From the NCBI RefSeq assembly GCF_018882365.1, contig NZ_JACVOP010000001.1, forward strand, positions 1,158,449 through 1,222,448: a DNA stretch of 64,000 nt. The letters are read 5' to 3'. The stretch is from Polynucleobacter sp. 71A-WALBACH. Its GTDB lineage: Bacteria; Pseudomonadota; Gammaproteobacteria; Burkholderiales; Burkholderiaceae. Made by a program: the position numbers and the translations under genes. This document shows positions 1 to 64,000 of this stretch, piece after piece (within the stretch, counting starts at the first letter, position 1; each line of letters opens with the position of its first letter). The notes beneath the pieces were generated by a model, which was not told where the DNA came from, made no database searches, and saw nothing but the letters and a program-made list of their open reading frames with translations.

Positions 1-74
1 TGAAGGGTCTCGGTTTTGCCGAGCCATTCTTGGAGATGGGTGATGGTTTGGGGTTCGATTCGCATAACTTCCAT
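1..74 (-). CDS. N-terminus of a MaoC/HTD2-like dehydratase (partial)
   Basis: Only the first 24 codons are inside the window. On the minus strand an ATG at 72-74 (or a second in-frame ATG at 63-65) opens a frame that runs off the left edge. The visible residues include LQEWLGKTE. That resembles the N-terminus of FAS1-like/HTD2-type hydroxyacyl-CoA dehydratases (mesaconyl-C4-CoA hydratase family), which begin with a similar short helix. It starts 31 bp after the chrA stop on the same strand, so it may be the third gene of a fabI-chrA-dehydratase unit. The family call rests on very few residues and is tentative. That the frame is a real gene is more likely than its exact identity. Confidence 0.45.
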   Translation of the reverse strand, partial: MEVMRIEPQTITHLQEWLGKTETL

Positions 75-105
75 TATGCCAATTTCAGCCCCAAGTCCAG
101 TGGTG

Positions 106-1431
106 TTAGATCAATAAAGTAGCTACAAAATAACTGAGCAATCCAGCTAGGGCTGAACCAGTTAAGACGCTAATGACCCCCTTCTGATACTTAAAGAGCG
201 CTAAGCCTGCAAGTAGGGTAATGGCAATAGAAACCCAGGAAATCGAGCCACCAAGCCCATGCGGAAAAAAGACGTGATACGCAAAGAACAGGCCTAGGTT
301 GGCAATGACACCCACTACTGCAGCGGAGATTGCGGTAAGGGGTGCGGTGAAGCTGAGTTTGCCATGTGTAGATTCAATGATTGGACCACCGACGAGCACT
401 AAGAAAAAAGAAGGTAGAAAGGTAAACCAGGTGGCAACACTGGCACCCAACACCCCAAACCAAAATGGATTGCTATTTCCAATGAGGTGTTGAATATGAC
501 CAGCTAGATAGCCAACAAAAGCGACGACCATGATGAGGGGTCCAGGGGTAGTTTCTCCAAGTGCTAAACCATCCATCATTTGGCCGGCACTAAGCCAATG
601 AAATTGATCCACTGCACCTTGGTAAACGTAGGGCAGTACTGCATAAGCGCCGCCAAAGGTGAGGAAGGCAGCTTTAGTAAAAAACCAAGCAATTTGTGGG
701 TAAAGTGTTTTCCACCCAAATATCAGCGCCAGAGTAAAAAACGGCATTAACCAGAGCATCAAAACAACTGAGCTTTGCATCATCAGTTTCTTTTTGGAAA
801 ACTTAGCATGGTCGGGGGTTGGGGTGTGATCATCAATCAACGCCGCAGCATGCGTCCCATTCGTCTTATTGTGAGAGGCGATGTGCTGAAAATATTCTGG
901 ATAGCGTTTGCCACCCCAAATACCAATTAAGGCGGCAAAGATGACAATGATGGGAAAAGCCAAGTTGAAAATAAAGATCGCCAGAAAGGATCCCAGTGCA
1001 ATCCAGCGTAGCGCTTGATTGTGAATCGTGCGCTTACCAATGCGGACTGCGGCATGCAGGACGATAGCAGTGACTGCGGGTTTGATGCCAAAGAAGATGG
1101 CGGCAATCCAAGGCACTTGGCCAAAGGTGAGATAGACCCAAGATAAGCCGATCAAAATAAACAGAGAAGGCAGTACAAAAAGTGTGCCGGCTAAGATGCC
1201 ACCCCAGGTGCGGTGCATGAGCCAGCCGATATAGGTCACCAGCTGTTGCGCTTCGGGTCCCGGTAGGAGCATGCAATAGTTAAGTGCATGCAAAAAGCGC
1301 CGCTCAGAAATCCAGCGACGCTTCTCAACAAGCTCTTGGTGAAGGACTGCGATTTGTCCTGCGGGCCCACCAAAACTAATAAAGCCCAGCTTGGCCCAAA
1401 ACTTCAGGGCCTCGCCTAGTGGAATACTCAA
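106..1431 (-). CDS. chrA: Chromate transporter, long-chain ChrA type
   Basis: A 441-residue polytopic membrane protein with two homologous CHR halves. The N-terminal half carries FWAKLGFISFGGPAGQ and an LLPGPEAQQL segment. The C-terminal half carries AFLTFGGAYAVLPYV and a TTPGPL segment. Duplicated FGG...PGP blocks are the hallmark of long-chain ChrA proteins, which export chromate from the cytoplasm. The length fits the family (about 400-450). The start ATG overlaps the fabI stop by the ATGA arrangement at 1428-1431, so the two are probably co-translated, although no functional link is obvious. A histidine- and threonine-rich hydrophilic loop separates the halves. Actual substrate specificity cannot be read from the sequence. 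Confidence 0.9.
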   Translation of the reverse strand: MSIPLGEALKFWAKLGFISFGGPAGQIAVLHQELVEKRRWISERRFLHALNYCMLLPGPEAQQLVTYIGWLMHRTWGGILAGTLFVLPSLFILIGLSWVYLTFGQVPWIAAIFFGIKPAVTAIVLHAAVRIGKRTIHNQALRWIALGSFLAIFIFNLAFPIIVIFAALIGIWGGKRYPEYFQHIASHNKTNGTHAAALIDDHTPTPDHAKFSKKKLMMQSSVVLMLWLMPFFTLALIFGWKTLYPQIAWFFTKAAFLTFGGAYAVLPYVYQGAVDQFHWLSAGQMMDGLALGETTPGPLIMVVAFVGYLAGHIQHLIGNSNPFWFGVLGASVATWFTFLPSFFLVLVGGPIIESTHGKLSFTAPLTAISAAVVGVIANLGLFFAYHVFFPHGLGGSISWVSIAITLLAGLALFKYQKGVISVLTGSALAGLLSYFVATLLI

Positions 1432-2213
1432 ACTTCTTCCATTCCGCCAACAACTTGGCTAAAGCCGTTATCTACATAAATGATTTCAGCAGTAATGCCG
1501 TTTGCTAAATCAGATAAAAGAAAGGCGGCGGTATTGCCAACGTCATCAATCGTGACATTGCGGCGCAGAGGGGCTGTCTTTTCTACTGCTTCCAAAATCT
1601 TGCCAAAGCCTTTAATACCAGCCGCAGCCAAGGTTTTGATTGGGCCAGCGGAAATGCCGTTGGCGCGAATGCCTTTAGGCCCCACGGAGCCAGCTATATA
1701 GCGTACTGAGGCTTCTAGCGAAGCCTTAGCAAGACCCATGGTGTTGTAGTTAGGTACGTTACGCATGCTGCCAAGATAAGTTAGTGTCAATAAAGAGGAT
1801 TTATCACGCAACATTGGCAAGGCCTCTTTTGCCATGGCTGGGAAGCTGTAGGCAGAGATATCGTGGGCAATTTTGAAGCCTTCACGAGAAAGGCCTTCTA
1901 AAAAGTCGCCAGCAATGGCTTCGCGTGGTGCAAAGCCAATCGCGTGAACAAAACCATCGAACTGTGGCCAAGTCTTCGCTAAATCCTTAAATAGGGCGGA
2001 AATCTGCTCGTCGCTGCCAACATCACAGTCAAAAATCAGGTCGGTGTTGAATTCTTTGGCGAAATCGACAATACGGTCTTTAAAGCGCTCACCAACGTAG
2101 GTAAAGGCCAGTTCAGCCCCTTCACGGTGACATGCCTTAGCAATGCCATAGGCGATTGAACGGTTAGAAAGAAGGCCGGTAATCAGAATTTTTTTGCCAG
2201 CGAGAAAGCCCAT
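1428..2213 (-). CDS. fabI: Enoyl-[acyl-carrier-protein] reductase (NADH)
   Basis: Catalyses the last reduction of each fatty-acid elongation cycle, converting trans-2-enoyl-ACP to acyl-ACP with NADH. The 261 residues match the E. coli FabI length. The nucleotide-binding segment GLLSNRSIAYGIAKA lies at 13-27. The catalytic Tyr-X6-Lys is visible as Y156 and K163, with the additional conserved Y146, the same numbering as E. coli. It is a short-chain dehydrogenase fold and soluble. It is transcribed away from the yej operon and leads into chrA. The start lies 51 bp from the predicted yejA start, so the two divergent promoters must share a very short region. Confidence 0.97.
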   Translation of the reverse strand: MGFLAGKKILITGLLSNRSIAYGIAKACHREGAELAFTYVGERFKDRIVDFAKEFNTDLIFDCDVGSDEQISALFKDLAKTWPQFDGFVHAIGFAPREAIAGDFLEGLSREGFKIAHDISAYSFPAMAKEALPMLRDKSSLLTLTYLGSMRNVPNYNTMGLAKASLEASVRYIAGSVGPKGIRANGISAGPIKTLAAAGIKGFGKILEAVEKTAPLRRNVTIDDVGNTAAFLLSDLANGITAEIIYVDNGFSQVVGGMEEV

Positions 2214-2263
2214 ATTGTGTCCTTTGCTTCAAATGTGGTTTGCTATCTACAATTGTTGCATAT

Positions 2264-4135
2264 ATGCCCATGCTCTCCGCCATCCGCCAAATTCCCACTT
2301 TGCTGCTCTTAGCCACTCTGGCTGGGGTGGCAGTCAATCTAGCCCATGGTGCTCAGGGGATCGCTCAATACGGCAAACCCAAATACGCCGATGGATTCAG
2401 CTATTTTGACTATGTCAATCCCAATGCTCCGAGGGGTGGCACGCTAACTTTGCCCAATCCCGATCGCCGTACGAGCTTTGATAAGTTCAACCCATTTACC
2501 CTGCGTGGCGTCGCTGCCCCTGGTATAGCTCAGCTAATGTTTGAGTCTTTGGCGGTAGGTAGTGCGGATGAGGTCTCTAGTGCCTATGGTCTGATTGCGG
2601 AAGATATCCAGGTGGCATCTGACAAGATGTCTGTAGTGTTTCGGATTCGTCCTGAGGCGAAGTTTTCAGATGGAAGCGCCATCTTGGCAGGTGATGTAAA
2701 GCATAGCTTTGATACCTTAATGAGCTCGCTCGCTAATCCGCAATTTAAAACGGTATATGCCGATGTGAAACAGGCGGTAGTCGTTTCTGATCGCGTCATT
2801 CGTTTCGACTTTAAGAATCGCAATCCTGAGCTGCCAGTGATGGTGGGAACTTTGCCTATATTTTCTCGCAACTGGGGCAAAAAACCCGATGGCACGATTA
2901 CACCATTTGATAAGCTAACTTTTGAGTTGCCATTGGCTAGCGGCCCGTATGTGATCGAGTCTTACAAAGCTGGCAAGACGATGATTTTTAAGCGCAACCC
3001 TAACTACTGGGCTGATCAAGGTGGCAAGACTCTCAATGTTCGTGTCGGTTTTTATAACTTTGATCGCGTGAATTACAAGCTCTACAGCGATGATGCCGTT
3101 CGTCTAGAGGCCTTTAAGGCAGGGGAGTTTGATGCCTTAGTGGAATACCGCGCTAAGAATTGGGCAAAGAGCTATGTTGGCCCAAGGTTTAATGACGGCA
3201 CTCTAGAAAAGAAAGCCTTTCTCAATCATAACGGTGCGGGTATGCAGGGTTTTGCCATGAATGTACGACGACCTATTTTTCAGGATCCGCGTGTACGGCA
3301 GGCTTTGGGTTATGCGCTTGATTTTGAGTGGTTAAACCGTCAGCTGTTCTTTGAGCAATACAGTCGTATCAATAGTTACTTTACAAATAGTGATCTCAGT
3401 GCAAATTTTGATGGCCCGCGCAAGCCTACTGAAGCGGAGTTGAAATTACTCAAACCCCTGAAGGCGCAATATCCTAAGTGGGTCCCCGACGCAGTCTTTG
3501 ATCCAATGCCTGCCGCTCCCTCAACCGTGGCACCGGATAGCTTGCGTCAAAACCTACGCAAGGCGCGTGACTTATTGGCTCAGGCAGGTTGGCAATATCG
3601 TGACGGTGCCTTACGTAATATGCAAGGTGAACCTTTTCGATTTGAGATGGTGGAAGATGGCCCATTCTTTTTGAGGGTGATTTCATCTTATGTTCGCAAC
3701 CTAGAGAAGCTCGGTATTCAGGTAGACATTCGGACTAGTGACTTTGCTTTGCATCAGAAGCGTATGGATGAATATGACTTTGATATGACTACCATTCGTT
3801 TCCCTGATTCCCAAAGCCCTGGCAATGAATTATGGGATCGCTTTGGCAGTCAGGCTGCAAAAGAAAAAGGTTCTGACAATGTGATTGGGGTGCAGTCCCC
3901 TGTTGTAGATGCCTTGGTGGATGCAGTTGTTAAAGCCCAAACTCGAGAAGAGCTACGTGCGGCCACAAGAGCTTTAGACCGCGTTCTTTGGAATAGCTAT
4001 TACGTGATTCCCCAGTGGTACAACCCGACGCACCGAATCGCGTATCGTAAAGAGATGCGCTATCCGGAACCCCCTTTGTATTACACCGCTGAATCTTGGA
4101 TTCTCCTGAACTGGTGGAAAGAAGGGGCGCGCTAA
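2264..4135 (+). CDS. yejA: YejA-like periplasmic oligopeptide-binding protein
   Basis: Substrate-binding protein of a family 5 (DppA/OppA/YejA-type) ABC importer, expected to capture oligopeptides in the periplasm and deliver them to YejBE. The mature part begins with features typical of YejA, such as FSYFDYVNPNAPRGG near residues 44-58 and the SFDKFNPF segment. An N-terminal hydrophobic segment (LLLLATLAGVAVNLAHG) looks like a Sec signal peptide. The frame extends 8 codons further upstream to a TTG at 2240, but ATG at 2264 (or 2270) is preferred because it puts the signal peptide in its usual position. No clear Shine-Dalgarno precedes either. The stop overlaps the next start (TAATG). Length 623. 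Confidence 0.88.
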   Translation: MPMLSAIRQIPTLLLLATLAGVAVNLAHGAQGIAQYGKPKYADGFSYFDYVNPNAPRGGTLTLPNPDRRTSFDKFNPFTLRGVAAPGIAQLMFESLAVGSADEVSSAYGLIAEDIQVASDKMSVVFRIRPEAKFSDGSAILAGDVKHSFDTLMSSLANPQFKTVYADVKQAVVVSDRVIRFDFKNRNPELPVMVGTLPIFSRNWGKKPDGTITPFDKLTFELPLASGPYVIESYKAGKTMIFKRNPNYWADQGGKTLNVRVGFYNFDRVNYKLYSDDAVRLEAFKAGEFDALVEYRAKNWAKSYVGPRFNDGTLEKKAFLNHNGAGMQGFAMNVRRPIFQDPRVRQALGYALDFEWLNRQLFFEQYSRINSYFTNSDLSANFDGPRKPTEAELKLLKPLKAQYPKWVPDAVFDPMPAAPSTVAPDSLRQNLRKARDLLAQAGWQYRDGALRNMQGEPFRFEMVEDGPFFLRVISSYVRNLEKLGIQVDIRTSDFALHQKRMDEYDFDMTTIRFPDSQSPGNELWDRFGSQAAKEKGSDNVIGVQSPVVDALVDAVVKAQTREELRAATRALDRVLWNSYYVIPQWYNPTHRIAYRKEMRYPEPPLYYTAESWILLNWWKEGAR

Positions 4136-5211
4136 TGCAAGGACAAATGTGGTCTTATATTTTCAAGCGCATGCTCTTGATGATTCCTACCTTATTGGGT
4201 GTTTTAACTCTGACATTCGCAGTGGTGCAATTTGTACCAGGCGGTCCAGTCGAGCAGTTGATGCTGGAGTTAAAAGGGAAGGGCGACGCCGCAGTCAGTG
4301 GTGCTGAGTCTTCTGGTGGCGGTAGCAACTATCGTGGACGTCAAGGTGTTGATGCTGAACGTTTGGCTGAGGTCAAAGCCTTATATGGTTTTGATAAGCC
4401 ACCAGTTGAGCGCTATTTCATGATGCTCAAGCGTTTTGCTCAATTTGATTTAGGTGAGAGTTACTACCAACATCAAAGTGTTTGGCAATTGGTGGTCTCT
4501 AAATTACCGGTATCGATCAGTATCGGCCTGTGGACTTTCTTTCTCACGTATTTGGTGTCGATACCATTAGGTATTGCCAAAGCCGTGAGAGATGGCTCCC
4601 GCTTTGATGCGATCACGAGCACGATGATTTTGGTAGGCTATGCCATTCCAGGATTCGTATTGGGTGTACTGTTACTCGTCATCTTTGGTGGCGGTAGTTT
4701 CTTGCAGATATTTCCACTGCGTGGACTCACTTCAGATAATTGGAGCGAGCTCAGCATGATGGGCAAGGTGATGGATTATTTGTGGCACTTAGTACTGCCG
4801 ATTACCGCTTCAGTGTTAGGTAGCTTCGCGGTGATTACGATGCTGACAAAAAACTCTTTCTTGGAGGAGATTCGTAAACAGTATGTTTTGACAGCGAGAG
4901 CGAAAGGCCTCACTGAGAAGCAAGTTCTTTGGAAGCATGTATTCCGTAACGCACTCCTGCCTTTAGTAACCGGCTTCCCAGCAGCTTTCATTGGCGCTTT
5001 CTTTACGGGCTCACTACTGATTGAAACTTTGTTTTCCTTGGATGGTTTAGGACTACTGTCTTATGAGTCGGTAATGAGACGCGACTACCCGGTTGTTTTT
5101 GGAACCCTGTACCTCTTTACGTTAATTGGCTTGTTTACTAAGCTTATTTCTGATCTTTGTTATGTCTATATTGACCCCCGAATTCAGTTTGGCGCTGGAG
5201 GCGGATCATGA
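4135..5211 (+). CDS. yejB: YejB-like peptide ABC transporter permease
   Basis: Inner-membrane permease (BPD_transp_1 fold) of the YejABEF importer, about 358 residues. The N-terminus SYIFKRMLLMIPTLLGVLTL is the usual first membrane helix of DppB/YejB proteins. The coupling motif that contacts the ATPase is visible in the segment around YVLTARAKGL (EAA-like loop). An upstream in-frame codon at 4096 would add 13 residues inside yejA. The ATG at 4135, overlapping the yejA stop and preceded by GAAGGGG, is the better start. A glycine/serine-rich periplasmic loop follows TM1. Its partner is YejE, encoded next. Confidence 0.9.
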   Translation: MQGQMWSYIFKRMLLMIPTLLGVLTLTFAVVQFVPGGPVEQLMLELKGKGDAAVSGAESSGGGSNYRGRQGVDAERLAEVKALYGFDKPPVERYFMMLKRFAQFDLGESYYQHQSVWQLVVSKLPVSISIGLWTFFLTYLVSIPLGIAKAVRDGSRFDAITSTMILVGYAIPGFVLGVLLLVIFGGGSFLQIFPLRGLTSDNWSELSMMGKVMDYLWHLVLPITASVLGSFAVITMLTKNSFLEEIRKQYVLTARAKGLTEKQVLWKHVFRNALLPLVTGFPAAFIGAFFTGSLLIETLFSLDGLGLLSYESVMRRDYPVVFGTLYLFTLIGLFTKLISDLCYVYIDPRIQFGAGGGS

Positions 5212-6233
5212 GTCGCTGGCATCGCTTTAAAAACAGCCGAATGGGTTATGCCAGCCTCTGGATCTTTATGATCTTGTTTGGCCTCTCCATGTGCGCCGAG
5301 CTAATTGCAAATGACAAGCCATTAATCGTGCGCTATCAGAGTAAGTTTTATTTCCCGATTGTGAAATCGCAGCCTGAGAGAGTCTTTGGCGGAGACTTTG
5401 CGACACCAACCGATTTTTTAGATCCTGATATTCGCCACAACATTACGAGCGATGGTAATTGGGCGATTTATCCACCCATCCCTTATAGCTATGAAACGCT
5501 CAACTACTTCTCAAAAGTTCCTAATCCTGCACCACCCTCTTTTGATAATTGGTTAGGTACCGATGATCGTGGGCGCGATGTGTTGTCGCGCTTGATTTAT
5601 GGATTCCGCTTGTCGATTCTATTTGGCTTAGCCCTAACCATTGTTGGCGTGAGCGTCGGCATTATCACGGGCTCTTTAATGGGCTTTTTCGGCGGTAAGT
5701 TTGATCTGATTTCTCAGCGCCTAATTGAGATTTGGTCGGCAATGCCAGAGTTGTATCTACTCATCATCTTCGCCTCGATCTTTAACCCTAGCATTTGGCT
5801 CTTGATTATTTTGTTAGCCGCTTTTGGATGGATGGGTTTATCTGACTATGTGCGCGCAGAATTTTTCCGCAATCGCGCACTAGAGTATGTTCGCGCTGCC
5901 AGAGCGTTGGGCTTAACGAATCTGCAAATTATGCGCCGTCATATTTTGCCCAATAGCCTAACGCCCGTAATTACCTTTCTCCCTTTCAGAATGAGTGCCG
6001 CCATTTTGTCGCTCACGAGTTTGGATTTCTTGGGTCTGGGTGTTCCGCCTGGCACCCCTAGTCTCGGAGAGCTGCTCTCTCAAGGTAAAAGTAATTTAGA
6101 TGCTTGGTGGATTTCACTATCGACCTTTGTGGTCTTGGTTGCCACCTTGCTTTTACTCACCTTTATGGGTGAGGCCTTGCGTGACGCTTTTGATTCTCGT
6201 AAGTCAGGTGCCCTGACTGGAGGGCGCTCATGA
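5208..6233 (+). CDS. yejE: YejE-like peptide ABC transporter permease
   Basis: Second permease subunit of the peptide importer, 341 residues. It has a DppC-type N-terminal helix, followed by a periplasmic insert of roughly 100 residues with the YejE-typical ANDKPLIVRYQSKFYFP block. The transmembrane core comes next, with the coupling motif around YVRAARALGLTNLQI. The start ATG at 5208 overlaps the yejB stop (ATGA) and the stop overlaps the yejF start in the same way, so the four genes form one translationally coupled operon. YejABEF systems import oligopeptides, including the microcin C class in E. coli. The natural substrate here is unknown. Confidence 0.92.
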   Translation: MSRWHRFKNSRMGYASLWIFMILFGLSMCAELIANDKPLIVRYQSKFYFPIVKSQPERVFGGDFATPTDFLDPDIRHNITSDGNWAIYPPIPYSYETLNYFSKVPNPAPPSFDNWLGTDDRGRDVLSRLIYGFRLSILFGLALTIVGVSVGIITGSLMGFFGGKFDLISQRLIEIWSAMPELYLLIIFASIFNPSIWLLIILLAAFGWMGLSDYVRAEFFRNRALEYVRAARALGLTNLQIMRRHILPNSLTPVITFLPFRMSAAILSLTSLDFLGLGVPPGTPSLGELLSQGKSNLDAWWISLSTFVVLVATLLLLTFMGEALRDAFDSRKSGALTGGRS

Positions 6234-7909
6234 GTACGGATAATCACATGAATCATGCTTCAGCCCCCTTACTTCGTTATGAAGATTTCTCAATTTCCTT
6301 TGGTTCAGGTCGGCGCGAGAAATTTGCTGTTAGTCATCTTGATCTAGAGATTGGAGTGGGTGAACGAGTTGCCTTAGTTGGAGAGTCTGGCTCAGGCAAG
6401 ACGCTGACTGCGTTAGCGCCACTTCGCCTTGAGCCTGAAGGTGCAAAAACATCCGGTCGAATTCTGTGGAGTGGCAAGAATGCAAATGCCAACAATCAAG
6501 CAGTCAACCTACTTGATTTACCAATACAGGATATTCGCGAGATTCGTGGGCGCGAGATTGCCATGGTGTTTCAGGAGCCCATGACTGCGCTCAATCCTTT
6601 GTTTACCATCGGTAATCAAATTGTTGAGGCGGTGCAGATCTATCAACCTTTAATCTCCAAAGCGGATTGCCTATCTGCTGCGATTGATTTGCTGAAGAAG
6701 ACTGGCATCCCTGAGCCGGATAAACGTTTCTACTCTTATCCCCATCAACTATCTGGTGGGCAACGTCAACGCGCCATGATTGCGATGGCATTAGCTTGCA
6801 AACCAAGATTGCTTATTGCAGATGAGCCCACGACTGCTTTAGATGTGAGTTTGCGTTTGCAGATTTTGGATTTACTCAAAGAGTTGCAAGAAGAGTCTAA
6901 GGATCATGGTGGTATGGCGATCCTCTTGATTACTCATGACCTCAACTTAGTAAAGCATTTTGCGCAAAGAGTTGCCGTATTAAATCAGGGCAACCTGATG
7001 GAGGTGGGAGCTACAAAGCAAGTCTTTAATCATCCAGATAACGCGTATACAAAAGCCTTGGTAAATAGCGAGCCTGTGCGGGATCTAGCACCAGTCATGC
7101 CTTTGGCGCCAGTGCTATTAAAGACCAATAACTTATCTGTTTCTTATCCAGGAACCGAGGCCACGTCTTGGTTTAAAAAATCTCCACCCCATCAAGTATT
7201 GCGTAAGGTTGGCTTTGAGCTGAAGCAAGGGCAGACTATTGGTGTGATTGGCGAATCTGGTTCTGGTAAGACCACCTTAGGAATGGCGGTCTTAGGATTG
7301 CTGGGGGATTCTGCTGCGCAGATTACTGGCGATGTGGATATTCTTGGTAGTGATTGGCAACAATTAAAGCCCGCGGAACGTCGAGCTATGCGATCGAGCT
7401 TACAGGTAATTTTTCAAGATCCGTTTGGCTCACTTTCTCCGCGCATGAATGTCATGCAAATTGTTTCTGAAGGATTGGATGTGCATTTTCCCAATTTATC
7501 TTCTGCTGAACGAGAGTCTCGCGTTTTAGATATTTTGCGAGAAGTGGGCATTGATCGCTCAGCTCTCACGCGCTTTCCCCACGAATTTTCTGGTGGCCAA
7601 AGACAGCGTATTGCAATCGCCCGTGCTTTGATTTTGAAGCCGAAGATTTTGGTCCTGGATGAACCTACATCAGCGCTAGATGTGTCGATTCAAAAACAAG
7701 TACTCGCCTTACTAACTGAGCTCCAGAAAAAATATAACTTAGCCTACCTGATGATTAGCCATGATTTGGCGGTCATTCGGGCGATGTCGCACGAGGTGAT
7801 GGTGCTCAAGGCAGGCAGAGTGGTGGAGTTTGGAGACACCGAGACTCTGATTAAGCATCCTCGCCAGACCTATACCAAAGAGCTATTTGCGGCGGCTGAA
7901 CTGACTTAA
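6230..7909 (+). CDS. yejF: YejF-like dual-ATPase of the peptide importer
   Basis: A 559-residue ATPase with two complete nucleotide-binding domains in one chain, as in YejF. NBD1 shows Walker A GESGSGKT, signature LSGGQRQR and Walker B LLIADEPT. NBD2 shows GESGSGKTT, FSGGQRQR and ILVLDEPT, and both have H-loops (THD, SHD). All catalytic motifs are intact. It energises uptake through YejB/YejE. A second in-frame ATG lies six codons downstream, but the ATGA overlap with yejE supports 6230. No strong terminator was found directly after the gene. A 7-bp hairpin without a T-run lies at 7975-7992. Confidence 0.95.
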   Translation: MSTDNHMNHASAPLLRYEDFSISFGSGRREKFAVSHLDLEIGVGERVALVGESGSGKTLTALAPLRLEPEGAKTSGRILWSGKNANANNQAVNLLDLPIQDIREIRGREIAMVFQEPMTALNPLFTIGNQIVEAVQIYQPLISKADCLSAAIDLLKKTGIPEPDKRFYSYPHQLSGGQRQRAMIAMALACKPRLLIADEPTTALDVSLRLQILDLLKELQEESKDHGGMAILLITHDLNLVKHFAQRVAVLNQGNLMEVGATKQVFNHPDNAYTKALVNSEPVRDLAPVMPLAPVLLKTNNLSVSYPGTEATSWFKKSPPHQVLRKVGFELKQGQTIGVIGESGSGKTTLGMAVLGLLGDSAAQITGDVDILGSDWQQLKPAERRAMRSSLQVIFQDPFGSLSPRMNVMQIVSEGLDVHFPNLSSAERESRVLDILREVGIDRSALTRFPHEFSGGQRQRIAIARALILKPKILVLDEPTSALDVSIQKQVLALLTELQKKYNLAYLMISHDLAVIRAMSHEVMVLKAGRVVEFGDTETLIKHPRQTYTKELFAAAELT

Positions 7910-7974
7910 GGGCTGGAGCAAACCGCTCTGCAAGGCGCTAAATTGGTGCATTCATGCCCCATAATGAAAAATAT

Positions 7975-7992
7975 CTCATTGAAAACAATGAG
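7975..7992 (+). other. Perfect 7-bp hairpin in yejF-nlpC intergenic region
   Basis: CTCATTG and CAATGAG flank an AAAA loop. There is no following run of T, so it is a weak candidate for a rho-independent terminator. It could stabilise the yej mRNA 3' end. Nothing else in the 137-bp gap was assigned. Confidence 0.4.
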
Positions 7993-8046
7993 TTAGCCCT
8001 TGGACTAGCACTTGGTGAAATAAGTCTTCTTTGTTAGAATGGCGTA

Positions 8047-8730
8047 ATGTCCTTTCAAAAAGACCTCTTACCAAGCTTGCTCAAGCAAATGCCAATGGCC
8101 TTACTTGTGGCTTTCGCACTCGCTGCAACTCCGGTAATGGCAGTAGATGCCACTCCTGATGTTGCAAAAGACACTTCTGCTGAGCAGACGAAAGATACGC
8201 CTAAAGAGACTATGTTTCAGGCTGGTAAATCCTACTTTGCTCGTGTCTCCGATCGCTTGGCGGATTCGGTAACTGGTAAATCAGACGAATTGATTAATCG
8301 CGCCATGGAAGTGATTGGCGTGCGTTATCGCTGGGATGCAGAGTTGCCGCAATCGGGTTTAGATGGCAGTAGTTTCGTCGGTTATGTCTTCAAAGATAAA
8401 TTGGGATTCTTGTTGCCACGTAAAGCCACTCAAATGAGTCGTGTTGGTAAACCGATTACTCGTGAAGAATTGCAGCCTGGTGATTTAGTGTTCTTTAACA
8501 CCATGCGTTTAACTTTTTCTCATGTCGGCATTTATGTTGGCGACAATAAATTTATTCACTCTCCATCTAAAGGTACTAGTGTGCGCGTAGATGATCTTGG
8601 TAGCCTCTACTGGGATAAGCGCTTTGATGGCGCGCGTCGTTTAGATGGCAGCGACAACCTGGGTGATGCAGAGCGTCAAGAGTTGTTGAACGAAGTCAAT
8701 AAACTCAAGCGCAAATCTCGCAGCCTTTAA
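8047..8730 (+). CDS. NlpC/P60 family protein with substituted catalytic cysteine
   Basis: A 227-residue exported protein: signal peptide at about 15-33, linker at 34-80, NlpC/P60 domain at about 80-190, then a basic C-terminal tail. Active members of this family (Spr/MepS-like endopeptidases) cut peptidoglycan stem peptides with a Cys-His-His triad, the Cys lying in a D-C-S-G motif. Here the motif reads GLDGSSFVGYVF, so the catalytic position (residue 107, codon 8365-8367) is Gly encoded by GGC, one base away from the Cys codon TGC. The first His (H159, in SHVGIYVG) and the second (H171, in FIHSPS) are kept. The fold looks intact, so the protein is probably a peptidoglycan-binding pseudoenzyme rather than decayed. 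No clear Shine-Dalgarno was found. Confidence 0.85.
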   Translation: MSFQKDLLPSLLKQMPMALLVAFALAATPVMAVDATPDVAKDTSAEQTKDTPKETMFQAGKSYFARVSDRLADSVTGKSDELINRAMEVIGVRYRWDAELPQSGLDGSSFVGYVFKDKLGFLLPRKATQMSRVGKPITREELQPGDLVFFNTMRLTFSHVGIYVGDNKFIHSPSKGTSVRVDDLGSLYWDKRFDGARRLDGSDNLGDAERQELLNEVNKLKRKSRSL

Positions 8731-8743
8731 TCTACCCTGCGCT

Positions 8744-9700
8744 TTAGAAGCTGGCGGCTAGGCCAATTGAAGTGCCTCGGACGTTCTGTCCAAACTGATA
8801 TCGAAATACCAGTCGCACCCTACTAAACATGGGGTCTGATGCACTACGATCAAGCTCTACGCCGGTACCCACGGAGGAGAGAGAATCAAAGCCAAGGGCG
8901 CCACGCAGTTGGCCAAGAAATTCCGTATGGGCTAATTCAAATACGGCACGCAAGGGTCTCTCTAGTACCGTTAGTGGGGTAGGGTATCTGGCGCGAGCCC
9001 ATAAGCCTAAGCTTTGTGAGTCAGCGGATCCTTGAACAGCGGTGGAGCTATCAAAGGTATTCATGGCGATATTGGTGTAGCGCAACTCGACATCATATTC
9101 ACGTTCGGGTTTGTAATCTTCGTAGTCGAGCATCATTGAGCCGCCGGCACCATAAGCATTCATGCGCCCTTTGTTTAGAAACTGCAAATCAGTTCCAGTA
9201 TTGTTTTGAATGTAGCGGCCTGCAAGGGAGAGGTCGCTCTCGACGTGACCGAGCATGATGTTGGCAATTGGACGAATGCGTAAGTTATCCGTCAGTGGAA
9301 AATCCCAGCCAATACCGCCTGTGCCGGTAATACCATTCCAGTGCACGGGTACCGTGACACTGTTGCTACCAATACCATCGGTAAATGTTGGGTTGTAGCG
9401 ATTGAAGGCAATCGTTCCCTCAAGATAGAGCGGGAAGTTGGCGCTAATACGATCACCACCTCCTAGAGAAATCATTTGCAGATCTGGGTTGTTTCCACCT
9501 CTATCAGTAATCGACAGCGATCCCGTAGTGACATCCGGGGTGAGTGAGTAACCCGTGATGGTCATAAAGGCATCGGTGCGCTTCTTTAGGTAATTATTGG
9601 CCGCTGTATTGAATTGGGTGTTCTGTGCGTAAGTGTGATGCGCTTGCATGGTGAGTACCAGCACGATCAGAGCTTGAAGAAGAGTGGAAATGGATTTCAT
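8744..9700 (-). CDS. Outer-membrane beta-barrel protein, function unknown
   Basis: A 318-residue protein with a signal peptide (cleavage near the AYAQ-like HTYAQ at about 22-26). Many alternating hydrophobic/polar stretches rich in G, N, Y and R follow, and the C-terminus is ...GTSIGLAASF. A terminal Phe after an amphipathic strand is the usual BAM recognition signal of outer-membrane barrels. Length and composition fit a 10-12-strand porin or a solitary autotransporter-type barrel, but no family was recognised. It converges with the NlpC/P60 gene (13 bp apart) and lies just upstream, on the same strand, of nothing obviously related. Confidence 0.6.
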   Translation of the reverse strand: MKSISTLLQALIVLVLTMQAHHTYAQNTQFNTAANNYLKKRTDAFMTITGYSLTPDVTTGSLSITDRGGNNPDLQMISLGGGDRISANFPLYLEGTIAFNRYNPTFTDGIGSNSVTVPVHWNGITGTGGIGWDFPLTDNLRIRPIANIMLGHVESDLSLAGRYIQNNTGTDLQFLNKGRMNAYGAGGSMMLDYEDYKPEREYDVELRYTNIAMNTFDSSTAVQGSADSQSLGLWARARYPTPLTVLERPLRAVFELAHTEFLGQLRGALGFDSLSSVGTGVELDRSASDPMFSRVRLVFRYQFGQNVRGTSIGLAASF

Positions 9701-9758
9701 AAATAAGTTGCACCGAATCCTAAATCAAACACCCCTATTTTGAAAGTTAGCCCTAGGG

Positions 9759-10673
9759 CTAGCTTCGAAGTTTTTCTTTCAGGGCAGCCATTTGATCTTG
9801 GGTAGCAACCTCGCCAGCGAGGATTGCTGCATTTCTGGATTTGAAATCACCGCTACTCATTTGTTTGAGATGGGGTGTGATCACAATGTCGGCGCTCTTA
9901 AGCTCGAACTGATTAATACTTCGCTGCATGATGGAAATAGTCTGCTGCATAACGCCAAGGGTACCGCTGGCATCTTGATGAACAGGCTCTGAAGAGATAT
10001 TGACGGCAATCACTAAGGTTGCCCCCATTTGCCGGGCATAGCTGGCCGGAACTGGAGCCACTAAACCGCCATCGACGTATTCTTTACCGCTAATGACAGC
10101 GGGCTGGAAGACTCCGGGGACACTACAGGAGGCGCGGACTGCCAGGCCGGTATTGCCAGACCTAAATAAGATACCTTTGCCTGACTGTAGTTCGGTCGCC
10201 ACAATCCCCAGTGGAATACGCATTTGTTCAATCGATTTGTTTTGCACTTCCCGGTTAACCATATTTTGGAGCGCATCGCCCTTGATGAGTCCGCCAAATC
10301 GTCCTGAAAAAGGCAAACCCCAGTCAGCAAGGGTTGCCTCGTCTAAGTTCAAGGCTAGTCGGTTTAGCTCATTTCCAGAAGCGCCAGATGCTAGTAGAGC
10401 TGCAATAACGCTGCCAGCACTACTTCCTACCACGATGTCGGGCCTGATGCCCTGAGCTTCGAGTGCCTTAATTACACCTACATGGGCAAAGCCGCGGGCG
10501 GCCCCCGCTCCTAATGCGAGGCCAATGACAGGCTTGCGACTACCTATTAAGCTACAGCCAGTGAGGCCTGAGCCCCCAATCAGAACCCCCAAACCAAGGC
10601 CTAAGCCCAGAAAGCGGCGCCTTGTATCAGTCTCGGAGGATAAAAGTGGGGATGGGGCTGTAATCTCTTGCAT
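9759..10673 (-). CDS. Patatin-like phospholipase, predicted Tat-exported lipoprotein
   Basis: 304 residues from ATG 10671-10673. A longer reading frame exists upstream, but this start places a signal sequence correctly. Residues 17-24 read TRRRFLGL, a twin-arginine motif. The hydrophobic stretch ends in LTGC with Cys40 as lipidation site. The patatin domain follows: oxyanion loop GAGAARG (55-61), nucleophile GSSAG with Ser85, and the catalytic Asp in DGG (D201). Such RssA/patatin proteins hydrolyse acyl esters of phospholipids. Lipidation predicts anchoring at the periplasmic face of a membrane. It is divergent from scpB, about 200 bp away. Substrate unknown. Confidence 0.85.
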   Translation of the reverse strand: MQEITAPSPLLSSETDTRRRFLGLGLGLGVLIGGSGLTGCSLIGSRKPVIGLALGAGAARGFAHVGVIKALEAQGIRPDIVVGSSAGSVIAALLASGASGNELNRLALNLDEATLADWGLPFSGRFGGLIKGDALQNMVNREVQNKSIEQMRIPLGIVATELQSGKGILFRSGNTGLAVRASCSVPGVFQPAVISGKEYVDGGLVAPVPASYARQMGATLVIAVNISSEPVHQDASGTLGVMQQTISIMQRSINQFELKSADIVITPHLKQMSSGDFKSRNAAILAGEVATQDQMAALKEKLRS

Positions 10674-10874
10674 ATAGCTATTGTATTGAGCCTCCCTTAT
10701 AATGACCAAACGGTGAGCGAAAAGACTTCGATTCAGCGCGGGTAGCTCTCCCATATGGATTTTCGGAGATGAATTGCCCGTAGTAGCTAAATAGCGCCAC
10801 CAGAACACTACCAACCCATTACTGAAATAGATTTTTATACCCTCATCAGGCCATTGCCTGATAGCCCGAATTTT

Positions 10875-11639
10875 ATGGATGATCACAATAAACGCGTAAT
10901 TGAAACAGCCCTCTTGTGCGCGCAAGAACCCCTGACCATTGCTGATCTGACGCGCTTATTTGCCGAAGATATCGCCGCTGGCGAAATTGATGACGCCCTC
11001 TTAGAGCTTCAGAAAGCTTGGGAAGATAAGGGTATGGAGTTAGTGCATATCGCAACAGGCTGGCGTTTTCAGAGTCGCTTAGCGATGCGCGAATATCTTG
11101 ATCGTTTGACTCCAGAAAAGCCGCCAAAGTATTCTCGTGCGGTCATGGAAACCTTAGCGATCATTGCGTATCGTCAACCCGTTACTCGCGGCGAGATCGA
11201 AGAGATTCGTGGTGTTGCGGTGAGCAGTAATGTGATGAAGCAGTTAGAGGACCGTGGCTGGGTTGAGGTTATCGGCCACAAGGAGACTATTGGTCGCCCA
11301 GGCCTCTATGCCACGACCAAACAATTTTTAGATGACTTGAGTCTGACGAATTTACAAAGCCTACCAATGCTAGAAGATACTGCCCCTATGGCTGCAGCCG
11401 AGCAATTGGGTCAGGCGGTCATGCAGTTTGATCCGAGTGCTACTGTTGAAACCGTCATCGAGTTAGATGAAAACGGTGAGCCCATTATTCAGTTAGCAGG
11501 CGAAGAGATAGTTAGTGAAGAATTCATCAGCGAAGAAATTGTTATTGAGATTGCTGATGACGAAAGCAGCAAAGAGACAAGTGAAGAAGTAGAAGAAGTT
11601 ACTCCAGAGTCTGAAGACAAATCAGACGAACAAAAATAA
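10875..11639 (+). CDS. scpB: Segregation and condensation protein B
   Basis: 254 residues from ATG 10875. A TTG seven codons earlier is an alternative start. Two winged-helix domains span about 1-170, including the conserved EIRGV and GRPGLYATT segments of ScpB. ScpB dimers bind the kleisin ScpA in the SMC-ScpAB condensin that organises and separates chromosomes. Residues from about 195 onward are a long acidic tail (many E, D), an extension common in betaproteobacterial ScpB. scpA is not in the window. rluB starts 6 bp downstream, the usual scpB-rluB pair. Confidence 0.92.
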   Translation: MDDHNKRVIETALLCAQEPLTIADLTRLFAEDIAAGEIDDALLELQKAWEDKGMELVHIATGWRFQSRLAMREYLDRLTPEKPPKYSRAVMETLAIIAYRQPVTRGEIEEIRGVAVSSNVMKQLEDRGWVEVIGHKETIGRPGLYATTKQFLDDLSLTNLQSLPMLEDTAPMAAAEQLGQAVMQFDPSATVETVIELDENGEPIIQLAGEEIVSEEFISEEIVIEIADDESSKETSEEVEEVTPESEDKSDEQK

Positions 11640-11645
11640 TTATTA

Positions 11646-13406
11646 ATGACAAGTCATAACGAAAACGATTCATCTCCGATTAAACCGACATCGGACAATT
11701 CCTCAGGATCTGAGTCTGCATCCAATCCTTCCGATGGTGCGAAAGGCGAAGGGCACGAAGGCGGTCAGCGTCGTCCACGCCGTCAGGGCGCTGGCGCTAG
11801 CAAGCATCCCTTTAATAAGAAACGCCCATTCAATAAAGATCGGCCTCGTCGAGAGGGCGGTGAGTCGGGTGGCGCACGTGAGGGTGGCGGTAATGCTTCC
11901 GCCAAGCTCGCTCCGAATCCAGCTGAGAGCGAGGCTTTGTTCGCATCAGTAGTTTCTGGAGAATTTGATGCTGCCTTAGATGCGCCTGAGGCATTGGAAG
12001 TTAAAAATCCTGATGGCCTTAATGAGAATGAGATTTCTCATCAGACTGGTGCTGAGCGTCGCGCACAACGTGTACGTCATGATGATGATGCGGATACGCC
12101 TAGCGATGATGAGATGAGTAGTTTGCAATTTGCAAACATCGATGATTTACCTCTCAGCTTGCGGGATGAAGTTTGGTCAGACCTAGATGGTTTAGACGAC
12201 GACGCTGACGATGAAGACACTGTGAAGTTGCACAAGGTGCTCGCTGATGTTGGCATGGGTTCACGTCGTGACATGGAGGACTTGATTGTTCAAGGCCGTG
12301 TTTCTGTCAATGGTTTACCTGCCCATATTGGTCAGCGTATTGGACCAACCGATCAAGTCCGCATTAACGGCAAGCAAGTTCATCGCAAGATTCAGACTAA
12401 GCCGCCACGCGTGATCATGTATCACAAGCCTTCAGGCGAAATCGTGAGTCAGTCCGATCCAGAAGGTCGTCCAACGGTATTTGACCGTTTACCAAAACCA
12501 CGTCAAGGACGCTGGATTGCGGTAGGGCGTTTGGACTTCAATACTGAAGGTCTTCTGTTATTCACTACATCAGGCGAGTTAGCTAATCGCTTAATGCATC
12601 CCCGTTACGGCGTTGAGCGCGAGTACGCTGTCCGTATTTTGGGGGATCTGAGTCAAGAAAATATGGCTCAATTAAAGAGCGGCATTACCTTGGATGATGG
12701 CCAAGCGAAATTCTTACGTCTCTCTATGGGTGGTGGGGAAGGCGCAAACCGTTGGTATCACGTTGCCTTGACTGAGGGTCGTAATCGTGAGGTTCGCCGC
12801 ATGTTCGAGGCGGTTGGTCATACCGTTTCTCGTTTGATTCGTACGCGATACGGCATTTTCTTATTGCCTCCACGTTTAAGACGGGGTAAATGGGAAGAGA
12901 TTGAGGCGGGTGGCATCTATAACTTGATGAAGTTTGCGGGTTTAAAGATGCCTCAGCCACAAGATAAAGGCCGTAATCCGAACTCACAGAGCCGTGATCG
13001 CCACTCCACTCCTAGTGGAGACTTTCAGCCAGATCCAATGCAAACCTCAGTTTCTTATTGGGGTTCACGGGATGCATTAACCCAGGCCAGTGGCCATGGT
13101 GCTCTAACCCATCAAGCTAGGGGCGGTAAACCTGGCGGCGGTGGCTCAAGCGAGGGCCGCGGTCCTTTCCGGGGCCGTACTCAGGGTGGTCGTCCGGGCG
13201 CAGGTGGTCAGGGTGGTCAAGGTGGCGGACAGGGAGCTCAAGGTCAAAACCGCAATAAAGGCAAGAAAGTCCACCACGGACAGTCAGCTTTTGTGACGGC
13301 AAGCCCTCAAAGCCCTGGAAATGGACCTAAACGGGGAGCACCAAAAGGGCGCAAACCATTCAATAAGGGGCCTAGAAAACCGCGAAATCCAGGCGAAAGC
13401 TTCTGA
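11646..13406 (+). CDS. rluB: 23S rRNA pseudouridine(2605) synthase with long disordered tails
   Basis: 586 residues, about twice the length of E. coli RluB. An N-terminal low-complexity region rich in G, R, K and S (1-100) and then an acidic stretch (about 150-190) precede the S4 RNA-binding domain (about 192-240, [18 protein letters not shown]). The catalytic RluB/RluE-type domain follows, with the nucleophile D297 in GRLDFNTEG. From about 415 on there is a G/R/Q-rich basic tail. The enzyme isomerises a uridine in helix 93 of 23S rRNA. The tails are typical of Burkholderiales RluB and may add nonspecific RNA binding. A UUCG-loop hairpin with a T-run lies 43 bp after the stop. Confidence 0.93.
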
Positions 13407-13408
13407 TT

Positions 13409-13439
13409 TTGATGATTTTTCCTCTAAATCGGCTATAAT
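13409..13439 (+). promoter_or_regulatory. Putative promoter of the rimP-nusA-infB operon
   Basis: A perfect -10 hexamer TATAAT lies at 13434-13439, with a weak -35-like TTGATG at 13409-13414 (spacer 19). Transcription from here would begin near 13446, directly before the first hairpin of the leader. Confidence 0.5.
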
Positions 13440-13448
13440 TTTGGTCTT

Positions 13449-13470
13449 ACAGCAGTTCGCTGCTGTTTTT
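13449..13470 (+). terminator. UUCG-loop intrinsic terminator or 5' leader hairpin
   Basis: Seven perfect base pairs close an ultrastable UUCG tetraloop, followed by TTTTT. It can terminate rluB transcripts. If the TATAAT at 13434 is used, it forms the 5' end of the rimP mRNA instead. Confidence 0.75.
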
Positions 13471-13529
13471 AGTTGTTACCGACTGATGTTGCGATCAACG
13501 TAAGTCGGCCTGTTCTGAATTTCGAGAAT

Positions 13530-13555
13530 ATGGGCTTTGAAGCCCATTTTTTTTT
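13530..13555 (+). terminator. Intrinsic terminator/attenuator before rimP
   Basis: Stem ATGGGCTT/AAGCCCAT (13530-13537 with 13540-13547) is followed by an uninterrupted T-run to 13555, 24 bp before the rimP start. Its position upstream of an essential operon suggests conditional termination. Confidence 0.8.
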
Positions 13556-13579
13556 GCCATTTTGGATTGAAGGGTGTTC

Positions 13580-14071
13580 GTGAAAGATCAGCGGATTATT
13601 TCTGCAGAAGTAGAAAACCTAGGGTACACGCTAGTCGATATTGAGCGTGAAGCCGGAGGTTTGCTGCGCGTCACGATTGAAAACCCGGATTATGAGCGCT
13701 TGATTAATGTCCAGGATTGCGAAAAGGTAAGTCACCAATTGAGCTATACCTTGCCAGTTGAAAACATTCCTTTTGAGCGTCTAGAGATTTCTTCTCCTGG
13801 TCTGGATCGCCCTGTCAAATCAGCGGCTGACTATGAGCGTTTTTCCGGAATGGAAGTGGATTTGAAGTTACGCATTGCCGTTGGTGATCGCAAAAAGTTT
13901 CGTGGTGTGTTGCAAGGTTTGCTGAGTGGTGAGTTGGATTCGCCTGACGCGAAATTTGGTTTGTTGTTTGAAGGTGCTGATGGCGCCGAATCTCAATTGG
14001 AGTTTTCTTTAGCCGAGGTCGATAAGACTCGGTTGGTCCCTGTTATTGATTTCAAAGGAAGAAAGTCATGA
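13580..14071 (+). CDS. rimP: Ribosome maturation factor RimP
   Basis: 163 residues from GTG 13580. An upstream in-frame GTG at 13574 directly abuts the Shine-Dalgarno GAAGG (13569-13573). The 13580 GTG has the ideal 6-nt spacing and is preferred. The protein has the two-domain RimP organisation: N-terminal alpha/beta domain with [10 protein letters not shown] near 75-85 and C-terminal SH3-like barrel. RimP assists 30S subunit maturation. It is the first gene of the conserved rimP-nusA-infB-rbfA-truB operon, and its stop overlaps the nusA start. Confidence 0.94.
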
Positions 14072-15549
14072 GCCGAGAAGTTCTCATGTTGGCAGACGCC
14101 TTAGCGCGTGAAAAGAACGTAGATCAAGCGATTGTGTTTGAGGCGCTAGAAATGGCGTTGGCATCAGCCACTAAGAAACGTTATCCAACAGAAGATGTGG
14201 ATATTCGTGTATCGATTGATCGCGAGTCTGGTGAATACGAAACCTTCCGTCGTTGGTTGGTTGTTCCTGATGAAGCGGGCCTCCAAGAGCCGGATAAAGA
14301 AATTCTGCATTTTGAAGCCCTTGAGCAATTTCCCGACATGGAAGTTGGCGAATACATCGAAGAGCAAATCGAATCTTTAGCCTTTGGTCGTATCGGTGCG
14401 CAAGCTGCCAAGCAAGTGATCTTGCAGCGTATTCGTGATGCTGAGCGTGAGCAGATTTTGAATGACTACCTTGAGCGTGGCGAAAAAGTCATGACCGGTA
14501 CCGTCAAGCGTGCTGATAAGAATGGTTTGATTATTGAATCTGGACGTGTCGAAGCATTGCTACGTCGCGATCAAATGATTCCAAAAGAAAATCTGCGCTC
14601 TGGTGACCGCGTACGCGCTTACATTCTTAAAGTAGATCGTGAAGCCCGTGGCCCACAGATCGAACTCTCACGTACTTGCCCAGATTTCTTGATCAAGTTG
14701 TTTGAGAATGAGGTTCCAGAGATGGAGCAAGGTTTATTGGAGATTAAGGGCGCAGCTCGCGATCCTGGCATCCGCGCAAAAATTGCCGTGATTACTTATG
14801 ACAAGCGTATTGATCCGATCGGTACTTGTGTTGGCGTTCGTGGCACACGCGTTACTGCAGTTCGTAACGAAGTGGCTGGTGAAGCAGTCGACATCGTATT
14901 GTGGTCCGAAGATCCAGCGCAGTTTGTGATCGGCGCCTTGGCCCCGGCGCAAGTGTCTTCTATCGTGGTTGACGAAGAGCGTCACGCCATGGATGTTGTG
15001 GTTGATGAAGAGAACTTAGCAATTGCAATTGGCCGTAGCGGACAAAACGTTCGTTTAGCTAGTGAATTGACTGGTTGGCAGATCAACATCATGACTCCAG
15101 AAGAGTCTGCTGAGAAGACTGAAAAAGAAGCTGCCTCTGTACGTCAATTGTTCATGGACAAATTGGACGTTGACCAAGAAGTTGCTGACATCTTGATTGA
15201 AGAAGGTTTCAATACACTGGAAGAGGTTGCTTATGTACCTCTTTCCGAAATGTTAGAAATCGATTCTTTCGATGAAGATACTGTGAATGAATTACGTACT
15301 CGTGCGCGTGACTCTCTCTTGACCATGGAATTGGCTAAAGAAGAGCGCGTTGGCGAAGTCTCACAAGATTTACGTTCCCTCGAGGGAATGACTACTGAAT
15401 TGATTGCTAAGCTTGCTGACAATCAAGTTCACACACGTGACGACTTAGCTGAACTGGCTGTTGATGAGCTAGTTGAGGCGACACAAATTGACGAAGAAAC
15501 CGCGAAAACGCTCATCATGAAAGCGCGCGAACATTGGTTTACTTCATGA
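14068..15549 (+). CDS. nusA: Transcription termination/antitermination factor NusA
   Basis: 493 residues, close to the 495 of E. coli. In order: N-terminal RNA-polymerase-binding domain (1-125), S1 domain (about 135-200), KH1 and KH2 (about 205-345, with the GxxG-like [11 protein letters not shown]), then two C-terminal acidic helix-hairpin-helix repeats (about 365-490) as found in proteobacteria. NusA modulates pausing, termination and antitermination. A Shine-Dalgarno AAGGAA precedes the ATG, which overlaps the rimP stop. Confidence 0.97.
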
Positions 15550-15562
15550 GAGGAAGTAGTGC

Positions 15563-18355
15563 ATGGCAACAACAGTAAAAGTACTCGCTAAAGAATTAAA
15601 ACGTACCGCGCCAGATCTTCTGGAGCAATTGAAGGCGGCCGGTATCGAAAAAGGTTCTGAGGACGATAGCATCACCGAAAAGGACAAGACTGTCCTGCTT
15701 GAGCATTTGCAAAAAGAGCATGGCAGTGCGGATACAGGTAGTCGTAAAAAGATTACTTTAATCAAGCGCGAAAACTCAGAGATTCGTCAGGCAGACTCTG
15801 CTGGGCGCACTCGCACCGTTCAGGTTGAGGTTCGTAAAAAACGCGTTCTAGTTAAGGCTGGCGACAAGGCTCCCGAGGAAGCTCCGGCTGAAGTTGCTAA
15901 GGCAGTCGCCCCTGCGACTCCTGCTAAACCAATTCTGTCTGCTGAAGAGTTAGAAAAACGCGCAGCTGAAGCTACTCGTCAAGCCGAGTTATTGGCTCGT
16001 CAAGAAGCGGAAATGAAAGCGGCAGAAGATGCTCGCCAAAAAGAAGCGGCTGCTGTAGCTGCCGCAACTGCAGCTGAGCCAGTTGTTGAGAAGACGGTTA
16101 AGGCAGATGATGACGTCTCTGTAGCTGAAGCAGCTGCTGCAAAAGCCGCCGATAAAAAAGCACAAGCTGATAAAGCTGCTAAAGATATCGCTGATGCCAA
16201 TAAGGCACAGTTGGCTGATATTACAAAACGTCGTGCCGCTGCTGAAGCTGAAGCTTTGGCCATTCGCGACATGATGAGCGCTCCAGCGCGTGTGCTTAAG
16301 GCGCCAAGTGAAATTGCTGCTGAAGAAGCTAAAAAAGGTACCTTGCATAAGCCTGCCAAGGTTGAAGGTGCTGACGATAAGAAAAAGGCTATCGCTAAGG
16401 TTGGTGGCAAGACGATTAAGTCTGCAGAGACTTCATCTACTTGGCAAGAAGAGGGTGCCAAGAAACCGGGCGGTCTCAAAACTCGCGGTGATAGCTCTGG
16501 TGGCGTAGGAGGCTGGCGTTCTGGTGGCGGTAGAAGAAAGCAGCGTCAAATTGCTGAAGCTAACGTAGACACCAACTTCCAAGTTCCAACAGAACCAGTT
16601 GTACGTGATGTTCATGTTCCTGAAACCATTACTGTTGCTGAGTTAGCTCATGCAATGGCCGTAAAGAGTGCAGAAGTCATTAAGCTCTTGATGGGCATGG
16701 GTCAGATGGTGACAATTAACCAAATCTTAGATCAAGATACTGCCATGATCATCGTGGAAGAAATGGGCCATACCGCCCATGCTGCCAAGTTAGATGATCC
16801 CGATTTAGATCTAGGTATTGCTGGTCACGATGCAGAGTTATTGCCACGTCCACCAGTAGTCACAGTCATGGGTCACGTTGACCACGGTAAAACATCTTTG
16901 CTCGATAAGATTCGTGCGGCTAAGGTTGCGACTGGCGAAGCCGGTGGTATTACTCAGCATATTGGCGCTTATCACGTTGAGACTCCACGTGGCATGATTA
17001 CCTTCCTCGACACTCCAGGTCACGAAGCCTTTACGGCAATGCGTGCTCGTGGTGCCAAGGCAACGGATATCGTGATCTTGGTTGTTGCGGCGGACGACGG
17101 TGTGATGCCACAAACGAAAGAGGCGATTGCTCACGCAGTAGCTGGTGGCGTTCCAATTGTTGTGGCGATTAATAAGATTGATAAACCAGAAGCAAACTTA
17201 GAGCGCGTTAAAACTGAGTTAGTTGCTGAGCAAGTCGTTCCAGAAGAGTACGGTGGTGATGTGCCATTTATTGGCGTGTCCGCAAAAACGGGTGACGGCA
17301 TTGATGCATTGCTCGAAAACGTACTCTTGCAAGCGGAAATTTTGGAACTCAAGGCAGCAAAAGATGCTCCTGCGCAAGGTCTCGTTATTGAGGCGCGCTT
17401 GGATAAGGGTCGCGGTCCTGTTGCCACTATTTTGGTTCAGTCTGGCACGCTCAAGCGTGGTGATATGTTGTTAGCTGGTTCAACCTATGGTCGTGTTCGC
17501 GCGATGTTGGATGAGAACGGTAAAGCCTGTAATGAGGCTGGCCCATCCATTCCGGTGGAGATCCAAGGTTTATCTGAAGTGCCTGCAGCTGGCGAATCAG
17601 TGCAAGTAGTACCTGACGAGCGCAAAGCACGTGAGATCGCACTTTTCCGTCAAGGTAAGTTCCGTGATGTGAAGTTGGCTAAACAGCAGGCATTCAAGCT
17701 CGAAACCATGATGGAAAACATGGAAGAGGGTGCCATTGAAGCGAAGTTGTTGCCACTCATTATTAAAGCGGACGTACAAGGTTCTCAAGAAGCATTGTCA
17801 CAGTCATTGCAAAAGCTATCAACTGCAGAAGTGAAAGTGCAAATCGTTCACGCAGCGGTGGGCGGCATTACTGAAACCGACGTGAACTTAGCGGTTGCTT
17901 CTAAGGCGGTCATTATTGGCTTTAACTCTCGTGCGGATGGTGCAGCGCGTAAGTTGGCCGAAAACAATGGTGTGGATATTCGATATCACAACATTATTTA
18001 TGACGCGGTTGATGAAGTGAAAGCAGCCTTAAGCGGCATGTTGACGCCAGATAAGAAAGAAGAAATCACCGGTATGGTGGAGATTCGTCAAGTCTTCTTG
18101 GTGTCTAAGGTTGGCGCGATTGCAGGTTGCTTGGTGCTCGACGGTGTTGTTAAGCGTAACTCCAGTGTTCGACTCTTGCGTGACAACGTAGTGATTTGGA
18201 CTGGTGAGTTGGACTCTCTCAAGCGCTTCAAAGATGATGCAAAAGAAGTTCGTGCCGGCGTTGAGTGCGGTCTGTCATTAAAAGGCTACAACGATATCAA
18301 AGAAGGCGATCAACTCGAAGCCTTTGAAGTTACCGAAGTTGCTAGAACACTCTAA
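15563..18355 (+). CDS. infB: Translation initiation factor IF-2
   Basis: 930 residues. The IF2_N helical subdomain is at the N-terminus. A long alanine/lysine/glutamate-rich charged linker (about 95-330) and a second IF2_N-like subdomain precede the GTPase domain (from about 430), with G1 GHVDHGKT, G3 DTPGHE and G4 NKID. Domains II-IV are complete to the C-terminus. It recruits fMet-tRNA to the 30S subunit. AGAGGAAG with 6-nt spacing precedes the start. It lies 13 bp after nusA. Confidence 0.98.
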
Positions 18356-18369
18356 GAGTTGCTGAGTTA

Positions 18370-18738
18370 ATGCATAAAACTAGTCCCCATCGTAACCAGC
18401 GTCTCGCCGATCAAATTCAGCGAGACCTGGCCGAGCTAATTCCCCGTGAATTGCGTAGCCCAAGTTTGGGTTTAATTACCCTGCAAAGTATTGAACTCAC
18501 GCCAGATTTGGCTCATGCAAAAGTCTTCTTTACCGTCTTAGGTGCTGAACCTGCGGTTGCATTGAAGGCATTGCAGGATAAGGCGGGCTATTTGCACTCA
18601 TTATTGTTTAAGCGTTTGCATATTCATACTGTGCCAACTCTGCATTTCCACTACGACAGTTCAGTTGAGCATGGCATTGAAATGTCTCGCTTAATCGATC
18701 AAGCGGTGGATAGCGATCGCAAAGACGAGAACGCGTAA
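18370..18738 (+). CDS. rbfA: 30S ribosome-binding factor RbfA
   Basis: 122 residues with the type-II KH-like fold of RbfA. The N-terminal [14 protein letters not shown] helix and the central segment ending in [18 protein letters not shown] are diagnostic. RbfA helps mature the 5' end of 16S rRNA and supports cold adaptation. It sits in its usual place, 14 bp after infB and 5 bp before truB. Confidence 0.95.
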
Positions 18739-18743
18739 ACTTT

Positions 18744-19655
18744 ATGTCTGTACGTATCGACGGCGTTGTCTTGCTTGATAAACCTGCTGGTATGAGCTCG
18801 CAAGGCGCAGTCACTGCCGTCAAGCGCGCCCTTAATGCAGAAAAAGCAGGGCACACTGGCACTCTAGATCCAATGGCCACTGGCTTACTGCCCATTTGTT
18901 TGGGTGAGGCAACGAAGTACTCCCAGGATTTATTAGAGGCTGATAAAAGTTATATCGCTCAGGTGAAATTTGGTCAGCGTACAGATACAGGTGATGCTGA
19001 AGGCCTAGTGATTGAAGAGCTGCCTTTGCCTGCATTCGCTGATGAGGCTGATATCAAAGCTGCATTGGATGCTTTATTGCCAGCTTTTACCGGCCCAATT
19101 AGCCAGATTCCACCAATGTATTCCGCGCTGAAGCGTGATGGTAAGCCTTTATATGAATATGCTCGTGCTGGTGTTGAGTTGGAGCGTGCTCCTCGAGACA
19201 TTACGATTCATGCAATTCGTTGGACCAGCATTAACTGGCCAGAAGCAACTTTAGAAGTAAGCTGTAGTAAGGGTACTTACATCCGTGTATTGGCTGAGGA
19301 TATTGGTAAGGCCTTGGCTTGTGGCGCCCATTTAGTTGGTTTGCGTCGCACCGAAGTAGGCCACCTCACTCTCGAACAGTCTTTCACAATCGAATCCATT
19401 CAGAAGGGCTTGCAAGATAGCTCTAATTACATCTTGCCAGTCGATGCTCTTTTGCAAACCTTGCCACACTTAACTGTAGATGAGCAACAAGCAAGACGCT
19501 TAGAGATGGGGCAACGCGTTCCTCTTAATTTACCTTCGATAGAAGCGCTAGTGCGTATCTATCGTGCAACTGCTGCCCCACATAATTTTATTGGTACTGG
19601 AGATTGGCGCTCTGGGGTATTGCATCCTAAGCGGCTAATTTCTTCAGCGCATTAA
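18744..19655 (+). CDS. truB: tRNA pseudouridine(55) synthase TruB
   Basis: 303 residues. The catalytic aspartate is D42 in GHTGTLDPMATG. The downstream KRDGKPLYEYAR and CSKGTYIRVLAEDIG blocks are characteristic. TruB converts U55 of the T-loop to pseudouridine. It is the last gene of the nusA operon. A 59-bp gap without a clear terminator separates it from typA, so read-through into typA is possible. Confidence 0.97.
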   Translation: MSVRIDGVVLLDKPAGMSSQGAVTAVKRALNAEKAGHTGTLDPMATGLLPICLGEATKYSQDLLEADKSYIAQVKFGQRTDTGDAEGLVIEELPLPAFADEADIKAALDALLPAFTGPISQIPPMYSALKRDGKPLYEYARAGVELERAPRDITIHAIRWTSINWPEATLEVSCSKGTYIRVLAEDIGKALACGAHLVGLRRTEVGHLTLEQSFTIESIQKGLQDSSNYILPVDALLQTLPHLTVDEQQARRLEMGQRVPLNLPSIEALVRIYRATAAPHNFIGTGDWRSGVLHPKRLISSAH

Positions 19656-19714
19656 TTTTTTACCTATTGATTTATTTACTTTAACAACCACATTCTTAAC
19701 TTCAGAAGCTTCAC

Positions 19715-21532
19715 ATGACTAAACGCGCACTTCGTAATATCGCCATCATCGCCCACGTTGACCACGGTAAAACTACTTTGGTTGACCAACTCTTGCGCCA
19801 ATCTGGCACATTCCGCTCAAATGAAAAAATGACCGAACGCGTCATGGACTCAAATGATTTGGAAAAAGAGCGTGGCATTACTATTTTGTCCAAGAACTGT
19901 GCGGTTGAGTATGACGGCACACATATCAACATCGTAGACACACCAGGACACGCCGACTTCGGTGGTGAGGTAGAGCGTGTGCTCTCCATGGTTGACGGTG
20001 TTTTGCTCTTGGTTGACGCAGTTGAAGGCCCAATGCCACAAACTCGCTTCGTAACTAAGAAGGCCTTGGCTCTTGGTTTGAAGCCAATTGTGGTGATTAA
20101 CAAGGTTGACCGTCCAGGCGCACGCTGCGACTACGTAATCAATGCAACTTTTGAGTTGTTTGACAAACTTGGCGCGACTGAAGAGCAGCTCGATTTCCCG
20201 ATCATCTACGCATCAGGCTTGAATGGCTATGCAGGAACAACAGAAGATGTTCGTGAAGGCGATATGCGTCCATTGTTTGACGCTGTCTTGAAATACGTGC
20301 CTGTGCGTGATGATGATCCAGATGGTCCTTTGCAATTCCAGATCTCTTCAATCGATTACAACAGCTATGTCGGTAAGATCGGTGTTGGTCGTATCAGCCG
20401 TGGTCGAGTGAAGTCTGGCATGGAAGTGGTTTGCATGAACGGCCCCGATGGCGTTCCATTTAAAGGCCGTATAAACCAGGTATTGAAATTTAAAGGTCTA
20501 GAGCGTGAAATCGTTGAAGAGGCTGTTGCTGGCGATATCGCTTTAATTAACGGTATTGAAGAGTTGGCAATTGGTACAACGGTTTGTGCGGTTGATAAGC
20601 CAGATCCATTGCCAATGCTGAAGATTGATGAGCCAACATTGACCATGAACTTTATGGTGAACACCAGCCCATTGGCTGGTCGTGAAGGCAAGTTTGTTAC
20701 CAGCCGTCAAATTCGTGAGCGTCTTGATCGTGAATTGAAAGCCAATATGGCTTTGCGTGTTCGTCAGACTGATGACGATACCGTATTCGAAGTCTCAGGT
20801 CGCGGTGAGTTGCATTTAACGATTTTGGTTGAAACTATGCGTCGTGAAGGCTATGAAATGGCCGTTTCCCGTCCACGCGTAGTGTTCCACGAAGAGAACG
20901 GTGTCAAGATGGAGCCATACGAAAACTTAACTGTGGACGTAGAAGATGCTACTCAAGGTGCTGTAATGGAAGACTTGGGCAAGCGTAAGGGCGAGTTGCA
21001 AGATATGGTGAGTGATGGAAAAGGTCGTACCCGTCTTGAGTACCGTATTCCTGCGCGTGGCTTGATCGGTTTCCAGGGCGATTTCATGACCATGACTCGT
21101 GGTAATGGCTTGATGAGTCATACATTTGATTGTTACGCACCAGCTAAAGACGGAATTTTAGGTGAGCGCCATAACGGCGTATTGATTAGCCAGGATGATG
21201 GTGAAGCAGTTGCTTACGCTATTTGGAAACTGCAAGATCGCGGTCGTATGTTTGTAAAGCACGGCGATCCGGTCTATGAAGGTATGGTGATTGGTATTCA
21301 TAGTCGTGACAATGACTTGGTTGTGAACCCAATTAAAGGTAAGCAATTAACTAACGTGCGCTCTTCAGGTACCGATGAAGCTGTTCGTTTAGTGACTCCA
21401 ATCGACTTGACCTTAGAGTACGCGGTTGAATTTATTAGCGACGATGAATTGGTAGAAGTAACACCAAAAAGCGTACGAATTCGTAAGCGCTACTTGAAAG
21501 AGCATGATCGTAAAAAAGCATCTCGCGAGTAA
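19715..21532 (+). CDS. typA: Ribosome-associated GTPase TypA/BipA
   Basis: 605 residues. G1 [11 protein letters not shown]3 [14 protein letters not shown] and G4 NKVDRPG identify a translational GTPase. EF-G-like domains III and V and the unique BipA C-terminal domain follow. BipA acts in 50S assembly at low temperature and in stress adaptation. A strong intrinsic terminator lies 38 bp downstream. Confidence 0.97.
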
Positions 21533-21570
21533 TTTCCTCGACTTGTTTTAATCAGTCATGCCGCTAGTTA

Positions 21571-21604
21571 AATAAGAGTCACCTTTGGGTGGCTCTTATT
21601 TTTC
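21571..21604 (+). terminator. Intrinsic terminator after typA
   Basis: AATAAGAGTCACC and GGTGGCTCTTATT form a 13-bp stem with one G-T pair around a TTTG loop and run into TTTT. It ends the long housekeeping block. Confidence 0.88.
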
Positions 21605-21647
21605 CTTGATACCTGTTTTCCTAAAATCTAAGTAAATTATTTATTTC

Positions 21648-24014
21648 ATGCTGCCATCCATCGAACAACGCCTTGCCCAAGAGTTATCCGCTAAACCCGC
21701 TCAAGTAGCCGCTGCTATTGCCTTAATGGATGAGGGTGCAACAGTTCCCTTTATTGCACGATATCGCAAAGAAGCGACGGGTGGTTTGGATGACACGCAG
21801 TTACGATTATTGGAAGATCGCCTAGGTTATCTGCGAGAGCTCGAAGAGCGCCGCAAAGCGATTGTGAGTTCAATTGAAGAGCAGGGCAAGATGACGCCAG
21901 AATTGCTCAAAGCTATCATGCTGGCTGAGGATAAGACACGTCTTGAGGATCTCTATTTGCCTTATAAGGTCAAGCGTCGCACCAAAGCTCAAATCGCCCT
22001 AGAGGCTGGATTGGAGCCTCTAGCAAATGACTTATTGGCTAATCCAACCCTTGATCCAGAGCTAGAGGCTGCTAAATATTTAAAAGAAGCTTTTACATCA
22101 GATCAAGGTGAGAATCCTGGCGTAGTGGATACCAAGGCTGCTTTAGAGGGTGCCCGTCAGATTTTAATGGAGCGTTTTGCGGAAGATGCGGGACTAGTGC
22201 AATCACTAAGAACGTATTTACAAGAGCATGGCGTTGTGGAATCTAAAGTCATCGCTGGTAAAGAGCAAGAGGGCGAGAAATTCGCTGACTACTTTGATTA
22301 TTCGGAGCCCATTTCAGCGATTCCATCACATCGTGCCTTGGCTTTATTTAGAGGTCGCCGCGAGCAAATGTTGATGGTCAATCTGCGTCTAGATACTGAA
22401 GAAGAAAAACCTAGGTGGGATGCGCCACATAACCCTTGTGAATCCCGCATTGCTAACCAGTTCAAGATTAAAAATGAAGGTCGTCCCGCGGATCAGTGGT
22501 TAGCTGAGACTGTTCGTTGGACTTGGCGTATCAAGTGTTCTATGCACTTAGAGTCTGAGCTGATGAGCGCCCTACGGGAGCGCTCCGAGACTGAGGCTAT
22601 CAATGTCTTCGCCCGAAATCTTAAAGATTTACTATTGGCCGCACCTGCTGGACCTAAGGTAACGATTGGCTTGGATCCAGGTATGAGAACAGGAGTCAAG
22701 GTTGCTGTAGTCGATGCGACTGGTAAGGTGGTAGACACCGAAGTGATTTATCCACATCAACCAAAGAATGATTGGGATGGCTCATTGCACACGCTGGCTA
22801 AATTAGCGGAGAAGCATAAGGCGACCCTAATCTCAATCGGTAACGGTACGGCATCACGTGAGACTGATAAGTTGGCGCAAGATTTAATTAAAGCTAAGCC
22901 AGAACTCAAGCTGACGAAGATTGTCGTGTCGGAAGCAGGGGCATCAGTCTACTCAGCCTCTGAGTACGCCTCAAAAGAATTACCAGGCATGGATGTGTCT
23001 TTGCGTGGAGCAGTATCAATAGCGCGAAGGTTGCAAGATCCCTTGGCTGAGCTTGTCAAGATTGATCCGAAGTCTATTGGTGTTGGCCAGTATCAACATG
23101 ATGTGATGCAGACTCAACTAGCTAAGTCATTGGTGGCGGTAGTTGAGGATTGCGTGAATGCAGTAGGTGTAGATGTGAACACCGCTTCGGCACCTTTGCT
23201 ATCAAGGGTTTCTGGTCTAAGTAGTGCCGTTGCTGAGGGTATTGTCACTTATCGAGATAGTAATGGCGCCTTTCAGACGCGGGCAGATTTACGGAGTGTG
23301 CCGCGCCTAGGCGACAAGACCTTTGAGCAAGCTGCCGGTTTCTTGCGCATCATGAATGGCAAAGATCCATTAGATGCATCCGCAGTCCATCCAGAATCCT
23401 ATCCTTTGGTAGAAAAGATTCTGAAAGATATTAAAAAGGGCGTAAAGGAAGTTATTGGAGATGCTGGAATACTGAAAGGCCTCAACCCAGAAAAGTATGC
23501 GGATGAGAAGTTTGGTGTTCCTACAGTTACCGACATCATTAAAGAATTAGAAAAGCCGGGTCGCGATCCACGTCCTGAATTCACCACAGCAACATTTAAA
23601 GATGGCGTTGAAAAAATTAGCGATCTCAAAGCGGACATGATTTTGGAAGGCGTTGTCACTAACGTTGCAGCCTTTGGTGCCTTTGTAGACATTGGCGTTC
23701 ATCAAGACGGCTTAGTGCATATTTCTGCTTTAGCTAATACCTTTGTTAAAGACCCACATTCGGTAGTAAAAGCAGGGCAGGTTGTTAAAGTGAAAGTCTT
23801 GGAAGTAGATGAAAAGCGTAAACGGATTGCGTTGACGATGCGACTCTCTGATGAGGCGCCTAAATCAGCTCCAGGCGTAAGGTCAGAGCAACGAACTCCG
23901 AACCGCCCAGGAGTACCAAGAGCTCCAGAAGCCAGAAGACCGCAGGAAGATAGAAGATCTGCGCCCCCCATCAATAATGCGATGGCGGATGCCTTAAGAA
24001 AGTTAAGAGGCTGA
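21648..24014 (+). CDS. tex: Tex-family S1 RNA-binding protein
   Basis: 788 residues with the full Tex layout: helical Tex_N domain (1-200), YqgF/RNase H-like domain (about 330-460, starting [12 protein letters not shown]), helix-hairpin-helix domains (about 500-640) and a C-terminal S1 domain (about 655-725, [16 protein letters not shown]). An R/P-rich tail follows. Tex relates to eukaryotic Spt6 and is implicated in transcription. Its exact role is not settled. No Shine-Dalgarno is evident before the ATG. Confidence 0.94.
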
Positions 24015-24080
24015 AGCTAAAAAACATTACACTTTGCAAGATAAGGTGTGACTGTAAATGGGGATAGAGATAAAAATCAT

Positions 24081-24839
24081 ATGATTCTGGTGAAACCTAT
24101 TCTGATGGCTTTTCTGGCTCTCTATGCCTTTGCTTCTTTAGCTCAAGCAGTCCCAACGGTAGCGGCCGCCTCAGATTTAAAGTTTCCTTTAGAAGAGATA
24201 GCTGCTAACTATAAGTCCGATAAAGGCCAAGCCGTGAAGTTGGTATTTGGCTCATCTGGTGTGCTGTGGCAGCAAGTTAAAAACGGGGCGCCCTTTAGCT
24301 TGCTGATGTCGGCTGATGAAGCATACGTAGATGACCTATTTAAAAATAACTTAACGATAGATGGTGGGACTCTCTACGCTATTGGCAGAATTGTTCTCTT
24401 GGAGAAAAAGGGCAGCCCAATTAAGCTCAGTATCGACAAGGAGGGCTTGATTAAAGCGATTCAGGATGCCAAGAAAATCGCAATCGCCAATCCAGCTCAC
24501 GCTCCTTATGGCAGGGCTGCTAAAGAATATCTCACCAGCATGGGAGTTTGGGAGCTCATCGAGCCCAAGCTAGTATTTGGGGAAAATATTTCACAGGCAA
24601 CTATGTTTGCTTTAACCGGCTCGGCAGACTTTGCAATCTCGGCCTTATCTCTGGCCTCATCACCGCAAATCCAAGTTCAATCGACCTATGTGCTGATCCC
24701 AGATACTTTGCATAAGCCACTGAAACATAGAATGGTCTTATTAAAAAATACTGCATTCAGCGCCAAAGATTTTTACATCTACCTTCAAGAGCCTAAGTCG
24801 AAGCAAGTGATGACGAGGTATGGATTTGCTACTCCGTAG
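24081..24839 (+). CDS. ModA-like periplasmic oxyanion-binding protein in an arsenic operon
   Basis: 252 residues from ATG 24081. The frame extends to a GTG at 24048, but the internal ATG gives a normal signal peptide ending in SLAQA. The mature protein begins with VAAASDLKFPLEEIAANY, the ModA hallmark. The ligand loop FGSSGVLWQQV and ANPAHAPYGRAA segment of the type II periplasmic-binding fold follow. Classical ModA delivers molybdate to ModBC, but no permease or ATPase is adjacent. Instead arsR, arsC and acr3 follow, 37 bp downstream on the same strand. It may be an orphan ModA, or a binding protein for another oxyanion in arsenic handling. The latter is inference from context only. Confidence 0.8.
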   Translation: MILVKPILMAFLALYAFASLAQAVPTVAAASDLKFPLEEIAANYKSDKGQAVKLVFGSSGVLWQQVKNGAPFSLLMSADEAYVDDLFKNNLTIDGGTLYAIGRIVLLEKKGSPIKLSIDKEGLIKAIQDAKKIAIANPAHAPYGRAAKEYLTSMGVWELIEPKLVFGENISQATMFALTGSADFAISALSLASSPQIQVQSTYVLIPDTLHKPLKHRMVLLKNTAFSAKDFYIYLQEPKSKQVMTRYGFATP

Positions 24840-24876
24840 TCATTAATTTGTAATATTGTTTCATTATTGTCGAATT

Positions 24877-25206
24877 ATGAAAAATACAGAAGCAATACAG
24901 GCATTCATCGCTTTGGGCCAAGAGTCGCGTTTAAATGTCTACCGACTCATTGTTCAGAAGGGGGATGCAGGTTTGTTGCCCTCACAAATTCATGAGATGC
25001 TGGGCATACCAAATGCAACACTCAGCTTTCATTTAAAAGAGCTTTATCAGGCTAATCTCATTACGGTAGAGCGTCAAAGCCGAAACTTGATCTACAGACC
25101 AAACCCCGGTACGGTTGAAAATCTTAGCCAATTTCTATTGGCCAACTGCTGTGGTGGTAAATCATGTAAACCAAGCCAAGTCGCAAAGAAGGTAAAAGTC
25201 CAATGA
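24877..25206 (+). CDS. arsR: ArsR-family arsenic-responsive repressor
   Basis: 109 residues from ATG 24877. A TTG at 24856 is in frame, but the ATG matches family length. A winged helix-turn-helix spans about 10-85, with a recognition region of NATLSFHLKEL type. The C-terminus carries NCCGGKSC (Cys90, 91 and 96). Vicinal Cys pairs plus a third Cys at the C-terminus form the As(III)-binding site in the AfArsR-type subgroup, unlike the E. coli site in the HTH. It probably represses its own operon. The stop overlaps arsC (ATGA). Confidence 0.9.
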   Translation: MKNTEAIQAFIALGQESRLNVYRLIVQKGDAGLLPSQIHEMLGIPNATLSFHLKELYQANLITVERQSRNLIYRPNPGTVENLSQFLLANCCGGKSCKPSQVAKKVKVQ

Positions 25207-25682
25207 AGCAGTACAACATTCTTTTCTTGTGTACACATAACTCTGCTCGTTCCGTATTGGGAGAGGTGCTAGCCTCTACCCACCCTAGCGGGAAATTCTT
25301 TGGCTATTCAGCAGGATCAAGCCCTGGAACTTCCGTTAATCCCATTGCAAAAGAAATTGCCATAGAGCTAGGTTTCGATGAAAGCAAGCTACGCTCAAAG
25401 AGTTGGGATGAGTTTGCTCTTCCTGGCGCCCCTAAGATGGATTTTATTATTACGGTTTGTGATAATGCAGCCGGCGAGGTCTGCCCTTTTTGGCCTGGCA
25501 GTCCAGTTACTGCACATTGGGGCTTCCCCGATCCATCACAAGTACAGGGTAGCAATTTGGAGAGGAAGACTGCTTTTAATGAAGTAAAAAATGGCCTACA
25601 AAGACGCCTCGATATTTTGGCTGCCATGCCATTAGAAAAACTCGACTCCCTGAGTCTAAAAGAGGTCCATACAAAAGCATGA
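25203..25682 (+). CDS. arsC: Arsenate reductase, low-molecular-weight phosphatase type
   Basis: 159 residues. The P-loop CTHNSAR (C10 to R16) is the C-X5-R of LMW-phosphatase-like arsenate reductases, which reduce As(V) to As(III). Two further cysteines (C86, C94) sit in the [12 protein letters not shown] segment and could form the redox relay. HWGFPDPS is also conserved in this group. The start overlaps arsR and the stop overlaps acr3, so reduction and export are translationally coupled. Confidence 0.92.
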
Positions 25683-26722
25683 GTTCAATTACTAAAAAAC
25701 TGTCTTTCCTAGATCGCTATCTAACGGTTTGGATTTTTGTGGCGATGGCGACGGGGATTGCCTTGGGTCACTTCATGCCTGGTATTGAAGGGTTTATCAA
25801 TGCCTTCCAGGTAGGGACAACCAATATCCCAATCGCTATTGGCTTGATATTAATGATGTACCCTCCATTTGCTAAGGTCCGCTACGAAGACCTACCGGAT
25901 GTCTTTAAGGACAAGCGCATCTTCCTAGTCTCGCTACTAATGAACTGGTTTATTGCGCCAACATTAATGTTCTTTTTGGCGATTATCTTTGTCCCAGATC
26001 AGCCCGAATATATGGCTGGCCTAATTCTGATTGGCATTGCACCTTGTATTGCGATGGTGATTGTTTGGAATGATTTAGCAAAGGGTTCAACAGAATATGC
26101 TGCTGGTTTGGTTGCATTTAATGCGATCTTTCAGGTTCTATTCTTTAGCGTCTATGCTTATTTCTTTCTCACCATATTGCCTCCTTACTTTGGATTAGCG
26201 GGGGCTAATGTCAGTGTGAGTATGGGCGAAATTGCTCAAAGTGTTTTTATTTATCTCGGAGTGCCTTGTATTGCAGGCATATTGACTCGAGTCGTGATGC
26301 TCAAATACATTTCCAAGGATCGCTATCACGAGCAGTTTGTACCTCGAATTGGAAAGATCACCTTGATCGCCTTACTGTTTACGATTGTGGTGATGTTTAG
26401 TCTAAAGGGTAATTTGATTCTGTCATTACCTTTGGATGTCGTGACGATCGCGGTTCCATTGCTAATCTTTTTCCTCATCATGTTTTTACTGACATTTTTT
26501 GTGACTGGCAGAATGGGGATCGATTACAAGCGTTGTTGCACGCTTTCATTTACAGCCTCAAGTAATAACTTTGAGCTGGCTATCGCTGTAGCGATTGCAG
26601 TATTCGGCATCAATTCTGGCGCTGCCTTTGCAGCGGTGATAGGCCCCCTAGTAGAGGTACCCATCATGATTGGCTTAGTTGCCGTAGCGCTTTGGGTTAA
26701 AGCGCGTTATTTTGATCAATAG
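25679..26722 (+). CDS. acr3: ACR3-family arsenite efflux permease
   Basis: 347 residues with about ten membrane helices. The essential Cys of helix 4 is C123 in [17 protein letters not shown] charged helix-9 segment [17 protein letters not shown] is also present. Acr3 exports arsenite using the proton motive force and completes the resistance operon. Its 3' end converges with the next small minus-strand gene, 7 bp away. Confidence 0.95.
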
Positions 26723-26729
26723 CTTTTGA

Positions 26730-26978
26730 TCAAGCGCGATAGGGTCGTACAAGCGCCTCTAAAGCAAAGGCATCATTCGAATGCCTGAGTCGATCTATTG
26801 ATTCTCTGAGCGCCTTTATTTCTTTGCATTTGAGCTTTCGAAGCTTCTTGCGATCCATGCCATAGGTATCCACTAAGTAGCGAACTCTGGATAGGCACAA
26901 CTGGAGGCGAATCAGCCAGTAAATGGCAAAAATTCCTGGTGCAAATAAGAGAAGTAAAATACTCATTTCGTAGTCCAT
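26730..26978 (-). CDS. Small membrane protein, unknown function
   Basis: 82 residues from ATG 26978 (ATG 26966 is the alternative). A further upstream extension would read through the terminator hairpin of the preceding gene and is unlikely. One strong N-terminal membrane helix (SILLLLFAPGIFAIYWLIRL) is followed by a highly basic, helical cytoplasmic tail. No family was recognised. It lies directly downstream of uspA on the same strand, separated by a terminator. Confidence 0.55.
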   Translation of the reverse strand: MDYEMSILLLLFAPGIFAIYWLIRLQLCLSRVRYLVDTYGMDRKKLRKLKCKEIKALRESIDRLRHSNDAFALEALVRPYRA

Positions 26979-27004
26979 AAAAAAGACCGCCACCTGGACG
27001 GTCT
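26978..27004 (-). terminator. Intrinsic terminator after uspA
   Basis: Read on the minus strand, AGACCG and CGGTCT pair across a 9-nt loop and run into TTTTTT. It lies 33 bp after the uspA stop and overlaps the first bases of the small downstream gene. Confidence 0.75.
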
Positions 27005-27036
27005 ATTCAAGTTAATGTAAAAATTAACCTTCGTTC

Positions 27037-27462
27037 TTATTTAATCAATAAAACAGGTTGCTTAGCTGCATTGCTTACCTTTTGGGCAACTGATCCCATG
27101 ATGGCATCAACAATACCGCTTCTACCCTTTGATCCCATTACTATCAGATCAAACTTTTCTTTATTTGCTAGAGCAATAATTTCGTTGGCAACGTTACCAC
27201 GCTTAATGACCATGCTGTGTTTGACGCCAGCAGTATCAAGAGCCTTTTGAGCCCCTTTGAGCTCTTTCTCGCTCACCTCACGGAGGTAGTCATCGATCAC
27301 ACTACTGGCTACAAATTGCTTCACGTGACCAAGGCCAATATCATCATGGATGCTGATTAATGTCACTGTGCACTTACTACGTAAATTTTTAGCCAACTTA
27401 CCAACATACTTAGCTGCGTTGAGCGATGATTTTGAGCCATCAACTGGTAATAGAATTTTCAT
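27037..27462 (-). CDS. Universal stress protein, ATP-binding type
   Basis: 141 residues from ATG 27462, which has GAAGG five nt upstream. An in-frame ATG at 27474 contains that Shine-Dalgarno and is rejected. The N-terminus MKILLPVDGS and the C-terminal GSKGRSGIVDAIMGSVAQ carry the G-2X-G-9X-G(S) nucleotide-binding motif of ATP-binding UspA proteins. UspA proteins promote survival under starvation, oxygen limitation and other stresses. It lies at the edge of the FNR-box island, but no FNR box was found in its own 125-bp upstream region. Confidence 0.9.
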   Translation of the reverse strand: MKILLPVDGSKSSLNAAKYVGKLAKNLRSKCTVTLISIHDDIGLGHVKQFVASSVIDDYLREVSEKELKGAQKALDTAGVKHSMVIKRGNVANEIIALANKEKFDLIVMGSKGRSGIVDAIMGSVAQKVSNAAKQPVLLIK

Positions 27463-27587
27463 AATGCCCTTCATTATTAAATTGATAAAACTGTTGCTAC
27501 CGAGATTTAATGTACTCCCTAAATACTGATAAATCTATATGCCTACTAATACCTTAGTAATTTATTAGTTTATTGACTTTTGTGGTT

Positions 27588-28361
27588 TTATTTTAAGAAA
27601 GCATCATAAAAGGTCTTCATGATGAGGATAGTAACCAGGATAAAGAAGCCTTTTCGGATAAAAGAGTTTCCATGTTTGATTGCAATCTTAGTGCCAATTT
27701 GACCGCCTACCAGATTTGCGCTGGCCATTAGTAAGCCAAGCTTCCAATCAAAGTAGCCAAGATAGAAAAAGACGCATAGCGCACCCAGATTGGAGGCAAT
27801 ATTGAGAAACTTTGCCGGTGCCGCAGACCGCAAAAAATCAAATCCCAAAATACGGGTATACAGCAGTTTATAAAAGGCTCCAGCTCCAGGCCCCAGAAAA
27901 CCGTCATAAAAGCCAATAATGCTGGCACCAGCAGAGGCAATGGCTTTTTGTTTATGGTGTTGATGTTTCGGTGCGTGAACTAGGCCGATACTGGATTTGA
28001 TATTAAAAAGAAGAAGTGCTATCAACAAAAATGGCAGGGCACCTCTGAGCCATTCAGTTGGTAACTGGGTAACGAGGTATGCACCTGCAACAGATGCACA
28101 AAAAGCAAATATGGAGGAAATGACGACCAAGCCCCAAGGGACCCTATTTGCCCTACTGTACTGAATGGCTGCTCCAATAGTCCCCACGATTGAGCCAAAC
28201 TTATTCACCGAAAGTAGGGTGGCCGGTAGAAAGCCTGGCAATACTGCAAAAAGGGCTGGTATCTGAATCATTCCGCCTCCACCGATGATGGAGTCCACTA
28301 GCCCCGCAAATAGTGCACAGGCTAACAATAGACTGAGGTCAAAAAATGAAAGTTCAAACAT
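27588..28361 (-). CDS. TSUP (TauE/SafE) family membrane transporter
   Basis: 257 residues with about seven or eight hydrophobic helices. The family hallmark GLVDSIIGGGGMIQIP is in the first helix pair and GFYDGFLGPGAGAF in the second half. TSUP proteins move sulfite, sulfoacetate or other organosulfur anions. The substrate cannot be told here. An FNR box lies 188 bp upstream, but its better -10 match points the other way. Confidence 0.88.
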   Translation of the reverse strand: MFELSFFDLSLLLACALFAGLVDSIIGGGGMIQIPALFAVLPGFLPATLLSVNKFGSIVGTIGAAIQYSRANRVPWGLVVISSIFAFCASVAGAYLVTQLPTEWLRGALPFLLIALLLFNIKSSIGLVHAPKHQHHKQKAIASAGASIIGFYDGFLGPGAGAFYKLLYTRILGFDFLRSAAPAKFLNIASNLGALCVFFYLGYFDWKLGLLMASANLVGGQIGTKIAIKHGNSFIRKGFFILVTILIMKTFYDAFLK

Positions 28362-28548
28362 TAAATTCCCTGCCTTAAAGTCGGCAATATTGATATTAGA
28401 TTAGTAAGATTGCTAAATTGTAAAGGGCGAATAGAATGCCTACTCCATATTTGTCTGGATCTACAGGAGAGGGCTTGCATTAGCGGGTATATCAAGCTAG
28501 CGATACCCTATGCATTTCTGTAATAGCAGTTTAGAAACGTCAGGAATA

Positions 28549-28589
28549 TTGATGTTTATCAATTTTTGAATTTGGTGGGGATCTATAAA
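28549..28589 (+). promoter_or_regulatory. FNR box 1 with -10 element, reading rightward
   Basis: TTGATGTTTATCAA at 28549-28562 is a perfect FNR/Anr palindrome (TTGAT-N4-ATCAA). TATAAA follows at 28584-28589, exactly 21 bp after the box, the geometry of a class II FNR-activated promoter. The predicted start is near 28596. No coding sequence follows, only the tRNA-like element at 28690-28763. Open frames downstream are 11 codons or less. Confidence 0.7.
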
Positions 28590-28689
28590 TGAGGCGTGGG
28601 GTGTGATGCGTAATTTAATTTGTGAGGGAAGCGCGAATTAAAGACTGTTTACCTTAGCGGCGAACATATCATTCCTTACTTTCCCCGGG

Positions 28690-28763
28690 TGTGGGTGTAG
28701 TTCAATGGCAGAACGATGACCTATTTATAGGCTGTTAAGAGGGTTCGATTCCCTCCACCACAT
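28690..28763 (+). tRNA. tRNA-like element, degenerate (no readable anticodon arm)
   Basis: The D-arm (GTTC/GAAC around AATGGCA) and the T-arm (GAGGG/CCCTC around TTCGATT) are perfect. The acceptor strands TGTGGGTG and CACCACA pair over 7 bp with one bulged G. Between the arms are 24 nt, the normal number, but they cannot form a 5-bp stem with a 7-nt loop. Only a CCTA/TAGG mini-hairpin forms. A CTGTTAA string identical to an Asn anticodon loop abuts the T-stem. CCA is not encoded. It is either a decayed tRNA or a tRNA-mimic RNA. It lies about 95 nt downstream of the FNR box 1 promoter. Confidence 0.5.
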
Positions 28764-28844
28764 CAAACAACCGCTCTCGATAAAAATTCCCATATAGGCA
28801 ATTCTCTCACCTAATTTAAGGGTGGTTTAATAAAATCAAAACTA

Positions 28845-28885
28845 TTGATATTTATCAAAACTACTTTTTTAAAGACGATTAAAAA
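28845..28885 (+). promoter_or_regulatory. FNR box 2 promoter driving a probable sRNA
   Basis: TTGATATTTATCAA (28845-28858) is a perfect FNR palindrome. The hexamer TTAAAA at 28880-28885 sits 21 bp after it, giving a start near 28892. A 9-bp inverted repeat CTACTTTTT/AAAAAGTAG (28861-28869 and 28881-28889) covers the spacer and -10 region and could be a second operator. Confidence 0.65.
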
Positions 28886-28891
28886 GTAGCT

Positions 28892-29035
28892 GTAGTGTGC
28901 AGTGTTTAACTTGAGCTTCTAACGTGGGGAGTAGGTTCAAGCGAATTTGTCATGGATGGATGCACTGCACACTTCCCCCATATCTGCTTGATGTTTCCTA
29001 TGAGGTCTTTTGCCACCATTGGGTGGCATTTTTTT
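28892..29035 (+). ncRNA. Probable FNR-controlled small RNA, about 145 nt
   Basis: The interval begins at the start predicted from FNR box 2 and ends in a strong intrinsic terminator, with no open frame of note. The 5' end holds AGTGTGCAGTG (28894-28904), which pairs perfectly over 11 bp with CACTGCACACT (28963-28973). An inner CTTGA/TCAAG helix is possible. The hairpin loop contains GGGGAG. A C-rich single-stranded stretch CTTCCCCCA follows the long stem, a type of seed that can pair with Shine-Dalgarno sequences or with the loop GGGGAG. The neighbouring minus-strand gene ends after the terminator, so the element stands alone. Existence as an RNA is inferred from promoter, structure and terminator together. 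Confidence 0.6.
29011..29035 (+). terminator. Intrinsic terminator of the probable sRNA
   Basis: TGCCACC and GGTGGCA form a perfect 7-bp stem around ATTG and run into seven T. It is oriented for plus-strand transcription although no plus-strand protein gene lies upstream. The minus orientation lacks a T-run. Confidence 0.85.
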
Positions 29036-29046
29036 GCGCTGCTATT

Positions 29047-29373
29047 TCATGAAAAATGCTCTAAAGCTGTTCCCAAAAATTCAGCAATCATGATCTCCCC
29101 ATCTTTGGGATGTGCCCGAAAATACTCCTCATAGAAAATTTCAACTTGATGTCGGTTAAGTTGATCCAGGCAGCCTTTACCTAGCTTTCTTCTAAACCAA
29201 TCAATATGACCACAAATAATATCGATGTCGTTGGCCAGAACTGCTTGTCTTAGGCTATCGATAAATTGTTCATCGCTTTTACCCTTTAGGCTGGCAAGAC
29301 CCAGTACAACATCCTCTGGAGTTGAGCAGGTGATATCACCCACTTCGCGGATAGAGTTCAATTTAACGTTCAT
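29047..29373 (-). CDS. Hypothetical protein behind FNR box 3
   Basis: 108 residues from ATG 29373. A TTG start at 29388 is also possible, and neither has a good Shine-Dalgarno. It is soluble and mostly helical by composition, with a central HIDWFRRKLGKG segment and an acidic C-terminus. No family was recognised. An FNR box lies 69 bp upstream (29442-29455) with TAAGAT 21 bp from it on this strand, predicting expression under low oxygen. Confidence 0.6.
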   Translation of the reverse strand: MNVKLNSIREVGDITCSTPEDVVLGLASLKGKSDEQFIDSLRQAVLANDIDIICGHIDWFRRKLGKGCLDQLNRHQVEIFYEEYFRAHPKDGEIMIAEFLGTALEHFS

Positions 29374-29441
29374 CGATAGGCTTATCAAGTTAAGAAGGTT
29401 AGTTAGAGATTGGAATCTTAGGTCCTGAAGTTGGCAGAAGT

Positions 29442-29455
29442 TTGAGTTTTATCAA
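29442..29455. promoter_or_regulatory. FNR box 3, between a hypothetical gene and the phasin gene
   Basis: TTGAGTTTTATCAA matches 9 of the 10 conserved positions. Going left, TAAGAT (29415-29420) lies 21 bp away. Going right, GCTAAT (29477-29482) lies 21 bp away. It may serve both directions. Confidence 0.6.
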
Positions 29456-29518
29456 AAAATTGAATTTAAAGCCCTAGCTAATTAACCAGTTCTTCATTTT
29501 TAGCATTTTTGCTGATTA

Positions 29519-29532
29519 TTGCGATATGTCAA
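29519..29532 (+). promoter_or_regulatory. Degenerate FNR-like site before the phasin gene
   Basis: TTGCGATATGTCAA keeps 7 of 10 consensus positions. TAGGAT follows 21 bp downstream (29554-29559), the same geometry as the better boxes. Alone it would be weak evidence. Confidence 0.35.
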
Positions 29533-29584
29533 AAAATGGATGATTTAGAGCGATAGGATGATCGCTTACGAAAAGGAGATAAAA

Positions 29585-30130
29585 ATGGGTGTAAATCAGT
29601 TAGGTGAGAAGTTCAATAAGATGCATCATTCAAGTATGAAAAGTACACAAGTATTGGGTAAGATGGCTGCCGAAGGCGCTAAGAATGTATCTCAAGCACA
29701 TGCTTCCTTAGCTAATCATGTTGCAAAAAATATGCAGATGGCTGCTGCCAATATGATGACTGCGAAGAGTCCAGAGGAGATTTGGGCGGTAATGAAGGGT
29801 AATGGAAGTGCTCCATTTTCAGAGGAATTGAAGGCATATCAAGAGTCTATGCGGAAAGCGCTAAATGATTATGCCCATGAATTCTCCGAGGTGAACGATG
29901 AATTATTTGAGCATACTAAAGATGGGTTGGATGAATTCTTTAAAGTGGCTTGTCAAAATGCACCCGATGGTACGGAGGTCTTAATTAAGCCATACCAGTC
30001 TGCTTTCAATGCTTGTTTTGAGGGTATGCAGAAAATTCAACAACTCATGACTGGCTACCTAGACAATATAGAAGGTGGCATGAGTCAGCTGAATCAAAAA
30101 TCTTCATCTACATCACATGCTCGAAAGTGA
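29585..30130 (+). CDS. Phasin-family protein
   Basis: 181 residues from ATG 29585, chosen because AAGGAG stands 6 nt upstream. A frame extending to 29558 is open but unnecessary. The sequence is helical, amphipathic and free of membrane segments, with the phasin-like block from about 40 to 150 (MQMAAANMMTAKSPEEIWA). Phasins coat polyhydroxyalkanoate granules and can also act as chaperones. No PHA synthase is in the window. Two FNR-like sites lie upstream, suggesting induction at low oxygen, when carbon storage is expected. Confidence 0.8.
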   Translation: MGVNQLGEKFNKMHHSSMKSTQVLGKMAAEGAKNVSQAHASLANHVAKNMQMAAANMMTAKSPEEIWAVMKGNGSAPFSEELKAYQESMRKALNDYAHEFSEVNDELFEHTKDGLDEFFKVACQNAPDGTEVLIKPYQSAFNACFEGMQKIQQLMTGYLDNIEGGMSQLNQKSSSTSHARK

Positions 30131-30186
30131 AGAGTTCTATTGGGGCGCCAAGCCTTTGGCTGGCCCCCAGTTGATTCCCTTTGAAT

Positions 30187-30810
30187 CTAGGTATTCTCTA
30201 AGGAGAGTGACTTCCAAGACAGAATTTCAGGGGGCTTTCGATCAATCTTAGGAGTGAATGTGGATGGCTTACCAAGAATAATTGGTGCGATCACTCTTGC
30301 TCCTTCGGGAATACTTAACTCACTCTTCCATTCAGGCGTATTGAGGATGTCAACCGCAAATCCAATCACACAACTTCCAAGACCATGCGAGTAGGCGGCT
30401 AACATCAGATTCTCAGCTGCTAGCCAGCAATCGGCCTCCACAAATCTTCCGGGAAATTTACCGCAAATTAAGACTAAGGTGCTGGCATTGTAAAAAATCT
30501 CAAAGCCCTTTGTTTGCACAATCTTGATTGCATTTTGAGAGAATGTGCTTTTGTCCGATCTCGTGGCCAATATTGCTTCCTTGATTTCATTTGAAATCCG
30601 ATGCAGGAGTCCTTGGTCTTGAATTACCGAAAAAGCGCAAGGCTCTTCATGCATGGCAGTGGGAGCCTGAGCCGCCGCCTTGAGTAGGGTGGTAAGCAGC
30701 TCTGAATCCACTATTTCATCAGTAAAATGCCGCACGGATCTTCTGGAATAGATCGCCTCTGTTACCGTGATCGGATGGGTACCCATCGCATCGTTAAACT
30801 TTCGTGTCAT
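30187..30810 (-). CDS. Nitroreductase-family flavoprotein
   Basis: 207 residues. The N-terminal SRRSVRHFTDE and APTAMHEEP segments are the FMN-binding features of the nitroreductase superfamily. The C-terminal GLGSCVIGFA block also matches. These enzymes use NAD(P)H to reduce nitroaromatics, quinones or other acceptors. The physiological substrate is unknown. AGGAAG precedes the ATG by 5 nt. It lies 28 bp downstream of the BON-domain gene and is probably cotranscribed from the FNR box at 31583. Confidence 0.85.
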   Translation of the reverse strand: MTRKFNDAMGTHPITVTEAIYSRRSVRHFTDEIVDSELLTTLLKAAAQAPTAMHEEPCAFSVIQDQGLLHRISNEIKEAILATRSDKSTFSQNAIKIVQTKGFEIFYNASTLVLICGKFPGRFVEADCWLAAENLMLAAYSHGLGSCVIGFAVDILNTPEWKSELSIPEGARVIAPIILGKPSTFTPKIDRKPPEILSWKSLSLENT

Positions 30811-30838
30811 AACACTTCCTCAAATTAATGGTGGCTCA

Positions 30839-31489
30839 TTAGGTAAATGAGGTGTTATCGATTACTTTCTTAACGCCTGGAACTGCCCATACCGCATCGA
30901 TTGCAAGAGTCCTTTCCTTCCAATCATGAATTTTCCCGCCGAGCGTGACTTCATCGCCATGAATGCTCACCGTAATCTCTTGTGCTTCTTCGTGAGCACG
31001 ACGTTTGAGTGCTCGCTCAATATCAATTTTTACGGCATTAACAGAGATAGCCGGTTTCACCATAATATGGTTGTAGACGCCACGTACCCCAGTCAAATAA
31101 CGCAATGAATTTTCAGCGGATAAGCGTTCAAAGTGCCATGGTACTTCGCCAGTGAGGGTGATAAACCCATCCTCGACCCTAATAGATACGAGATCTGCGA
31201 GTTTATAAACATTCCATTTGAGCGCTTCCATCGCTGCTTTTGCTATTTCGGTATCACTTTTCTTGCTAGAGCCTGGAAGTACAACGTCTAATTCAATTGC
31301 GATGAACTTAACCCCCGCAACCCTTTTAGCAGCTTGCTCGGCATTCCACTTCTCGGCAAAGCTATCAACATGCCCTGAAAGGGTTACGACACCATGTTTA
31401 ACCTCAACTCCGATATGAGCTGCGTTCACCTTTGGCTCCCACTTCAGTTCAGCCATGACATCTTGTTGGATTTGAAGATCTGTTTTCAT
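30839..31489 (-). CDS. Triple BON-domain protein (OsmY-like)
   Basis: 216 residues made of three successive BON domains (about 5-75, 78-145, 148-215). Each contains the GV(V/F)TLSG-type core (HGVVTLSGHV, DGFITLTGEV, GDEVTLGGKI). BON domains bind membranes or lipids and occur in osmotic-stress proteins. No signal peptide is visible (starts MKTDLQIQQDV), so it is probably cytoplasmic. It is a clear paralogue of the gene at 32379-33032. AGAGGG precedes the start. FNR box 4 lies 93 bp upstream. Confidence 0.85.
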   Translation of the reverse strand: MKTDLQIQQDVMAELKWEPKVNAAHIGVEVKHGVVTLSGHVDSFAEKWNAEQAAKRVAGVKFIAIELDVVLPGSSKKSDTEIAKAAMEALKWNVYKLADLVSIRVEDGFITLTGEVPWHFERLSAENSLRYLTGVRGVYNHIMVKPAISVNAVKIDIERALKRRAHEEAQEITVSIHGDEVTLGGKIHDWKERTLAIDAVWAVPGVKKVIDNTSFT

Positions 31490-31582
31490 TTTTCCCTCTA
31501 AGTATTTTGTATTGGGATGTCAGCCTCTAATTAAAGAGCCCGCATCTAAGTCAAAACTGTAAGGGAGGCTGAAAACTGAATA

Positions 31583-31596
31583 TTGAGGAATATCAA
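31583..31596 (-). promoter_or_regulatory. FNR box 4, upstream of the first BON-nitroreductase unit
   Basis: On the minus strand the site reads TTGATATTCCTCAA (9 of 10 positions). TACAGT (31556-31561) lies 21 bp downstream on that strand, predicting a start near 31549 and a leader of about 60 nt before the BON gene. Confidence 0.62.
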
Positions 31597-31618
31597 TATT
31601 AGCCAGTAGATTAATGAT

Positions 31619-32356
31619 TCACACCTGGGATATAGACGGTTCTTGAGATGAAGTAGGCTTCATTTCTTTGGGTGCCGGCTGACCGATAAGATCTAGCGGG
31701 GCTTCTGAAGTAATCAGCCCGTTAGCACTTTTCAGGTTAGCTTCTAGCCAATGACGCATTTCATTATCAGGAATGATGATTGGCATTCTTTTGGCATCAC
31801 CTAGTTTATGAAATCGCTTAAGAAGGGGATGTGAACTGGCATCTTTTGTCAAAATGCAGAATGAAATAATATCTTTTCCTAGGTCAACGTTAGTCCATCT
31901 GTCCCATAGGCAAGCCAGTGCGAATGGTTTATTGTCAGATTTTTTAATAATCCATCTCACTGGTGAATCACTCTCATAATTTGGTTGAAAAAATCCTTCA
32001 ATTACGACCAGGGCAAAATGCCTCCGATTCCATGCCGTCCTAAAGCTTGGTTTGGAGCTCACTGTCTCACTGCGGGCGTTGAATGTCTCTCTATGTAAGT
32101 TGGGAATATGATTGGCTGTCATGGATTCGCTCCTAACATTGTGCGTATATTTATTTGATTTACCGCTACTAGCCCAGGAGGGTACTAGACCAAAGTGAGC
32201 TAAGTCACTTTTGTATTCTCCTGCATCAAATGCGGCTCGGATAATTGGACAGTAATATCCTGGATAAATTTCTGTATCAAATTTCTTTGGCAGGGCGATG
32301 GAAAAATGGTCTTGTACCCATAAATTATTTGTAGAGGCAATAAAGTTAAGGCACAT
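31619..32356 (-). CDS. SRAP (YedK/HMCES-like) protein with Glu-to-Gln active-site change
   Basis: 245 residues. Family members crosslink to abasic sites in single-stranded DNA through Cys2, and Cys2 is present (MCLNF). The conserved Asn is in NARSET (N93) and the conserved His in RFHKLGDAKRMP (H183). The catalytic Glu normally found in the GF-Y/F-E motif is replaced by Gln: GFFQP, Q124, codon 31985-31987. The C-terminal 25 residues are a P/S/Q-rich tail. It is the third gene of a probable microprotein-BON-SRAP operon, 22 bp after the BON gene. Crosslinking might be altered, since Cys2 remains. Confidence 0.85.
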   Translation of the reverse strand: MCLNFIASTNNLWVQDHFSIALPKKFDTEIYPGYYCPIIRAAFDAGEYKSDLAHFGLVPSWASSGKSNKYTHNVRSESMTANHIPNLHRETFNARSETVSSKPSFRTAWNRRHFALVVIEGFFQPNYESDSPVRWIIKKSDNKPFALACLWDRWTNVDLGKDIISFCILTKDASSHPLLKRFHKLGDAKRMPIIIPDNEMRHWLEANLKSANGLITSEAPLDLIGQPAPKEMKPTSSQEPSISQV

Positions 32357-32378
32357 AAGTTCTTTGGGTAGATGTTAT

Positions 32379-33032
32379 TTAATTGACGATTTGAATTTTG
32401 TCTACGACATTTTTGACGGAAGGAATTGTCCATGCCGCATTGACCGCAGAATTTCTCTCAGACCAGCTATGTACCTTTCCAGATAGGGTGACAATATTGT
32501 TATCAATGGCAATATCCAAGTTATTAGCCTCATCAATGGCTTGACGTCTAAAAGAATCAGTAATGTCCTTCTTGACTAGCGGAATACTCAGTTTCGGTTC
32601 AACATTAATTAAGCTACAAATTCCAGTAATGCCAATCAAGTTTGCAATGAGGTGTTGGACTAATTCTTTTTGAGAGTGCGACTCTACGGTGCCGCTTAAA
32701 GTGATAAATCCTGCCTCAACCTTGGCTTTAATATTGTTATCAGGGTTAATATTGCTCCAGTTGATTAGGCTCTGAATCTGATAGGAAATTTCGGAATCAC
32801 TTCGGGTGGAGGATCCAGGCAGAATCACCTTGATTTCTTGGGCTAAGGCATTCACACCTTTAACTTGTTTTGTAGCTTTCTCAGCTTTCCACTTTTCGTA
32901 ATAACTTTCTACATGGCCAGACAGGGTAACGACGCCATTTGAAACCTCAACCCCTATATGGCCTGCATGGATATGAGGGTCATGCATTAGTTCAGTAAGC
33001 ACATCCTTTTGAATCTCTAGATCTGTTTTCAT
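32379..33032 (-). CDS. Triple BON-domain protein, second paralogue
   Basis: 217 residues from ATG 33032, where AGGAAGGA stands 8 nt upstream. The frame is open to 33146, but that extension would overlap the small gene at 33058-33201 and is not supported. Three BON repeats with cores NGVVTLSGHV, AGFITLSGTV and NNIVTLSGKV. The N-terminus MKTDLEIQKDV is nearly identical to its paralogue at 30839-31489, so the pair arose by duplication. There is no signal peptide. Probably expressed from FNR box 5. Confidence 0.85.
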   Translation of the reverse strand: MKTDLEIQKDVLTELMHDPHIHAGHIGVEVSNGVVTLSGHVESYYEKWKAEKATKQVKGVNALAQEIKVILPGSSTRSDSEISYQIQSLINWSNINPDNNIKAKVEAGFITLSGTVESHSQKELVQHLIANLIGITGICSLINVEPKLSIPLVKKDITDSFRRQAIDEANNLDIAIDNNIVTLSGKVHSWSERNSAVNAAWTIPSVKNVVDKIQIVN

Positions 33033-33057
33033 CGGAATATCCTTCCTAGTTATGCCA

Positions 33058-33201
33058 TTACTTAGCCGCGCGCCTATTCCGTTTTTTCTTGATTGCTTTA
33101 TCAATCGCCTCCTGCCAGATGAGGCGATCCCATAGTTTCGGATCAATTTCTTTGCTGTTGTTGGACTCCTTGGAATAGTTTCCCGATGCCTTTTTGATCA
33201 T
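33058..33201 (-). CDS. 47-residue lysine-rich microprotein
   Basis: A short frame from ATG 33199-33201 to TAA 33058-33060, preceded by GGGAG at 7-nt spacing. The peptide starts MIKKASGNYSK, has a central PKLWDRLIWQEAIDKAIKK helix and ends KRNRRAAK, so it is strongly basic. It lies 25 bp before the BON gene and 57 bp after FNR box 5, in the position of the first gene of the operon. No family was recognised. A cytoplasmic nucleic-acid- or membrane-associating peptide is possible. A leader role is an alternative. Confidence 0.55.
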   Translation of the reverse strand: MIKKASGNYSKESNNSKEIDPKLWDRLIWQEAIDKAIKKKRNRRAAK

Positions 33202-33257
33202 GTCTTTTCTCCCTGATAGTGGATGATCTGAATTTAATTCTTGCCAAGATTGTTTTT

Positions 33258-33298
33258 TTGATTTTTATCAAGAATTGAATTCCACATGACTCTATAAA
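33258..33298. promoter_or_regulatory. FNR box 5 with divergent promoters
   Basis: TTGATTTTTATCAA (33258-33271) is perfect. Rightward, TATAAA (33293-33298) lies 21 bp after the box, ahead of the truncated gene at 33353. Leftward, a TTAAAT-like -10 region lies about 20 bp away, ahead of the microprotein-BON-SRAP operon. Confidence 0.7.
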
Positions 33299-33352
33299 TC
33301 ACACATGAGATGTCAATCTTCAATCATGAATCAATGAGTCATTGGAGGAAGT

Positions 33353-33586
33353 ATGAAATCGTATTTTTTAAAGACTGCTTTAGCATCAATTGTGCTGGTA
33401 TCAACTATTCAATATTGCTATGCTGAGCTACCTGAAATTGAGAGTCGCAGCAATTTATCTTGCATGATGGGTGGTGTAGGGCTAGATGAATCTCAATCAA
33501 TGCGAGAAGAGGCGAAGAAGTGGCCTTTAGCTATTGAATTTTCAGAGCATATAGATAAGACGGACGCATGGATTTCTGGTGCCTGA
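33353..33586 (+). pseudogene. Secreted protein gene truncated by the IS element
   Basis: A signal peptide (cleavage near CYAEL at about 22-26) and about 50 mature residues ending AWISGA are followed by TGA. That stop codon is the first three bases of the IS left end (33584-33586), so the original gene continued and has lost its 3' part. The original family was not recognised with certainty. A conserved small exported stress protein is plausible given its FNR promoter (box 5, TATAAA at 33293). A Shine-Dalgarno (GGAGG, 33343-33347) precedes the ATG. The remainder is not on the other side of the IS. Confidence 0.75.
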
Positions 33587-33658
33587 ACTGACCTGATTTT
33601 TAGTACCACTCCAAAAGAGAGGATTTTTGATAATCTCTCACTTAAAGGAGTGCTAAAT

Positions 33659-33940
33659 ATGGCAAAAGGCCAACGTCTCAAACCCGAGCAAATCGTCACC
33701 TTATTGCGTCAAATCGATGTTTTAACCACCAATGGCAAAACCTTAGCTCAAGCTTGTAAAGAAGTGGGAACGGTAGAGCAAAGCTACTATCGCTGGCGCA
33801 AGATCTATGGCGGCATGAAGGTCGACCAGGCTCGCAAGTACAAAGATCTGGAAGCGGAAAATACCCGGCTTAAGAAGCTCGTAGCGGACTTATCGCTACG
33901 AGAAGTCATGCTCAAGGAGGTTATTAAGGGAAACTTCTAA
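33659..33940 (+). CDS. IS3-family transposase OrfA
   Basis: 93 residues from ATG 33659, AGGAG 8 nt upstream. It has the OrfA helix-turn-helix (KPEQIVTLLRQ to QSYYRWRKIYGG) and a C-terminal leucine-zipper-like segment (DLEAENTRLKKLVADL). It binds the IS ends. At 33928-33934 the sequence GGGAAAC in the frame G-GGA-AAC is a canonical -1 slippery heptamer two codons before the stop. It would give an OrfAB fusion entering orfB in frame. Confidence 0.92.
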   Translation: MAKGQRLKPEQIVTLLRQIDVLTTNGKTLAQACKEVGTVEQSYYRWRKIYGGMKVDQARKYKDLEAENTRLKKLVADLSLREVMLKEVIKGNF

Positions 33941-33975
33941 GCCCTGCTAAGCGTAAAAATGCAGCGCAGCTACTC

Positions 33976-34800
33976 ATGGATCGGTATTACATCTCTGAGC
34001 GGACTGCCTGCAGTTTAGTGGGGCTATCGAGAGCCGCTTATCGGTATATGCCGCTGCCTAAAGATGACGAAGAGCCGCTTAGAGCCGAGGTCATCCGCAT
34101 GGCGAGCACCTATGGCAGGTACGGCTACCGATTTATTGCCGGGATGATGCGTAATGCCGGTTGGGGCCAAGCTACCACCGCAAAGGTCGCTCGTATCTGG
34201 CGGCAAGAAGGCCTAAAGATCCCACAAAAGCAGCCTCCTAGAGGCAGACTCTGGTTTAACGATGGCAGCTGTATGCGCCTGCGAGCTACTGCCCCCAATC
34301 ATGTGTGGAGTTACGATTTTGTCTTTATTAGAGATGCGTATGGTGGCAAGATCCGCATGCTCACCCTAATTGATGAGTTCAGTAGAAAATGCTTAACGAT
34401 CCACTGCGCCAGAAGAATTGGTTCGATCCAAGTGATTGAACAACTGGCGAACGCCATGATTGACAACGGTATCCCAGAGTACATCCGAAGTGATAATGGC
34501 CCAGAATTTATTGCTAAAGACCTGCGTAGTTGGTTATCTGGCATTGGGGTCAAAACTGCTTATATTGAACCAGGGAGCCCTTGGGAGAATGGCTTTTGTG
34601 AGAGCTTTAATGGCACCTTCAGAGACAACCTCCTTGATGGAGAAATCTTCTATAGCTTGAAGGAGGCACAGATCATCGTGGGGGAGTGGGTTAAACATTA
34701 CAACCATGTCAGGCCCCATAGTGCTTTAGGTTACAGACCACCAGCACCTCAAACCCAAGTACCCAAACTCATACAGAATCAACCCATGTTGCTGCAATGA
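33976..34800 (+). CDS. IS3-family transposase OrfB (rve integrase core)
   Basis: 274 residues as an independent frame, longer when made as the OrfAB fusion through the heptamer at 33928. The DDE triad is visible: WSYDFVF, RSDNGPEF and ENGFCESFNG. The C-terminal HYNHVRPHSALGYRPP is typical. It carries out cleavage and strand transfer. Its stop codon overlaps an ATG (34797) that reads into the truncated GGDEF gene, so the IS could supply translation to that remnant. Confidence 0.93.
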   Translation: MDRYYISERTACSLVGLSRAAYRYMPLPKDDEEPLRAEVIRMASTYGRYGYRFIAGMMRNAGWGQATTAKVARIWRQEGLKIPQKQPPRGRLWFNDGSCMRLRATAPNHVWSYDFVFIRDAYGGKIRMLTLIDEFSRKCLTIHCARRIGSIQVIEQLANAMIDNGIPEYIRSDNGPEFIAKDLRSWLSGIGVKTAYIEPGSPWENGFCESFNGTFRDNLLDGEIFYSLKEAQIIVGEWVKHYNHVRPHSALGYRPPAPQTQVPKLIQNQPMLLQ

Positions 34801-34853
34801 TTTACTATAGAAAAACTCTCTTTGGTAATGGACCTAAATTGACAGCAGTTCAG

Positions 34854-35534
34854 ATGGAAACATATAAAAATTCAGCTGATCCCTTGCTCAATAATTTGCG
34901 ATTGAACATCATGCTGTCTGTACTAATTTTATTTTTAGGGCTATCTGGCGTCACCCTGATGCTCTTTTACCGAGCGAAACAAAGAACACAAGAAGAAGAA
35001 TTACGCTTAATTAATAGTAACGAGGTGCTGCATGACGCAGCTCATTTTGATACCTTGACTAAATTGCCTAACCGCCTGTCTCTCGATGGTCTATTGGAGA
35101 GGGCTAAGGCGGTTGCGAGAGTAGATTCAGACTTATTGGCAATTTGCTTCTTGGATTTAGATGGTTTCAAGGAGGTAAATGATCGAATGGGTCATTTATC
35201 TGGAGACAATCTTTTAATTGCTGCAGCAGGGCGCATGAAAAAAGCAGTGCGCGATAGTGACTCCGTGATTCGCTTGGGAGGGGATGAGTTTGTTCTCATC
35301 CTAGGTGGTATAAAAAATGAGACTCAACTAAAGATTCTGCTAAATCGAATGTTGAGTTTGCTATCCGCCCCATTTATGATCGATGGGCGGAATATCTCTA
35401 TCAGTGCCAGTATTGGGGTGACGATTTATCCTAAGGACAACGCGGCCACTACTGATTTATTGGCACATGCGGATTCTGCTATGTATGTTGCTAAGAACCG
35501 GGGCAAGAATGCTTGGGAACTCTACGCCCCCTAA
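34854..35534 (+). pseudogene. Diguanylate cyclase gene truncated at its 5' end by the IS
   Basis: Coding sequence resumes right after the IS right end: a short extracytoplasmic remnant, one membrane helix (about 15-40) and a complete GGDEF domain of about 170 residues. The active site GGDEF and the inhibitory I-site RDSD five residues before it are intact. The missing 5' part presumably encoded a periplasmic sensor. The frame is open back to ATG 34797 inside the IS, which overlaps the orfB stop (ATGA), so a sensorless, membrane-anchored cyclase could still be produced. It may have been the local cyclase for the downstream nfr operon, which is inference. Confidence 0.75.
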
Positions 35535-35644
35535 CTTTTTATTGGTCTTGATGGCAGCTATTTCAGCGGCTATTAGCTATTGGGTTAATAATCGGTTAAG
35601 CTTGATATCGGTAGATTAATCAATATTCAAAGAGGTTCAATGCA

Positions 35645-36958
35645 ATGGAATTAGCCAATCAAGCCATGTATTTGGGATTTGGGCTAATCTTCCTTGGCCT
35701 TAGTTTTGGCTCTCTTCATGATTTACGGCATCAATTTAGCTTGCAAAGCTCAAAGCATTACTGGGTTTTTTCTTTGCTTGCGATGTCACTATCTTGCTTT
35801 TTTTTCCTCATCTACCCTCTTGTTGGCGGGCTTGCACTTACGCTTGCTAACGTCACGCAGTTTGCGGCAAATATGGGACTCGTCATCCTTTTTAGATCTT
35901 TTAATACAAAGATTACAAAAGGACTATTGCTGGCATTTTTAATTTCATTGCCATTGTTTGGCCTAGTCTTTGAGCTGACCCGCGCCAAGGAGGCCTATGA
36001 CATACGAATTGAATTTCTCAGTGGCGTAGCAATTGCCCTTGCCATTTGGCAAATGTATGAGGTGAGCGTGCAATATCTAAAGTCTAGATCCATTTATTTG
36101 GGTTTTTTGATTTTAGCTGTTGCTGGACAAATTGCATTATGGATTTATAGAATCTGGACCGTGGATCACTATGCAGACTTTATCGGTCATGCAAGTATTT
36201 TTGATGAGCATTTACCTGAGTTCATTGCGCGATTAATCGTTATTGTTTTATACGCCTTAATTTTTATTGCCATAGGCAATTACTTCTACGACCAATTGGT
36301 GGCTCGAGAACGAGAGCGTCGAGAGGATAAAGAGGAGCAGATGCTAGTTGCCCTGAAGAGCTTAGCTTCGGCAAGGGATAACGACACTGGAAATCATATT
36401 GTGCGGACTCAGCGTTATGTGAAAGTCTTAGCTGAGCGGCTTAAGTTCATGGGATATCACCCTGAGCAGCTTGATACCAAAAAAGTTAATGCCATATACA
36501 GGGCCGCACCTTTGCACGATATCGGAAAAGTGGGTATTCCAGATAGTATTTTGCTTAAAGCAGGCCCCTTAAATTTTGATGAATGGGGTGTGATGAAGAC
36601 TCATGCTGCTATTGGTGAGTCGGTATTAGAAGCTTCAGCAGCCAATCTGAAGGTGAGAGATGAGGTAATAGAGAGTGCCATTCTCATTGCGGGTGGTCAC
36701 CATGAAAAGTGGGATGGTACTGGTTACCCCAGGGGATTAAGCGGTGAAAATATTCCGTTGGATGCCAGAATTATGGCATTGGCAGATATGTACGACGCGC
36801 TCGTGACTAGTAGGCCCTACAAGAGCGCCTGGTCTCATGATGAGGCGATTGAGGAGATAGTGAATAAAAAAGGCACTCACCTAGATCCTACAGTTGTTGA
36901 TGCATTTATTGCCGAAGAAGATTCTTTTAAAGCAATTGCAAATCGATATCGGGATTAA
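35645..36958 (+). CDS. Seven-helix membrane HD-GYP phosphodiesterase
   Basis: 437 residues. Seven predicted membrane helices (1-215) resemble a 7TM sensor module. A short coiled linker (RERERREDKEEQ) follows, then an HD-GYP domain. The metal-binding HDIGKVGIPD (about 290), GGHHEKWDGTGYP (about 355) and ADMYDALVTSRPYK segments are intact, so c-di-GMP hydrolysis is expected. An AGAGG precedes the ATG by 9 nt. It lies between the truncated cyclase and the nfr-like operon. Confidence 0.88.
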   Translation: MELANQAMYLGFGLIFLGLSFGSLHDLRHQFSLQSSKHYWVFSLLAMSLSCFFFLIYPLVGGLALTLANVTQFAANMGLVILFRSFNTKITKGLLLAFLISLPLFGLVFELTRAKEAYDIRIEFLSGVAIALAIWQMYEVSVQYLKSRSIYLGFLILAVAGQIALWIYRIWTVDHYADFIGHASIFDEHLPEFIARLIVIVLYALIFIAIGNYFYDQLVARERERREDKEEQMLVALKSLASARDNDTGNHIVRTQRYVKVLAERLKFMGYHPEQLDTKKVNAIYRAAPLHDIGKVGIPDSILLKAGPLNFDEWGVMKTHAAIGESVLEASAANLKVRDEVIESAILIAGGHHEKWDGTGYPRGLSGENIPLDARIMALADMYDALVTSRPYKSAWSHDEAIEEIVNKKGTHLDPTVVDAFIAEEDSFKAIANRYRD

Positions 36959-37045
36959 GTCCCGGAGCCCTTACAATAATTGCTACATTGGAGTTAGCAT
37001 TTAATCGCTCTTTGCGATGATGCTTTGATTTTTCAGGACTTATTT

Positions 37046-37957
37046 GTGATATCGAATTCAGAGGGCATATCGCCATCACGAGTATATCTACCTGCTGGTA
37101 AAGGCTACCGGACTCTATTCGACTTTTTTATCGATCATTTTCCTCATATTGATTCTAAGGAGTGGGACGCCCGCTTTAGCGAAGGTTTGATAACGCGCTT
37201 AAGTGGTGAGTCGGTAGCGGCAAAAGACCCCTATCAAGCCAATACGCACTTGGTTTATTTTAGGCGCCTAGAGCGAGAGCCCGACATTCCATTCGAAGAG
37301 CAAATCTTGTATCAAGATGAGCATATCCTAGTAGCTGATAAGCCTCATTTCTTGCCCGTGACTCCAAGCGGCCTCTATTTGCATCAAACTTTGTTGAATC
37401 GATTAAAAAAGAAGACGGGCATACAAGACTTAACTCCTATACATAGGATTGACCGAGATACCGCTGGATTGGTTGTCTTTTCAGTTCAGCCCCATGAGCG
37501 TGCTCAATATCAGAATCTATTCAGAGATCGGATGGTCAAAAAAGTATATGAAGCAATAGCTCCCTATTCAGAGGCGCTTCATGCAAGATTGCCGCTGACA
37601 TACTCATGTCGACTGGAGGAGTCTGAGCATTTTCTTCAAATGCAAGAAGTAGAGGGGGAGCCCAATACAGATACTCTAATAGAGCTAGTGGAAGTCTTGA
37701 AGCCTTGGGCAAGATATCGGTTGACTCCAGGCAGTGGAAAAAAGCATCAACTACGATGTCATCTAAATGCTTTGGGTATTCCTATCAAGTTTGATCAAAT
37801 ATATCCAACTTTGACTCCCTACCAAAGGTATGACTTGGATTTTTCAAAACCTTTGCAACTTTTAGCAACAGAGATCTCTTTCCGGGATCCAGTGACGGGA
37901 AAAGAAAGATCATTTTCTAGTCAAAGGGTAGTGGCCCAATTGATTCCTTCTAAATAA
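37046..37957 (+). CDS. RluA-family pseudouridine synthase
   Basis: 303 residues from GTG 37046, preceded by AGGA at 7-nt spacing. A TTG at 37025 would add seven residues. The catalytic segment is HRIDRDTAGLVVFS, with the nucleophilic Asp after RI. The length and the N-terminal block (SPSRVYLPAGKG) resemble the subgroup often annotated RluA/TruC-like. The exact target uridine (23S rRNA or tRNA) cannot be assigned. It appears monocistronic. Confidence 0.85.
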   Translation: MISNSEGISPSRVYLPAGKGYRTLFDFFIDHFPHIDSKEWDARFSEGLITRLSGESVAAKDPYQANTHLVYFRRLEREPDIPFEEQILYQDEHILVADKPHFLPVTPSGLYLHQTLLNRLKKKTGIQDLTPIHRIDRDTAGLVVFSVQPHERAQYQNLFRDRMVKKVYEAIAPYSEALHARLPLTYSCRLEESEHFLQMQEVEGEPNTDTLIELVEVLKPWARYRLTPGSGKKHQLRCHLNALGIPIKFDQIYPTLTPYQRYDLDFSKPLQLLATEISFRDPVTGKERSFSSQRVVAQLIPSK

Positions 37958-38069
37958 GGCCTTTCGCTCGCTATTACCTCACTTTGGAGTGTGATGTTTG
38001 ATGGGTTTTATGGGAGTCTTAGGTGTCAATGAATTCACGATCCAAAATGTATGCTCATTAAATGCTAAT

Positions 38070-38095
38070 TTGTTAGAAGATATGCGCTCTAACAA
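38070..38095. promoter_or_regulatory. Operator-like inverted repeat before the wecB-nfrBA operon
   Basis: TTGTTAGA (38070-38077) and TCTAACAA (38088-38095) are perfect 8-bp arms around a 10-bp spacer. The repeat ends 9 bp before a putative -35 at 38105, the usual place for an activator or repressor of the downstream operon. The cognate regulator is unknown. Confidence 0.5.
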
Positions 38096-38104
38096 CGCTA
38101 AATA

Positions 38105-38132
38105 TTGGCCTTTTACTCAATAAATATATAAA
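38105..38132 (+). promoter_or_regulatory. Putative promoter of the wecB-nfrB-nfrA-ybcH operon
   Basis: TTGGCC (38105-38110), a 16-bp spacer and TATAAA (38127-38132) give a start near 38139 and a leader of about 85 nt. The 267-bp gap before wecB otherwise contains nothing I can assign. Confidence 0.45.
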
Positions 38133-38224
38133 ATCTACAAAAATGCTACTCCGTGACTACTGTATTCGGTCGCCAAATTCCTGGATTTCCCCTTTAACAA
38201 GTTTCTATATCCAAGATCTCTATT

Positions 38225-39322
38225 GTGCTAGCCATACCTAAGATTCTGATTGTTTGCGGCACCCGTCCAGAGATCATTAAGTTAGCGCCTGTTTTTCATT
38301 TCCTACGTGCTCAAAACTGGTGCGAAGTTCAATGGCTGCATACCGGACAGCATCAAGAGATGGCCGAGCAAATTTTGGCTTGTTTTGACATTACCCCTGA
38401 TATTGTTTTAAGCCGGGCCGGAAGCTCACTCTCTGAATTTAGTATTGGCTGTCGTCAGCAATTAGATGCAGTGATGGAGGCGACGAAGTGGGGCGCTGTC
38501 ATTGTCCAGGGCGACACTGAAAGCGCTTTTCTTGGGGGGCTGTCCGCTTTTTATCAGCGTATACCTATTGCACATGTGGAAGCCGGCTTACGAACCTATG
38601 ACTTAACAAGGCCATTTCCAGAAGAGGGCCTTCGACAAATGCTTTCTCGGATTACCCATTTTCATTTTCCCCCAACCGTGGGCGGAAGAGATGCACTTGT
38701 TAAAGAGGCCATTCCTGTAAAGAATATTGTTGTGACTGGCAACACTGTAGTTGATGCTCAAAAATGGGTAATAAAAAAATATCATATTCATAAAGAAGCA
38801 ATAGCTGGACGGAATATGCTTGTCACGATGCATCGCCGTGAAAATTGGGGAAGTGATATCGAGGAAGCTTGTAGGGCAATCGCCACTTTAGCAAGAACCC
38901 ATAAAAAATTGAATGTTGTATTCCCAGTACATCTCAATCCTGTTGTTCAGAAGTCAGTCGACCCCATCTTGGGCGATTTGCCCAATGTTACTTTAACAGC
39001 CCCCCTTGGTTATCTCGAGATGCAACAAGCCATTGCGAATTCATGGCTTATTTTGACTGACTCTGGGGGCATTCAAGAAGAGGCGCCCACTTTTCATGTG
39101 CCGGTATTGGTGTTGAGAAGAGAGACTGAAAGACCTGAGGCTGTCCAAGCGGGGTGTGCGAAGATTATTGGCACCAGTGGGGCAGCCCTCATCAATGAGG
39201 TGAATACCTTATGGGATGATGATTTGCTTTATAAAACGATGATGCCCCTCTCAAATCCGTTTGGAGATGGCCATGCTAGTGAGCGGATTTGCGAGACCCT
39301 AAAAGCACAGCTAAGTAACTAG
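38225..39322 (+). CDS. wecB: UDP-N-acetylglucosamine 2-epimerase (non-hydrolysing)
   Basis: 365 residues from a GTG start. It interconverts UDP-GlcNAc and UDP-ManNAc. Family blocks in order: CGTRPEIIKLAPV, HTGQHQEM, VQGDTES, HVEAGLRT, a PEEGLRQML segment, HRRENWG and TDSGGIQEEAP. It is followed 2 bp later by the nfrB-like synthase. In E. coli wecB sits in the enterobacterial common antigen locus, but its product UDP-ManNAc is also required for the NfrB-dependent glycan. Having it as first gene of this operon suggests a dedicated precursor supply. Confidence 0.94.
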   Translation: MLAIPKILIVCGTRPEIIKLAPVFHFLRAQNWCEVQWLHTGQHQEMAEQILACFDITPDIVLSRAGSSLSEFSIGCRQQLDAVMEATKWGAVIVQGDTESAFLGGLSAFYQRIPIAHVEAGLRTYDLTRPFPEEGLRQMLSRITHFHFPPTVGGRDALVKEAIPVKNIVVTGNTVVDAQKWVIKKYHIHKEAIAGRNMLVTMHRRENWGSDIEEACRAIATLARTHKKLNVVFPVHLNPVVQKSVDPILGDLPNVTLTAPLGYLEMQQAIANSWLILTDSGGIQEEAPTFHVPVLVLRRETERPEAVQAGCAKIIGTSGAALINEVNTLWDDDLLYKTMMPLSNPFGDGHASERICETLKAQLSN

Positions 39323-39324
39323 TC

Positions 39325-41538
39325 ATGTACTTAGTAGATATATTCGCAAGTTATCTTTTTGCGCTAAAGTATGTTTCGATTTTAGTAGCCCTCATCATAT
39401 CTATTAGTAGCCTTGATGATTTGCTGATTGATATTGTCTACTGGTGCCGTCGCTTTATTCGATGGATCACTATCTATCGACAGCATCCAAAGATGCAATA
39501 TCAGGCTTTATTTTCTAAGTTAGAAAAGCCGCTTGCCATTATGGTTCCGGCTTGGCATGAAACGGGCGTTATTGGAAAAATGGCTGAGTTAGCAGCTATT
39601 ACTCTCGACTATGAGAATTATCATATCTTCGTTGGTACTTATCCAAACGATCCAGAAACTCAATTGGACGTTGATAAGGTATGCGCCGTTTTTCCTAATG
39701 TGCATAAGGTCATTTGTGCAAGACCGGGACCTACAAGTAAGGCAGATTGCCTTAATAACGTTTTAGATGCCATTTTGCAATTTGAATTGCAGGCAAGCCT
39801 AGAGTTTTCAGGCTTTATTTTGCATGATTCTGAAGATGTGGTCTCTCCATTAGAGTTGCGTCTTTTCAACTACCTTCTTCCAGGCAATGACCTCATTCAA
39901 ATACCAGTTTATCCATTTGAAAGATCTTGGAGCAACTTCACCTGCATGCATTATTTAGATGAATTTGCAGAAATGCATGGCAAGGATGTTGTTGTTAGAG
40001 AGGCCTTGGCAGGCCAGGTTCCAAGTGCTGGCGTTGGGACTTGTTTTAGCCGCAAGGCAGTACTGGCGCTCTTGGCGGATGGAGATGGTATTGCATTTGA
40101 TGGACAAAGCTTGACTGAAGACTACGACATTGGTTTTCGTCTGAAGGCAAAAGGACTTAAAGAAATTTTTGTGCGCTTTCCGGTGATTCTAGATGACTCC
40201 AAGCATGCAAAAGACATGTTATTAAATGGTCAAAGCATTCGAGACTCAAATGTTATTTGTGTACGTGAATATTTTCCAGATACGCTGGCGACTGCAATTA
40301 GGCAAAAATCCCGCTGGATCACGGGAATTGTGTTTCAGGGATATAAAACACATGGCTGGTCTAAAAGTTCGGTATTGAACTATTTTCTTTGGCGAGATCG
40401 CAAGGGGATTATTACCAACTTCATTAGTTTTATCGCCTCAATGATTTTGATTCAACTAGTGATTGTTTGGTTATATCAAGAGCTCTGGCCTGGGGCATAC
40501 CATTTTTTATCCATATTCGAGTCTAGTGAATGGTTGATGGGCCTAATGTGGATTAACTTCTTTTTGATGGGCAATCGTATGATTCAGCGCATCTTTTTTG
40601 TATCATCTTATTATGGTCTTGCCCAAGGCCTGCTTTCAATCCCTCGCCTATTTTGGGGGAACTACATTAACTTCATGGCAAATTGGAAAGCTATGAGCCA
40701 GGTGATTGCGCATGGCGACCCACACCGTATTGCCTGGGATAAAACCACGCATGATTTTCCAACAATAGGGCTTGAGAACAAAGAGCGAAAGAGGTTGGGA
40801 CAAATTCTCATTGATCAAGGCGTGGTGACTAAAGATCAGTTGGAATCTGTACTAACCCATCATGTTCATGGCATCAGGATTGGTAGCGCATTAGTGCATC
40901 AGGGCATCTTAAGTTCCGTCGAGCTTGCTGATGCGCTAGCGATTCAAGCAGGCGTCCCTATGGAGGCTATCGATCCGTATGCCATTCCGGCAGAGATGAT
41001 CGAGGCCATTTCGCCTTCGATAGCCTTGCACTATGCCATTCTACCGATTAGACGCGAGGGCGCTACCCTTATTGTGGCCAGTGAGTCTGCCTTGGATCCG
41101 ATTTCACTGGCGGCTATTAGTCGAAAATTGAAGTGCGGTATTCGATATTTTATTGCGCCTAAAGGTCAAGTTACAGTGGGCTTAAGAAGATGGTATGAGC
41201 ACTTGGATGCAGATGATCCCAGAGCAATATTGGATGAAGCTATTGCCTCTGGAAAAGTTCAGCCAAGCCATGCAGAAGAAATATGGAATTTTTATGTTGC
41301 CAGGCAAGTCATTCTTGCTGAGGTGCTAGTGTCTTTGGGGCACATTAATGAAGCTGCACTTCGTGCTTTGTTATTGCAGCATTCGGTGACTGATTTGAAT
41401 TTAGGAGACTTCTTAGTTGATAAAAATATCGTTAGTCGAGAAACGTTGGAAAAAGCGTTAAAAGTTCAAAGTCAACTTCAGCCAGAGATGCGTCAGTTGA
41501 TAGAATCTGAAGTTGCAATTCAATCCAGCTCTGCATGA
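39325..41538 (+). CDS. nfrB: NfrB-like glycosyltransferase with C-terminal MshEN domains
   Basis: 737 residues, close to E. coli NfrB (about 745). N-terminal membrane helices (1-40) are followed by a GT2 domain (about 65-350), with HDSEDVVSP, the TEDYD segment and the QKSRW (QxxRW) motif of processive synthases. More membrane helices follow (about 365-470). From about 488, two tandem MshEN c-di-GMP-binding motifs read RLGQILIDQGVVTKDQL and RIGSALVHQGILSSVEL, and a third, more divergent copy lies near 655-715. NfrB polymerises an N-acetylmannosamine-containing exopolysaccharide when c-di-GMP binds the MshEN domain. The same is expected here. The stop overlaps nfrA. Confidence 0.88.
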   Translation: MYLVDIFASYLFALKYVSILVALIISISSLDDLLIDIVYWCRRFIRWITIYRQHPKMQYQALFSKLEKPLAIMVPAWHETGVIGKMAELAAITLDYENYHIFVGTYPNDPETQLDVDKVCAVFPNVHKVICARPGPTSKADCLNNVLDAILQFELQASLEFSGFILHDSEDVVSPLELRLFNYLLPGNDLIQIPVYPFERSWSNFTCMHYLDEFAEMHGKDVVVREALAGQVPSAGVGTCFSRKAVLALLADGDGIAFDGQSLTEDYDIGFRLKAKGLKEIFVRFPVILDDSKHAKDMLLNGQSIRDSNVICVREYFPDTLATAIRQKSRWITGIVFQGYKTHGWSKSSVLNYFLWRDRKGIITNFISFIASMILIQLVIVWLYQELWPGAYHFLSIFESSEWLMGLMWINFFLMGNRMIQRIFFVSSYYGLAQGLLSIPRLFWGNYINFMANWKAMSQVIAHGDPHRIAWDKTTHDFPTIGLENKERKRLGQILIDQGVVTKDQLESVLTHHVHGIRIGSALVHQGILSSVELADALAIQAGVPMEAIDPYAIPAEMIEAISPSIALHYAILPIRREGATLIVASESALDPISLAAISRKLKCGIRYFIAPKGQVTVGLRRWYEHLDADDPRAILDEAIASGKVQPSHAEEIWNFYVARQVILAEVLVSLGHINEAALRALLLQHSVTDLNLGDFLVDKNIVSRETLEKALKVQSQLQPEMRQLIESEVAIQSSSA

Positions 41539-44102
41539 AACAATTCATAAAGATCTTTCTTGTATTGCTGGCTATTAATGGATACGCCCAATCAGCACCC
41601 AAGCCAGACCTGGGTGCTGGCATTAGCTCCTATCAGAAGTTCCTGATTTATCCTCACATTGAAAAGGGTATGAGTGCGCTAGAAGTTGGGGACAATAGTA
41701 GAGCAATTCAAGAATTTTTATGGGCTCGAAAAAGAGCGCCAAAAAGTCCAGCCACTGCTTTATATCTTGCAAATGCTTACATCAAGGATGGTGATTATTC
41801 AAAAGCCGAAAAGGTTCTGGAGCAGCAGCTTATATTTACTCCAAAGAACCCGCAAATCTTAAAAAGGCTATCCAATACACTAGTTTTGAAGGGTGATTAT
41901 TTAGCAGCCTCACAATCCCTAGAGGGGGAATTACAGGTCAATGAGAATAATATTATTGCCAGAGAGAAATTAAAAGTGGTCAATCAGGAGTTGGCAGGCG
42001 AGGAGTTGACGAGGTTGAAAAATCTTCAAGAAGATGATCCGGCCCAGTTCTTAGAAGATTTAAAAGGTAAAAAAGTACGTTTTGAAAATGCATTTGATGA
42101 AAGAAATTGGATTGACCTGCTTTTAACGGATTTTGCAAAGCAGCCTGAATTACTCCTCAGCTATCAGCCTGAATTTTATTCCAATCAAATCTATCAAGCT
42201 GAAAAAGTCTTACAGAAATTGCTCGTAGCGGGGCGGAAGGCCGAAGCAGATGCATATATTGCTGGACTCCCTGATGGCATTAAATTAAGCCCTGTCTTTT
42301 TAGATCATTTAAGCTATCAATTGCTCAATGAAAATGGGGAGCATCAAGCGATAGAATTATTGTTAGGCGCCTACCCATTTTTTCGGGCAAGCAACTCTCA
42401 GCGTGAAGAGTTAATCAATCGACTGACTATCTTGTTAAAGACTCATAAAGATGTCATTTCTGCTCCCTACGTCGCTAAATTAAGTATTCCCCTAGAAACT
42501 CCTGAGCTCAGATCTCTGCAGGTGAAATTGTTATCCGCCTTGAATGATTGCCTAGCGATACGTCAAATACTTGGAGACTATTCTGCTTTTTATACTCCAG
42601 ACGATTGGACTAGCTTGGGTTACTGCTATGGCGACCAAAGTCCAGGATTGGGTCTGTTTGCTTTCGAGCGTGCCGAAGAGCTTGCCCCAAGCTCTGATCG
42701 TGAAAGGGCTGTAGCGTATGAAGCATTCAGAGCAAAAAATTATTTGCGCGCTTTAACTGCCTGGAACTCTATCTCAATGGCTCAAATGACTCCCGCTGAT
42801 ATGCTAAGTGCAGCTACTACTGCTCAAACCCTTGGTGATGACAAAGAATTAAATAAATGGCTGCAGGTTTATCAGAAGAAAAATGGCGAAAAAAATGATC
42901 GTTACTGGTGGCTGATGGCGCAAACACAATTGAAGTCTAACCCTCAAGTGGCTATTGAGTACCTATTAAAAGCAGCAGCTCTCCAGCCATCCGTTACGTA
43001 TTATTCTCAAATAGCCTCTTTGTTGATGGTGGAGGGAAAGATTGCTGAGGCTATCGATTATTTTCATAAGGCTTTAGCCCTAAATCCCTTCGATAGTGCT
43101 ACTCAGGCTGCTCTAGGGTATGCCTACTACCAACAAGGTAACTATCAACGCGCTCAAAACTATTTACAGGCTTCCCTAAAATCTCGGCCTGACGATGAAG
43201 AGCTCATCAAGCAATTGGCATATACAGATCAAAAGCTGGGAAAAAATGCAGGAGCAATTCAGTATGCTGAAGCGGCCATTGATAGTTTGAATCGTTATGC
43301 TGCCAAGGAGATTACTCCTGAAATGAGAAGTACTGAGTTTGGTATGAGGAGAATGCACGAGGATTTGCAGCGGCGTTGGTCCTTTACGGCCGATGCGATG
43401 AGCGGCAATCAAGTCACTGCCGCACCTAGCATCGGACAGCCGGGTGTGAATTATCGAAGCTACTCTCAAGCTGAGGCTGCTTATAGACTGGGCGACCCCG
43501 CCATTGATAACGGCAAGTCACTATCAGCGTACACCCGGATTTTTGCAGGAGGAGGGGTCAATAACTCCGCGGTCCCTCTTTATGCGCCAATGATTGCGGG
43601 CGGATTGCGGTGGAAACCATTCTCTGACTATGTACTGAACTTGGCGGTAGAGGAGCAAACCCCTTTAGATCGCGGCCAATATACACAAACCTCTATGATG
43701 TTGCGTGCTAGCGCCTCTTTATTTAATTCGGGCATCTATAGTGATGACTGGCACCCCAATGGTCCTGGCTGGGTGGCGCAAAATTTATACCTAGACGCCG
43801 CTCACTATCTATCTACATCCGTCACTTCATTGGTGTCGGATTATCGTATCAGTTACCACCATAAGATTGAAGAAGGTCAAACCATTGAGCCATATGTGCA
43901 TGCGCAATGGAGTAGTCTGAACCAGGCAAATGGTGTCGATGAGCGCCTTGGATTCGGAGCAAGATGGAATATTTGGCAAGGGCAGAGTAAATACAATGCA
44001 TACCCCTCAAAAATGATGGTTGGACTGGAATATCAATATGCCTTTAAAACCTATCTCAATGATAAAAGTGCGGTCTTTCTCAGCTTAGGAGGGCGTTGGT
44101 AA
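41535..44102 (+). CDS. nfrA: NfrA-like outer-membrane TPR/beta-barrel exopolysaccharide porin
   Basis: 855 residues: signal peptide (1-20, ending YAQS), a long periplasmic TPR superhelix (about 30-600, with clear repeats near 45-125 and 490-560), then a C-terminal barrel ending SVFLSLGGRW-like (AVFLSLGGRW). The TPR-plus-barrel layout equals NfrA, which exports the NfrB polymer and is the phage N4 receptor in E. coli, though NfrA there is longer (about 990). The start overlaps nfrB (ATGA) and the stop overlaps ybcH (TAATG). Confidence 0.8.
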   Translation: MKQFIKIFLVLLAINGYAQSAPKPDLGAGISSYQKFLIYPHIEKGMSALEVGDNSRAIQEFLWARKRAPKSPATALYLANAYIKDGDYSKAEKVLEQQLIFTPKNPQILKRLSNTLVLKGDYLAASQSLEGELQVNENNIIAREKLKVVNQELAGEELTRLKNLQEDDPAQFLEDLKGKKVRFENAFDERNWIDLLLTDFAKQPELLLSYQPEFYSNQIYQAEKVLQKLLVAGRKAEADAYIAGLPDGIKLSPVFLDHLSYQLLNENGEHQAIELLLGAYPFFRASNSQREELINRLTILLKTHKDVISAPYVAKLSIPLETPELRSLQVKLLSALNDCLAIRQILGDYSAFYTPDDWTSLGYCYGDQSPGLGLFAFERAEELAPSSDRERAVAYEAFRAKNYLRALTAWNSISMAQMTPADMLSAATTAQTLGDDKELNKWLQVYQKKNGEKNDRYWWLMAQTQLKSNPQVAIEYLLKAAALQPSVTYYSQIASLLMVEGKIAEAIDYFHKALALNPFDSATQAALGYAYYQQGNYQRAQNYLQASLKSRPDDEELIKQLAYTDQKLGKNAGAIQYAEAAIDSLNRYAAKEITPEMRSTEFGMRRMHEDLQRRWSFTADAMSGNQVTAAPSIGQPGVNYRSYSQAEAAYRLGDPAIDNGKSLSAYTRIFAGGGVNNSAVPLYAPMIAGGLRWKPFSDYVLNLAVEEQTPLDRGQYTQTSMMLRASASLFNSGIYSDDWHPNGPGWVAQNLYLDAAHYLSTSVTSLVSDYRISYHHKIEEGQTIEPYVHAQWSSLNQANGVDERLGFGARWNIWQGQSKYNAYPSKMMVGLEYQYAFKTYLNDKSAVFLSLGGRW

Positions 44103-44992
44103 TGCGTTATGTATTGATCACTTTATTTTGCTTACTATCCAGCATTGCTCAGGCTGGAGATATTAGGGGTATCTTCTTTCAGCCACAAGAATCTGATCTC
44201 AAGATTCCTGTAGAGAGCTGGCCTAAGATTTTTTCCGAGGCGCGCAATCGGGGATTTACTGACTTAGTTATCCAGTGGACCAGCTTTGGGGATGTATTTT
44301 CGTCACAGGCAAATCAAGAGTGGTTAAAAGATCGCATGATTCAAGCATCTCAGGCTGACTTAAAGCTCATCGTAGGGCTTGGTGGGGACCCGGAAATGTT
44401 TACCCTTTTAAAGCAACCCCCTCCAATTGTTGGAAGCTACTTTAGGAAAATCAATCAAATCAATGTGGCGCTTGCAACTCGTTGGGCAAAAATACTTCCA
44501 GCGGGGATGATCTCGGGATGGTATCTTCCGCTTGAGGTAGATGATCGGCAGTGGAGGGAGGCTCCCGCACGCGCCGAACTGACCAAATATCTTATTCGTC
44601 AAGTCGACGAGCTGAATCAAGTATTGCCAGTACCAACTTATATTTCAAGCTTCTTTGCAGGTAACATGACGCCGGAGCGTTATGCTGCGATGCTGGAAAA
44701 CATGGAGGCGCAATCCCATGTTCATTTTTGGGTCCAAGATGGATCTGGAACAAATAAATTAACTAAGCCAGAGCGCGATCTTTATTTGGAGGCTGTTTCT
44801 AATTGCAAGGGTTACGCTGTATCAGGACTTATCTTTGAAATTTTTACCCAAACCCAAGCCGATCATCAGTTTGCCGCCAAACCCCTCAATGCGGCAGATA
44901 TGAATAAAACGCTTCGACAGAAGAGTCCGTGCGGAGGAGATAACGTTTTCTTTGCCTTGAACTATCTGATCGATTTCAACGCTACAAAATAG
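44102..44992 (+). CDS. ybcH: YbcH-like secreted DUF4434 protein of the nfr operon
   Basis: 296 residues from ATG 44102, overlapping the nfrA stop. The signal peptide ends SIAQAG. The rest has a TIM-barrel-like glycoside-hydrolase composition typical of DUF4434 (RGIFFQPQ at the N-terminus, ISGWYLPLEVDD and HFWVQDGSG further on). In E. coli the equivalent protein YbcH is encoded next to nfrA. A role in trimming or modifying the exported glycan in the periplasm is likely but unproven. The Glu in LPLEVDD is a candidate catalytic residue. Confidence 0.72.
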   Translation: MRYVLITLFCLLSSIAQAGDIRGIFFQPQESDLKIPVESWPKIFSEARNRGFTDLVIQWTSFGDVFSSQANQEWLKDRMIQASQADLKLIVGLGGDPEMFTLLKQPPPIVGSYFRKINQINVALATRWAKILPAGMISGWYLPLEVDDRQWREAPARAELTKYLIRQVDELNQVLPVPTYISSFFAGNMTPERYAAMLENMEAQSHVHFWVQDGSGTNKLTKPERDLYLEAVSNCKGYAVSGLIFEIFTQTQADHQFAAKPLNAADMNKTLRQKSPCGGDNVFFALNYLIDFNATK

Positions 44993-45129
44993 TAGCTTGG
45001 TTTAGCGCTCTATAGGGCCGTTCTGAGTTGCCTTGGTTTGGCGGTTGCCATGTTCATAAGACTCAAGTGGCCTGATGTATCCCCGACCAAAACAAACTAA
45101 AATCAATAACAATTAATAATTGATTAAAA

Positions 45130-46218
45130 GTGACCGTGGAAAACAAACTCAAGAAAAGATTAGCGGTTGCTCCCATGATGGAGTGGACCGATCGTCATTG
45201 CCGATCTTTTCATCGCACCCTCACTAAAGATGCCGTTCTGTATACCGAGATGGTGACTACAGGTGCACTCATTCACGGGGATGTACCGCGCCATTTGGAT
45301 TATTCCCAAGACCAACATCCAGCAGTGCTTCAACTGGGTGGTTCTGAGCCTTCTGACTTGGCTAAAGCTGCCGAGTTGGCTCAGCAGTGGGGCTACGATG
45401 AAGTTGATCTAAATTGTGGCTGTCCATCTGAGCGGGTGCAGCGCGGAGCCTTCGGTGCCTGCTTAATGGCTGAACCACAATTAGTAGCGGATTGTGTGAG
45501 GGCTATGAAATCCGCTGTCGATATCCCAATCTCAGTCAAGCATCGTCTTGGCTTGGACAATATGGATGCTGCAAACTCTGAGGCCGATTATCAGTTTGCG
45601 CTCAATTTCATATTAGCGGTTGCTGATGCAGGCGCAAGTCAAGTCACTATCCATGCCCGTAATGCCGTACTCAAGGGTTTATCTCCAAAAGAAAACCGTA
45701 GCAAACCCCCTTTGCGTTATGAGGTAGCTGTAAAGCTTCGTCTGGATGCCCAAAAACAATACCCTCTTTTAAAAGTCCTATTGAATGGTGGTCTTGAGAG
45801 TAATGATCAGATTGCTGGCCATTGGGATGATTTTGATGGTTTTATGGTGGGTAGGGCGGCTTATCATTTCCCGGCCATGCTCTTAGGTTGGGATGACCTC
45901 ATTGCTACTGATGGTGAGGCTGCGGGCTACCTTTTTAGTGAGACGGAATGGCATCGCATTCAGATTGCGTTGATTAAGCAAGTGCAGACGTGGTTTGATG
46001 AGTGTCAGGTCAAGAAGAAACCCTTTTATATTGGCGCCTTTACAAGGCACATCTTGGGTTTAGCGCACGGCAGGGCGGGATCTCGGTACTGGCGCCAACG
46101 CCTCTCAGACCACCATGCTTTAGCCAAGGTTCAGAGTAAGGCGGCCATTGCTGATTTTTTCCTCGATGCCAGCTTAACCCTGGGTGACTGGGCTGCCTTT
46201 GAATTTGAGGCCGCCTAA
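45130..46218 (+). CDS. dusA: tRNA-dihydrouridine(20/20a) synthase DusA
   Basis: 362 residues. It starts at GTG 45130, and another GTG two codons later is equally possible. The flavoenzyme reduces U20/U20a in tRNA D-loops. The N-terminal VAPMMEWTDRHCR is DusA-specific. The active-site Cys is in NCGCPSERVQRGAFG, and FMN-binding VKHRLGLD and LNGGLES follow. It ends 20 bp before a consensus promoter for tRNA-His. Confidence 0.95.
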   Translation: MTVENKLKKRLAVAPMMEWTDRHCRSFHRTLTKDAVLYTEMVTTGALIHGDVPRHLDYSQDQHPAVLQLGGSEPSDLAKAAELAQQWGYDEVDLNCGCPSERVQRGAFGACLMAEPQLVADCVRAMKSAVDIPISVKHRLGLDNMDAANSEADYQFALNFILAVADAGASQVTIHARNAVLKGLSPKENRSKPPLRYEVAVKLRLDAQKQYPLLKVLLNGGLESNDQIAGHWDDFDGFMVGRAAYHFPAMLLGWDDLIATDGEAAGYLFSETEWHRIQIALIKQVQTWFDECQVKKKPFYIGAFTRHILGLAHGRAGSRYWRQRLSDHHALAKVQSKAAIADFFLDASLTLGDWAAFEFEAA

Positions 46219-46238
46219 ATCGATCATCTAGGGTATTT

Positions 46239-46268
46239 TTGACAGGGTTTTGGCCCAAAAGCTATAAT
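46239..46268 (+). promoter_or_regulatory. Consensus sigma-70 promoter of tRNA-His
   Basis: TTGACA (46239-46244), an 18-bp spacer and TATAAT (46263-46268): both hexamers are perfect. The predicted start is 7-8 nt before the tRNA. Confidence 0.9.
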
Positions 46269-46282
46269 CTTAGATCTTCAGT

Positions 46283-46359
46283 GGCGGACGTAGCTCAGTT
46301 GGTAGAGTCCCAGATTGTGATTCTGGTTGTCGCGGGTTCGAGCCCCGTCGTTCGCCCCA
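46283..46359 (+). tRNA. tRNA-His (GTG)
   Basis: Full cloverleaf: G-1 at 46283, acceptor GCGGACG/CGTTCGC, D-arm GCTC/GAGT, anticodon arm CCAGA-TTGTGAT-TCTGG with anticodon GTG, T-arm GCGGG/CCCGT. The discriminator is C73, which pairs with the encoded G-1, the His identity element. CCA is encoded (46357-46359). Confidence 0.97.
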
Positions 46360-46413
46360 CCGAATACTGTATTAAATGCGCTTCATTCCTCTCGGAATAA
46401 GCCATCCCTACTG

Positions 46414-47925
46414 TTATTTTGGGCTATATAAGCGCACTTGATTTCTGCCTTGTGACTTCGCTTGATACATCGCCTCATCCGCATTTGCACTCAACTCAGC
46501 CTCAGTCTCACCGTGCTCTGGATAAATGGCAACCCCTAAGCTGGCACCTGTAACCAGCTCTGAATTATTTGCCATGAATTTCTGTAATAGCGCGACACGA
46601 ATTTTTTCCGCAATCGCCAAGGCACTTGCTTCAGAGTCAATGTTAGGTAGTAGGACGACAAACTCATCCCCTCCGATACGAGCAACCGTATCTGATGTAC
46701 GTACACAGTTGAGCATCCGTTTCGCTGATTCGCAGATGGCAATATCTCCAGCAGCATGACTATGGTTGTCATTAATGGATTTGAGATTATCAAGATCAAT
46801 AAATATCAGAGCAAATTTGGATTTATGGCGTTTTGCAAGTTCGAAAGTTTGCTGAAGTCGATCCGCGAAGAGCATGCGGTTTGGAAGCCCTGTTAACGGG
46901 TCGTGATTTGCAAGGTGCTGATTTTTGAAGTTAGAGCGTATGGATTTGAGTAGTAGCTTTGCTCCTATTAAAAGGAGAACAAGGCTCAAAGCAGTTGTAT
47001 AAAAAATGCCATAGGCACTCTGGCGCCAGCCAGCTAAGTACAGCTCCTCGGTAGCAATTGCACCAACAACTAAAGGGTAGTTCGGAACTATGCGAAAGGA
47101 GATCATCCTTTGTACTCGAGCATTGTCTCGAAGTGCGGTGGGGGAGTCCGTCAAAATTACTCGCCCCTTCAAGTTGGGATCATTTATAGCATTTTCAAGT
47201 ACTTCGCTGGTATTTACCTTGCCAATACGATCATCCACAAAAGGCCAACGCGTTAATAGCGTTTGATCTTTTTTGAAGAGCACTAGTGATGCACCATCTC
47301 CAAGATTGGTGCCAATCTGTTCGTAGAATTTTGAGAATACTTCGGCGGAAACGCCTATCAATGCAACCCCTAAAAACTCCTCATTTGCATTGCTAATTCT
47401 TTTGGCTAAATAAAAGACCCATTTGCCATTGCCTTTATTTTTAACGGGATTGCTGAAGTAGGTTTGGGTAGACGTGTGGGTGCTTAGGTATTTAAAGTAA
47501 TCCCTGTCAGATAGATCAATATTAGGCGCAGGATAAGAGCGTGAAAAATTGAGTACTTTGCCATTGGCGCCAACGTAGGTGGCTACGTCAATAATTGCAT
47601 TCGCGTTGGTTTTTTCTTCTAAGTTCAGGAATTGTGCTTTTTTCTCGGCAAACTCGCGATATTCTTTTTCGGTCCTAATGTTTGCCGCAGAAACGGCGTC
47701 CGTAAGGCTCTCTAGCGCTGTGTTTGCCGAAAACATCGTTTGGGCAGCATGCTCTGCTAAAACTACAGTTAAATTAGAGAGTTGTTCTGATCGGTCCTTA
47801 ACTGAGCTTTGCCTCAGAATGTAAGCGGAAATACTGGCGCTAACAATAAAGACAATTGCGATGGCAATGGCTGCAATGGTGGTAATTCGGGTAACTCTGT
47901 TGGTTCTTGAACTTAAATCCATCAT
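46414..47925 (-). CDS. Membrane diguanylate cyclase with periplasmic sensor (Cache-like)
   Basis: 503 residues: TM1 (about 15-37), a periplasmic domain of about 260 residues with PAS/Cache features (DLSDRDYFKYL, GKWVFYLAKRI), TM2 (about 303-328), then a GGDEF domain (about 340-500). The active site RIGGDEF and the I-site RTSD are intact, so c-di-GMP synthesis with product inhibition is expected. The DRDYF segment is common in Cache domains that sense small ligands. It is convergent with tRNA-His. Confidence 0.9.
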   Translation of the reverse strand: MMDLSSRTNRVTRITTIAAIAIAIVFIVSASISAYILRQSSVKDRSEQLSNLTVVLAEHAAQTMFSANTALESLTDAVSAANIRTEKEYREFAEKKAQFLNLEEKTNANAIIDVATYVGANGKVLNFSRSYPAPNIDLSDRDYFKYLSTHTSTQTYFSNPVKNKGNGKWVFYLAKRISNANEEFLGVALIGVSAEVFSKFYEQIGTNLGDGASLVLFKKDQTLLTRWPFVDDRIGKVNTSEVLENAINDPNLKGRVILTDSPTALRDNARVQRMISFRIVPNYPLVVGAIATEELYLAGWRQSAYGIFYTTALSLVLLLIGAKLLLKSIRSNFKNQHLANHDPLTGLPNRMLFADRLQQTFELAKRHKSKFALIFIDLDNLKSINDNHSHAAGDIAICESAKRMLNCVRTSDTVARIGGDEFVVLLPNIDSEASALAIAEKIRVALLQKFMANNSELVTGASLGVAIYPEHGETEAELSANADEAMYQAKSQGRNQVRLYSPK

Positions 47926-48238
47926 TTATGCTATCAAATAAAACTAATAATAATAAAAAATATCAAAATAATGAAAAAAATAGATATCTCCCGGCTCACT
48001 GTTGGGTCTTTGCTATGGGCGATGGCCCCCAGTTCTTATTCCACGCAGTCCTTATTGAAAGCCTGGGGGTTATTTTGAATCCCGGGGACATCTAGTAGAT
48101 TAATACTAATTTTGGGCAGTATGGAGCAGTTTTACCTTGAAATCGCTAGTCATGGCTATGTATTCTTCTTATCATCATCTCTATAACTTTAGTGCTGGCT
48201 TTCCATTTGGCTGCCCACTCCTTACCTTAGATTAGCCC
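47926..48238. other. 313-bp divergent intergenic region with an inverted repeat
   Basis: No gene was found. The left part is an AT-rich run of A/T trinucleotides (promoter side of the cyclase gene). CCCCCAG (48026-48032) and CTGGGGG (48063-48069) form a 7-bp inverted repeat 30 bp apart. I do not recognise a riboswitch here. Confidence 0.4.
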
Positions 48239-51235
48239 TTGAACCGCTCTATTCTTTCTAATTTACCTGCACTCTTCTCACAAAGGTCGGTGATTAAGGC
48301 CGCACTCTGGTCGCTTGCCTATGCGGGTATTTGCACTTTTCTGCTGACCTACTTTTCTGGGGCTGCGGGGGAGAGTCCGGTATGGATCCCAGCTGGCATT
48401 GGTTTGGGTGTATTGCTCACTTTGGGCTGTCGTTATTGGCCTTTTATTTTCCTTGCGGCAGTAGCCGGGGAGATGGGTGGTGGCCATACCGTATTGATGG
48501 CCACTCAACTGGCTTTTGGCTCGGTCTGCGGTTTTCTCGTAGCCGCTGTTATTTTGACGCGGTTTACGATATTTAATCCTCGCCTCGAATCCATTGGTGA
48601 CTATATGCGCTTGCTATCCGCAAGTGCTATCGCTGCACTGATTAGCGCCTCCCTCAATATTCAATTTTTGATCTGGGGCGGTTTAATGCCTCTTGACAAT
48701 ATAGGCTCTGTTTATCAGAAATGGTTAACTGGTGACTACTTCGGAATGGCATTTGTTGCACCAGTGCTATTAATTTTGAATGGGAAGTGGCCAAGCTCCT
48801 GGACTAGAAAAAAAACGATTTATTTGTGCCTTTTATTGTTTGCAGCTTTTGCTTTGGGTCAGGCAGTATTTTTTGGATGGTTCAGGGAATATGTTGATTT
48901 AACGGGCAGGGGCTACAGCTTCCTGTTCATCATGGCTTGCACAGGTTTATTCTTTGGGCGACAAGGCGCCATGTTGCTGCTGACCTTATTGTTGATGCAA
49001 TCGATATTCGGCGCTTTTTATGGCGATGGATTTTTTGCTAGCAATCTCATGAGTAGGGCCGCCCCTACAATGCTCTGGTTTTATCTTGGACTACTTTCCA
49101 TGCTTGGACTACTGGTTAGCTTAGTAGTGGAGAGCTTTAGTCTTAAGAATGCTCGCTTGCAAACGGCAGTAGAAATTGCAAGAGAGTCTGAGGAGCATTT
49201 TCGGCAAATTGTTTCTAGTACCCCAGTGTTAATAGCTACCTACGATCTCAGTACCGAGAAAACGGACTTTGTAAACCCGCACTTTACTGCGGTATTGGGG
49301 TATGTGGTTGAAGATTTTTTGGCCCCAAATTCTTGGTGGCCAATCGCCTACCCAGACCCAATCTACAGACAAGAGATAGAAGAGGAATGGCATAAGAGAG
49401 CCGCTAAATCTCAATCAAGTCAGACCCCTTTCGAGCCCCTGCAAACAAGCACCAGATGTAAAGATGGGTCGATTCGCACTATCAAGTGGGGATGCTTTCT
49501 TGTTGCCGATCGCATGGTCATTCATGGAGTAGATATTACGGAGGAAAAGCGTGCTGCCGAAGTATTGAACATCACCTCCGCCGTATATCGCGCGATGGGC
49601 GAGGCGGTAGTCATTCAGGATGTGAATAATTCAATCCTGATGGTGAATGAAGCTTTTCAAGCATTAACTGGATTTAACTTTGCCGAATTAGAAGGGCAGT
49701 CTTTCGCTGACTTTCTGGTGAAGCGCCATGGTGCACGTTCTTATTCAGATATCTTTACCACCCTTGAGGCGATGGGCCGCTGGGAGGGTCAGGCGTGGAT
49801 CAGGATGAAGGATGGTGGTGAAGTGCTGCGTTTTGTCTCCATTTACTCCACCTTTAATGAGGAGGGTGCGCCCTTGCAGAGAGTGGCATTGCTCTCTGAG
49901 GTGACCGACCAGCGCAAAGCGCGGGAGCTGATTAATCAGCAGGCCAACTTTGATCCGTTAACGGGATTACCCAATCGGCGATTAATGTTTGACCGTCTCG
50001 AGCAGTTGATTAAGCAATCCATTCGCAGTGATAAAAGCATTGCTATCGCATATATCGATTTGGATAATTTCAAAGATATTAATGATAGTCGAGGCCATGA
50101 TTTTGGCGATCAATTATTGAAGGGAATTTCAGCGCGCTTGCGTTCTGAAGTTCGGCAAACTGATACTGTAGCTCGTATTGGTGGTGATGAGTTTGTCATT
50201 CTTCTGGGGGATTTAGAAAGACCAGAAATTGCCGATACTATTATTCGCGAGGTCTCTGGAAAGCTTGCAGATCCAATTTTGATTGATGGCCAACTGGTTT
50301 ATATCACTGCCAGTATGGGTATCTCCATGTTCCCGAATGATGGAAGCGATGGCAAAGCCCTATTACTGGGCGCGGACCAGGCCATGTACGCCGCGAAATC
50401 TCACGGCAGAAATACATATCAATATTTCACTCAATCTTTACAAATTAATGCCTCTTACCGAGCTGGCGTGATTTCTGATTTACGTGACGCGCTTGAAAAG
50501 AATCAGTTTGAACTCTATTACCAGCCCATCATCAATATGAAGACTGGCCAGATTGCGCATGCCGAAGCCTTGCTCCGATGGCGCAGGGCGAATGGCGAGA
50601 TAGCGTTGCCGTCTGCTTTTATTCATATTGCGGAAGAGTCGGGGTTGATTGTAGAAATTGGCGACTGGGTTTGGAAAGAGGCGATTGCTTTTTTAGGGGG
50701 CTTAAAGTTGCCACCTCACTTTACGCTTGCAATTAACGTAGCCGCCTCTCAATTTAATTCTAGCCAGCATTCGGCAGCCTCTTGGCTGGAGGTGCTAAAA
50801 CAGCATCGGGTCGCACCTGAGTATGTCAGTCTGGAGATAACTGAGCGGATGATGTTGAATCAGTCGCATCGGGTCATGCGAAAAATTGCCATGCTGCAAG
50901 AGTCCGGTTGCAAATTTAGCGTGGATGATTTTGGGACTGGCTACTCTTCACTGGCCTCTTTAAAGAGCTTTAATTTTGATTACATCAAGATTGATGCTGA
51001 TTTCATTAAGCCTTTGACGCCAGATAGTCAGGATGCCGCTTTAGTATTTGCGATGATTTCAATGGCGAAGGGCTTGGGATTAGAGTCAATCGCTGAGGGT
51101 GTCGAGACCGAAGAACAGGCTCAAATACTGTCTACGATGAGCTGTACCTACGCTCAAGGTTACCTGTACAGCAAGCCATTGCCAGCTCAGGAGTTTGAGG
51201 CGCTTCTCGCCAAGCAATCAGCCGCCAACAGCTAA
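48239..51235 (+). CDS. MASE1-PAS-PAS-GGDEF-EAL sensor protein
   Basis: 998 residues from TTG 48239, limited by an in-frame stop at 48233. A GTG at 48290 is an alternative. MASE1 membrane sensor (about 15-310), two PAS domains (about 320-435 and 440-565), GGDEF (about 570-730, RIGGDEF intact, RQTD I-site) and EAL (about 750-990). The EAL domain keeps AEALLRW, EITERM, DDFGTGYSS and EGVETEEQ, so it is probably active. A bifunctional or switchable c-di-GMP enzyme is predicted. Confidence 0.92.
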   Translation: MNRSILSNLPALFSQRSVIKAALWSLAYAGICTFLLTYFSGAAGESPVWIPAGIGLGVLLTLGCRYWPFIFLAAVAGEMGGGHTVLMATQLAFGSVCGFLVAAVILTRFTIFNPRLESIGDYMRLLSASAIAALISASLNIQFLIWGGLMPLDNIGSVYQKWLTGDYFGMAFVAPVLLILNGKWPSSWTRKKTIYLCLLLFAAFALGQAVFFGWFREYVDLTGRGYSFLFIMACTGLFFGRQGAMLLLTLLLMQSIFGAFYGDGFFASNLMSRAAPTMLWFYLGLLSMLGLLVSLVVESFSLKNARLQTAVEIARESEEHFRQIVSSTPVLIATYDLSTEKTDFVNPHFTAVLGYVVEDFLAPNSWWPIAYPDPIYRQEIEEEWHKRAAKSQSSQTPFEPLQTSTRCKDGSIRTIKWGCFLVADRMVIHGVDITEEKRAAEVLNITSAVYRAMGEAVVIQDVNNSILMVNEAFQALTGFNFAELEGQSFADFLVKRHGARSYSDIFTTLEAMGRWEGQAWIRMKDGGEVLRFVSIYSTFNEEGAPLQRVALLSEVTDQRKARELINQQANFDPLTGLPNRRLMFDRLEQLIKQSIRSDKSIAIAYIDLDNFKDINDSRGHDFGDQLLKGISARLRSEVRQTDTVARIGGDEFVILLGDLERPEIADTIIREVSGKLADPILIDGQLVYITASMGISMFPNDGSDGKALLLGADQAMYAAKSHGRNTYQYFTQSLQINASYRAGVISDLRDALEKNQFELYYQPIINMKTGQIAHAEALLRWRRANGEIALPSAFIHIAEESGLIVEIGDWVWKEAIAFLGGLKLPPHFTLAINVAASQFNSSQHSAASWLEVLKQHRVAPEYVSLEITERMMLNQSHRVMRKIAMLQESGCKFSVDDFGTGYSSLASLKSFNFDYIKIDADFIKPLTPDSQDAALVFAMISMAKGLGLESIAEGVETEEQAQILSTMSCTYAQGYLYSKPLPAQEFEALLAKQSAANS

Positions 51236-51238
51236 TAT

Positions 51239-51372
51239 CTAGACAGTTGTGTTGCAATTAGACAACTAACTGTCTAGTAGATCTCTACTTTTATACAGTT
51301 AATGACTGTCTAAAGCATTTCAAATTCTGTATAAATGATCCCCCAGCCATCACTTTTCATTGGATAGACAGA
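51239..51372. promoter_or_regulatory. Cluster of TAGACAG half-sites before the MerR-cyclase gene
   Basis: CTAGACAGTT (51239-51248) and AACTGTCTAG (51268-51277) are a perfect 10-bp inverted pair. A further TTAGACAAC lies at 51258-51266, an ACAGT-N5-ACTGT palindrome at 51295-51309 (continuing into CTAA), and ATAGACAGA at 51364-51372, three bases before the start codon. A -10-like TATAAA is at 51330-51335. The repeats fill the 140-bp gap and suggest autoregulation by the encoded MerR-type protein. Confidence 0.65.
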
Positions 51373-51375
51373 TAC

Positions 51376-52935
51376 ATGATTTCTAGCAAGGCCTTGATAG
51401 ACCAAACCGGTATATCACGCGCCACCCTCAACAATTACATCCAGCTTGGGATATTGCCTAAGCCAGTTGTACAGTCTCTCACCGCTAGTGCGGATGAGGG
51501 TGGGGCTAGAGTCTTAGGTTTCTTCCCTGACGATTCTCTGGAGAGGGTCCAGGCTGTCCAAATACTGAAGTCGCAAGGTCTATCGATGGCGCAGGTAGCG
51601 GAGCGCTTAGCGCAAACCGATGCCTTGCTAGAGTTATCGGAGATCCAAGTAGAAGGCGGTATTGCGGCACGGACCAGCGCGCGAGTTGCCAGTAAAGCGA
51701 ATGCCTCACGCGTAGATTTAAAGCCTAAAGAGATGCTGGGTGAGCTTTCCCTATCTTTAGATAATTTGAATCATCCTGCCTATATGCTCAATTACAACTT
51801 TGAGCTGACTTGGCTTAATGAGGCCGCTCGCAAGGAGGTCTTTGGTTTTGTAGCTCCTCCTGCTAAAAGTGCTGAGCGTAATTTATTGAGCCTACTCACC
51901 CGCCCAGAAGTTTGTCTAGGTTTAGATGATCAGCGTGCCTTAGTGGGGCTCTTGCTGCAGTTAGCAAGCTCTAGGATGAGTTATGAATCTCTCGCGAAGC
52001 TAGTGGTCCAAAGCGATCCTGAGTTAATGCCCCTATTGGATGCCATTGTTTTTGATGGAGCCAATGATGAACAAGCAGTCAATGAGATAGAGTTTTTTCA
52101 GAAGGACGCTCAAGGCCAATTTATTTGCTACCGCGTCTATGCCGTGTATTTCCGTGAAGGTATTTTGGTGGTGCACTCGCCAGCAACTGAGCGTGGTGAT
52201 GAGCTCATTAATTTCTTAGGTCGTCGTGACCAAGTGATTCATTCTCTGCTGAGTAAGCGCTTGCCCGTAATGACGCCGCTAGCGGTTCTCGTGGCTGACT
52301 TGCAGAACTCCGTACGCATCTGTTCTGAATTGCCGCCAGATGAGTATTTCGCCTTAATCAATCAGATCTGGGCCTCGATGGGCCCCATTTTGAGAAAATA
52401 TACTGGTACTCACGGTAAGCATGTTGGTGACGGGGTCGTTTATTACTTCTTCCCGCAAGCTGAAAGCAATTACCTATTTAATGCCGTAGCTTGCGCAGAT
52501 GAATTGCGCCAAGCCATGCGCAAGATTAGTTCCGAGTGGCAGCTCAAGAAAAACTGGTTTACTGAACTGCAGCTCAATATTGGCCTGCATGAAGGCCAAG
52601 AATGGTTGGGTAGCTTTCAGTCGGCCAATCATATCGAGTTTGCGGTACTGGGTAACACAATTAATCAAGCCTCACGTCTCAGTGATTTTGCGAGACAGGG
52701 TAGCATCTGGGCTACTAAAGATTTGGTGAGTAAGCTCAGTGTCGATGAGCGAAGTCGTATCGAGTTTGGTGTGCTCAGAAAGAGTCAGGAGAACGGTGAT
52801 CGTTTTGTGCCTTCCTCTTATGCTCAGATTGAATCCATCATCGATCTACAGCAGGATAAACACGAAAAGCTAAGAGATATTTCTCAGTTGGCTGTGACAG
52901 AAATTCGTCGGGTTAGTAGTACGCGCCTGTACTAG
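51376..52935 (+). CDS. MerR-type HTH fused to a class III nucleotidyl cyclase
   Basis: 519 residues. Residues 1-75 form a MerR-like winged helix (TGISRATLNNYIQLGILPKP then VQILKSQGLSMAQVAERL). Residues of about 130-270 resemble a PAS-like sensor. Residues of about 295-480 form a class III adenylate/guanylate cyclase domain. Metal ligands D308 (VADLQNS) and D352 (VGDGV), 44 apart, plus K348 and the transition-state pair N430/R434 (NQASR) are present, so catalysis is plausible. The purine-selecting position normally Asp or Thr is Ala423, leaving ATP versus GTP open. A DNA-binding protein that makes its own second messenger is unusual. The array of half-sites upstream suggests it binds its own promoter. 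Confidence 0.85.
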   Translation: MISSKALIDQTGISRATLNNYIQLGILPKPVVQSLTASADEGGARVLGFFPDDSLERVQAVQILKSQGLSMAQVAERLAQTDALLELSEIQVEGGIAARTSARVASKANASRVDLKPKEMLGELSLSLDNLNHPAYMLNYNFELTWLNEAARKEVFGFVAPPAKSAERNLLSLLTRPEVCLGLDDQRALVGLLLQLASSRMSYESLAKLVVQSDPELMPLLDAIVFDGANDEQAVNEIEFFQKDAQGQFICYRVYAVYFREGILVVHSPATERGDELINFLGRRDQVIHSLLSKRLPVMTPLAVLVADLQNSVRICSELPPDEYFALINQIWASMGPILRKYTGTHGKHVGDGVVYYFFPQAESNYLFNAVACADELRQAMRKISSEWQLKKNWFTELQLNIGLHEGQEWLGSFQSANHIEFAVLGNTINQASRLSDFARQGSIWATKDLVSKLSVDERSRIEFGVLRKSQENGDRFVPSSYAQIESIIDLQQDKHEKLRDISQLAVTEIRRVSSTRLY

Positions 52936-52968
52936 AGAGGGCCCCTGAAGGCTTGCTCCTCAGTTACA

Positions 52969-54561
52969 TCAATAGCCAGCAGGAATAGGTGAATATCCCG
53001 GGACTTTATTTAAGTCAATCTCATCAATGAGGTGGGGCTCTAAAAACTTCTGCGCATATTCCTCATAGACCTTTTCCCAGATAAAAATATCAAACAGGTC
53101 AGGGTCAATATGCCCATTGAGTTTCATTTTTCCGAGGATGTGCAGAGATTCGCTTAAGGTTTTTCCTTTTTTGTAAGGGCGATCTTGTGCAGTGAGCGCC
53201 TCAAAAATATCAGCAATTCCCATGCAGCGCGCCTGTACAGACATTTCCTCACGCTTTAGGCCTTTTGGATAGCCTTTGCCGTCCATGCGTTCATGGTGGC
53301 CGCCTGCGTACTCAGGGACATTTTTAAGGTGTTTCGGCCAAGGCAGTTTTTCCAGCATATTGATGCTTGATTCAATATGGTGGTTAATAATTAAACGCTC
53401 TTCGCCAGTTAAAGTCCCAGCCCTAATAGTGAGGTTTTCGATTTCCTCCTCATTCAGAAAATCATGAATTTTCCCAGAGAGATCTTCCCAGCGATAGTGA
53501 ATTGCAATGGCTTTGACCCGCTCGATATCTACATCACGCATCGATTCCACACCGATATTGCAGTGACTCAAGAAATTGCAATCATCAATCAGTTGTTGGT
53601 GACGCTGAGAGACGTCTTCATCCGAGATTAGATTTTTAGCCTGTGCTAGTTTTAAGTCGCGGAAAATAATCTCAGCGCGAGTTTCAATTAACTGAATGCG
53701 ATCAAATATGGTTTCTAATTTAGTGGCTTTATCCACCACATGCACTGGCGTTGTGATCTTGCCGCAATCATGCAGAAGCCCCGCAATCTTTAATTCATGG
53801 CGATCTTCATTGGAGAGGCTAAAAGAGCTCAGTGGCCCAACAGTGCAGCGATTGACGGCATCGGCGAGCATCATGGTCAGATCAGGTACGCGATTACAGT
53901 GGCCCCCTGTGTAGGGGGATTTATCGTCAATGGCATGGTTGATGAGACTGATAAAAGACTCAAACAGTTTTTCTAGGTGATTAATGAGGTTTCGGTTTGT
54001 GAGAGCTACCGCTGCTTGAGAAGCAAGGGCCTCAACAATGGATTGATTGGCTTCAGAAAAAGGAATGATGCTGCCAGTGAAGGGGTCTACCGCATTAATG
54101 AGTTGCAATACGCCGATGACTTCGGATTCATGATCCTTCATTGGAATCGTTAAGATGGATTGTGAGCGGTAGCCGTTTCTGGCATCTAGTTCATGGGTTC
54201 CAGAAAAATCAAAGCCCGTGGCGTTATAGACATCTGGAATATTGACTGGTTCTTCTCGGTGATAGGCATAGCAAGACACTCGCGATAAGTCGGGCTCACC
54301 ATTGGCTTGGAAGAGGGAGATGGGCGAGGCATCGATTGGTGTCCCGCTAATGCCACCCCAATGCAAGTCCCTGCTTTTAGTATGAACAATCTCATAGTTG
54401 AGGGTCATATCTTCTTGAACAAGATAAATACTCCCCGCGTCAGCGTTCGTGAAGCGCATCGCTGTCTGAATAATGTTCTCTAGAAGCTGTTGAATGTCCG
54501 TCTCGCTAGAGAGTGAGGCACCAATACTTAAAAATTCATGTAATACCGTTTTTTGGTTCAA
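52969..54561 (-). CDS. GAF-HD-GYP phosphodiesterase
   Basis: 530 residues, cytoplasmic. A GAF domain (about 10-190) is followed by an HD-GYP domain (about 200-490). The HD motif is LLHDCGKI and the signature is GGHHERMDGKGYP, both intact, so c-di-GMP hydrolysis is expected. An insertion of about 100 residues between the two (a charged helical segment after IFRDLKLAQAKN) distinguishes it from the membrane HD-GYP at 35645. It is divergent from the type I secretion operon, which may mean the enzyme tunes adhesin secretion. Confidence 0.88.
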   Translation of the reverse strand: MNQKTVLHEFLSIGASLSSETDIQQLLENIIQTAMRFTNADAGSIYLVQEDMTLNYEIVHTKSRDLHWGGISGTPIDASPISLFQANGEPDLSRVSCYAYHREEPVNIPDVYNATGFDFSGTHELDARNGYRSQSILTIPMKDHESEVIGVLQLINAVDPFTGSIIPFSEANQSIVEALASQAAVALTNRNLINHLEKLFESFISLINHAIDDKSPYTGGHCNRVPDLTMMLADAVNRCTVGPLSSFSLSNEDRHELKIAGLLHDCGKITTPVHVVDKATKLETIFDRIQLIETRAEIIFRDLKLAQAKNLISDEDVSQRHQQLIDDCNFLSHCNIGVESMRDVDIERVKAIAIHYRWEDLSGKIHDFLNEEEIENLTIRAGTLTGEERLIINHHIESSINMLEKLPWPKHLKNVPEYAGGHHERMDGKGYPKGLKREEMSVQARCMGIADIFEALTAQDRPYKKGKTLSESLHILGKMKLNGHIDPDLFDIFIWEKVYEEYAQKFLEPHLIDEIDLNKVPGYSPIPAGY

Positions 54562-54687
54562 GGCTATCAGACATCATTTAAATGGATGTTTTTGATTATC
54601 AACAGAATTTCCTTGAAATATCTAGTACATTTGTACTGCTTTTAATAGTAGGATTCAATTATAAAAATGAGAATCTTTCTACCATTG

Positions 54688-54730
54688 GTTATAGGTCTAA
54701 AGTTCGGTCTAATAGGCGATCACCTATAAC
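54688..54730. repeat. Inverted repeat in the leader of the secretion operon
   Basis: GTTATAGGT (54688-54696) and ACCTATAAC (54722-54730) are perfect 9-bp arms 25 bp apart, ending just before the AAGG that precedes the chosen TTG start. It is an operator or mRNA hairpin candidate and argues that this stretch is not coding. Confidence 0.5.
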
Positions 54731-54743
54731 TAAGGTACCCGTT

Positions 54744-56447
54744 TTGATAAAGCCTAGCCGATCAAGCCGATACAGATTTTGTATTAAGCGCTTACCCATC
54801 TATTTAGTTTGCTCAAGTTTAGCGCTTTCGGGCTGCACCTCCATGATGCAAAGGGAGGGCGATCCTCCGACGGGCCCTGCTTATGTTGGATGGCTACCTA
54901 CGACTTATAAAACACCTTCTAATCAGCAGTTGCCACGCCCTAAGGAGCAGTGGTGGCAGGACTTTGGTAGCGAAGAGCTCAACGGGATTGTTGAAACCGC
55001 TTTAACTAATAACTTTGATTTGCGCATTGCGATTGCGCGCGTATCACAAACCCGTGCTCAGGCTGACATCGTGAAGTCTGCGCAATATCCCACTCTAGAT
55101 GCCAATGTTCGATATGGTATTCAGGGGCCTACTCCGGGCCCAGGTTATGCGGCCAATACCTCGCAGTGGAGTTCGCAGCCACTTTGGCAGGCCGGCGCCC
55201 TCGTTAACTATGAGGTTGATCTTTGGGGTAAAAAAGGCTTTGATACGCAGTCTGCATTTTCACAAGCCTTGGCTAGTGAGTTCAATCGCCAGGCTGTCGC
55301 GTTGAGTTTGGTGGGCGATGTGATGACGGTTTATTTTCAGGTCGTTTCGCTGGATGAGCGCATCGTGGTTAGTGAGCGCAATTTGGAAACGATCCGGGGC
55401 GTAGGTAGGGGCTTAGAGCGTAGGGTGCAATTGGGTGATGCCACTCTGATTGATTTATCCCAACAGTTGATTTTGCAAAACAATACCGATGCTCTGGTAA
55501 CCGGTTTAAAGCTTCAGCGGGAGAGGGCGATTAATCGTCTGGCAGCTCTTTTGGGCACAACGACCTCTAGCATCAAAATCAAAGTTAAATCTGTAGAAGA
55601 ATTCAAAGCCCCAGTAGTGGCTCCTGGCTTGCCATCCGACTTGCTGTGCCGCCGTCCCGATATTCGGAGGGCTGAGGCTTCTTTAGAGGGGGCAGAGGCC
55701 GACTTATTGTCAGCTCGCGCCAATCTCTTCCCCACTTTCTCCATTACGGGTGGAGGTGGTTATGGCAGCTTCCTATTGTCCCAGCTCACTATGCCGCAAA
55801 GTTTGTTTTACAACATCACTAGTAACCTCGTTCAAAACATCTTTGATGCGGGTAAGCGTCGTGCACAAATTCAGTTAGCTAGTGCGAAGAATGTGGAATT
55901 ACTTGAAGGTTATGCCAATACCGTTGTAGGCGCCATGCGCGATGTTGAAGATGGATTATCTGGAGTGGCACTAACTGCGCAGGCTTATGCTGCCTTAAAT
56001 GAATCTCGTAATCGCGCACAACGTCTGGCTGTGATGAGTGCCAAGGTAGTTGAGCGCGGTGGTATGGATTATGTTCAGTTATATGAGATCCAAAGAACGG
56101 TCATTGCTTCGGAGGATGCTGCTGTGAGTGCCCGGAGCGATCAGTTAATTGCTTCAGTCAATCTCTACAAGGCCATTGGTGGTGGTATGAAATTAGAAAA
56201 CGATCCTTGTTTGGGCGGCGGCAATTTACCTGAGGCAGATGCGAGTTGGGTTGCAAAAGCCAATAGCGCAGATTCTGTATTTGGGTCTAAACCAGATTTG
56301 GTTGTGAGTCCAAAAGGTCAAGTAAGTTACCGCGGAAGCAAGGCGCCATTGCCTGGTAGCGGCCTGAAGGCCTTGGAGTCTCCGATGATTCCCCGTGATT
56401 CTGCTTTCGAACTTATCTCCACTCCTGTAAGTCAGGAGGCTAAATAA
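54744..56447 (+). CDS. Outer-membrane factor lipoprotein of a type I secretion system
   Basis: 567 residues from TTG 54744 (AAGG 8 nt upstream). The frame is open to ATG 54582, but that would put 54 extra residues before the signal peptide and span an inverted repeat. The signal peptide ends LALSGC, a lipobox with Cys at residue 31. Two outer-efflux-protein repeats follow (WWQDFGSEELNGIV, then the second half from about 300, with LLCRRPDIRRAEASL). It is NodT/OprM-like and forms the TolC-type exit duct. A P/S-rich C-terminal tail is extra. Its stop overlaps the ABC gene start by one base. Confidence 0.85.
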   Translation: MIKPSRSSRYRFCIKRLPIYLVCSSLALSGCTSMMQREGDPPTGPAYVGWLPTTYKTPSNQQLPRPKEQWWQDFGSEELNGIVETALTNNFDLRIAIARVSQTRAQADIVKSAQYPTLDANVRYGIQGPTPGPGYAANTSQWSSQPLWQAGALVNYEVDLWGKKGFDTQSAFSQALASEFNRQAVALSLVGDVMTVYFQVVSLDERIVVSERNLETIRGVGRGLERRVQLGDATLIDLSQQLILQNNTDALVTGLKLQRERAINRLAALLGTTTSSIKIKVKSVEEFKAPVVAPGLPSDLLCRRPDIRRAEASLEGAEADLLSARANLFPTFSITGGGGYGSFLLSQLTMPQSLFYNITSNLVQNIFDAGKRRAQIQLASAKNVELLEGYANTVVGAMRDVEDGLSGVALTAQAYAALNESRNRAQRLAVMSAKVVERGGMDYVQLYEIQRTVIASEDAAVSARSDQLIASVNLYKAIGGGMKLENDPCLGGGNLPEADASWVAKANSADSVFGSKPDLVVSPKGQVSYRGSKAPLPGSGLKALESPMIPRDSAFELISTPVSQEAK

Positions 56448-59400
56448 TGAAACAAATCTTACAAAAAATCTGGGCTGCCATACAGTATTGTGGCCGCGCC
56501 TTAAAAATGGGCTTAATCACTTTGTATTTGGTGGTGAAGTCGGACATGGAGTCCCTGTGGACTCATTTGCAAGGCAAACATAGAGTGCTTCGAGAGAGTA
56601 AATCTTTTGATCGCAAAAAGGCCCATGCTGCATTCTCAGCTCATATGCCAAAAGCAAAGCCAGCACACTGGATTCCCCTGCTAAAAGCGCGCTGGGTATC
56701 GAGTAAGCACCGTCTGCTGATGGAGTGGCAAGAATTTAAAGCAGAGATGATTGTTCTGCTTGAGCGGATACATCAAATTCGCAATCAGACTGACATGCAG
56801 AAGCTCGTGGGGATGCTGTCCCCATTTGATACTGAGAAAAAAACCATCCTTGCTGCCAGCATTGTGATCAATCTACTGGCCTTAGCTTTCCCATTGTTAA
56901 TGCTTCAGCTATACGACCGCATCTTGCCCCATCAATCCCTTGATACCTTGGGCTTATTTGCGATTACTGTTGGTATTGCTGTTGCCTTGGAATCGGTCAC
57001 ACGGGTTGCGCGCTCCTACACTACTGCCTGGATTTCAGCACGCTTTGAACATAAGGCCATGATGGAGGTGGCTGAGAGAATTTTAGTTGAGCCACTGCAT
57101 GAGTTTGAGCGTCAGGGTACTGGTGCTGTGATGGAAAACTTCAAATCCATCTCTAGCTTGAAGTACCACTACTCCGGACAGACTTTCCAGCAGTTGATGG
57201 ATTTGCCGTTCACATTTTTATATTTATTGATTATTTTCATACTCAATATCTGGATTGGCTTATTAGTTACGTTTGGATATGCGGTATTTGTTTTCATTAC
57301 CTGGAAGATGGGTCGCAACGATCCTGAGTTAATCAAAGAGCAGAAGACGGCAGACTTGCGCCGCAGTAACTTCTTAAATGAAACACTGAGCAATGTTCAT
57401 ACGATGAAATCCATGTCCATGGAGTCATTGATGTTGCGTCGCTATGAGCGTTTACAAGAAAGTAGCGCACGCATCATGGCCCGCATGACCTATGCGGGTG
57501 ACATGTCAGCCGGTATTGGTAATGTCTTTTCACCTTTAATGACAACCTTAGTGGTGGCTCTTGGTGCCTACTTGGTGATTACTCATCATTTAACCAATGG
57601 TGAGTTGGCTGCATGCGTATTGCTAGGTATGCGTTCGCTTGCGCCACTGCAGCGCTTGGGTGGCATGTGGACCAAGTTCCAGCAAGATGAAGTATTGCGT
57701 GACAGCTTAGCCAAAACCTTAACCTTGCCAGGATTTCCTGCGACCACGAGCTTGAATGATGGCGAAGAAATCAAGGTATTTGACAAAGAACTTATCCCAT
57801 CCTCGCTTGAACTATCTGATGTGAGCTACCAATTCCCGGGCAGCACAAGCAAAATCTTTGATCATCTGAATTTGTCGGTCGCCGCTGGTGAATGTGTCGC
57901 TATTACAGGCGATATTGGGGCTGGGCGAAGCACCTTGCTGCAGATTATGGCGGGCGTTATTTCCCCGACGGAAGGTCATGTTCTAGTCAACGGTACAGAT
58001 ATTTTTGAAATCGATTTACGGAAACTTACCGAGCAAGTAGCTTACCTTCCCCAAAGCAGTCAGATGTTCGAAGGATCTTTGCTGGATAACGCAAGTGTCT
58101 TTGACGCTAGTCGGGTCGACCGTGCGTTAGCAACTGCAAAATCCCTGGGCTTAGGCGATTTTGTGTCCAAAATGCCGCGAGGTTGGGATTCTCCAGTAGG
58201 GGATATGGCTACCGATTCATTGCCGCCGGGTTACCGTCAGCGGATTGCTATTGTGCGGGCCTTATCCAATCAGCCTAATGTGATTTTGATCGATGACCCT
58301 ACATCCACTATCGACTCGGAAGGGGATGCTGTTTTCTTACGCTTCCTAGAATCCATTAAAGGAAAGATCACTCTAGTCATCGTGTCGCAAAGACCTTCCT
58401 ATTTGCGCCTGGCAAATAAGACTTGGTATTTGAGTGCTGGTAAGTTGGCTGAAGTCTTACCTGGGCAAGTTACTACCCTTAGTGGGGTTGTGGTTTCACA
58501 TGAAGGTGGCACGGGCACTGGCTCTGATATTGCGCTTACTACCAACTCAAGAGCCTCTGAAGGCTTCAGTTATCAATCGATGTCTAGCGCCGAGTATTTC
58601 GACTCACCCTTAAAGCGCGGACATATTGATACCGAACGTTGGGAGCGCACTAATGAGACGGTCAATAGTAATTTCAAAAATGAGACTGATTTATCTGGTT
58701 GCTTAACGCTGTTACTCAAGTTGATGAACTCCCGTGGTACTGCGCGTGAAGTTGCGGAGTCCTTGCCTTACTTTACCGAGAGCTTAGATTTACCTGGATT
58801 TCATAATTCGATGGCTCAGCTGGGTTACAAAGTCATCAAAGTCCATTGTGCTTTAGGTGATTTAGATCCGCGTTCATTGCCTTGCTTATTCCTGCCAGAT
58901 GATGGATTTGGTTTCATCGCCATGGGCCGCGTAGGACAGCAAATGCGTAAGGGCGTTAGTGAGTCAGGCGAGGTTGATCTCGAATCCAATTTAGGCATGA
59001 TGGGTCAAGCCTTTTTCTATGAGTTAGCTGATAGCAAGACTGTAGAGAATCGCTCTTGGGTCTTTAGGGTGATGTTGCGTTTCTCACCCCTCATTGGTCA
59101 AGCCACGATTTCCGCTTTAGTAACTGGTTTGGTTATTATGGCTGGGCCACTATTTATGATGGTCGTGTACAGCACGATCATTCCATCGGGCGCGCAAGAT
59201 ACGCTTCTGTATTTAGGCATTGGATCGGTCCTTGCACTGTCTTTGGCCTTCTTCTTCATGCGCCAACGTGCTCGAATTCTGTCTTATATCGCAGGACGTA
59301 TCGAGTATTTATTCGGTGCCACAATTTTGCAGCAGGTATTTAAGATGTCGCCTGCTTACACTGAACGCGCATCAGTAGGTTCACAAACATCCCGCTTGCA

Positions 59401-60733
59401 AAGTTTTGAGGCTATTCGGGATTTATTTATCGGACCTTTGGCTTCAACTGTCTTGGAGTCTCCAGCAACCATCATTCTGTTGATTGCCTTATCGATCATT
59501 AATCCAATTGCATTATTGGTGTTTGTCATCATGGCCACCATATATGGATTGTTATATTGGCTCTTCTCGGTTCCTACTCGGGATCGAGTATCGGCAGTAA
59601 GCAAGGCTTCTACCAAGCGTAATGAATTCTTGGTGGAAATGATTACCAAAATGCGTGTTGTGAGGGAGTGTGGCGCTCAGACACTATGGCTCGAGCGCTT
59701 TAGGGAAATCTCCGCCAATGCCACGATGGCATCATTTAAGGCGGAGCAGATGTCTTCCTTATTGGTCGGCGTGTCTTATTTCGTCATGATGTTGTCGGCT
59801 TTGTTTATCGTGACAGCCACTGTGCCAGCGGTATTCATGCAAACCGTTTCATCAGGCGCATTGATTGCTTCCATGATGTTGATGTGGCGGGTACTAACAC
59901 CGATTCAAACCATCTTTACTAATATGACTCGCATTGAGCGTGTGCGAAGCGCTACCCGTCAAATTGACGGATTGATGAAGATTCAGGGTGAGAGCCAAGG
60001 ATCTGCTAGTTCTTTGATTGCTCGTGGCCTTGAAGGTGCCATTGAATTTGCCCGGGTTTCATTCCGTTATTCACTCAATGTTGATCCAGCGCTGATTGGT
60101 GTGGAGTTTAAGGTGGCGCCTGGTGAAATGGTGGCGATTAGTGGACCTAATGGCGGTGGTAAATCTACTCTTCTCAAATTGATCTTGGGAATGTATCAGC
60201 CGCAAGCGGGATCTATCCTGATTGATAACGTAGACATTCGCCAACTTGATCCAATTGAATTGCGTCGCATGATTGGTTATGCGCCTCAAGATATTCAATT
60301 ATTCAGAGCCACCATTGCTCAGAATCTCCGCCTTGCCCGTCCCGACGCGACTGATGATGAGGTGTATCAGGCCTTGGATATGGCTGGCGCATTAGAGCAG
60401 GTATTGGCACTGCCAAGAGGCTTGGAATATCGCGTGGGTGACAACACCAACGATCTGCCTTCTAGCCTAAAGCAAAAATTATCCTTAGCGCGCGCCTATT
60501 TAACTCGTGCACCTATCTTGGTATTTGATGAGCCAGGTGCAGGCCTGGATGAAATGGGCGATCGTAAATTTATAGAAACCATGAAAGCGCTCAAGGGAAA
60601 AGCCACGGTGATCTTTATCAGTCATCGCCCAAGTCATATCCGCTTAGCCGACACTTTACTGGTGTTAGATAAAGGGTATTTGCGCGCTGCTGGCCCTCCT
60701 AATGAATTACTCAAACAGCCAACGGCAGCCTAA
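56447..60733 (+). CDS. Tandem-fused type I secretion ABC transporter with degenerate first NBD
   Basis: 1428 residues, twice the usual half-transporter. Helical cytoplasmic extension (1-130), TMD1 (about 135-410), NBD1 (about 455-650), C39-peptidase-like domain (about 745-860), TMD2 (about 875-1160) and NBD2 (about 1195-1420). NBD1 is degenerate: Walker A GDIGAGRST (Lys to Arg494), signature LPPGYRQR, catalytic Glu replaced by D617 (LIDDP) and H-loop His by Gln (SQRPS). NBD2 keeps GPNGGGKST (K1239), FDEPG (E1362) and SHRPS but has the odd signature LPSSLKQK. The second half resembles LapB-type exporters, the first PrtD-type. Such exporters usually work as homodimers, so a fused asymmetric pair is unusual. 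It is flanked by OMF and HlyD genes. Confidence 0.9.
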   Translation: MKQILQKIWAAIQYCGRALKMGLITLYLVVKSDMESLWTHLQGKHRVLRESKSFDRKKAHAAFSAHMPKAKPAHWIPLLKARWVSSKHRLLMEWQEFKAEMIVLLERIHQIRNQTDMQKLVGMLSPFDTEKKTILAASIVINLLALAFPLLMLQLYDRILPHQSLDTLGLFAITVGIAVALESVTRVARSYTTAWISARFEHKAMMEVAERILVEPLHEFERQGTGAVMENFKSISSLKYHYSGQTFQQLMDLPFTFLYLLIIFILNIWIGLLVTFGYAVFVFITWKMGRNDPELIKEQKTADLRRSNFLNETLSNVHTMKSMSMESLMLRRYERLQESSARIMARMTYAGDMSAGIGNVFSPLMTTLVVALGAYLVITHHLTNGELAACVLLGMRSLAPLQRLGGMWTKFQQDEVLRDSLAKTLTLPGFPATTSLNDGEEIKVFDKELIPSSLELSDVSYQFPGSTSKIFDHLNLSVAAGECVAITGDIGAGRSTLLQIMAGVISPTEGHVLVNGTDIFEIDLRKLTEQVAYLPQSSQMFEGSLLDNASVFDASRVDRALATAKSLGLGDFVSKMPRGWDSPVGDMATDSLPPGYRQRIAIVRALSNQPNVILIDDPTSTIDSEGDAVFLRFLESIKGKITLVIVSQRPSYLRLANKTWYLSAGKLAEVLPGQVTTLSGVVVSHEGGTGTGSDIALTTNSRASEGFSYQSMSSAEYFDSPLKRGHIDTERWERTNETVNSNFKNETDLSGCLTLLLKLMNSRGTAREVAESLPYFTESLDLPGFHNSMAQLGYKVIKVHCALGDLDPRSLPCLFLPDDGFGFIAMGRVGQQMRKGVSESGEVDLESNLGMMGQAFFYELADSKTVENRSWVFRVMLRFSPLIGQATISALVTGLVIMAGPLFMMVVYSTIIPSGAQDTLLYLGIGSVLALSLAFFFMRQRARILSYIAGRIEYLFGATILQQVFKMSPAYTERASVGSQTSRLQSFEAIRDLFIGPLASTVLESPATIILLIALSIINPIALLVFVIMATIYGLLYWLFSVPTRDRVSAVSKASTKRNEFLVEMITKMRVVRECGAQTLWLERFREISANATMASFKAEQMSSLLVGVSYFVMMLSALFIVTATVPAVFMQTVSSGALIASMMLMWRVLTPIQTIFTNMTRIERVRSATRQIDGLMKIQGESQGSASSLIARGLEGAIEFARVSFRYSLNVDPALIGVEFKVAPGEMVAISGPNGGGKSTLLKLILGMYQPQAGSILIDNVDIRQLDPIELRRMIGYAPQDIQLFRATIAQNLRLARPDATDDEVYQALDMAGALEQVLALPRGLEYRVGDNTNDLPSSLKQKLSLARAYLTRAPILVFDEPGAGLDEMGDRKFIETMKALKGKATVIFISHRPSHIRLADTLLVLDKGYLRAAGPPNELLKQPTAA

Positions 60734-60806
60734 ATATGAATCCGCAAATGATGAAGCCAGCCAATACGAAAACATGCAGCAAGATACTAAGTAAGAGAGT
60801 CAAATT

Positions 60807-62009
60807 ATGAATACGCCACTTTCACAAGAGCCAGAAAAAGGTAGCCCGCTAGTATTGGGTAGTCGCAATGACAACTACATTGCGAAAGCCATCCTATTAG
60901 AGGAGGCAGCCCCACCTGTCTATTGGCAAACCACGGTTAAATTAATTGCTTACTCTTTAGGTGCTTTCTTTATTTGGGCTTTATTCGCCAATCTGGATGT
61001 GGTTGCTACAGCCCCTGGACAAGTCATGCCGATGCAGTCGGTGCAAATCATTCAGCACGTTGATGGAGGGCGGATCGCAGAAATAGAAGTGTCTGATGGC
61101 CAGGAGGTCAAAGCAGGGCAGGTGCTGATGCGCCTCAATGACACCGAAGCGGGTGCCGAGTATTTGACACTGTCTGCTAAGTATTGGGGTCTCGTTACAA
61201 GGGTAGAGCGCTTACGTGCGCTCCTGGCTGATCGTAAAGCGGATTTCTCCGCAGTGCCAGAGCAATATAAGCAAGTTGTTGCTGAACAAGAATTTACTTT
61301 GAAAACTTCCAAAGAGCAGATCGGTCAACTGGAGTCAGAAATCAAGATCTTGAGTGAAGTGAGTTCTATTCGTGGTGATTTAGCGAAAGAGAAGTTGGCT
61401 ACCCGTGTTCAAGCTTTGGATGCCCAAAGAAACTTGAGTCAAGCTCAGGCAGAGTTATTGCGTTATCGCAAAGCTAATATGGATGACCTCAATACTTCAA
61501 CTGGTGAGCTTGCTCAGACTGAAGAGCAAATGACAAAACTGAAAGATCGCTTGGAGCGTGTGGATGTCGTATCCCCAGTCGATGGCGTAGTGCAAGATCT
61601 GAAGTTCCGCACTATTGGTGGTGTCATACCTCCTGGCGCAACCTTAATGAATGTAATACCGCTCGATGGCAAGATGCATGCTGAAGTGCGCGTTCAACCA
61701 ACCGATATTGGTTTTGTGAAGAAGGGTGAAGATGCGCGCCTCAAGTTAGGTACTTACGACTTCATGCGCTACGGGACCATTACCGGAAAAGTCACCATGG
61801 TTTCTTCGTTCAGTTCCTTGGATGAAAAATCGAATCCTTATTTCAAAGTGATTGTGAGTATTCCGCAAAACTTTGTGGGTGATAAGGAAAAGACTATTGA
61901 GCCGGGTATGACTATTCAAGCAGACATCATTACCGATCGTCAATCCGTTCTGAAATATCTCTTGCGTCCAATCTATGTCGCTTTCTCACAAGGTATGCGT
62001 GAGCGCTAA
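60807..62009 (+). CDS. HlyD-family membrane fusion protein of the type I system
   Basis: 400 residues: cytoplasmic N-terminus, one membrane helix (about 45-68), a lipoyl-type half (GQVMPMQSVQIIQHVDGGRIAEI), a long coiled-coil hairpin (about 130-250) and the second lipoyl half with beta-barrel (VVSPVDGVVQDLKF on). It links the inner-membrane ABC protein to the outer-membrane duct. The gene lies 73 bp after the ABC gene, and the three form one operon. The final residues overlap the open frame of the next gene. Confidence 0.92.
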   Translation: MNTPLSQEPEKGSPLVLGSRNDNYIAKAILLEEAAPPVYWQTTVKLIAYSLGAFFIWALFANLDVVATAPGQVMPMQSVQIIQHVDGGRIAEIEVSDGQEVKAGQVLMRLNDTEAGAEYLTLSAKYWGLVTRVERLRALLADRKADFSAVPEQYKQVVAEQEFTLKTSKEQIGQLESEIKILSEVSSIRGDLAKEKLATRVQALDAQRNLSQAQAELLRYRKANMDDLNTSTGELAQTEEQMTKLKDRLERVDVVSPVDGVVQDLKFRTIGGVIPPGATLMNVIPLDGKMHAEVRVQPTDIGFVKKGEDARLKLGTYDFMRYGTITGKVTMVSSFSSLDEKSNPYFKVIVSIPQNFVGDKEKTIEPGMTIQADIITDRQSVLKYLLRPIYVAFSQGMRER

Positions 62010-62043
62010 AAGTGCGCCTATCACCCATCGAGAAATAATAAAT

Positions 62044-63789
62044 ATGAATTCACTACGTTCGCCAATTGATAGGAGGGGATCAAAGTCATTAAGTGCTGCG
62101 ACTAACTCCTCCAAAAAGTCTTCTGTCGAGCAAGTATCTCTTTCTGGACGACAGCAGGAAATTATCAGCCTACTTGCTGAAGGAAAGAGTAATAAGGAAA
62201 TTTCGGATTTTCTGAAGATTGGTTATGGCACGGTAAAACAACATTTGTTTGTGCTCTTCCGTAAGTTAGGTGTGAGCAACCGTACAAAGGCAGTGATTGC
62301 TGCGAACCAGTTAATGAAAGAGCATCCCAATGATTTTGGGGTGACTACTAAATCTGCCCCTCAAAAAGGGAAGCTAGCGCTTGCTCGCGCGGGCGGACAT
62401 TCCTGGCGGCTTGTTTCTGCTGTAGTGATTTCTATTCCGGATACCGCTTTAGCTACCCCAGAAGAGTTGGATTGGCGTAATCAATATTTGTTAGATTTGC
62501 GTGATGTCTTAAAGGGCTACGTGGATGCCTTAGATGGCCAGTTTCTCTTGCTGCCTTATGGTGGAATGTTGGCATGGTTTGGTTATCCCAATACACACCT
62601 TGATGACGCCGACCGAGCGGTACAGCTTGCCCAATTTACCCAGCAATACTCCAATCAGTACTTAACGCAGGACTCAGAAATTGATCCTGAGAAAATAATG
62701 CAGCATGCGATTGGCATCGGTATAGCGTCTAAGCCCGAGATGAGTTCTGATAAAGCTAATGAGCTCTTTGCATCAGATGCCTTTAGGGTAGCTGCAATAT
62801 TGGCCCGTAATGCGAGAGTGCTCAATCGTCCCTTAACCGATACCCTGACAAAAAAATTAGCACCCTTTAGTGTTTCTTGGTTAACAGTCAAAGCAAAGGC
62901 GCCTGAATTAATTCAGGTAGGTGAGATAGCGGCAATTGCAGACGCGCACGTCGCCCCTCTAGACGCAAGTCCACTATGGGGTGGCTTGCCATTTATGGAC
63001 GGTGTAATGGAGTCTGTAAAGTCTGGCGTAGCACAATGGGTTGCTGTGGAGTCTTGGCCACCATCGCTTGCTACTTCCCTAATCGATGCTCTTGGTAATG
63101 CAGCACAACTGAATGGTTTTAAGTCCATACATCTGCGTACTCCTAGCCAGCAACGTCGCGATAAATTGCTGCAAAGTTTTATTGTTCAAGCAGAAAATAG
63201 TCATCGTGATTTAGATTTCAGCGTTTTAGGCTTACCTGTCAGTGCTGGGGGCGGTGAGCGCCTAGGAGCGTTTCTTGCTCAACAGGCAATTCTGAGGCCG
63301 CTAGTTATTCAAGTATATGGATTAAAAGCACTGGAAGCCTTCAAGTACGCACTGGGAGATCGCGGCATAGATCGTATGGCTGCCAGACCTATTCTGGTGA
63401 TTGTGGCTAACCTCAAGGAATCTGGCTCCTCGCAGACTTCAGTGAGACTATTGGGGCCAAGACCAATTGAGATGCCGTTCTCGCGAGTCTATTCCATGAA
63501 TGCACCTACACAAGAGTCGCTGCCAGAGAATATCCGTGTAGATATGCAGGCCATCCTGGATGATCTTTCTGCGCATGCGCAATCTATTGTGATGACGGCT
63601 TCTCAGAATCCTGAAAAACCTATTGAAGAGGTCATTTCTATCTTAGATTTACCGCATCATCAAATTCAAAGTGGATTGCAAGAGTTGGCATCTGCAGGCT
63701 TTATCTTGGCACGTCAAGGAGGCGGTTTTGAGTTCCGCGATCAAGCTACGGCGGAGGCAATTCAACATCTCAGCCTACCCCGTGCATAA
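62044..63789 (+). CDS. N-terminal LuxR HTH fused to a decayed cyclase/ATPase body
   Basis: 581 residues from ATG 62044. The frame is open to 61975 inside hlyD, but the ATG lies 34 bp after its stop. Residues of about 35-95 are a LuxR-type HTH (SGRQQEIISLLAEGKSNKEI, KIGYGTVKQHL), unusually at the N-terminus. Residues of about 115-290 follow the class III cyclase pattern (AVVISIPDT, GMLAWFGYP, DDADRAVQLA, GIGIAS), but the second metal Asp position is Gly (LLPYGGM) and the NxxxR pair is absent, so it looks inactive. The remainder resembles the AAA ATPase part of cyclase-ATPase regulators without a Walker A lysine. It is probably a regulator of the adjacent secretion operon that uses dead domains for sensing. 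Confidence 0.7.
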   Translation: MNSLRSPIDRRGSKSLSAATNSSKKSSVEQVSLSGRQQEIISLLAEGKSNKEISDFLKIGYGTVKQHLFVLFRKLGVSNRTKAVIAANQLMKEHPNDFGVTTKSAPQKGKLALARAGGHSWRLVSAVVISIPDTALATPEELDWRNQYLLDLRDVLKGYVDALDGQFLLLPYGGMLAWFGYPNTHLDDADRAVQLAQFTQQYSNQYLTQDSEIDPEKIMQHAIGIGIASKPEMSSDKANELFASDAFRVAAILARNARVLNRPLTDTLTKKLAPFSVSWLTVKAKAPELIQVGEIAAIADAHVAPLDASPLWGGLPFMDGVMESVKSGVAQWVAVESWPPSLATSLIDALGNAAQLNGFKSIHLRTPSQQRRDKLLQSFIVQAENSHRDLDFSVLGLPVSAGGGERLGAFLAQQAILRPLVIQVYGLKALEAFKYALGDRGIDRMAARPILVIVANLKESGSSQTSVRLLGPRPIEMPFSRVYSMNAPTQESLPENIRVDMQAILDDLSAHAQSIVMTASQNPEKPIEEVISILDLPHHQIQSGLQELASAGFILARQGGGFEFRDQATAEAIQHLSLPRA

Positions 63790-63813
63790 ATTGATTTGAT
63801 GCTTGCATAAGCT

Positions 63814-64000
63814 ATGCTGAGACTACTGGCGATATTGTTAATCTTGATTGTGCAAAGCGCCTGTGTAAGCAGCTCATCACAGACAACCCAAAAAATTGCA
63901 CAAAATCAAAATCAAAATCAAAATCAAACTCAGACGCCAGCCTCAGCTACTAAATTCAATTCATCTCAGGTAGATTCCTTAGCGTCAACGCAGGGCACAG
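63814..64000 (+). CDS. Start of a lipoprotein gene (partial)
   Basis: ATG 63814 opens a frame to the window edge. A hydrophobic stretch (LRLLAILLILIVQSAC) ends in a lipobox-like SAC with Cys17. A Ser/Gln/Asn/Thr-rich low-complexity region follows, including a (Gln-Asn) repeat from residue 30. It looks like a secreted lipoprotein with a disordered linker. It may belong to the secretion locus just upstream. No family can be named from 62 residues. Confidence 0.6.
   Translation, partial: MLRLLAILLILIVQSACVSSSSQTTQKIAQNQNQNQNQTQTPASATKFNSSQVDSLASTQGT
63901..63924 (+). repeat. Hexanucleotide repeat (CAAAAT)4 within the lipoprotein gene
   Basis: Four perfect copies of CAAAAT, then a variant CAAACT, encode Gln-Asn repeats. 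Copy-number slippage would change linker length without shifting the frame. Confidence 0.75.

Follow-up and report, generated by a model that had tools for sequence, protein, structure and literature searches.

Polynucleobacter sp. 71A-WALBACH (genome of 2.33 Mb in 9 contigs) carries a compact run of four genes, wecB, nfrB, nfrA and ybcH, in the 64,000-nucleotide stretch of DNA analysed here (hereafter the window). The question raised by this locus is whether these genes encode a c-di-GMP-gated exopolysaccharide system of the Escherichia coli Nfr type that has its own gene for UDP-ManNAc, as the preliminary description of the window had claimed. Homology at the level of domains and motifs supports this claim well, and it is highly likely, in our judgement, that the operon encodes a synthase-dependent Nfr-type exopolysaccharide system, activated by c-di-GMP, supplied with UDP-ManNAc, exporting its product via NfrA and processing it by YbcH.

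The operon and its known relatives

All four open reading frames are intact in the ORF listing of the window and together occupy positions 38225-44992 of the plus strand. The first gene, wecB (nfrC-type; 38225-39322, +), has a GTG start and encodes a non-hydrolysing UDP-GlcNAc 2-epimerase of 365 amino acids (TIGR00236), the predicted supplier of UDP-ManNAc. It is followed by nfrB (39325-41538, +; 737 amino acids), which by homology encodes a membrane processive GT2 synthase with a C-terminal MshEN c-di-GMP domain, by nfrA (41535-44102, +; 855 amino acids), encoding a TPR and outer-membrane pore protein recognized by TPR models and NfrA_C, and by ybcH (44096-44992, +; TTG start, 298 amino acids), a DUF4434 gene whose product is a predicted glycosidase-like periplasmic TIM barrel. 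A gap of 2 bp separates wecB from nfrB, and overlaps of 4 bp (nfrB/nfrA) and 7 bp (nfrA/ybcH) follow, which confirms the tight packing described earlier; the family searches also agree with the names that had been given to all four genes from the sequence. Since the same gene order was found in 13 other loci of the genus (one decayed, some partial; NfrB identity 63-87%), chance is excluded as the source of this gene set. The operon has a G+C content of 44.1%, compared with 47.9% at positions 1-24000 of the window and 46.4% at positions 46000-64000. Scans for promoters and terminators returned 6 and 7 sites, respectively, against 14.4 and 6.9 in shuffled sequences.

The proposed likeness to the E. 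coli nfr system was borne out by domains, motifs and overall identity. NfrB showed 60.8% identity over 725 amino acids with NfrB of E. coli K-12 and matched two GT2 models of Pfam (127.9 and 112.2 bits). In an alignment of 51 NfrBs, including that of the window, D168, E170 and D171 of the D-S-E-D active-site stretch (DxD region; residues 168-171, 39826-39837, +), the TED motif (residues 264-266, 40114-40122, +) and the QxxRW motif (residues 327-331, 40303-40317, +) are present in all 51 sequences. An AlphaFold model of NfrB (pLDDT 83.9) had as its closest folds PcManGT, BcsA (a synthase that uses UDP-glucose) and hyaluronan synthase, with Z of 21-23, although these matches barely cover the region past residue 481. 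NfrA showed 36% identity over 779 amino acids with its K-12 counterpart and contains an NfrA_C domain (residues 679-848, 43569-44078, +) at 131.6 bits, well over the cut-off of 25, while YbcH is 38% identical to K-12 YbcH over 290 amino acids and matched Pfam DUF4434 at 105.2 bits. All three proteins fall under the curated ortholog cut-offs of NCBIfam (NF008411, NF007302 (PRK09782) and NF007404 (PRK09936)), which are naming rules and not system-defining features: NfrB scored 1159.7 bits against 1170, 10 bits short of a cut-off reached by four further NfrBs of the genus, NfrA 519.6 against 1223, and YbcH 238.4 against 344.

Several known systems can be set beside this operon. The nfrBA-ybcH genes of E. 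coli K-12 share with it the architecture and motifs of NfrB, NfrA, YbcH, the gene order and the tight spacing. In E. coli, however, wecB lies in the ECA cluster rather than in the operon, NfrA is longer (990 amino acids, against 855 here), and NfrB has its DgcJ, of which no ortholog was found beside the Polynucleobacter operon. Plasmid-borne operons of Thalassospira marina (pCSC3H3) and Zymomonas mobilis ZM4 (pZZM403) contain the same four genes in the same order and on the same strand, at identities of 52% and 47% for NfrB and 37% and 39% for WecB, respectively. BcsA has in common with NfrB the fold of a membrane GT2 synthase and control by c-di-GMP, but is controlled via PilZ, whereas NfrB is controlled via MshEN, according to the published passages available. 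By their published descriptions, as far as these were available, the nfr clusters of Pseudomonas soli and Achromobacter xylosoxidans also have wecB linked to nfrB, and the latter contains extra BcsB-like and O-acetyltransferase genes.

The linkage of wecB to nfr genes is thus not new. The preliminary description had presented the in-operon wecB as independent genomic support for a ManNAc-based polymer, but two papers of 2021 already contain both this linkage and the argument drawn from it (PMC8669469; PMC8669472), and the A. xylosoxidans cluster with wecB is likewise in print. Together with the Thalassospira and Zymomonas plasmid operons, these papers led us to reject any claim of novelty for the linkage. 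Because the bundling has been published for other bacteria, the Polynucleobacter operon is a sound new example and not a new system; the main texts of the two papers contain no mention of Polynucleobacter. What we add are the sole-source wecB, the two WecB clades, the patchy distribution in the genus, the rluA-dusA site, the second MshEN pair and the YbcH barrel.

Predicted supply of UDP-ManNAc and linkage of wecB to nfrB

The WecB of the operon matched Pfam Epimerase_2 at 336.6 bits and TIGR00236 at 394 bits (cut-off 210). It retains the residues aligned with R10, K15, D95, E117, E131, H213, S290 and E296 of E. coli WecB, which we take to be key residues of that enzyme. Two genes of the genome match the WecB model, at 393.9 bits for the operon copy and at 233.4 bits for the other. 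The second WecB-type gene adjoins a gene for an FnlA-like protein (663 bits, cut-off 730, so that this name leans on the neighbourhood) and a WbcJ gene (595 bits, cut-off 500), and in the WecB tree it groups with four other low-scoring copies. We assume that this cluster is a UDP-L-FucNAc pathway and that the second WecB-type gene is its 2-epimerase; given its place there, it was judged unlikely to be a spare source of UDP-ManNAc. With the other copy placed in a predicted UDP-L-FucNAc cluster, UDP-ManNAc is probably made in this genome by the operon wecB alone, and the precursor enzyme is located inside the operon as had been noted at the outset. This fits a rule given in a passage of PMC8669469, by which organisms that lack another wecB have one beside nfrB.

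A survey of the nfrB gene neighbourhood was carried out at two levels. Within the genus, nfrB was present in 14 of 186 genomes, two of them with partial or decayed copies (G703, cut by a contig end, and G094, decayed), and wecB lies directly upstream of nfrB in all 14 (13 others and the window). A class-wide NfrB search at an over-strict threshold of 1e-250 was passed by 1 of 369, the strain's own genome. In a wider survey, in which an alignment served as the query (a scan with the single protein gave none), the best 80 of at least 502 named relatives were examined; being the best-ranked, these loci lean to window-like sequences. Among them, 37 had wecB directly upstream and 6 had it nearby in another position; in 35 it was absent from the fetched stretch, and 2 could not be judged. 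When the 80 were divided by hand into three groups from record titles and identity, upstream wecB was found in 3 of 27 Enterobacterales, 28 of 46 others and 6 of 7 Polynucleobacter-like loci. One of the 35 loci scored as lacking wecB (L113) has a WecB-like fragment of 74 bits directly upstream of nfrB, under the threshold of 250 bits. Ten of the 11 unlinked non-enterobacterial loci (all but L113) were searched genome-wide, and WecB occurred elsewhere in nine (495 to 536 bits); no WecB was found in the genome of the tenth, L067, a MAG that is perhaps incomplete, with 2.8 kb of upstream sequence. WecB was also located elsewhere in all three unlinked enterobacterial genomes tested, while five of eight linked genomes tested had a single WecB match, identical to the operon copy.

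A WecB tree was built from 68 rows, after removal of eight duplicates from 76. Here, 35 operon copies, including that of the window, form one clade (support 99/96), and three linked WecBs of Enterobacteriaceae, together with the six 'near' copies in convergent or divergent arrangement, group with E. coli WecB in the second large clade (support 94/90, not starred). The nfr-linked wecB genes are therefore split between two separate WecB clades. The tree requires two changes of the upstream-linked label, and the same holds with starred branches alone; its deepest part is unsure owing to long branches to FnlC-like rows. Upstream linkage of wecB would most simply have two origins, and the five linked lineages seen could represent up to five recruitments or fewer gains together with losses. 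Distances among NfrBs correlate with those among WecBs (r 0.91; 0 of 2000 permutations as high) over 23 operons, i.e. those of the 38 upstream-linked WecB rows whose NfrB was in the alignment, the three Enterobacteriaceae being left out. Such a value is expected for a unit inherited together, but shared species history alone could also give it.

The operon is flanked on the left by a gene for an RluA-type pseudouridine synthase (37025-37957, +; PseudoU_synth_2, 77.8 bits; called rluA here, although under the rluA subfamily cut-off) and on the right by a tRNA-dihydrouridine synthase-like gene (45130-46218, +; called dusA, a name given by eye), both outside the system. The latter is present in 60 of 61 genus genomes searched. 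Of the 52 genomes with both genes, rluA and dusA lie within 100 bp on one strand in 12, none of which carries nfrB, and within 10 kb in 39, so that the content of this interval varies. The simplest reading is that the operon was inserted between rluA and dusA, loss elsewhere being possible. No direct or inverted repeats of at least 18 bp were found in either junction or framing the operon. The other nfr loci of the genus occur in several different contexts. A transposase-like ORF was also observed near the operon.

Predicted c-di-GMP control and a predicted barrel fold for YbcH

The C-terminal part of NfrB is the only match to an MshEN domain in the genome. Pfam MshEN was found at a whole-protein score of 41.2 bits (cut-off 23.1), its best stretch being residues 543-627 (40951-41205, +). 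A first pair of MshEN motifs, the c-di-GMP site by homology, was located at residues 490-541 (40792-40947, +) by alignment with Vibrio cholerae MshE (5htl). It was scored over eight positions per 24-residue motif that we took as canonical and that agree with MshE as published. The pair has 7 of 8 positions in each motif (14 of 16), compared with 5 of 8 and 7 of 8 in K-12 NfrB, and the residues corresponding to E. coli L490, G491, L505, L509, L518 (Ile here) and G519 align. The MshEN assignment, for which a failure of these residues to align had been named as a refutation, is therefore upheld. For E. coli K-12, passages of the 2021 papers describe binding of c-di-GMP by NfrB, with a Kd of about 1 uM, and a G491L variant of NfrB that abolished or strongly reduced N4 infection (PMC8669469; PMC8669472).

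Further towards the C terminus, a comparison with hhalign revealed a second, degenerate MshEN-like motif pair at residues 660-718 (41302-41478, +), which aligns with the first pair at a probability of 98.1 (E 6.7e-14). The tails of all 51 aligned NfrBs gave MshEN-like motif scores above all 1020 shuffles. Among the 51, L693 is conserved in 43, G694 in 49 and Q715 in 50, and the Gly position of the third motif is occupied by Gly in 27 and by Ala in 21. A search of the PDB with the NfrB tail, at E up to 10, returned 11 matches, all of them PilF, PilB or MshE; the best had an E of 3.8e-5, summed over several weak stretches, and the others 0.089 to 0.3. A passage of Sellner et al. (2021) labels part of the K-12 NfrB C terminus as a domain of unknown function, which may possibly coincide with this second pair. 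No report of a second MshEN pair in NfrB was found in the literature searched, including the available passages of the 2021 papers.

Two genes of c-di-GMP metabolism lie one gene away from the operon on either side and are possible local partners of NfrB: one for an HD-GYP phosphodiesterase (35645-36958, +; HD_5, 106.8 bits; HDIGK and HHEKWDGTGYP present) and one for a dCache-GGDEF diguanylate cyclase (46414-47925, -; GGDEF 160.8 and dCache_1 48.6 bits; GGDEF and RxxD present). We consider it an even question whether they are such partners or chance neighbours at a shared genomic locus. Chance is favoured by the 15 further loci with a relative of the dCache-GGDEF gene (in 14 nfrB-less genomes and on one other contig of the nfr carrier G744), all of which lack nfr genes and 10 of which have the HD-GYP gene beside it; such relatives, some of them partial matches, occur in 44 of 186 genus genomes, of which 7 are nfr carriers. 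In addition, the dCache-GGDEF protein scored 90 bits on the DgcJ model (cut-off 500; best stretch from residue 315) and was rejected as a DgcJ ortholog, and a GGDEF, EAL or HD-GYP match was found in the fetched stretch of 18 of the wider nfr loci (best 80 of at least 502). A partnership is favoured, on the other hand, by the recurrence of the pair beside nfr, in several arrangements, in the window and in L038, L039, L051, L055 and L057, by a GGDEF-EAL gene directly downstream of ybcH in L049 and L054, and by the E. coli precedent, in which a dCache-GGDEF protein, DgcJ, serves NfrB according to passages of the 2021 papers (PMC8669469; PMC8669472). Overall, 8 of the 14 loci of the genus have a c-di-GMP gene close to nfr; among the remaining six, four stand on short or cut contigs (L050, L052, L053, L058), and none was seen near nfr in L056 and L059. 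An association of nfr with diguanylate cyclases in pseudomonads has already been published (PMC8669469, in the part available).

The structural model of YbcH (pLDDT 94.4; 49 sequences) is a TIM barrel. Its fold comes closest to that of 4h41, a putative alpha-L-fucosidase (Z 20.8 over 252 aligned residues, 3.2 A); the next matches, at Z 15.4 to 17.5, are to GH42, GH164 and GH5 enzymes, to beta-amylases and to CcsZ, an enzyme of a cellulose operon. Foldseek matches also included non-glycosidase barrels such as MbnB and dihydrodipicolinate synthase. Enzymes of clan GH-A are TIM barrels in which strands 4 and 7 each have a Glu at their end, and the residue before the strand-4 Glu is usually Asn. 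In the model and alignment, YbcH has this layout, with E147 (44534-44536, +) at the end of strand 4 (residues 139-149) in all 49 aligned sequences and E248 (44837-44839, +) at that of strand 7 (residues 244-248) in 48 of the 49, but the residue preceding E147 is Leu. A sequence search of the PDB with a YbcH profile gave no matches at E up to 1. In E. coli, ybcH is dispensable for N4 infection (PMC8669469; PMC8669472), and YbcH has been regarded as a putative scaffold, perhaps with an auxiliary role (Junkermeier and Hengge, 2021), in the passages at hand; it is unnamed in the main text of Sellner et al. (2021), as far as that text was available. Words beginning with 'hydrolase' or 'glycosidase' are absent from the main texts of PMC8669469 and PMC8669472, and no glycosidase role of YbcH or DUF4434 was found among the best-listed papers of a literature search. 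On the basis of the model, we predict for YbcH a barrel of the glycosidase type and a hydrolase function.

Proposed pathway, alternatives and significance

In the proposed pathway, WecB would convert UDP-GlcNAc to UDP-ManNAc, which the BcsA-like NfrB would polymerize while pushing the chain across the inner membrane, in response to c-di-GMP binding at its C-terminal MshEN module. NfrA would then take the chain through the periplasm and outer membrane, and YbcH, as a periplasmic glycosidase-like barrel, would trim or process it. By analogy, we infer c-di-GMP activation, the ManNAc substrate and export from E. coli, whose NfrB has been shown to bind c-di-GMP and to need WecB (passages of PMC8669469; PMC8669472); the hydrolase role of YbcH is inferred here only. 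A bolder proposal combines three elements: that the two c-di-GMP modules, with four 24-residue motifs, make a two-site switch in NfrB, that the polymer has in YbcH a glycosidase of its own and that nfr loci acquired wecB on more than one occasion, from different clades. It is put forward tentatively, and that all of it holds is somewhat doubtful.

Two other readings concern wecB and the polymer. As WecB-type enzymes interconvert the two sugars, the polymer could contain GlcNAc too, and the machinery might operate as described on a chain that is not a ManNAc homopolymer, i.e. a GlcNAc or mixed chain, or with a WecB that has a further role. Passages of the 2021 papers (PMC8669469; PMC8669472) call the E. 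coli glycan putative or postulated, no structure of it was found in a literature search, and since nfr loci draw on two clades of WecB the exact epimerase involved is not fixed. This reading appears unlikely nonetheless, for N4 infection of E. coli requires wecB and not wecA or wecC, according to the same passages (PMC8669469; PMC8669472), and the pattern of wecB-nfr linkage across the genus and the wider loci speaks against a non-ManNAc polymer. The lower G+C of the stretch that holds the operon (44.1% vs 46-48%) and the transposase-like ORF nearby would agree with wecB being part of a general surface-polysaccharide island, its link to nfrB having no functional meaning. That is very improbable in view of the position of wecB directly upstream of nfrB in every one of the 14 genus loci and in 37 of the 80 best relatives (of at least 502), and of the Enterobacterales, which are mostly without upstream wecB (3 of 27 have it) and which, in the three unlinked cases tested, have wecB elsewhere. 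A ManNAc-based Nfr system remains the preferred reading.

The preliminary description had also suggested an N4-like phage receptor. N4 gp65 has relatives in 62 phage records, among them records of Achromobacter and Delftia phages, but none named for Polynucleobacter. The 160 kDa protein of N4 (read as gp65) gave 6 loci, and for the 60 kDa protein (read as gp66) the sole match among viral contigs was a contig of N4's own size at 100%. That the operon glycan serves as a receptor for an N4-like phage is a guess.

By these findings, a surface glycan pathway under c-di-GMP control is predicted for freshwater bacteria with small genomes, whose genus can be dominant among bacterioplankton (PMC7522526, in the part available). 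A patchy and once visibly decaying operon would fit a structure that phage attack makes costly. With its epimerase encoded in the operon, the pathway is self-contained, and it could therefore be transferred as one unit to a laboratory host for identification of the glycan. The predictions of a glycosidase-type YbcH and of a second MshEN pair also apply to E. coli.

The NfrB tail and YbcH

A degenerate second pair of MshEN-like motifs lies in the tail of NfrB (residues 660-718; window 41302-41478), and it was present in all 51 of the 51 aligned sequences. The last gene of the operon, ybcH (window 44096-44992), encodes a DUF4434 protein that is predicted by its modelled fold to be a glycosidase-type TIM barrel, and a Glu is near-invariant at the ends of barrel strands 4 and 7.

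Related and variant loci in other bacteria

The four-gene wecB-nfrB-nfrA-ybcH operon is also carried on the 33-kb plasmid pZZM403 of Zymomonas mobilis ZM4 (locus L037, 6717-14084), and in a relative, genome G094, the entire operon is decayed and fragmented (L059, 7669-13050). Rheinheimera faecalis contains two tandem nfrB-nfrA pairs followed by a single ybcH-like gene (L133, 4579-16112). In one record each from Hafnia, E. coli and Vibrio (L076, L098 and L128, respectively), nfrB appears as two separate ORFs, possibly representing pseudogenes or sequencing errors. Further nfr loci belong to Comamonadaceae and others, mainly Burkholderiales (L111, L113, L115, L117, L118, L120, L121 and L122); their NfrA and YbcH parts gave very low scores with profiles derived from the window's type, and are mostly spaced wider.

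Other genes of the genome and the rluA-dusA interval

The second WecB-type gene of the genome from which the window comes lies in a surface-polysaccharide cluster (L040), where FnlA-like, WbcJ and WecB-like genes stand in a row (6907-10209) that is predicted to encode a UDP-L-FucNAc pathway. An ORF that looks by eye like a transposase gene shares 4 bp with the start of a GGDEF gene whose N-terminal part is short (window 33976-35534); this cyclase may have been truncated through insertion of the ORF.

The operon is flanked by rluA and dusA, the stretch from one flanking gene through the other covering window 37025-46218; the two genes are directly adjacent in 12 of the 52 Polynucleobacter genomes in which both were found. 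Where both genes occur on one contig and strand, their spacing can be as little as 13 bp or as much as about 93 kb. The rluA-dusA interval is a possible insertion hotspot.
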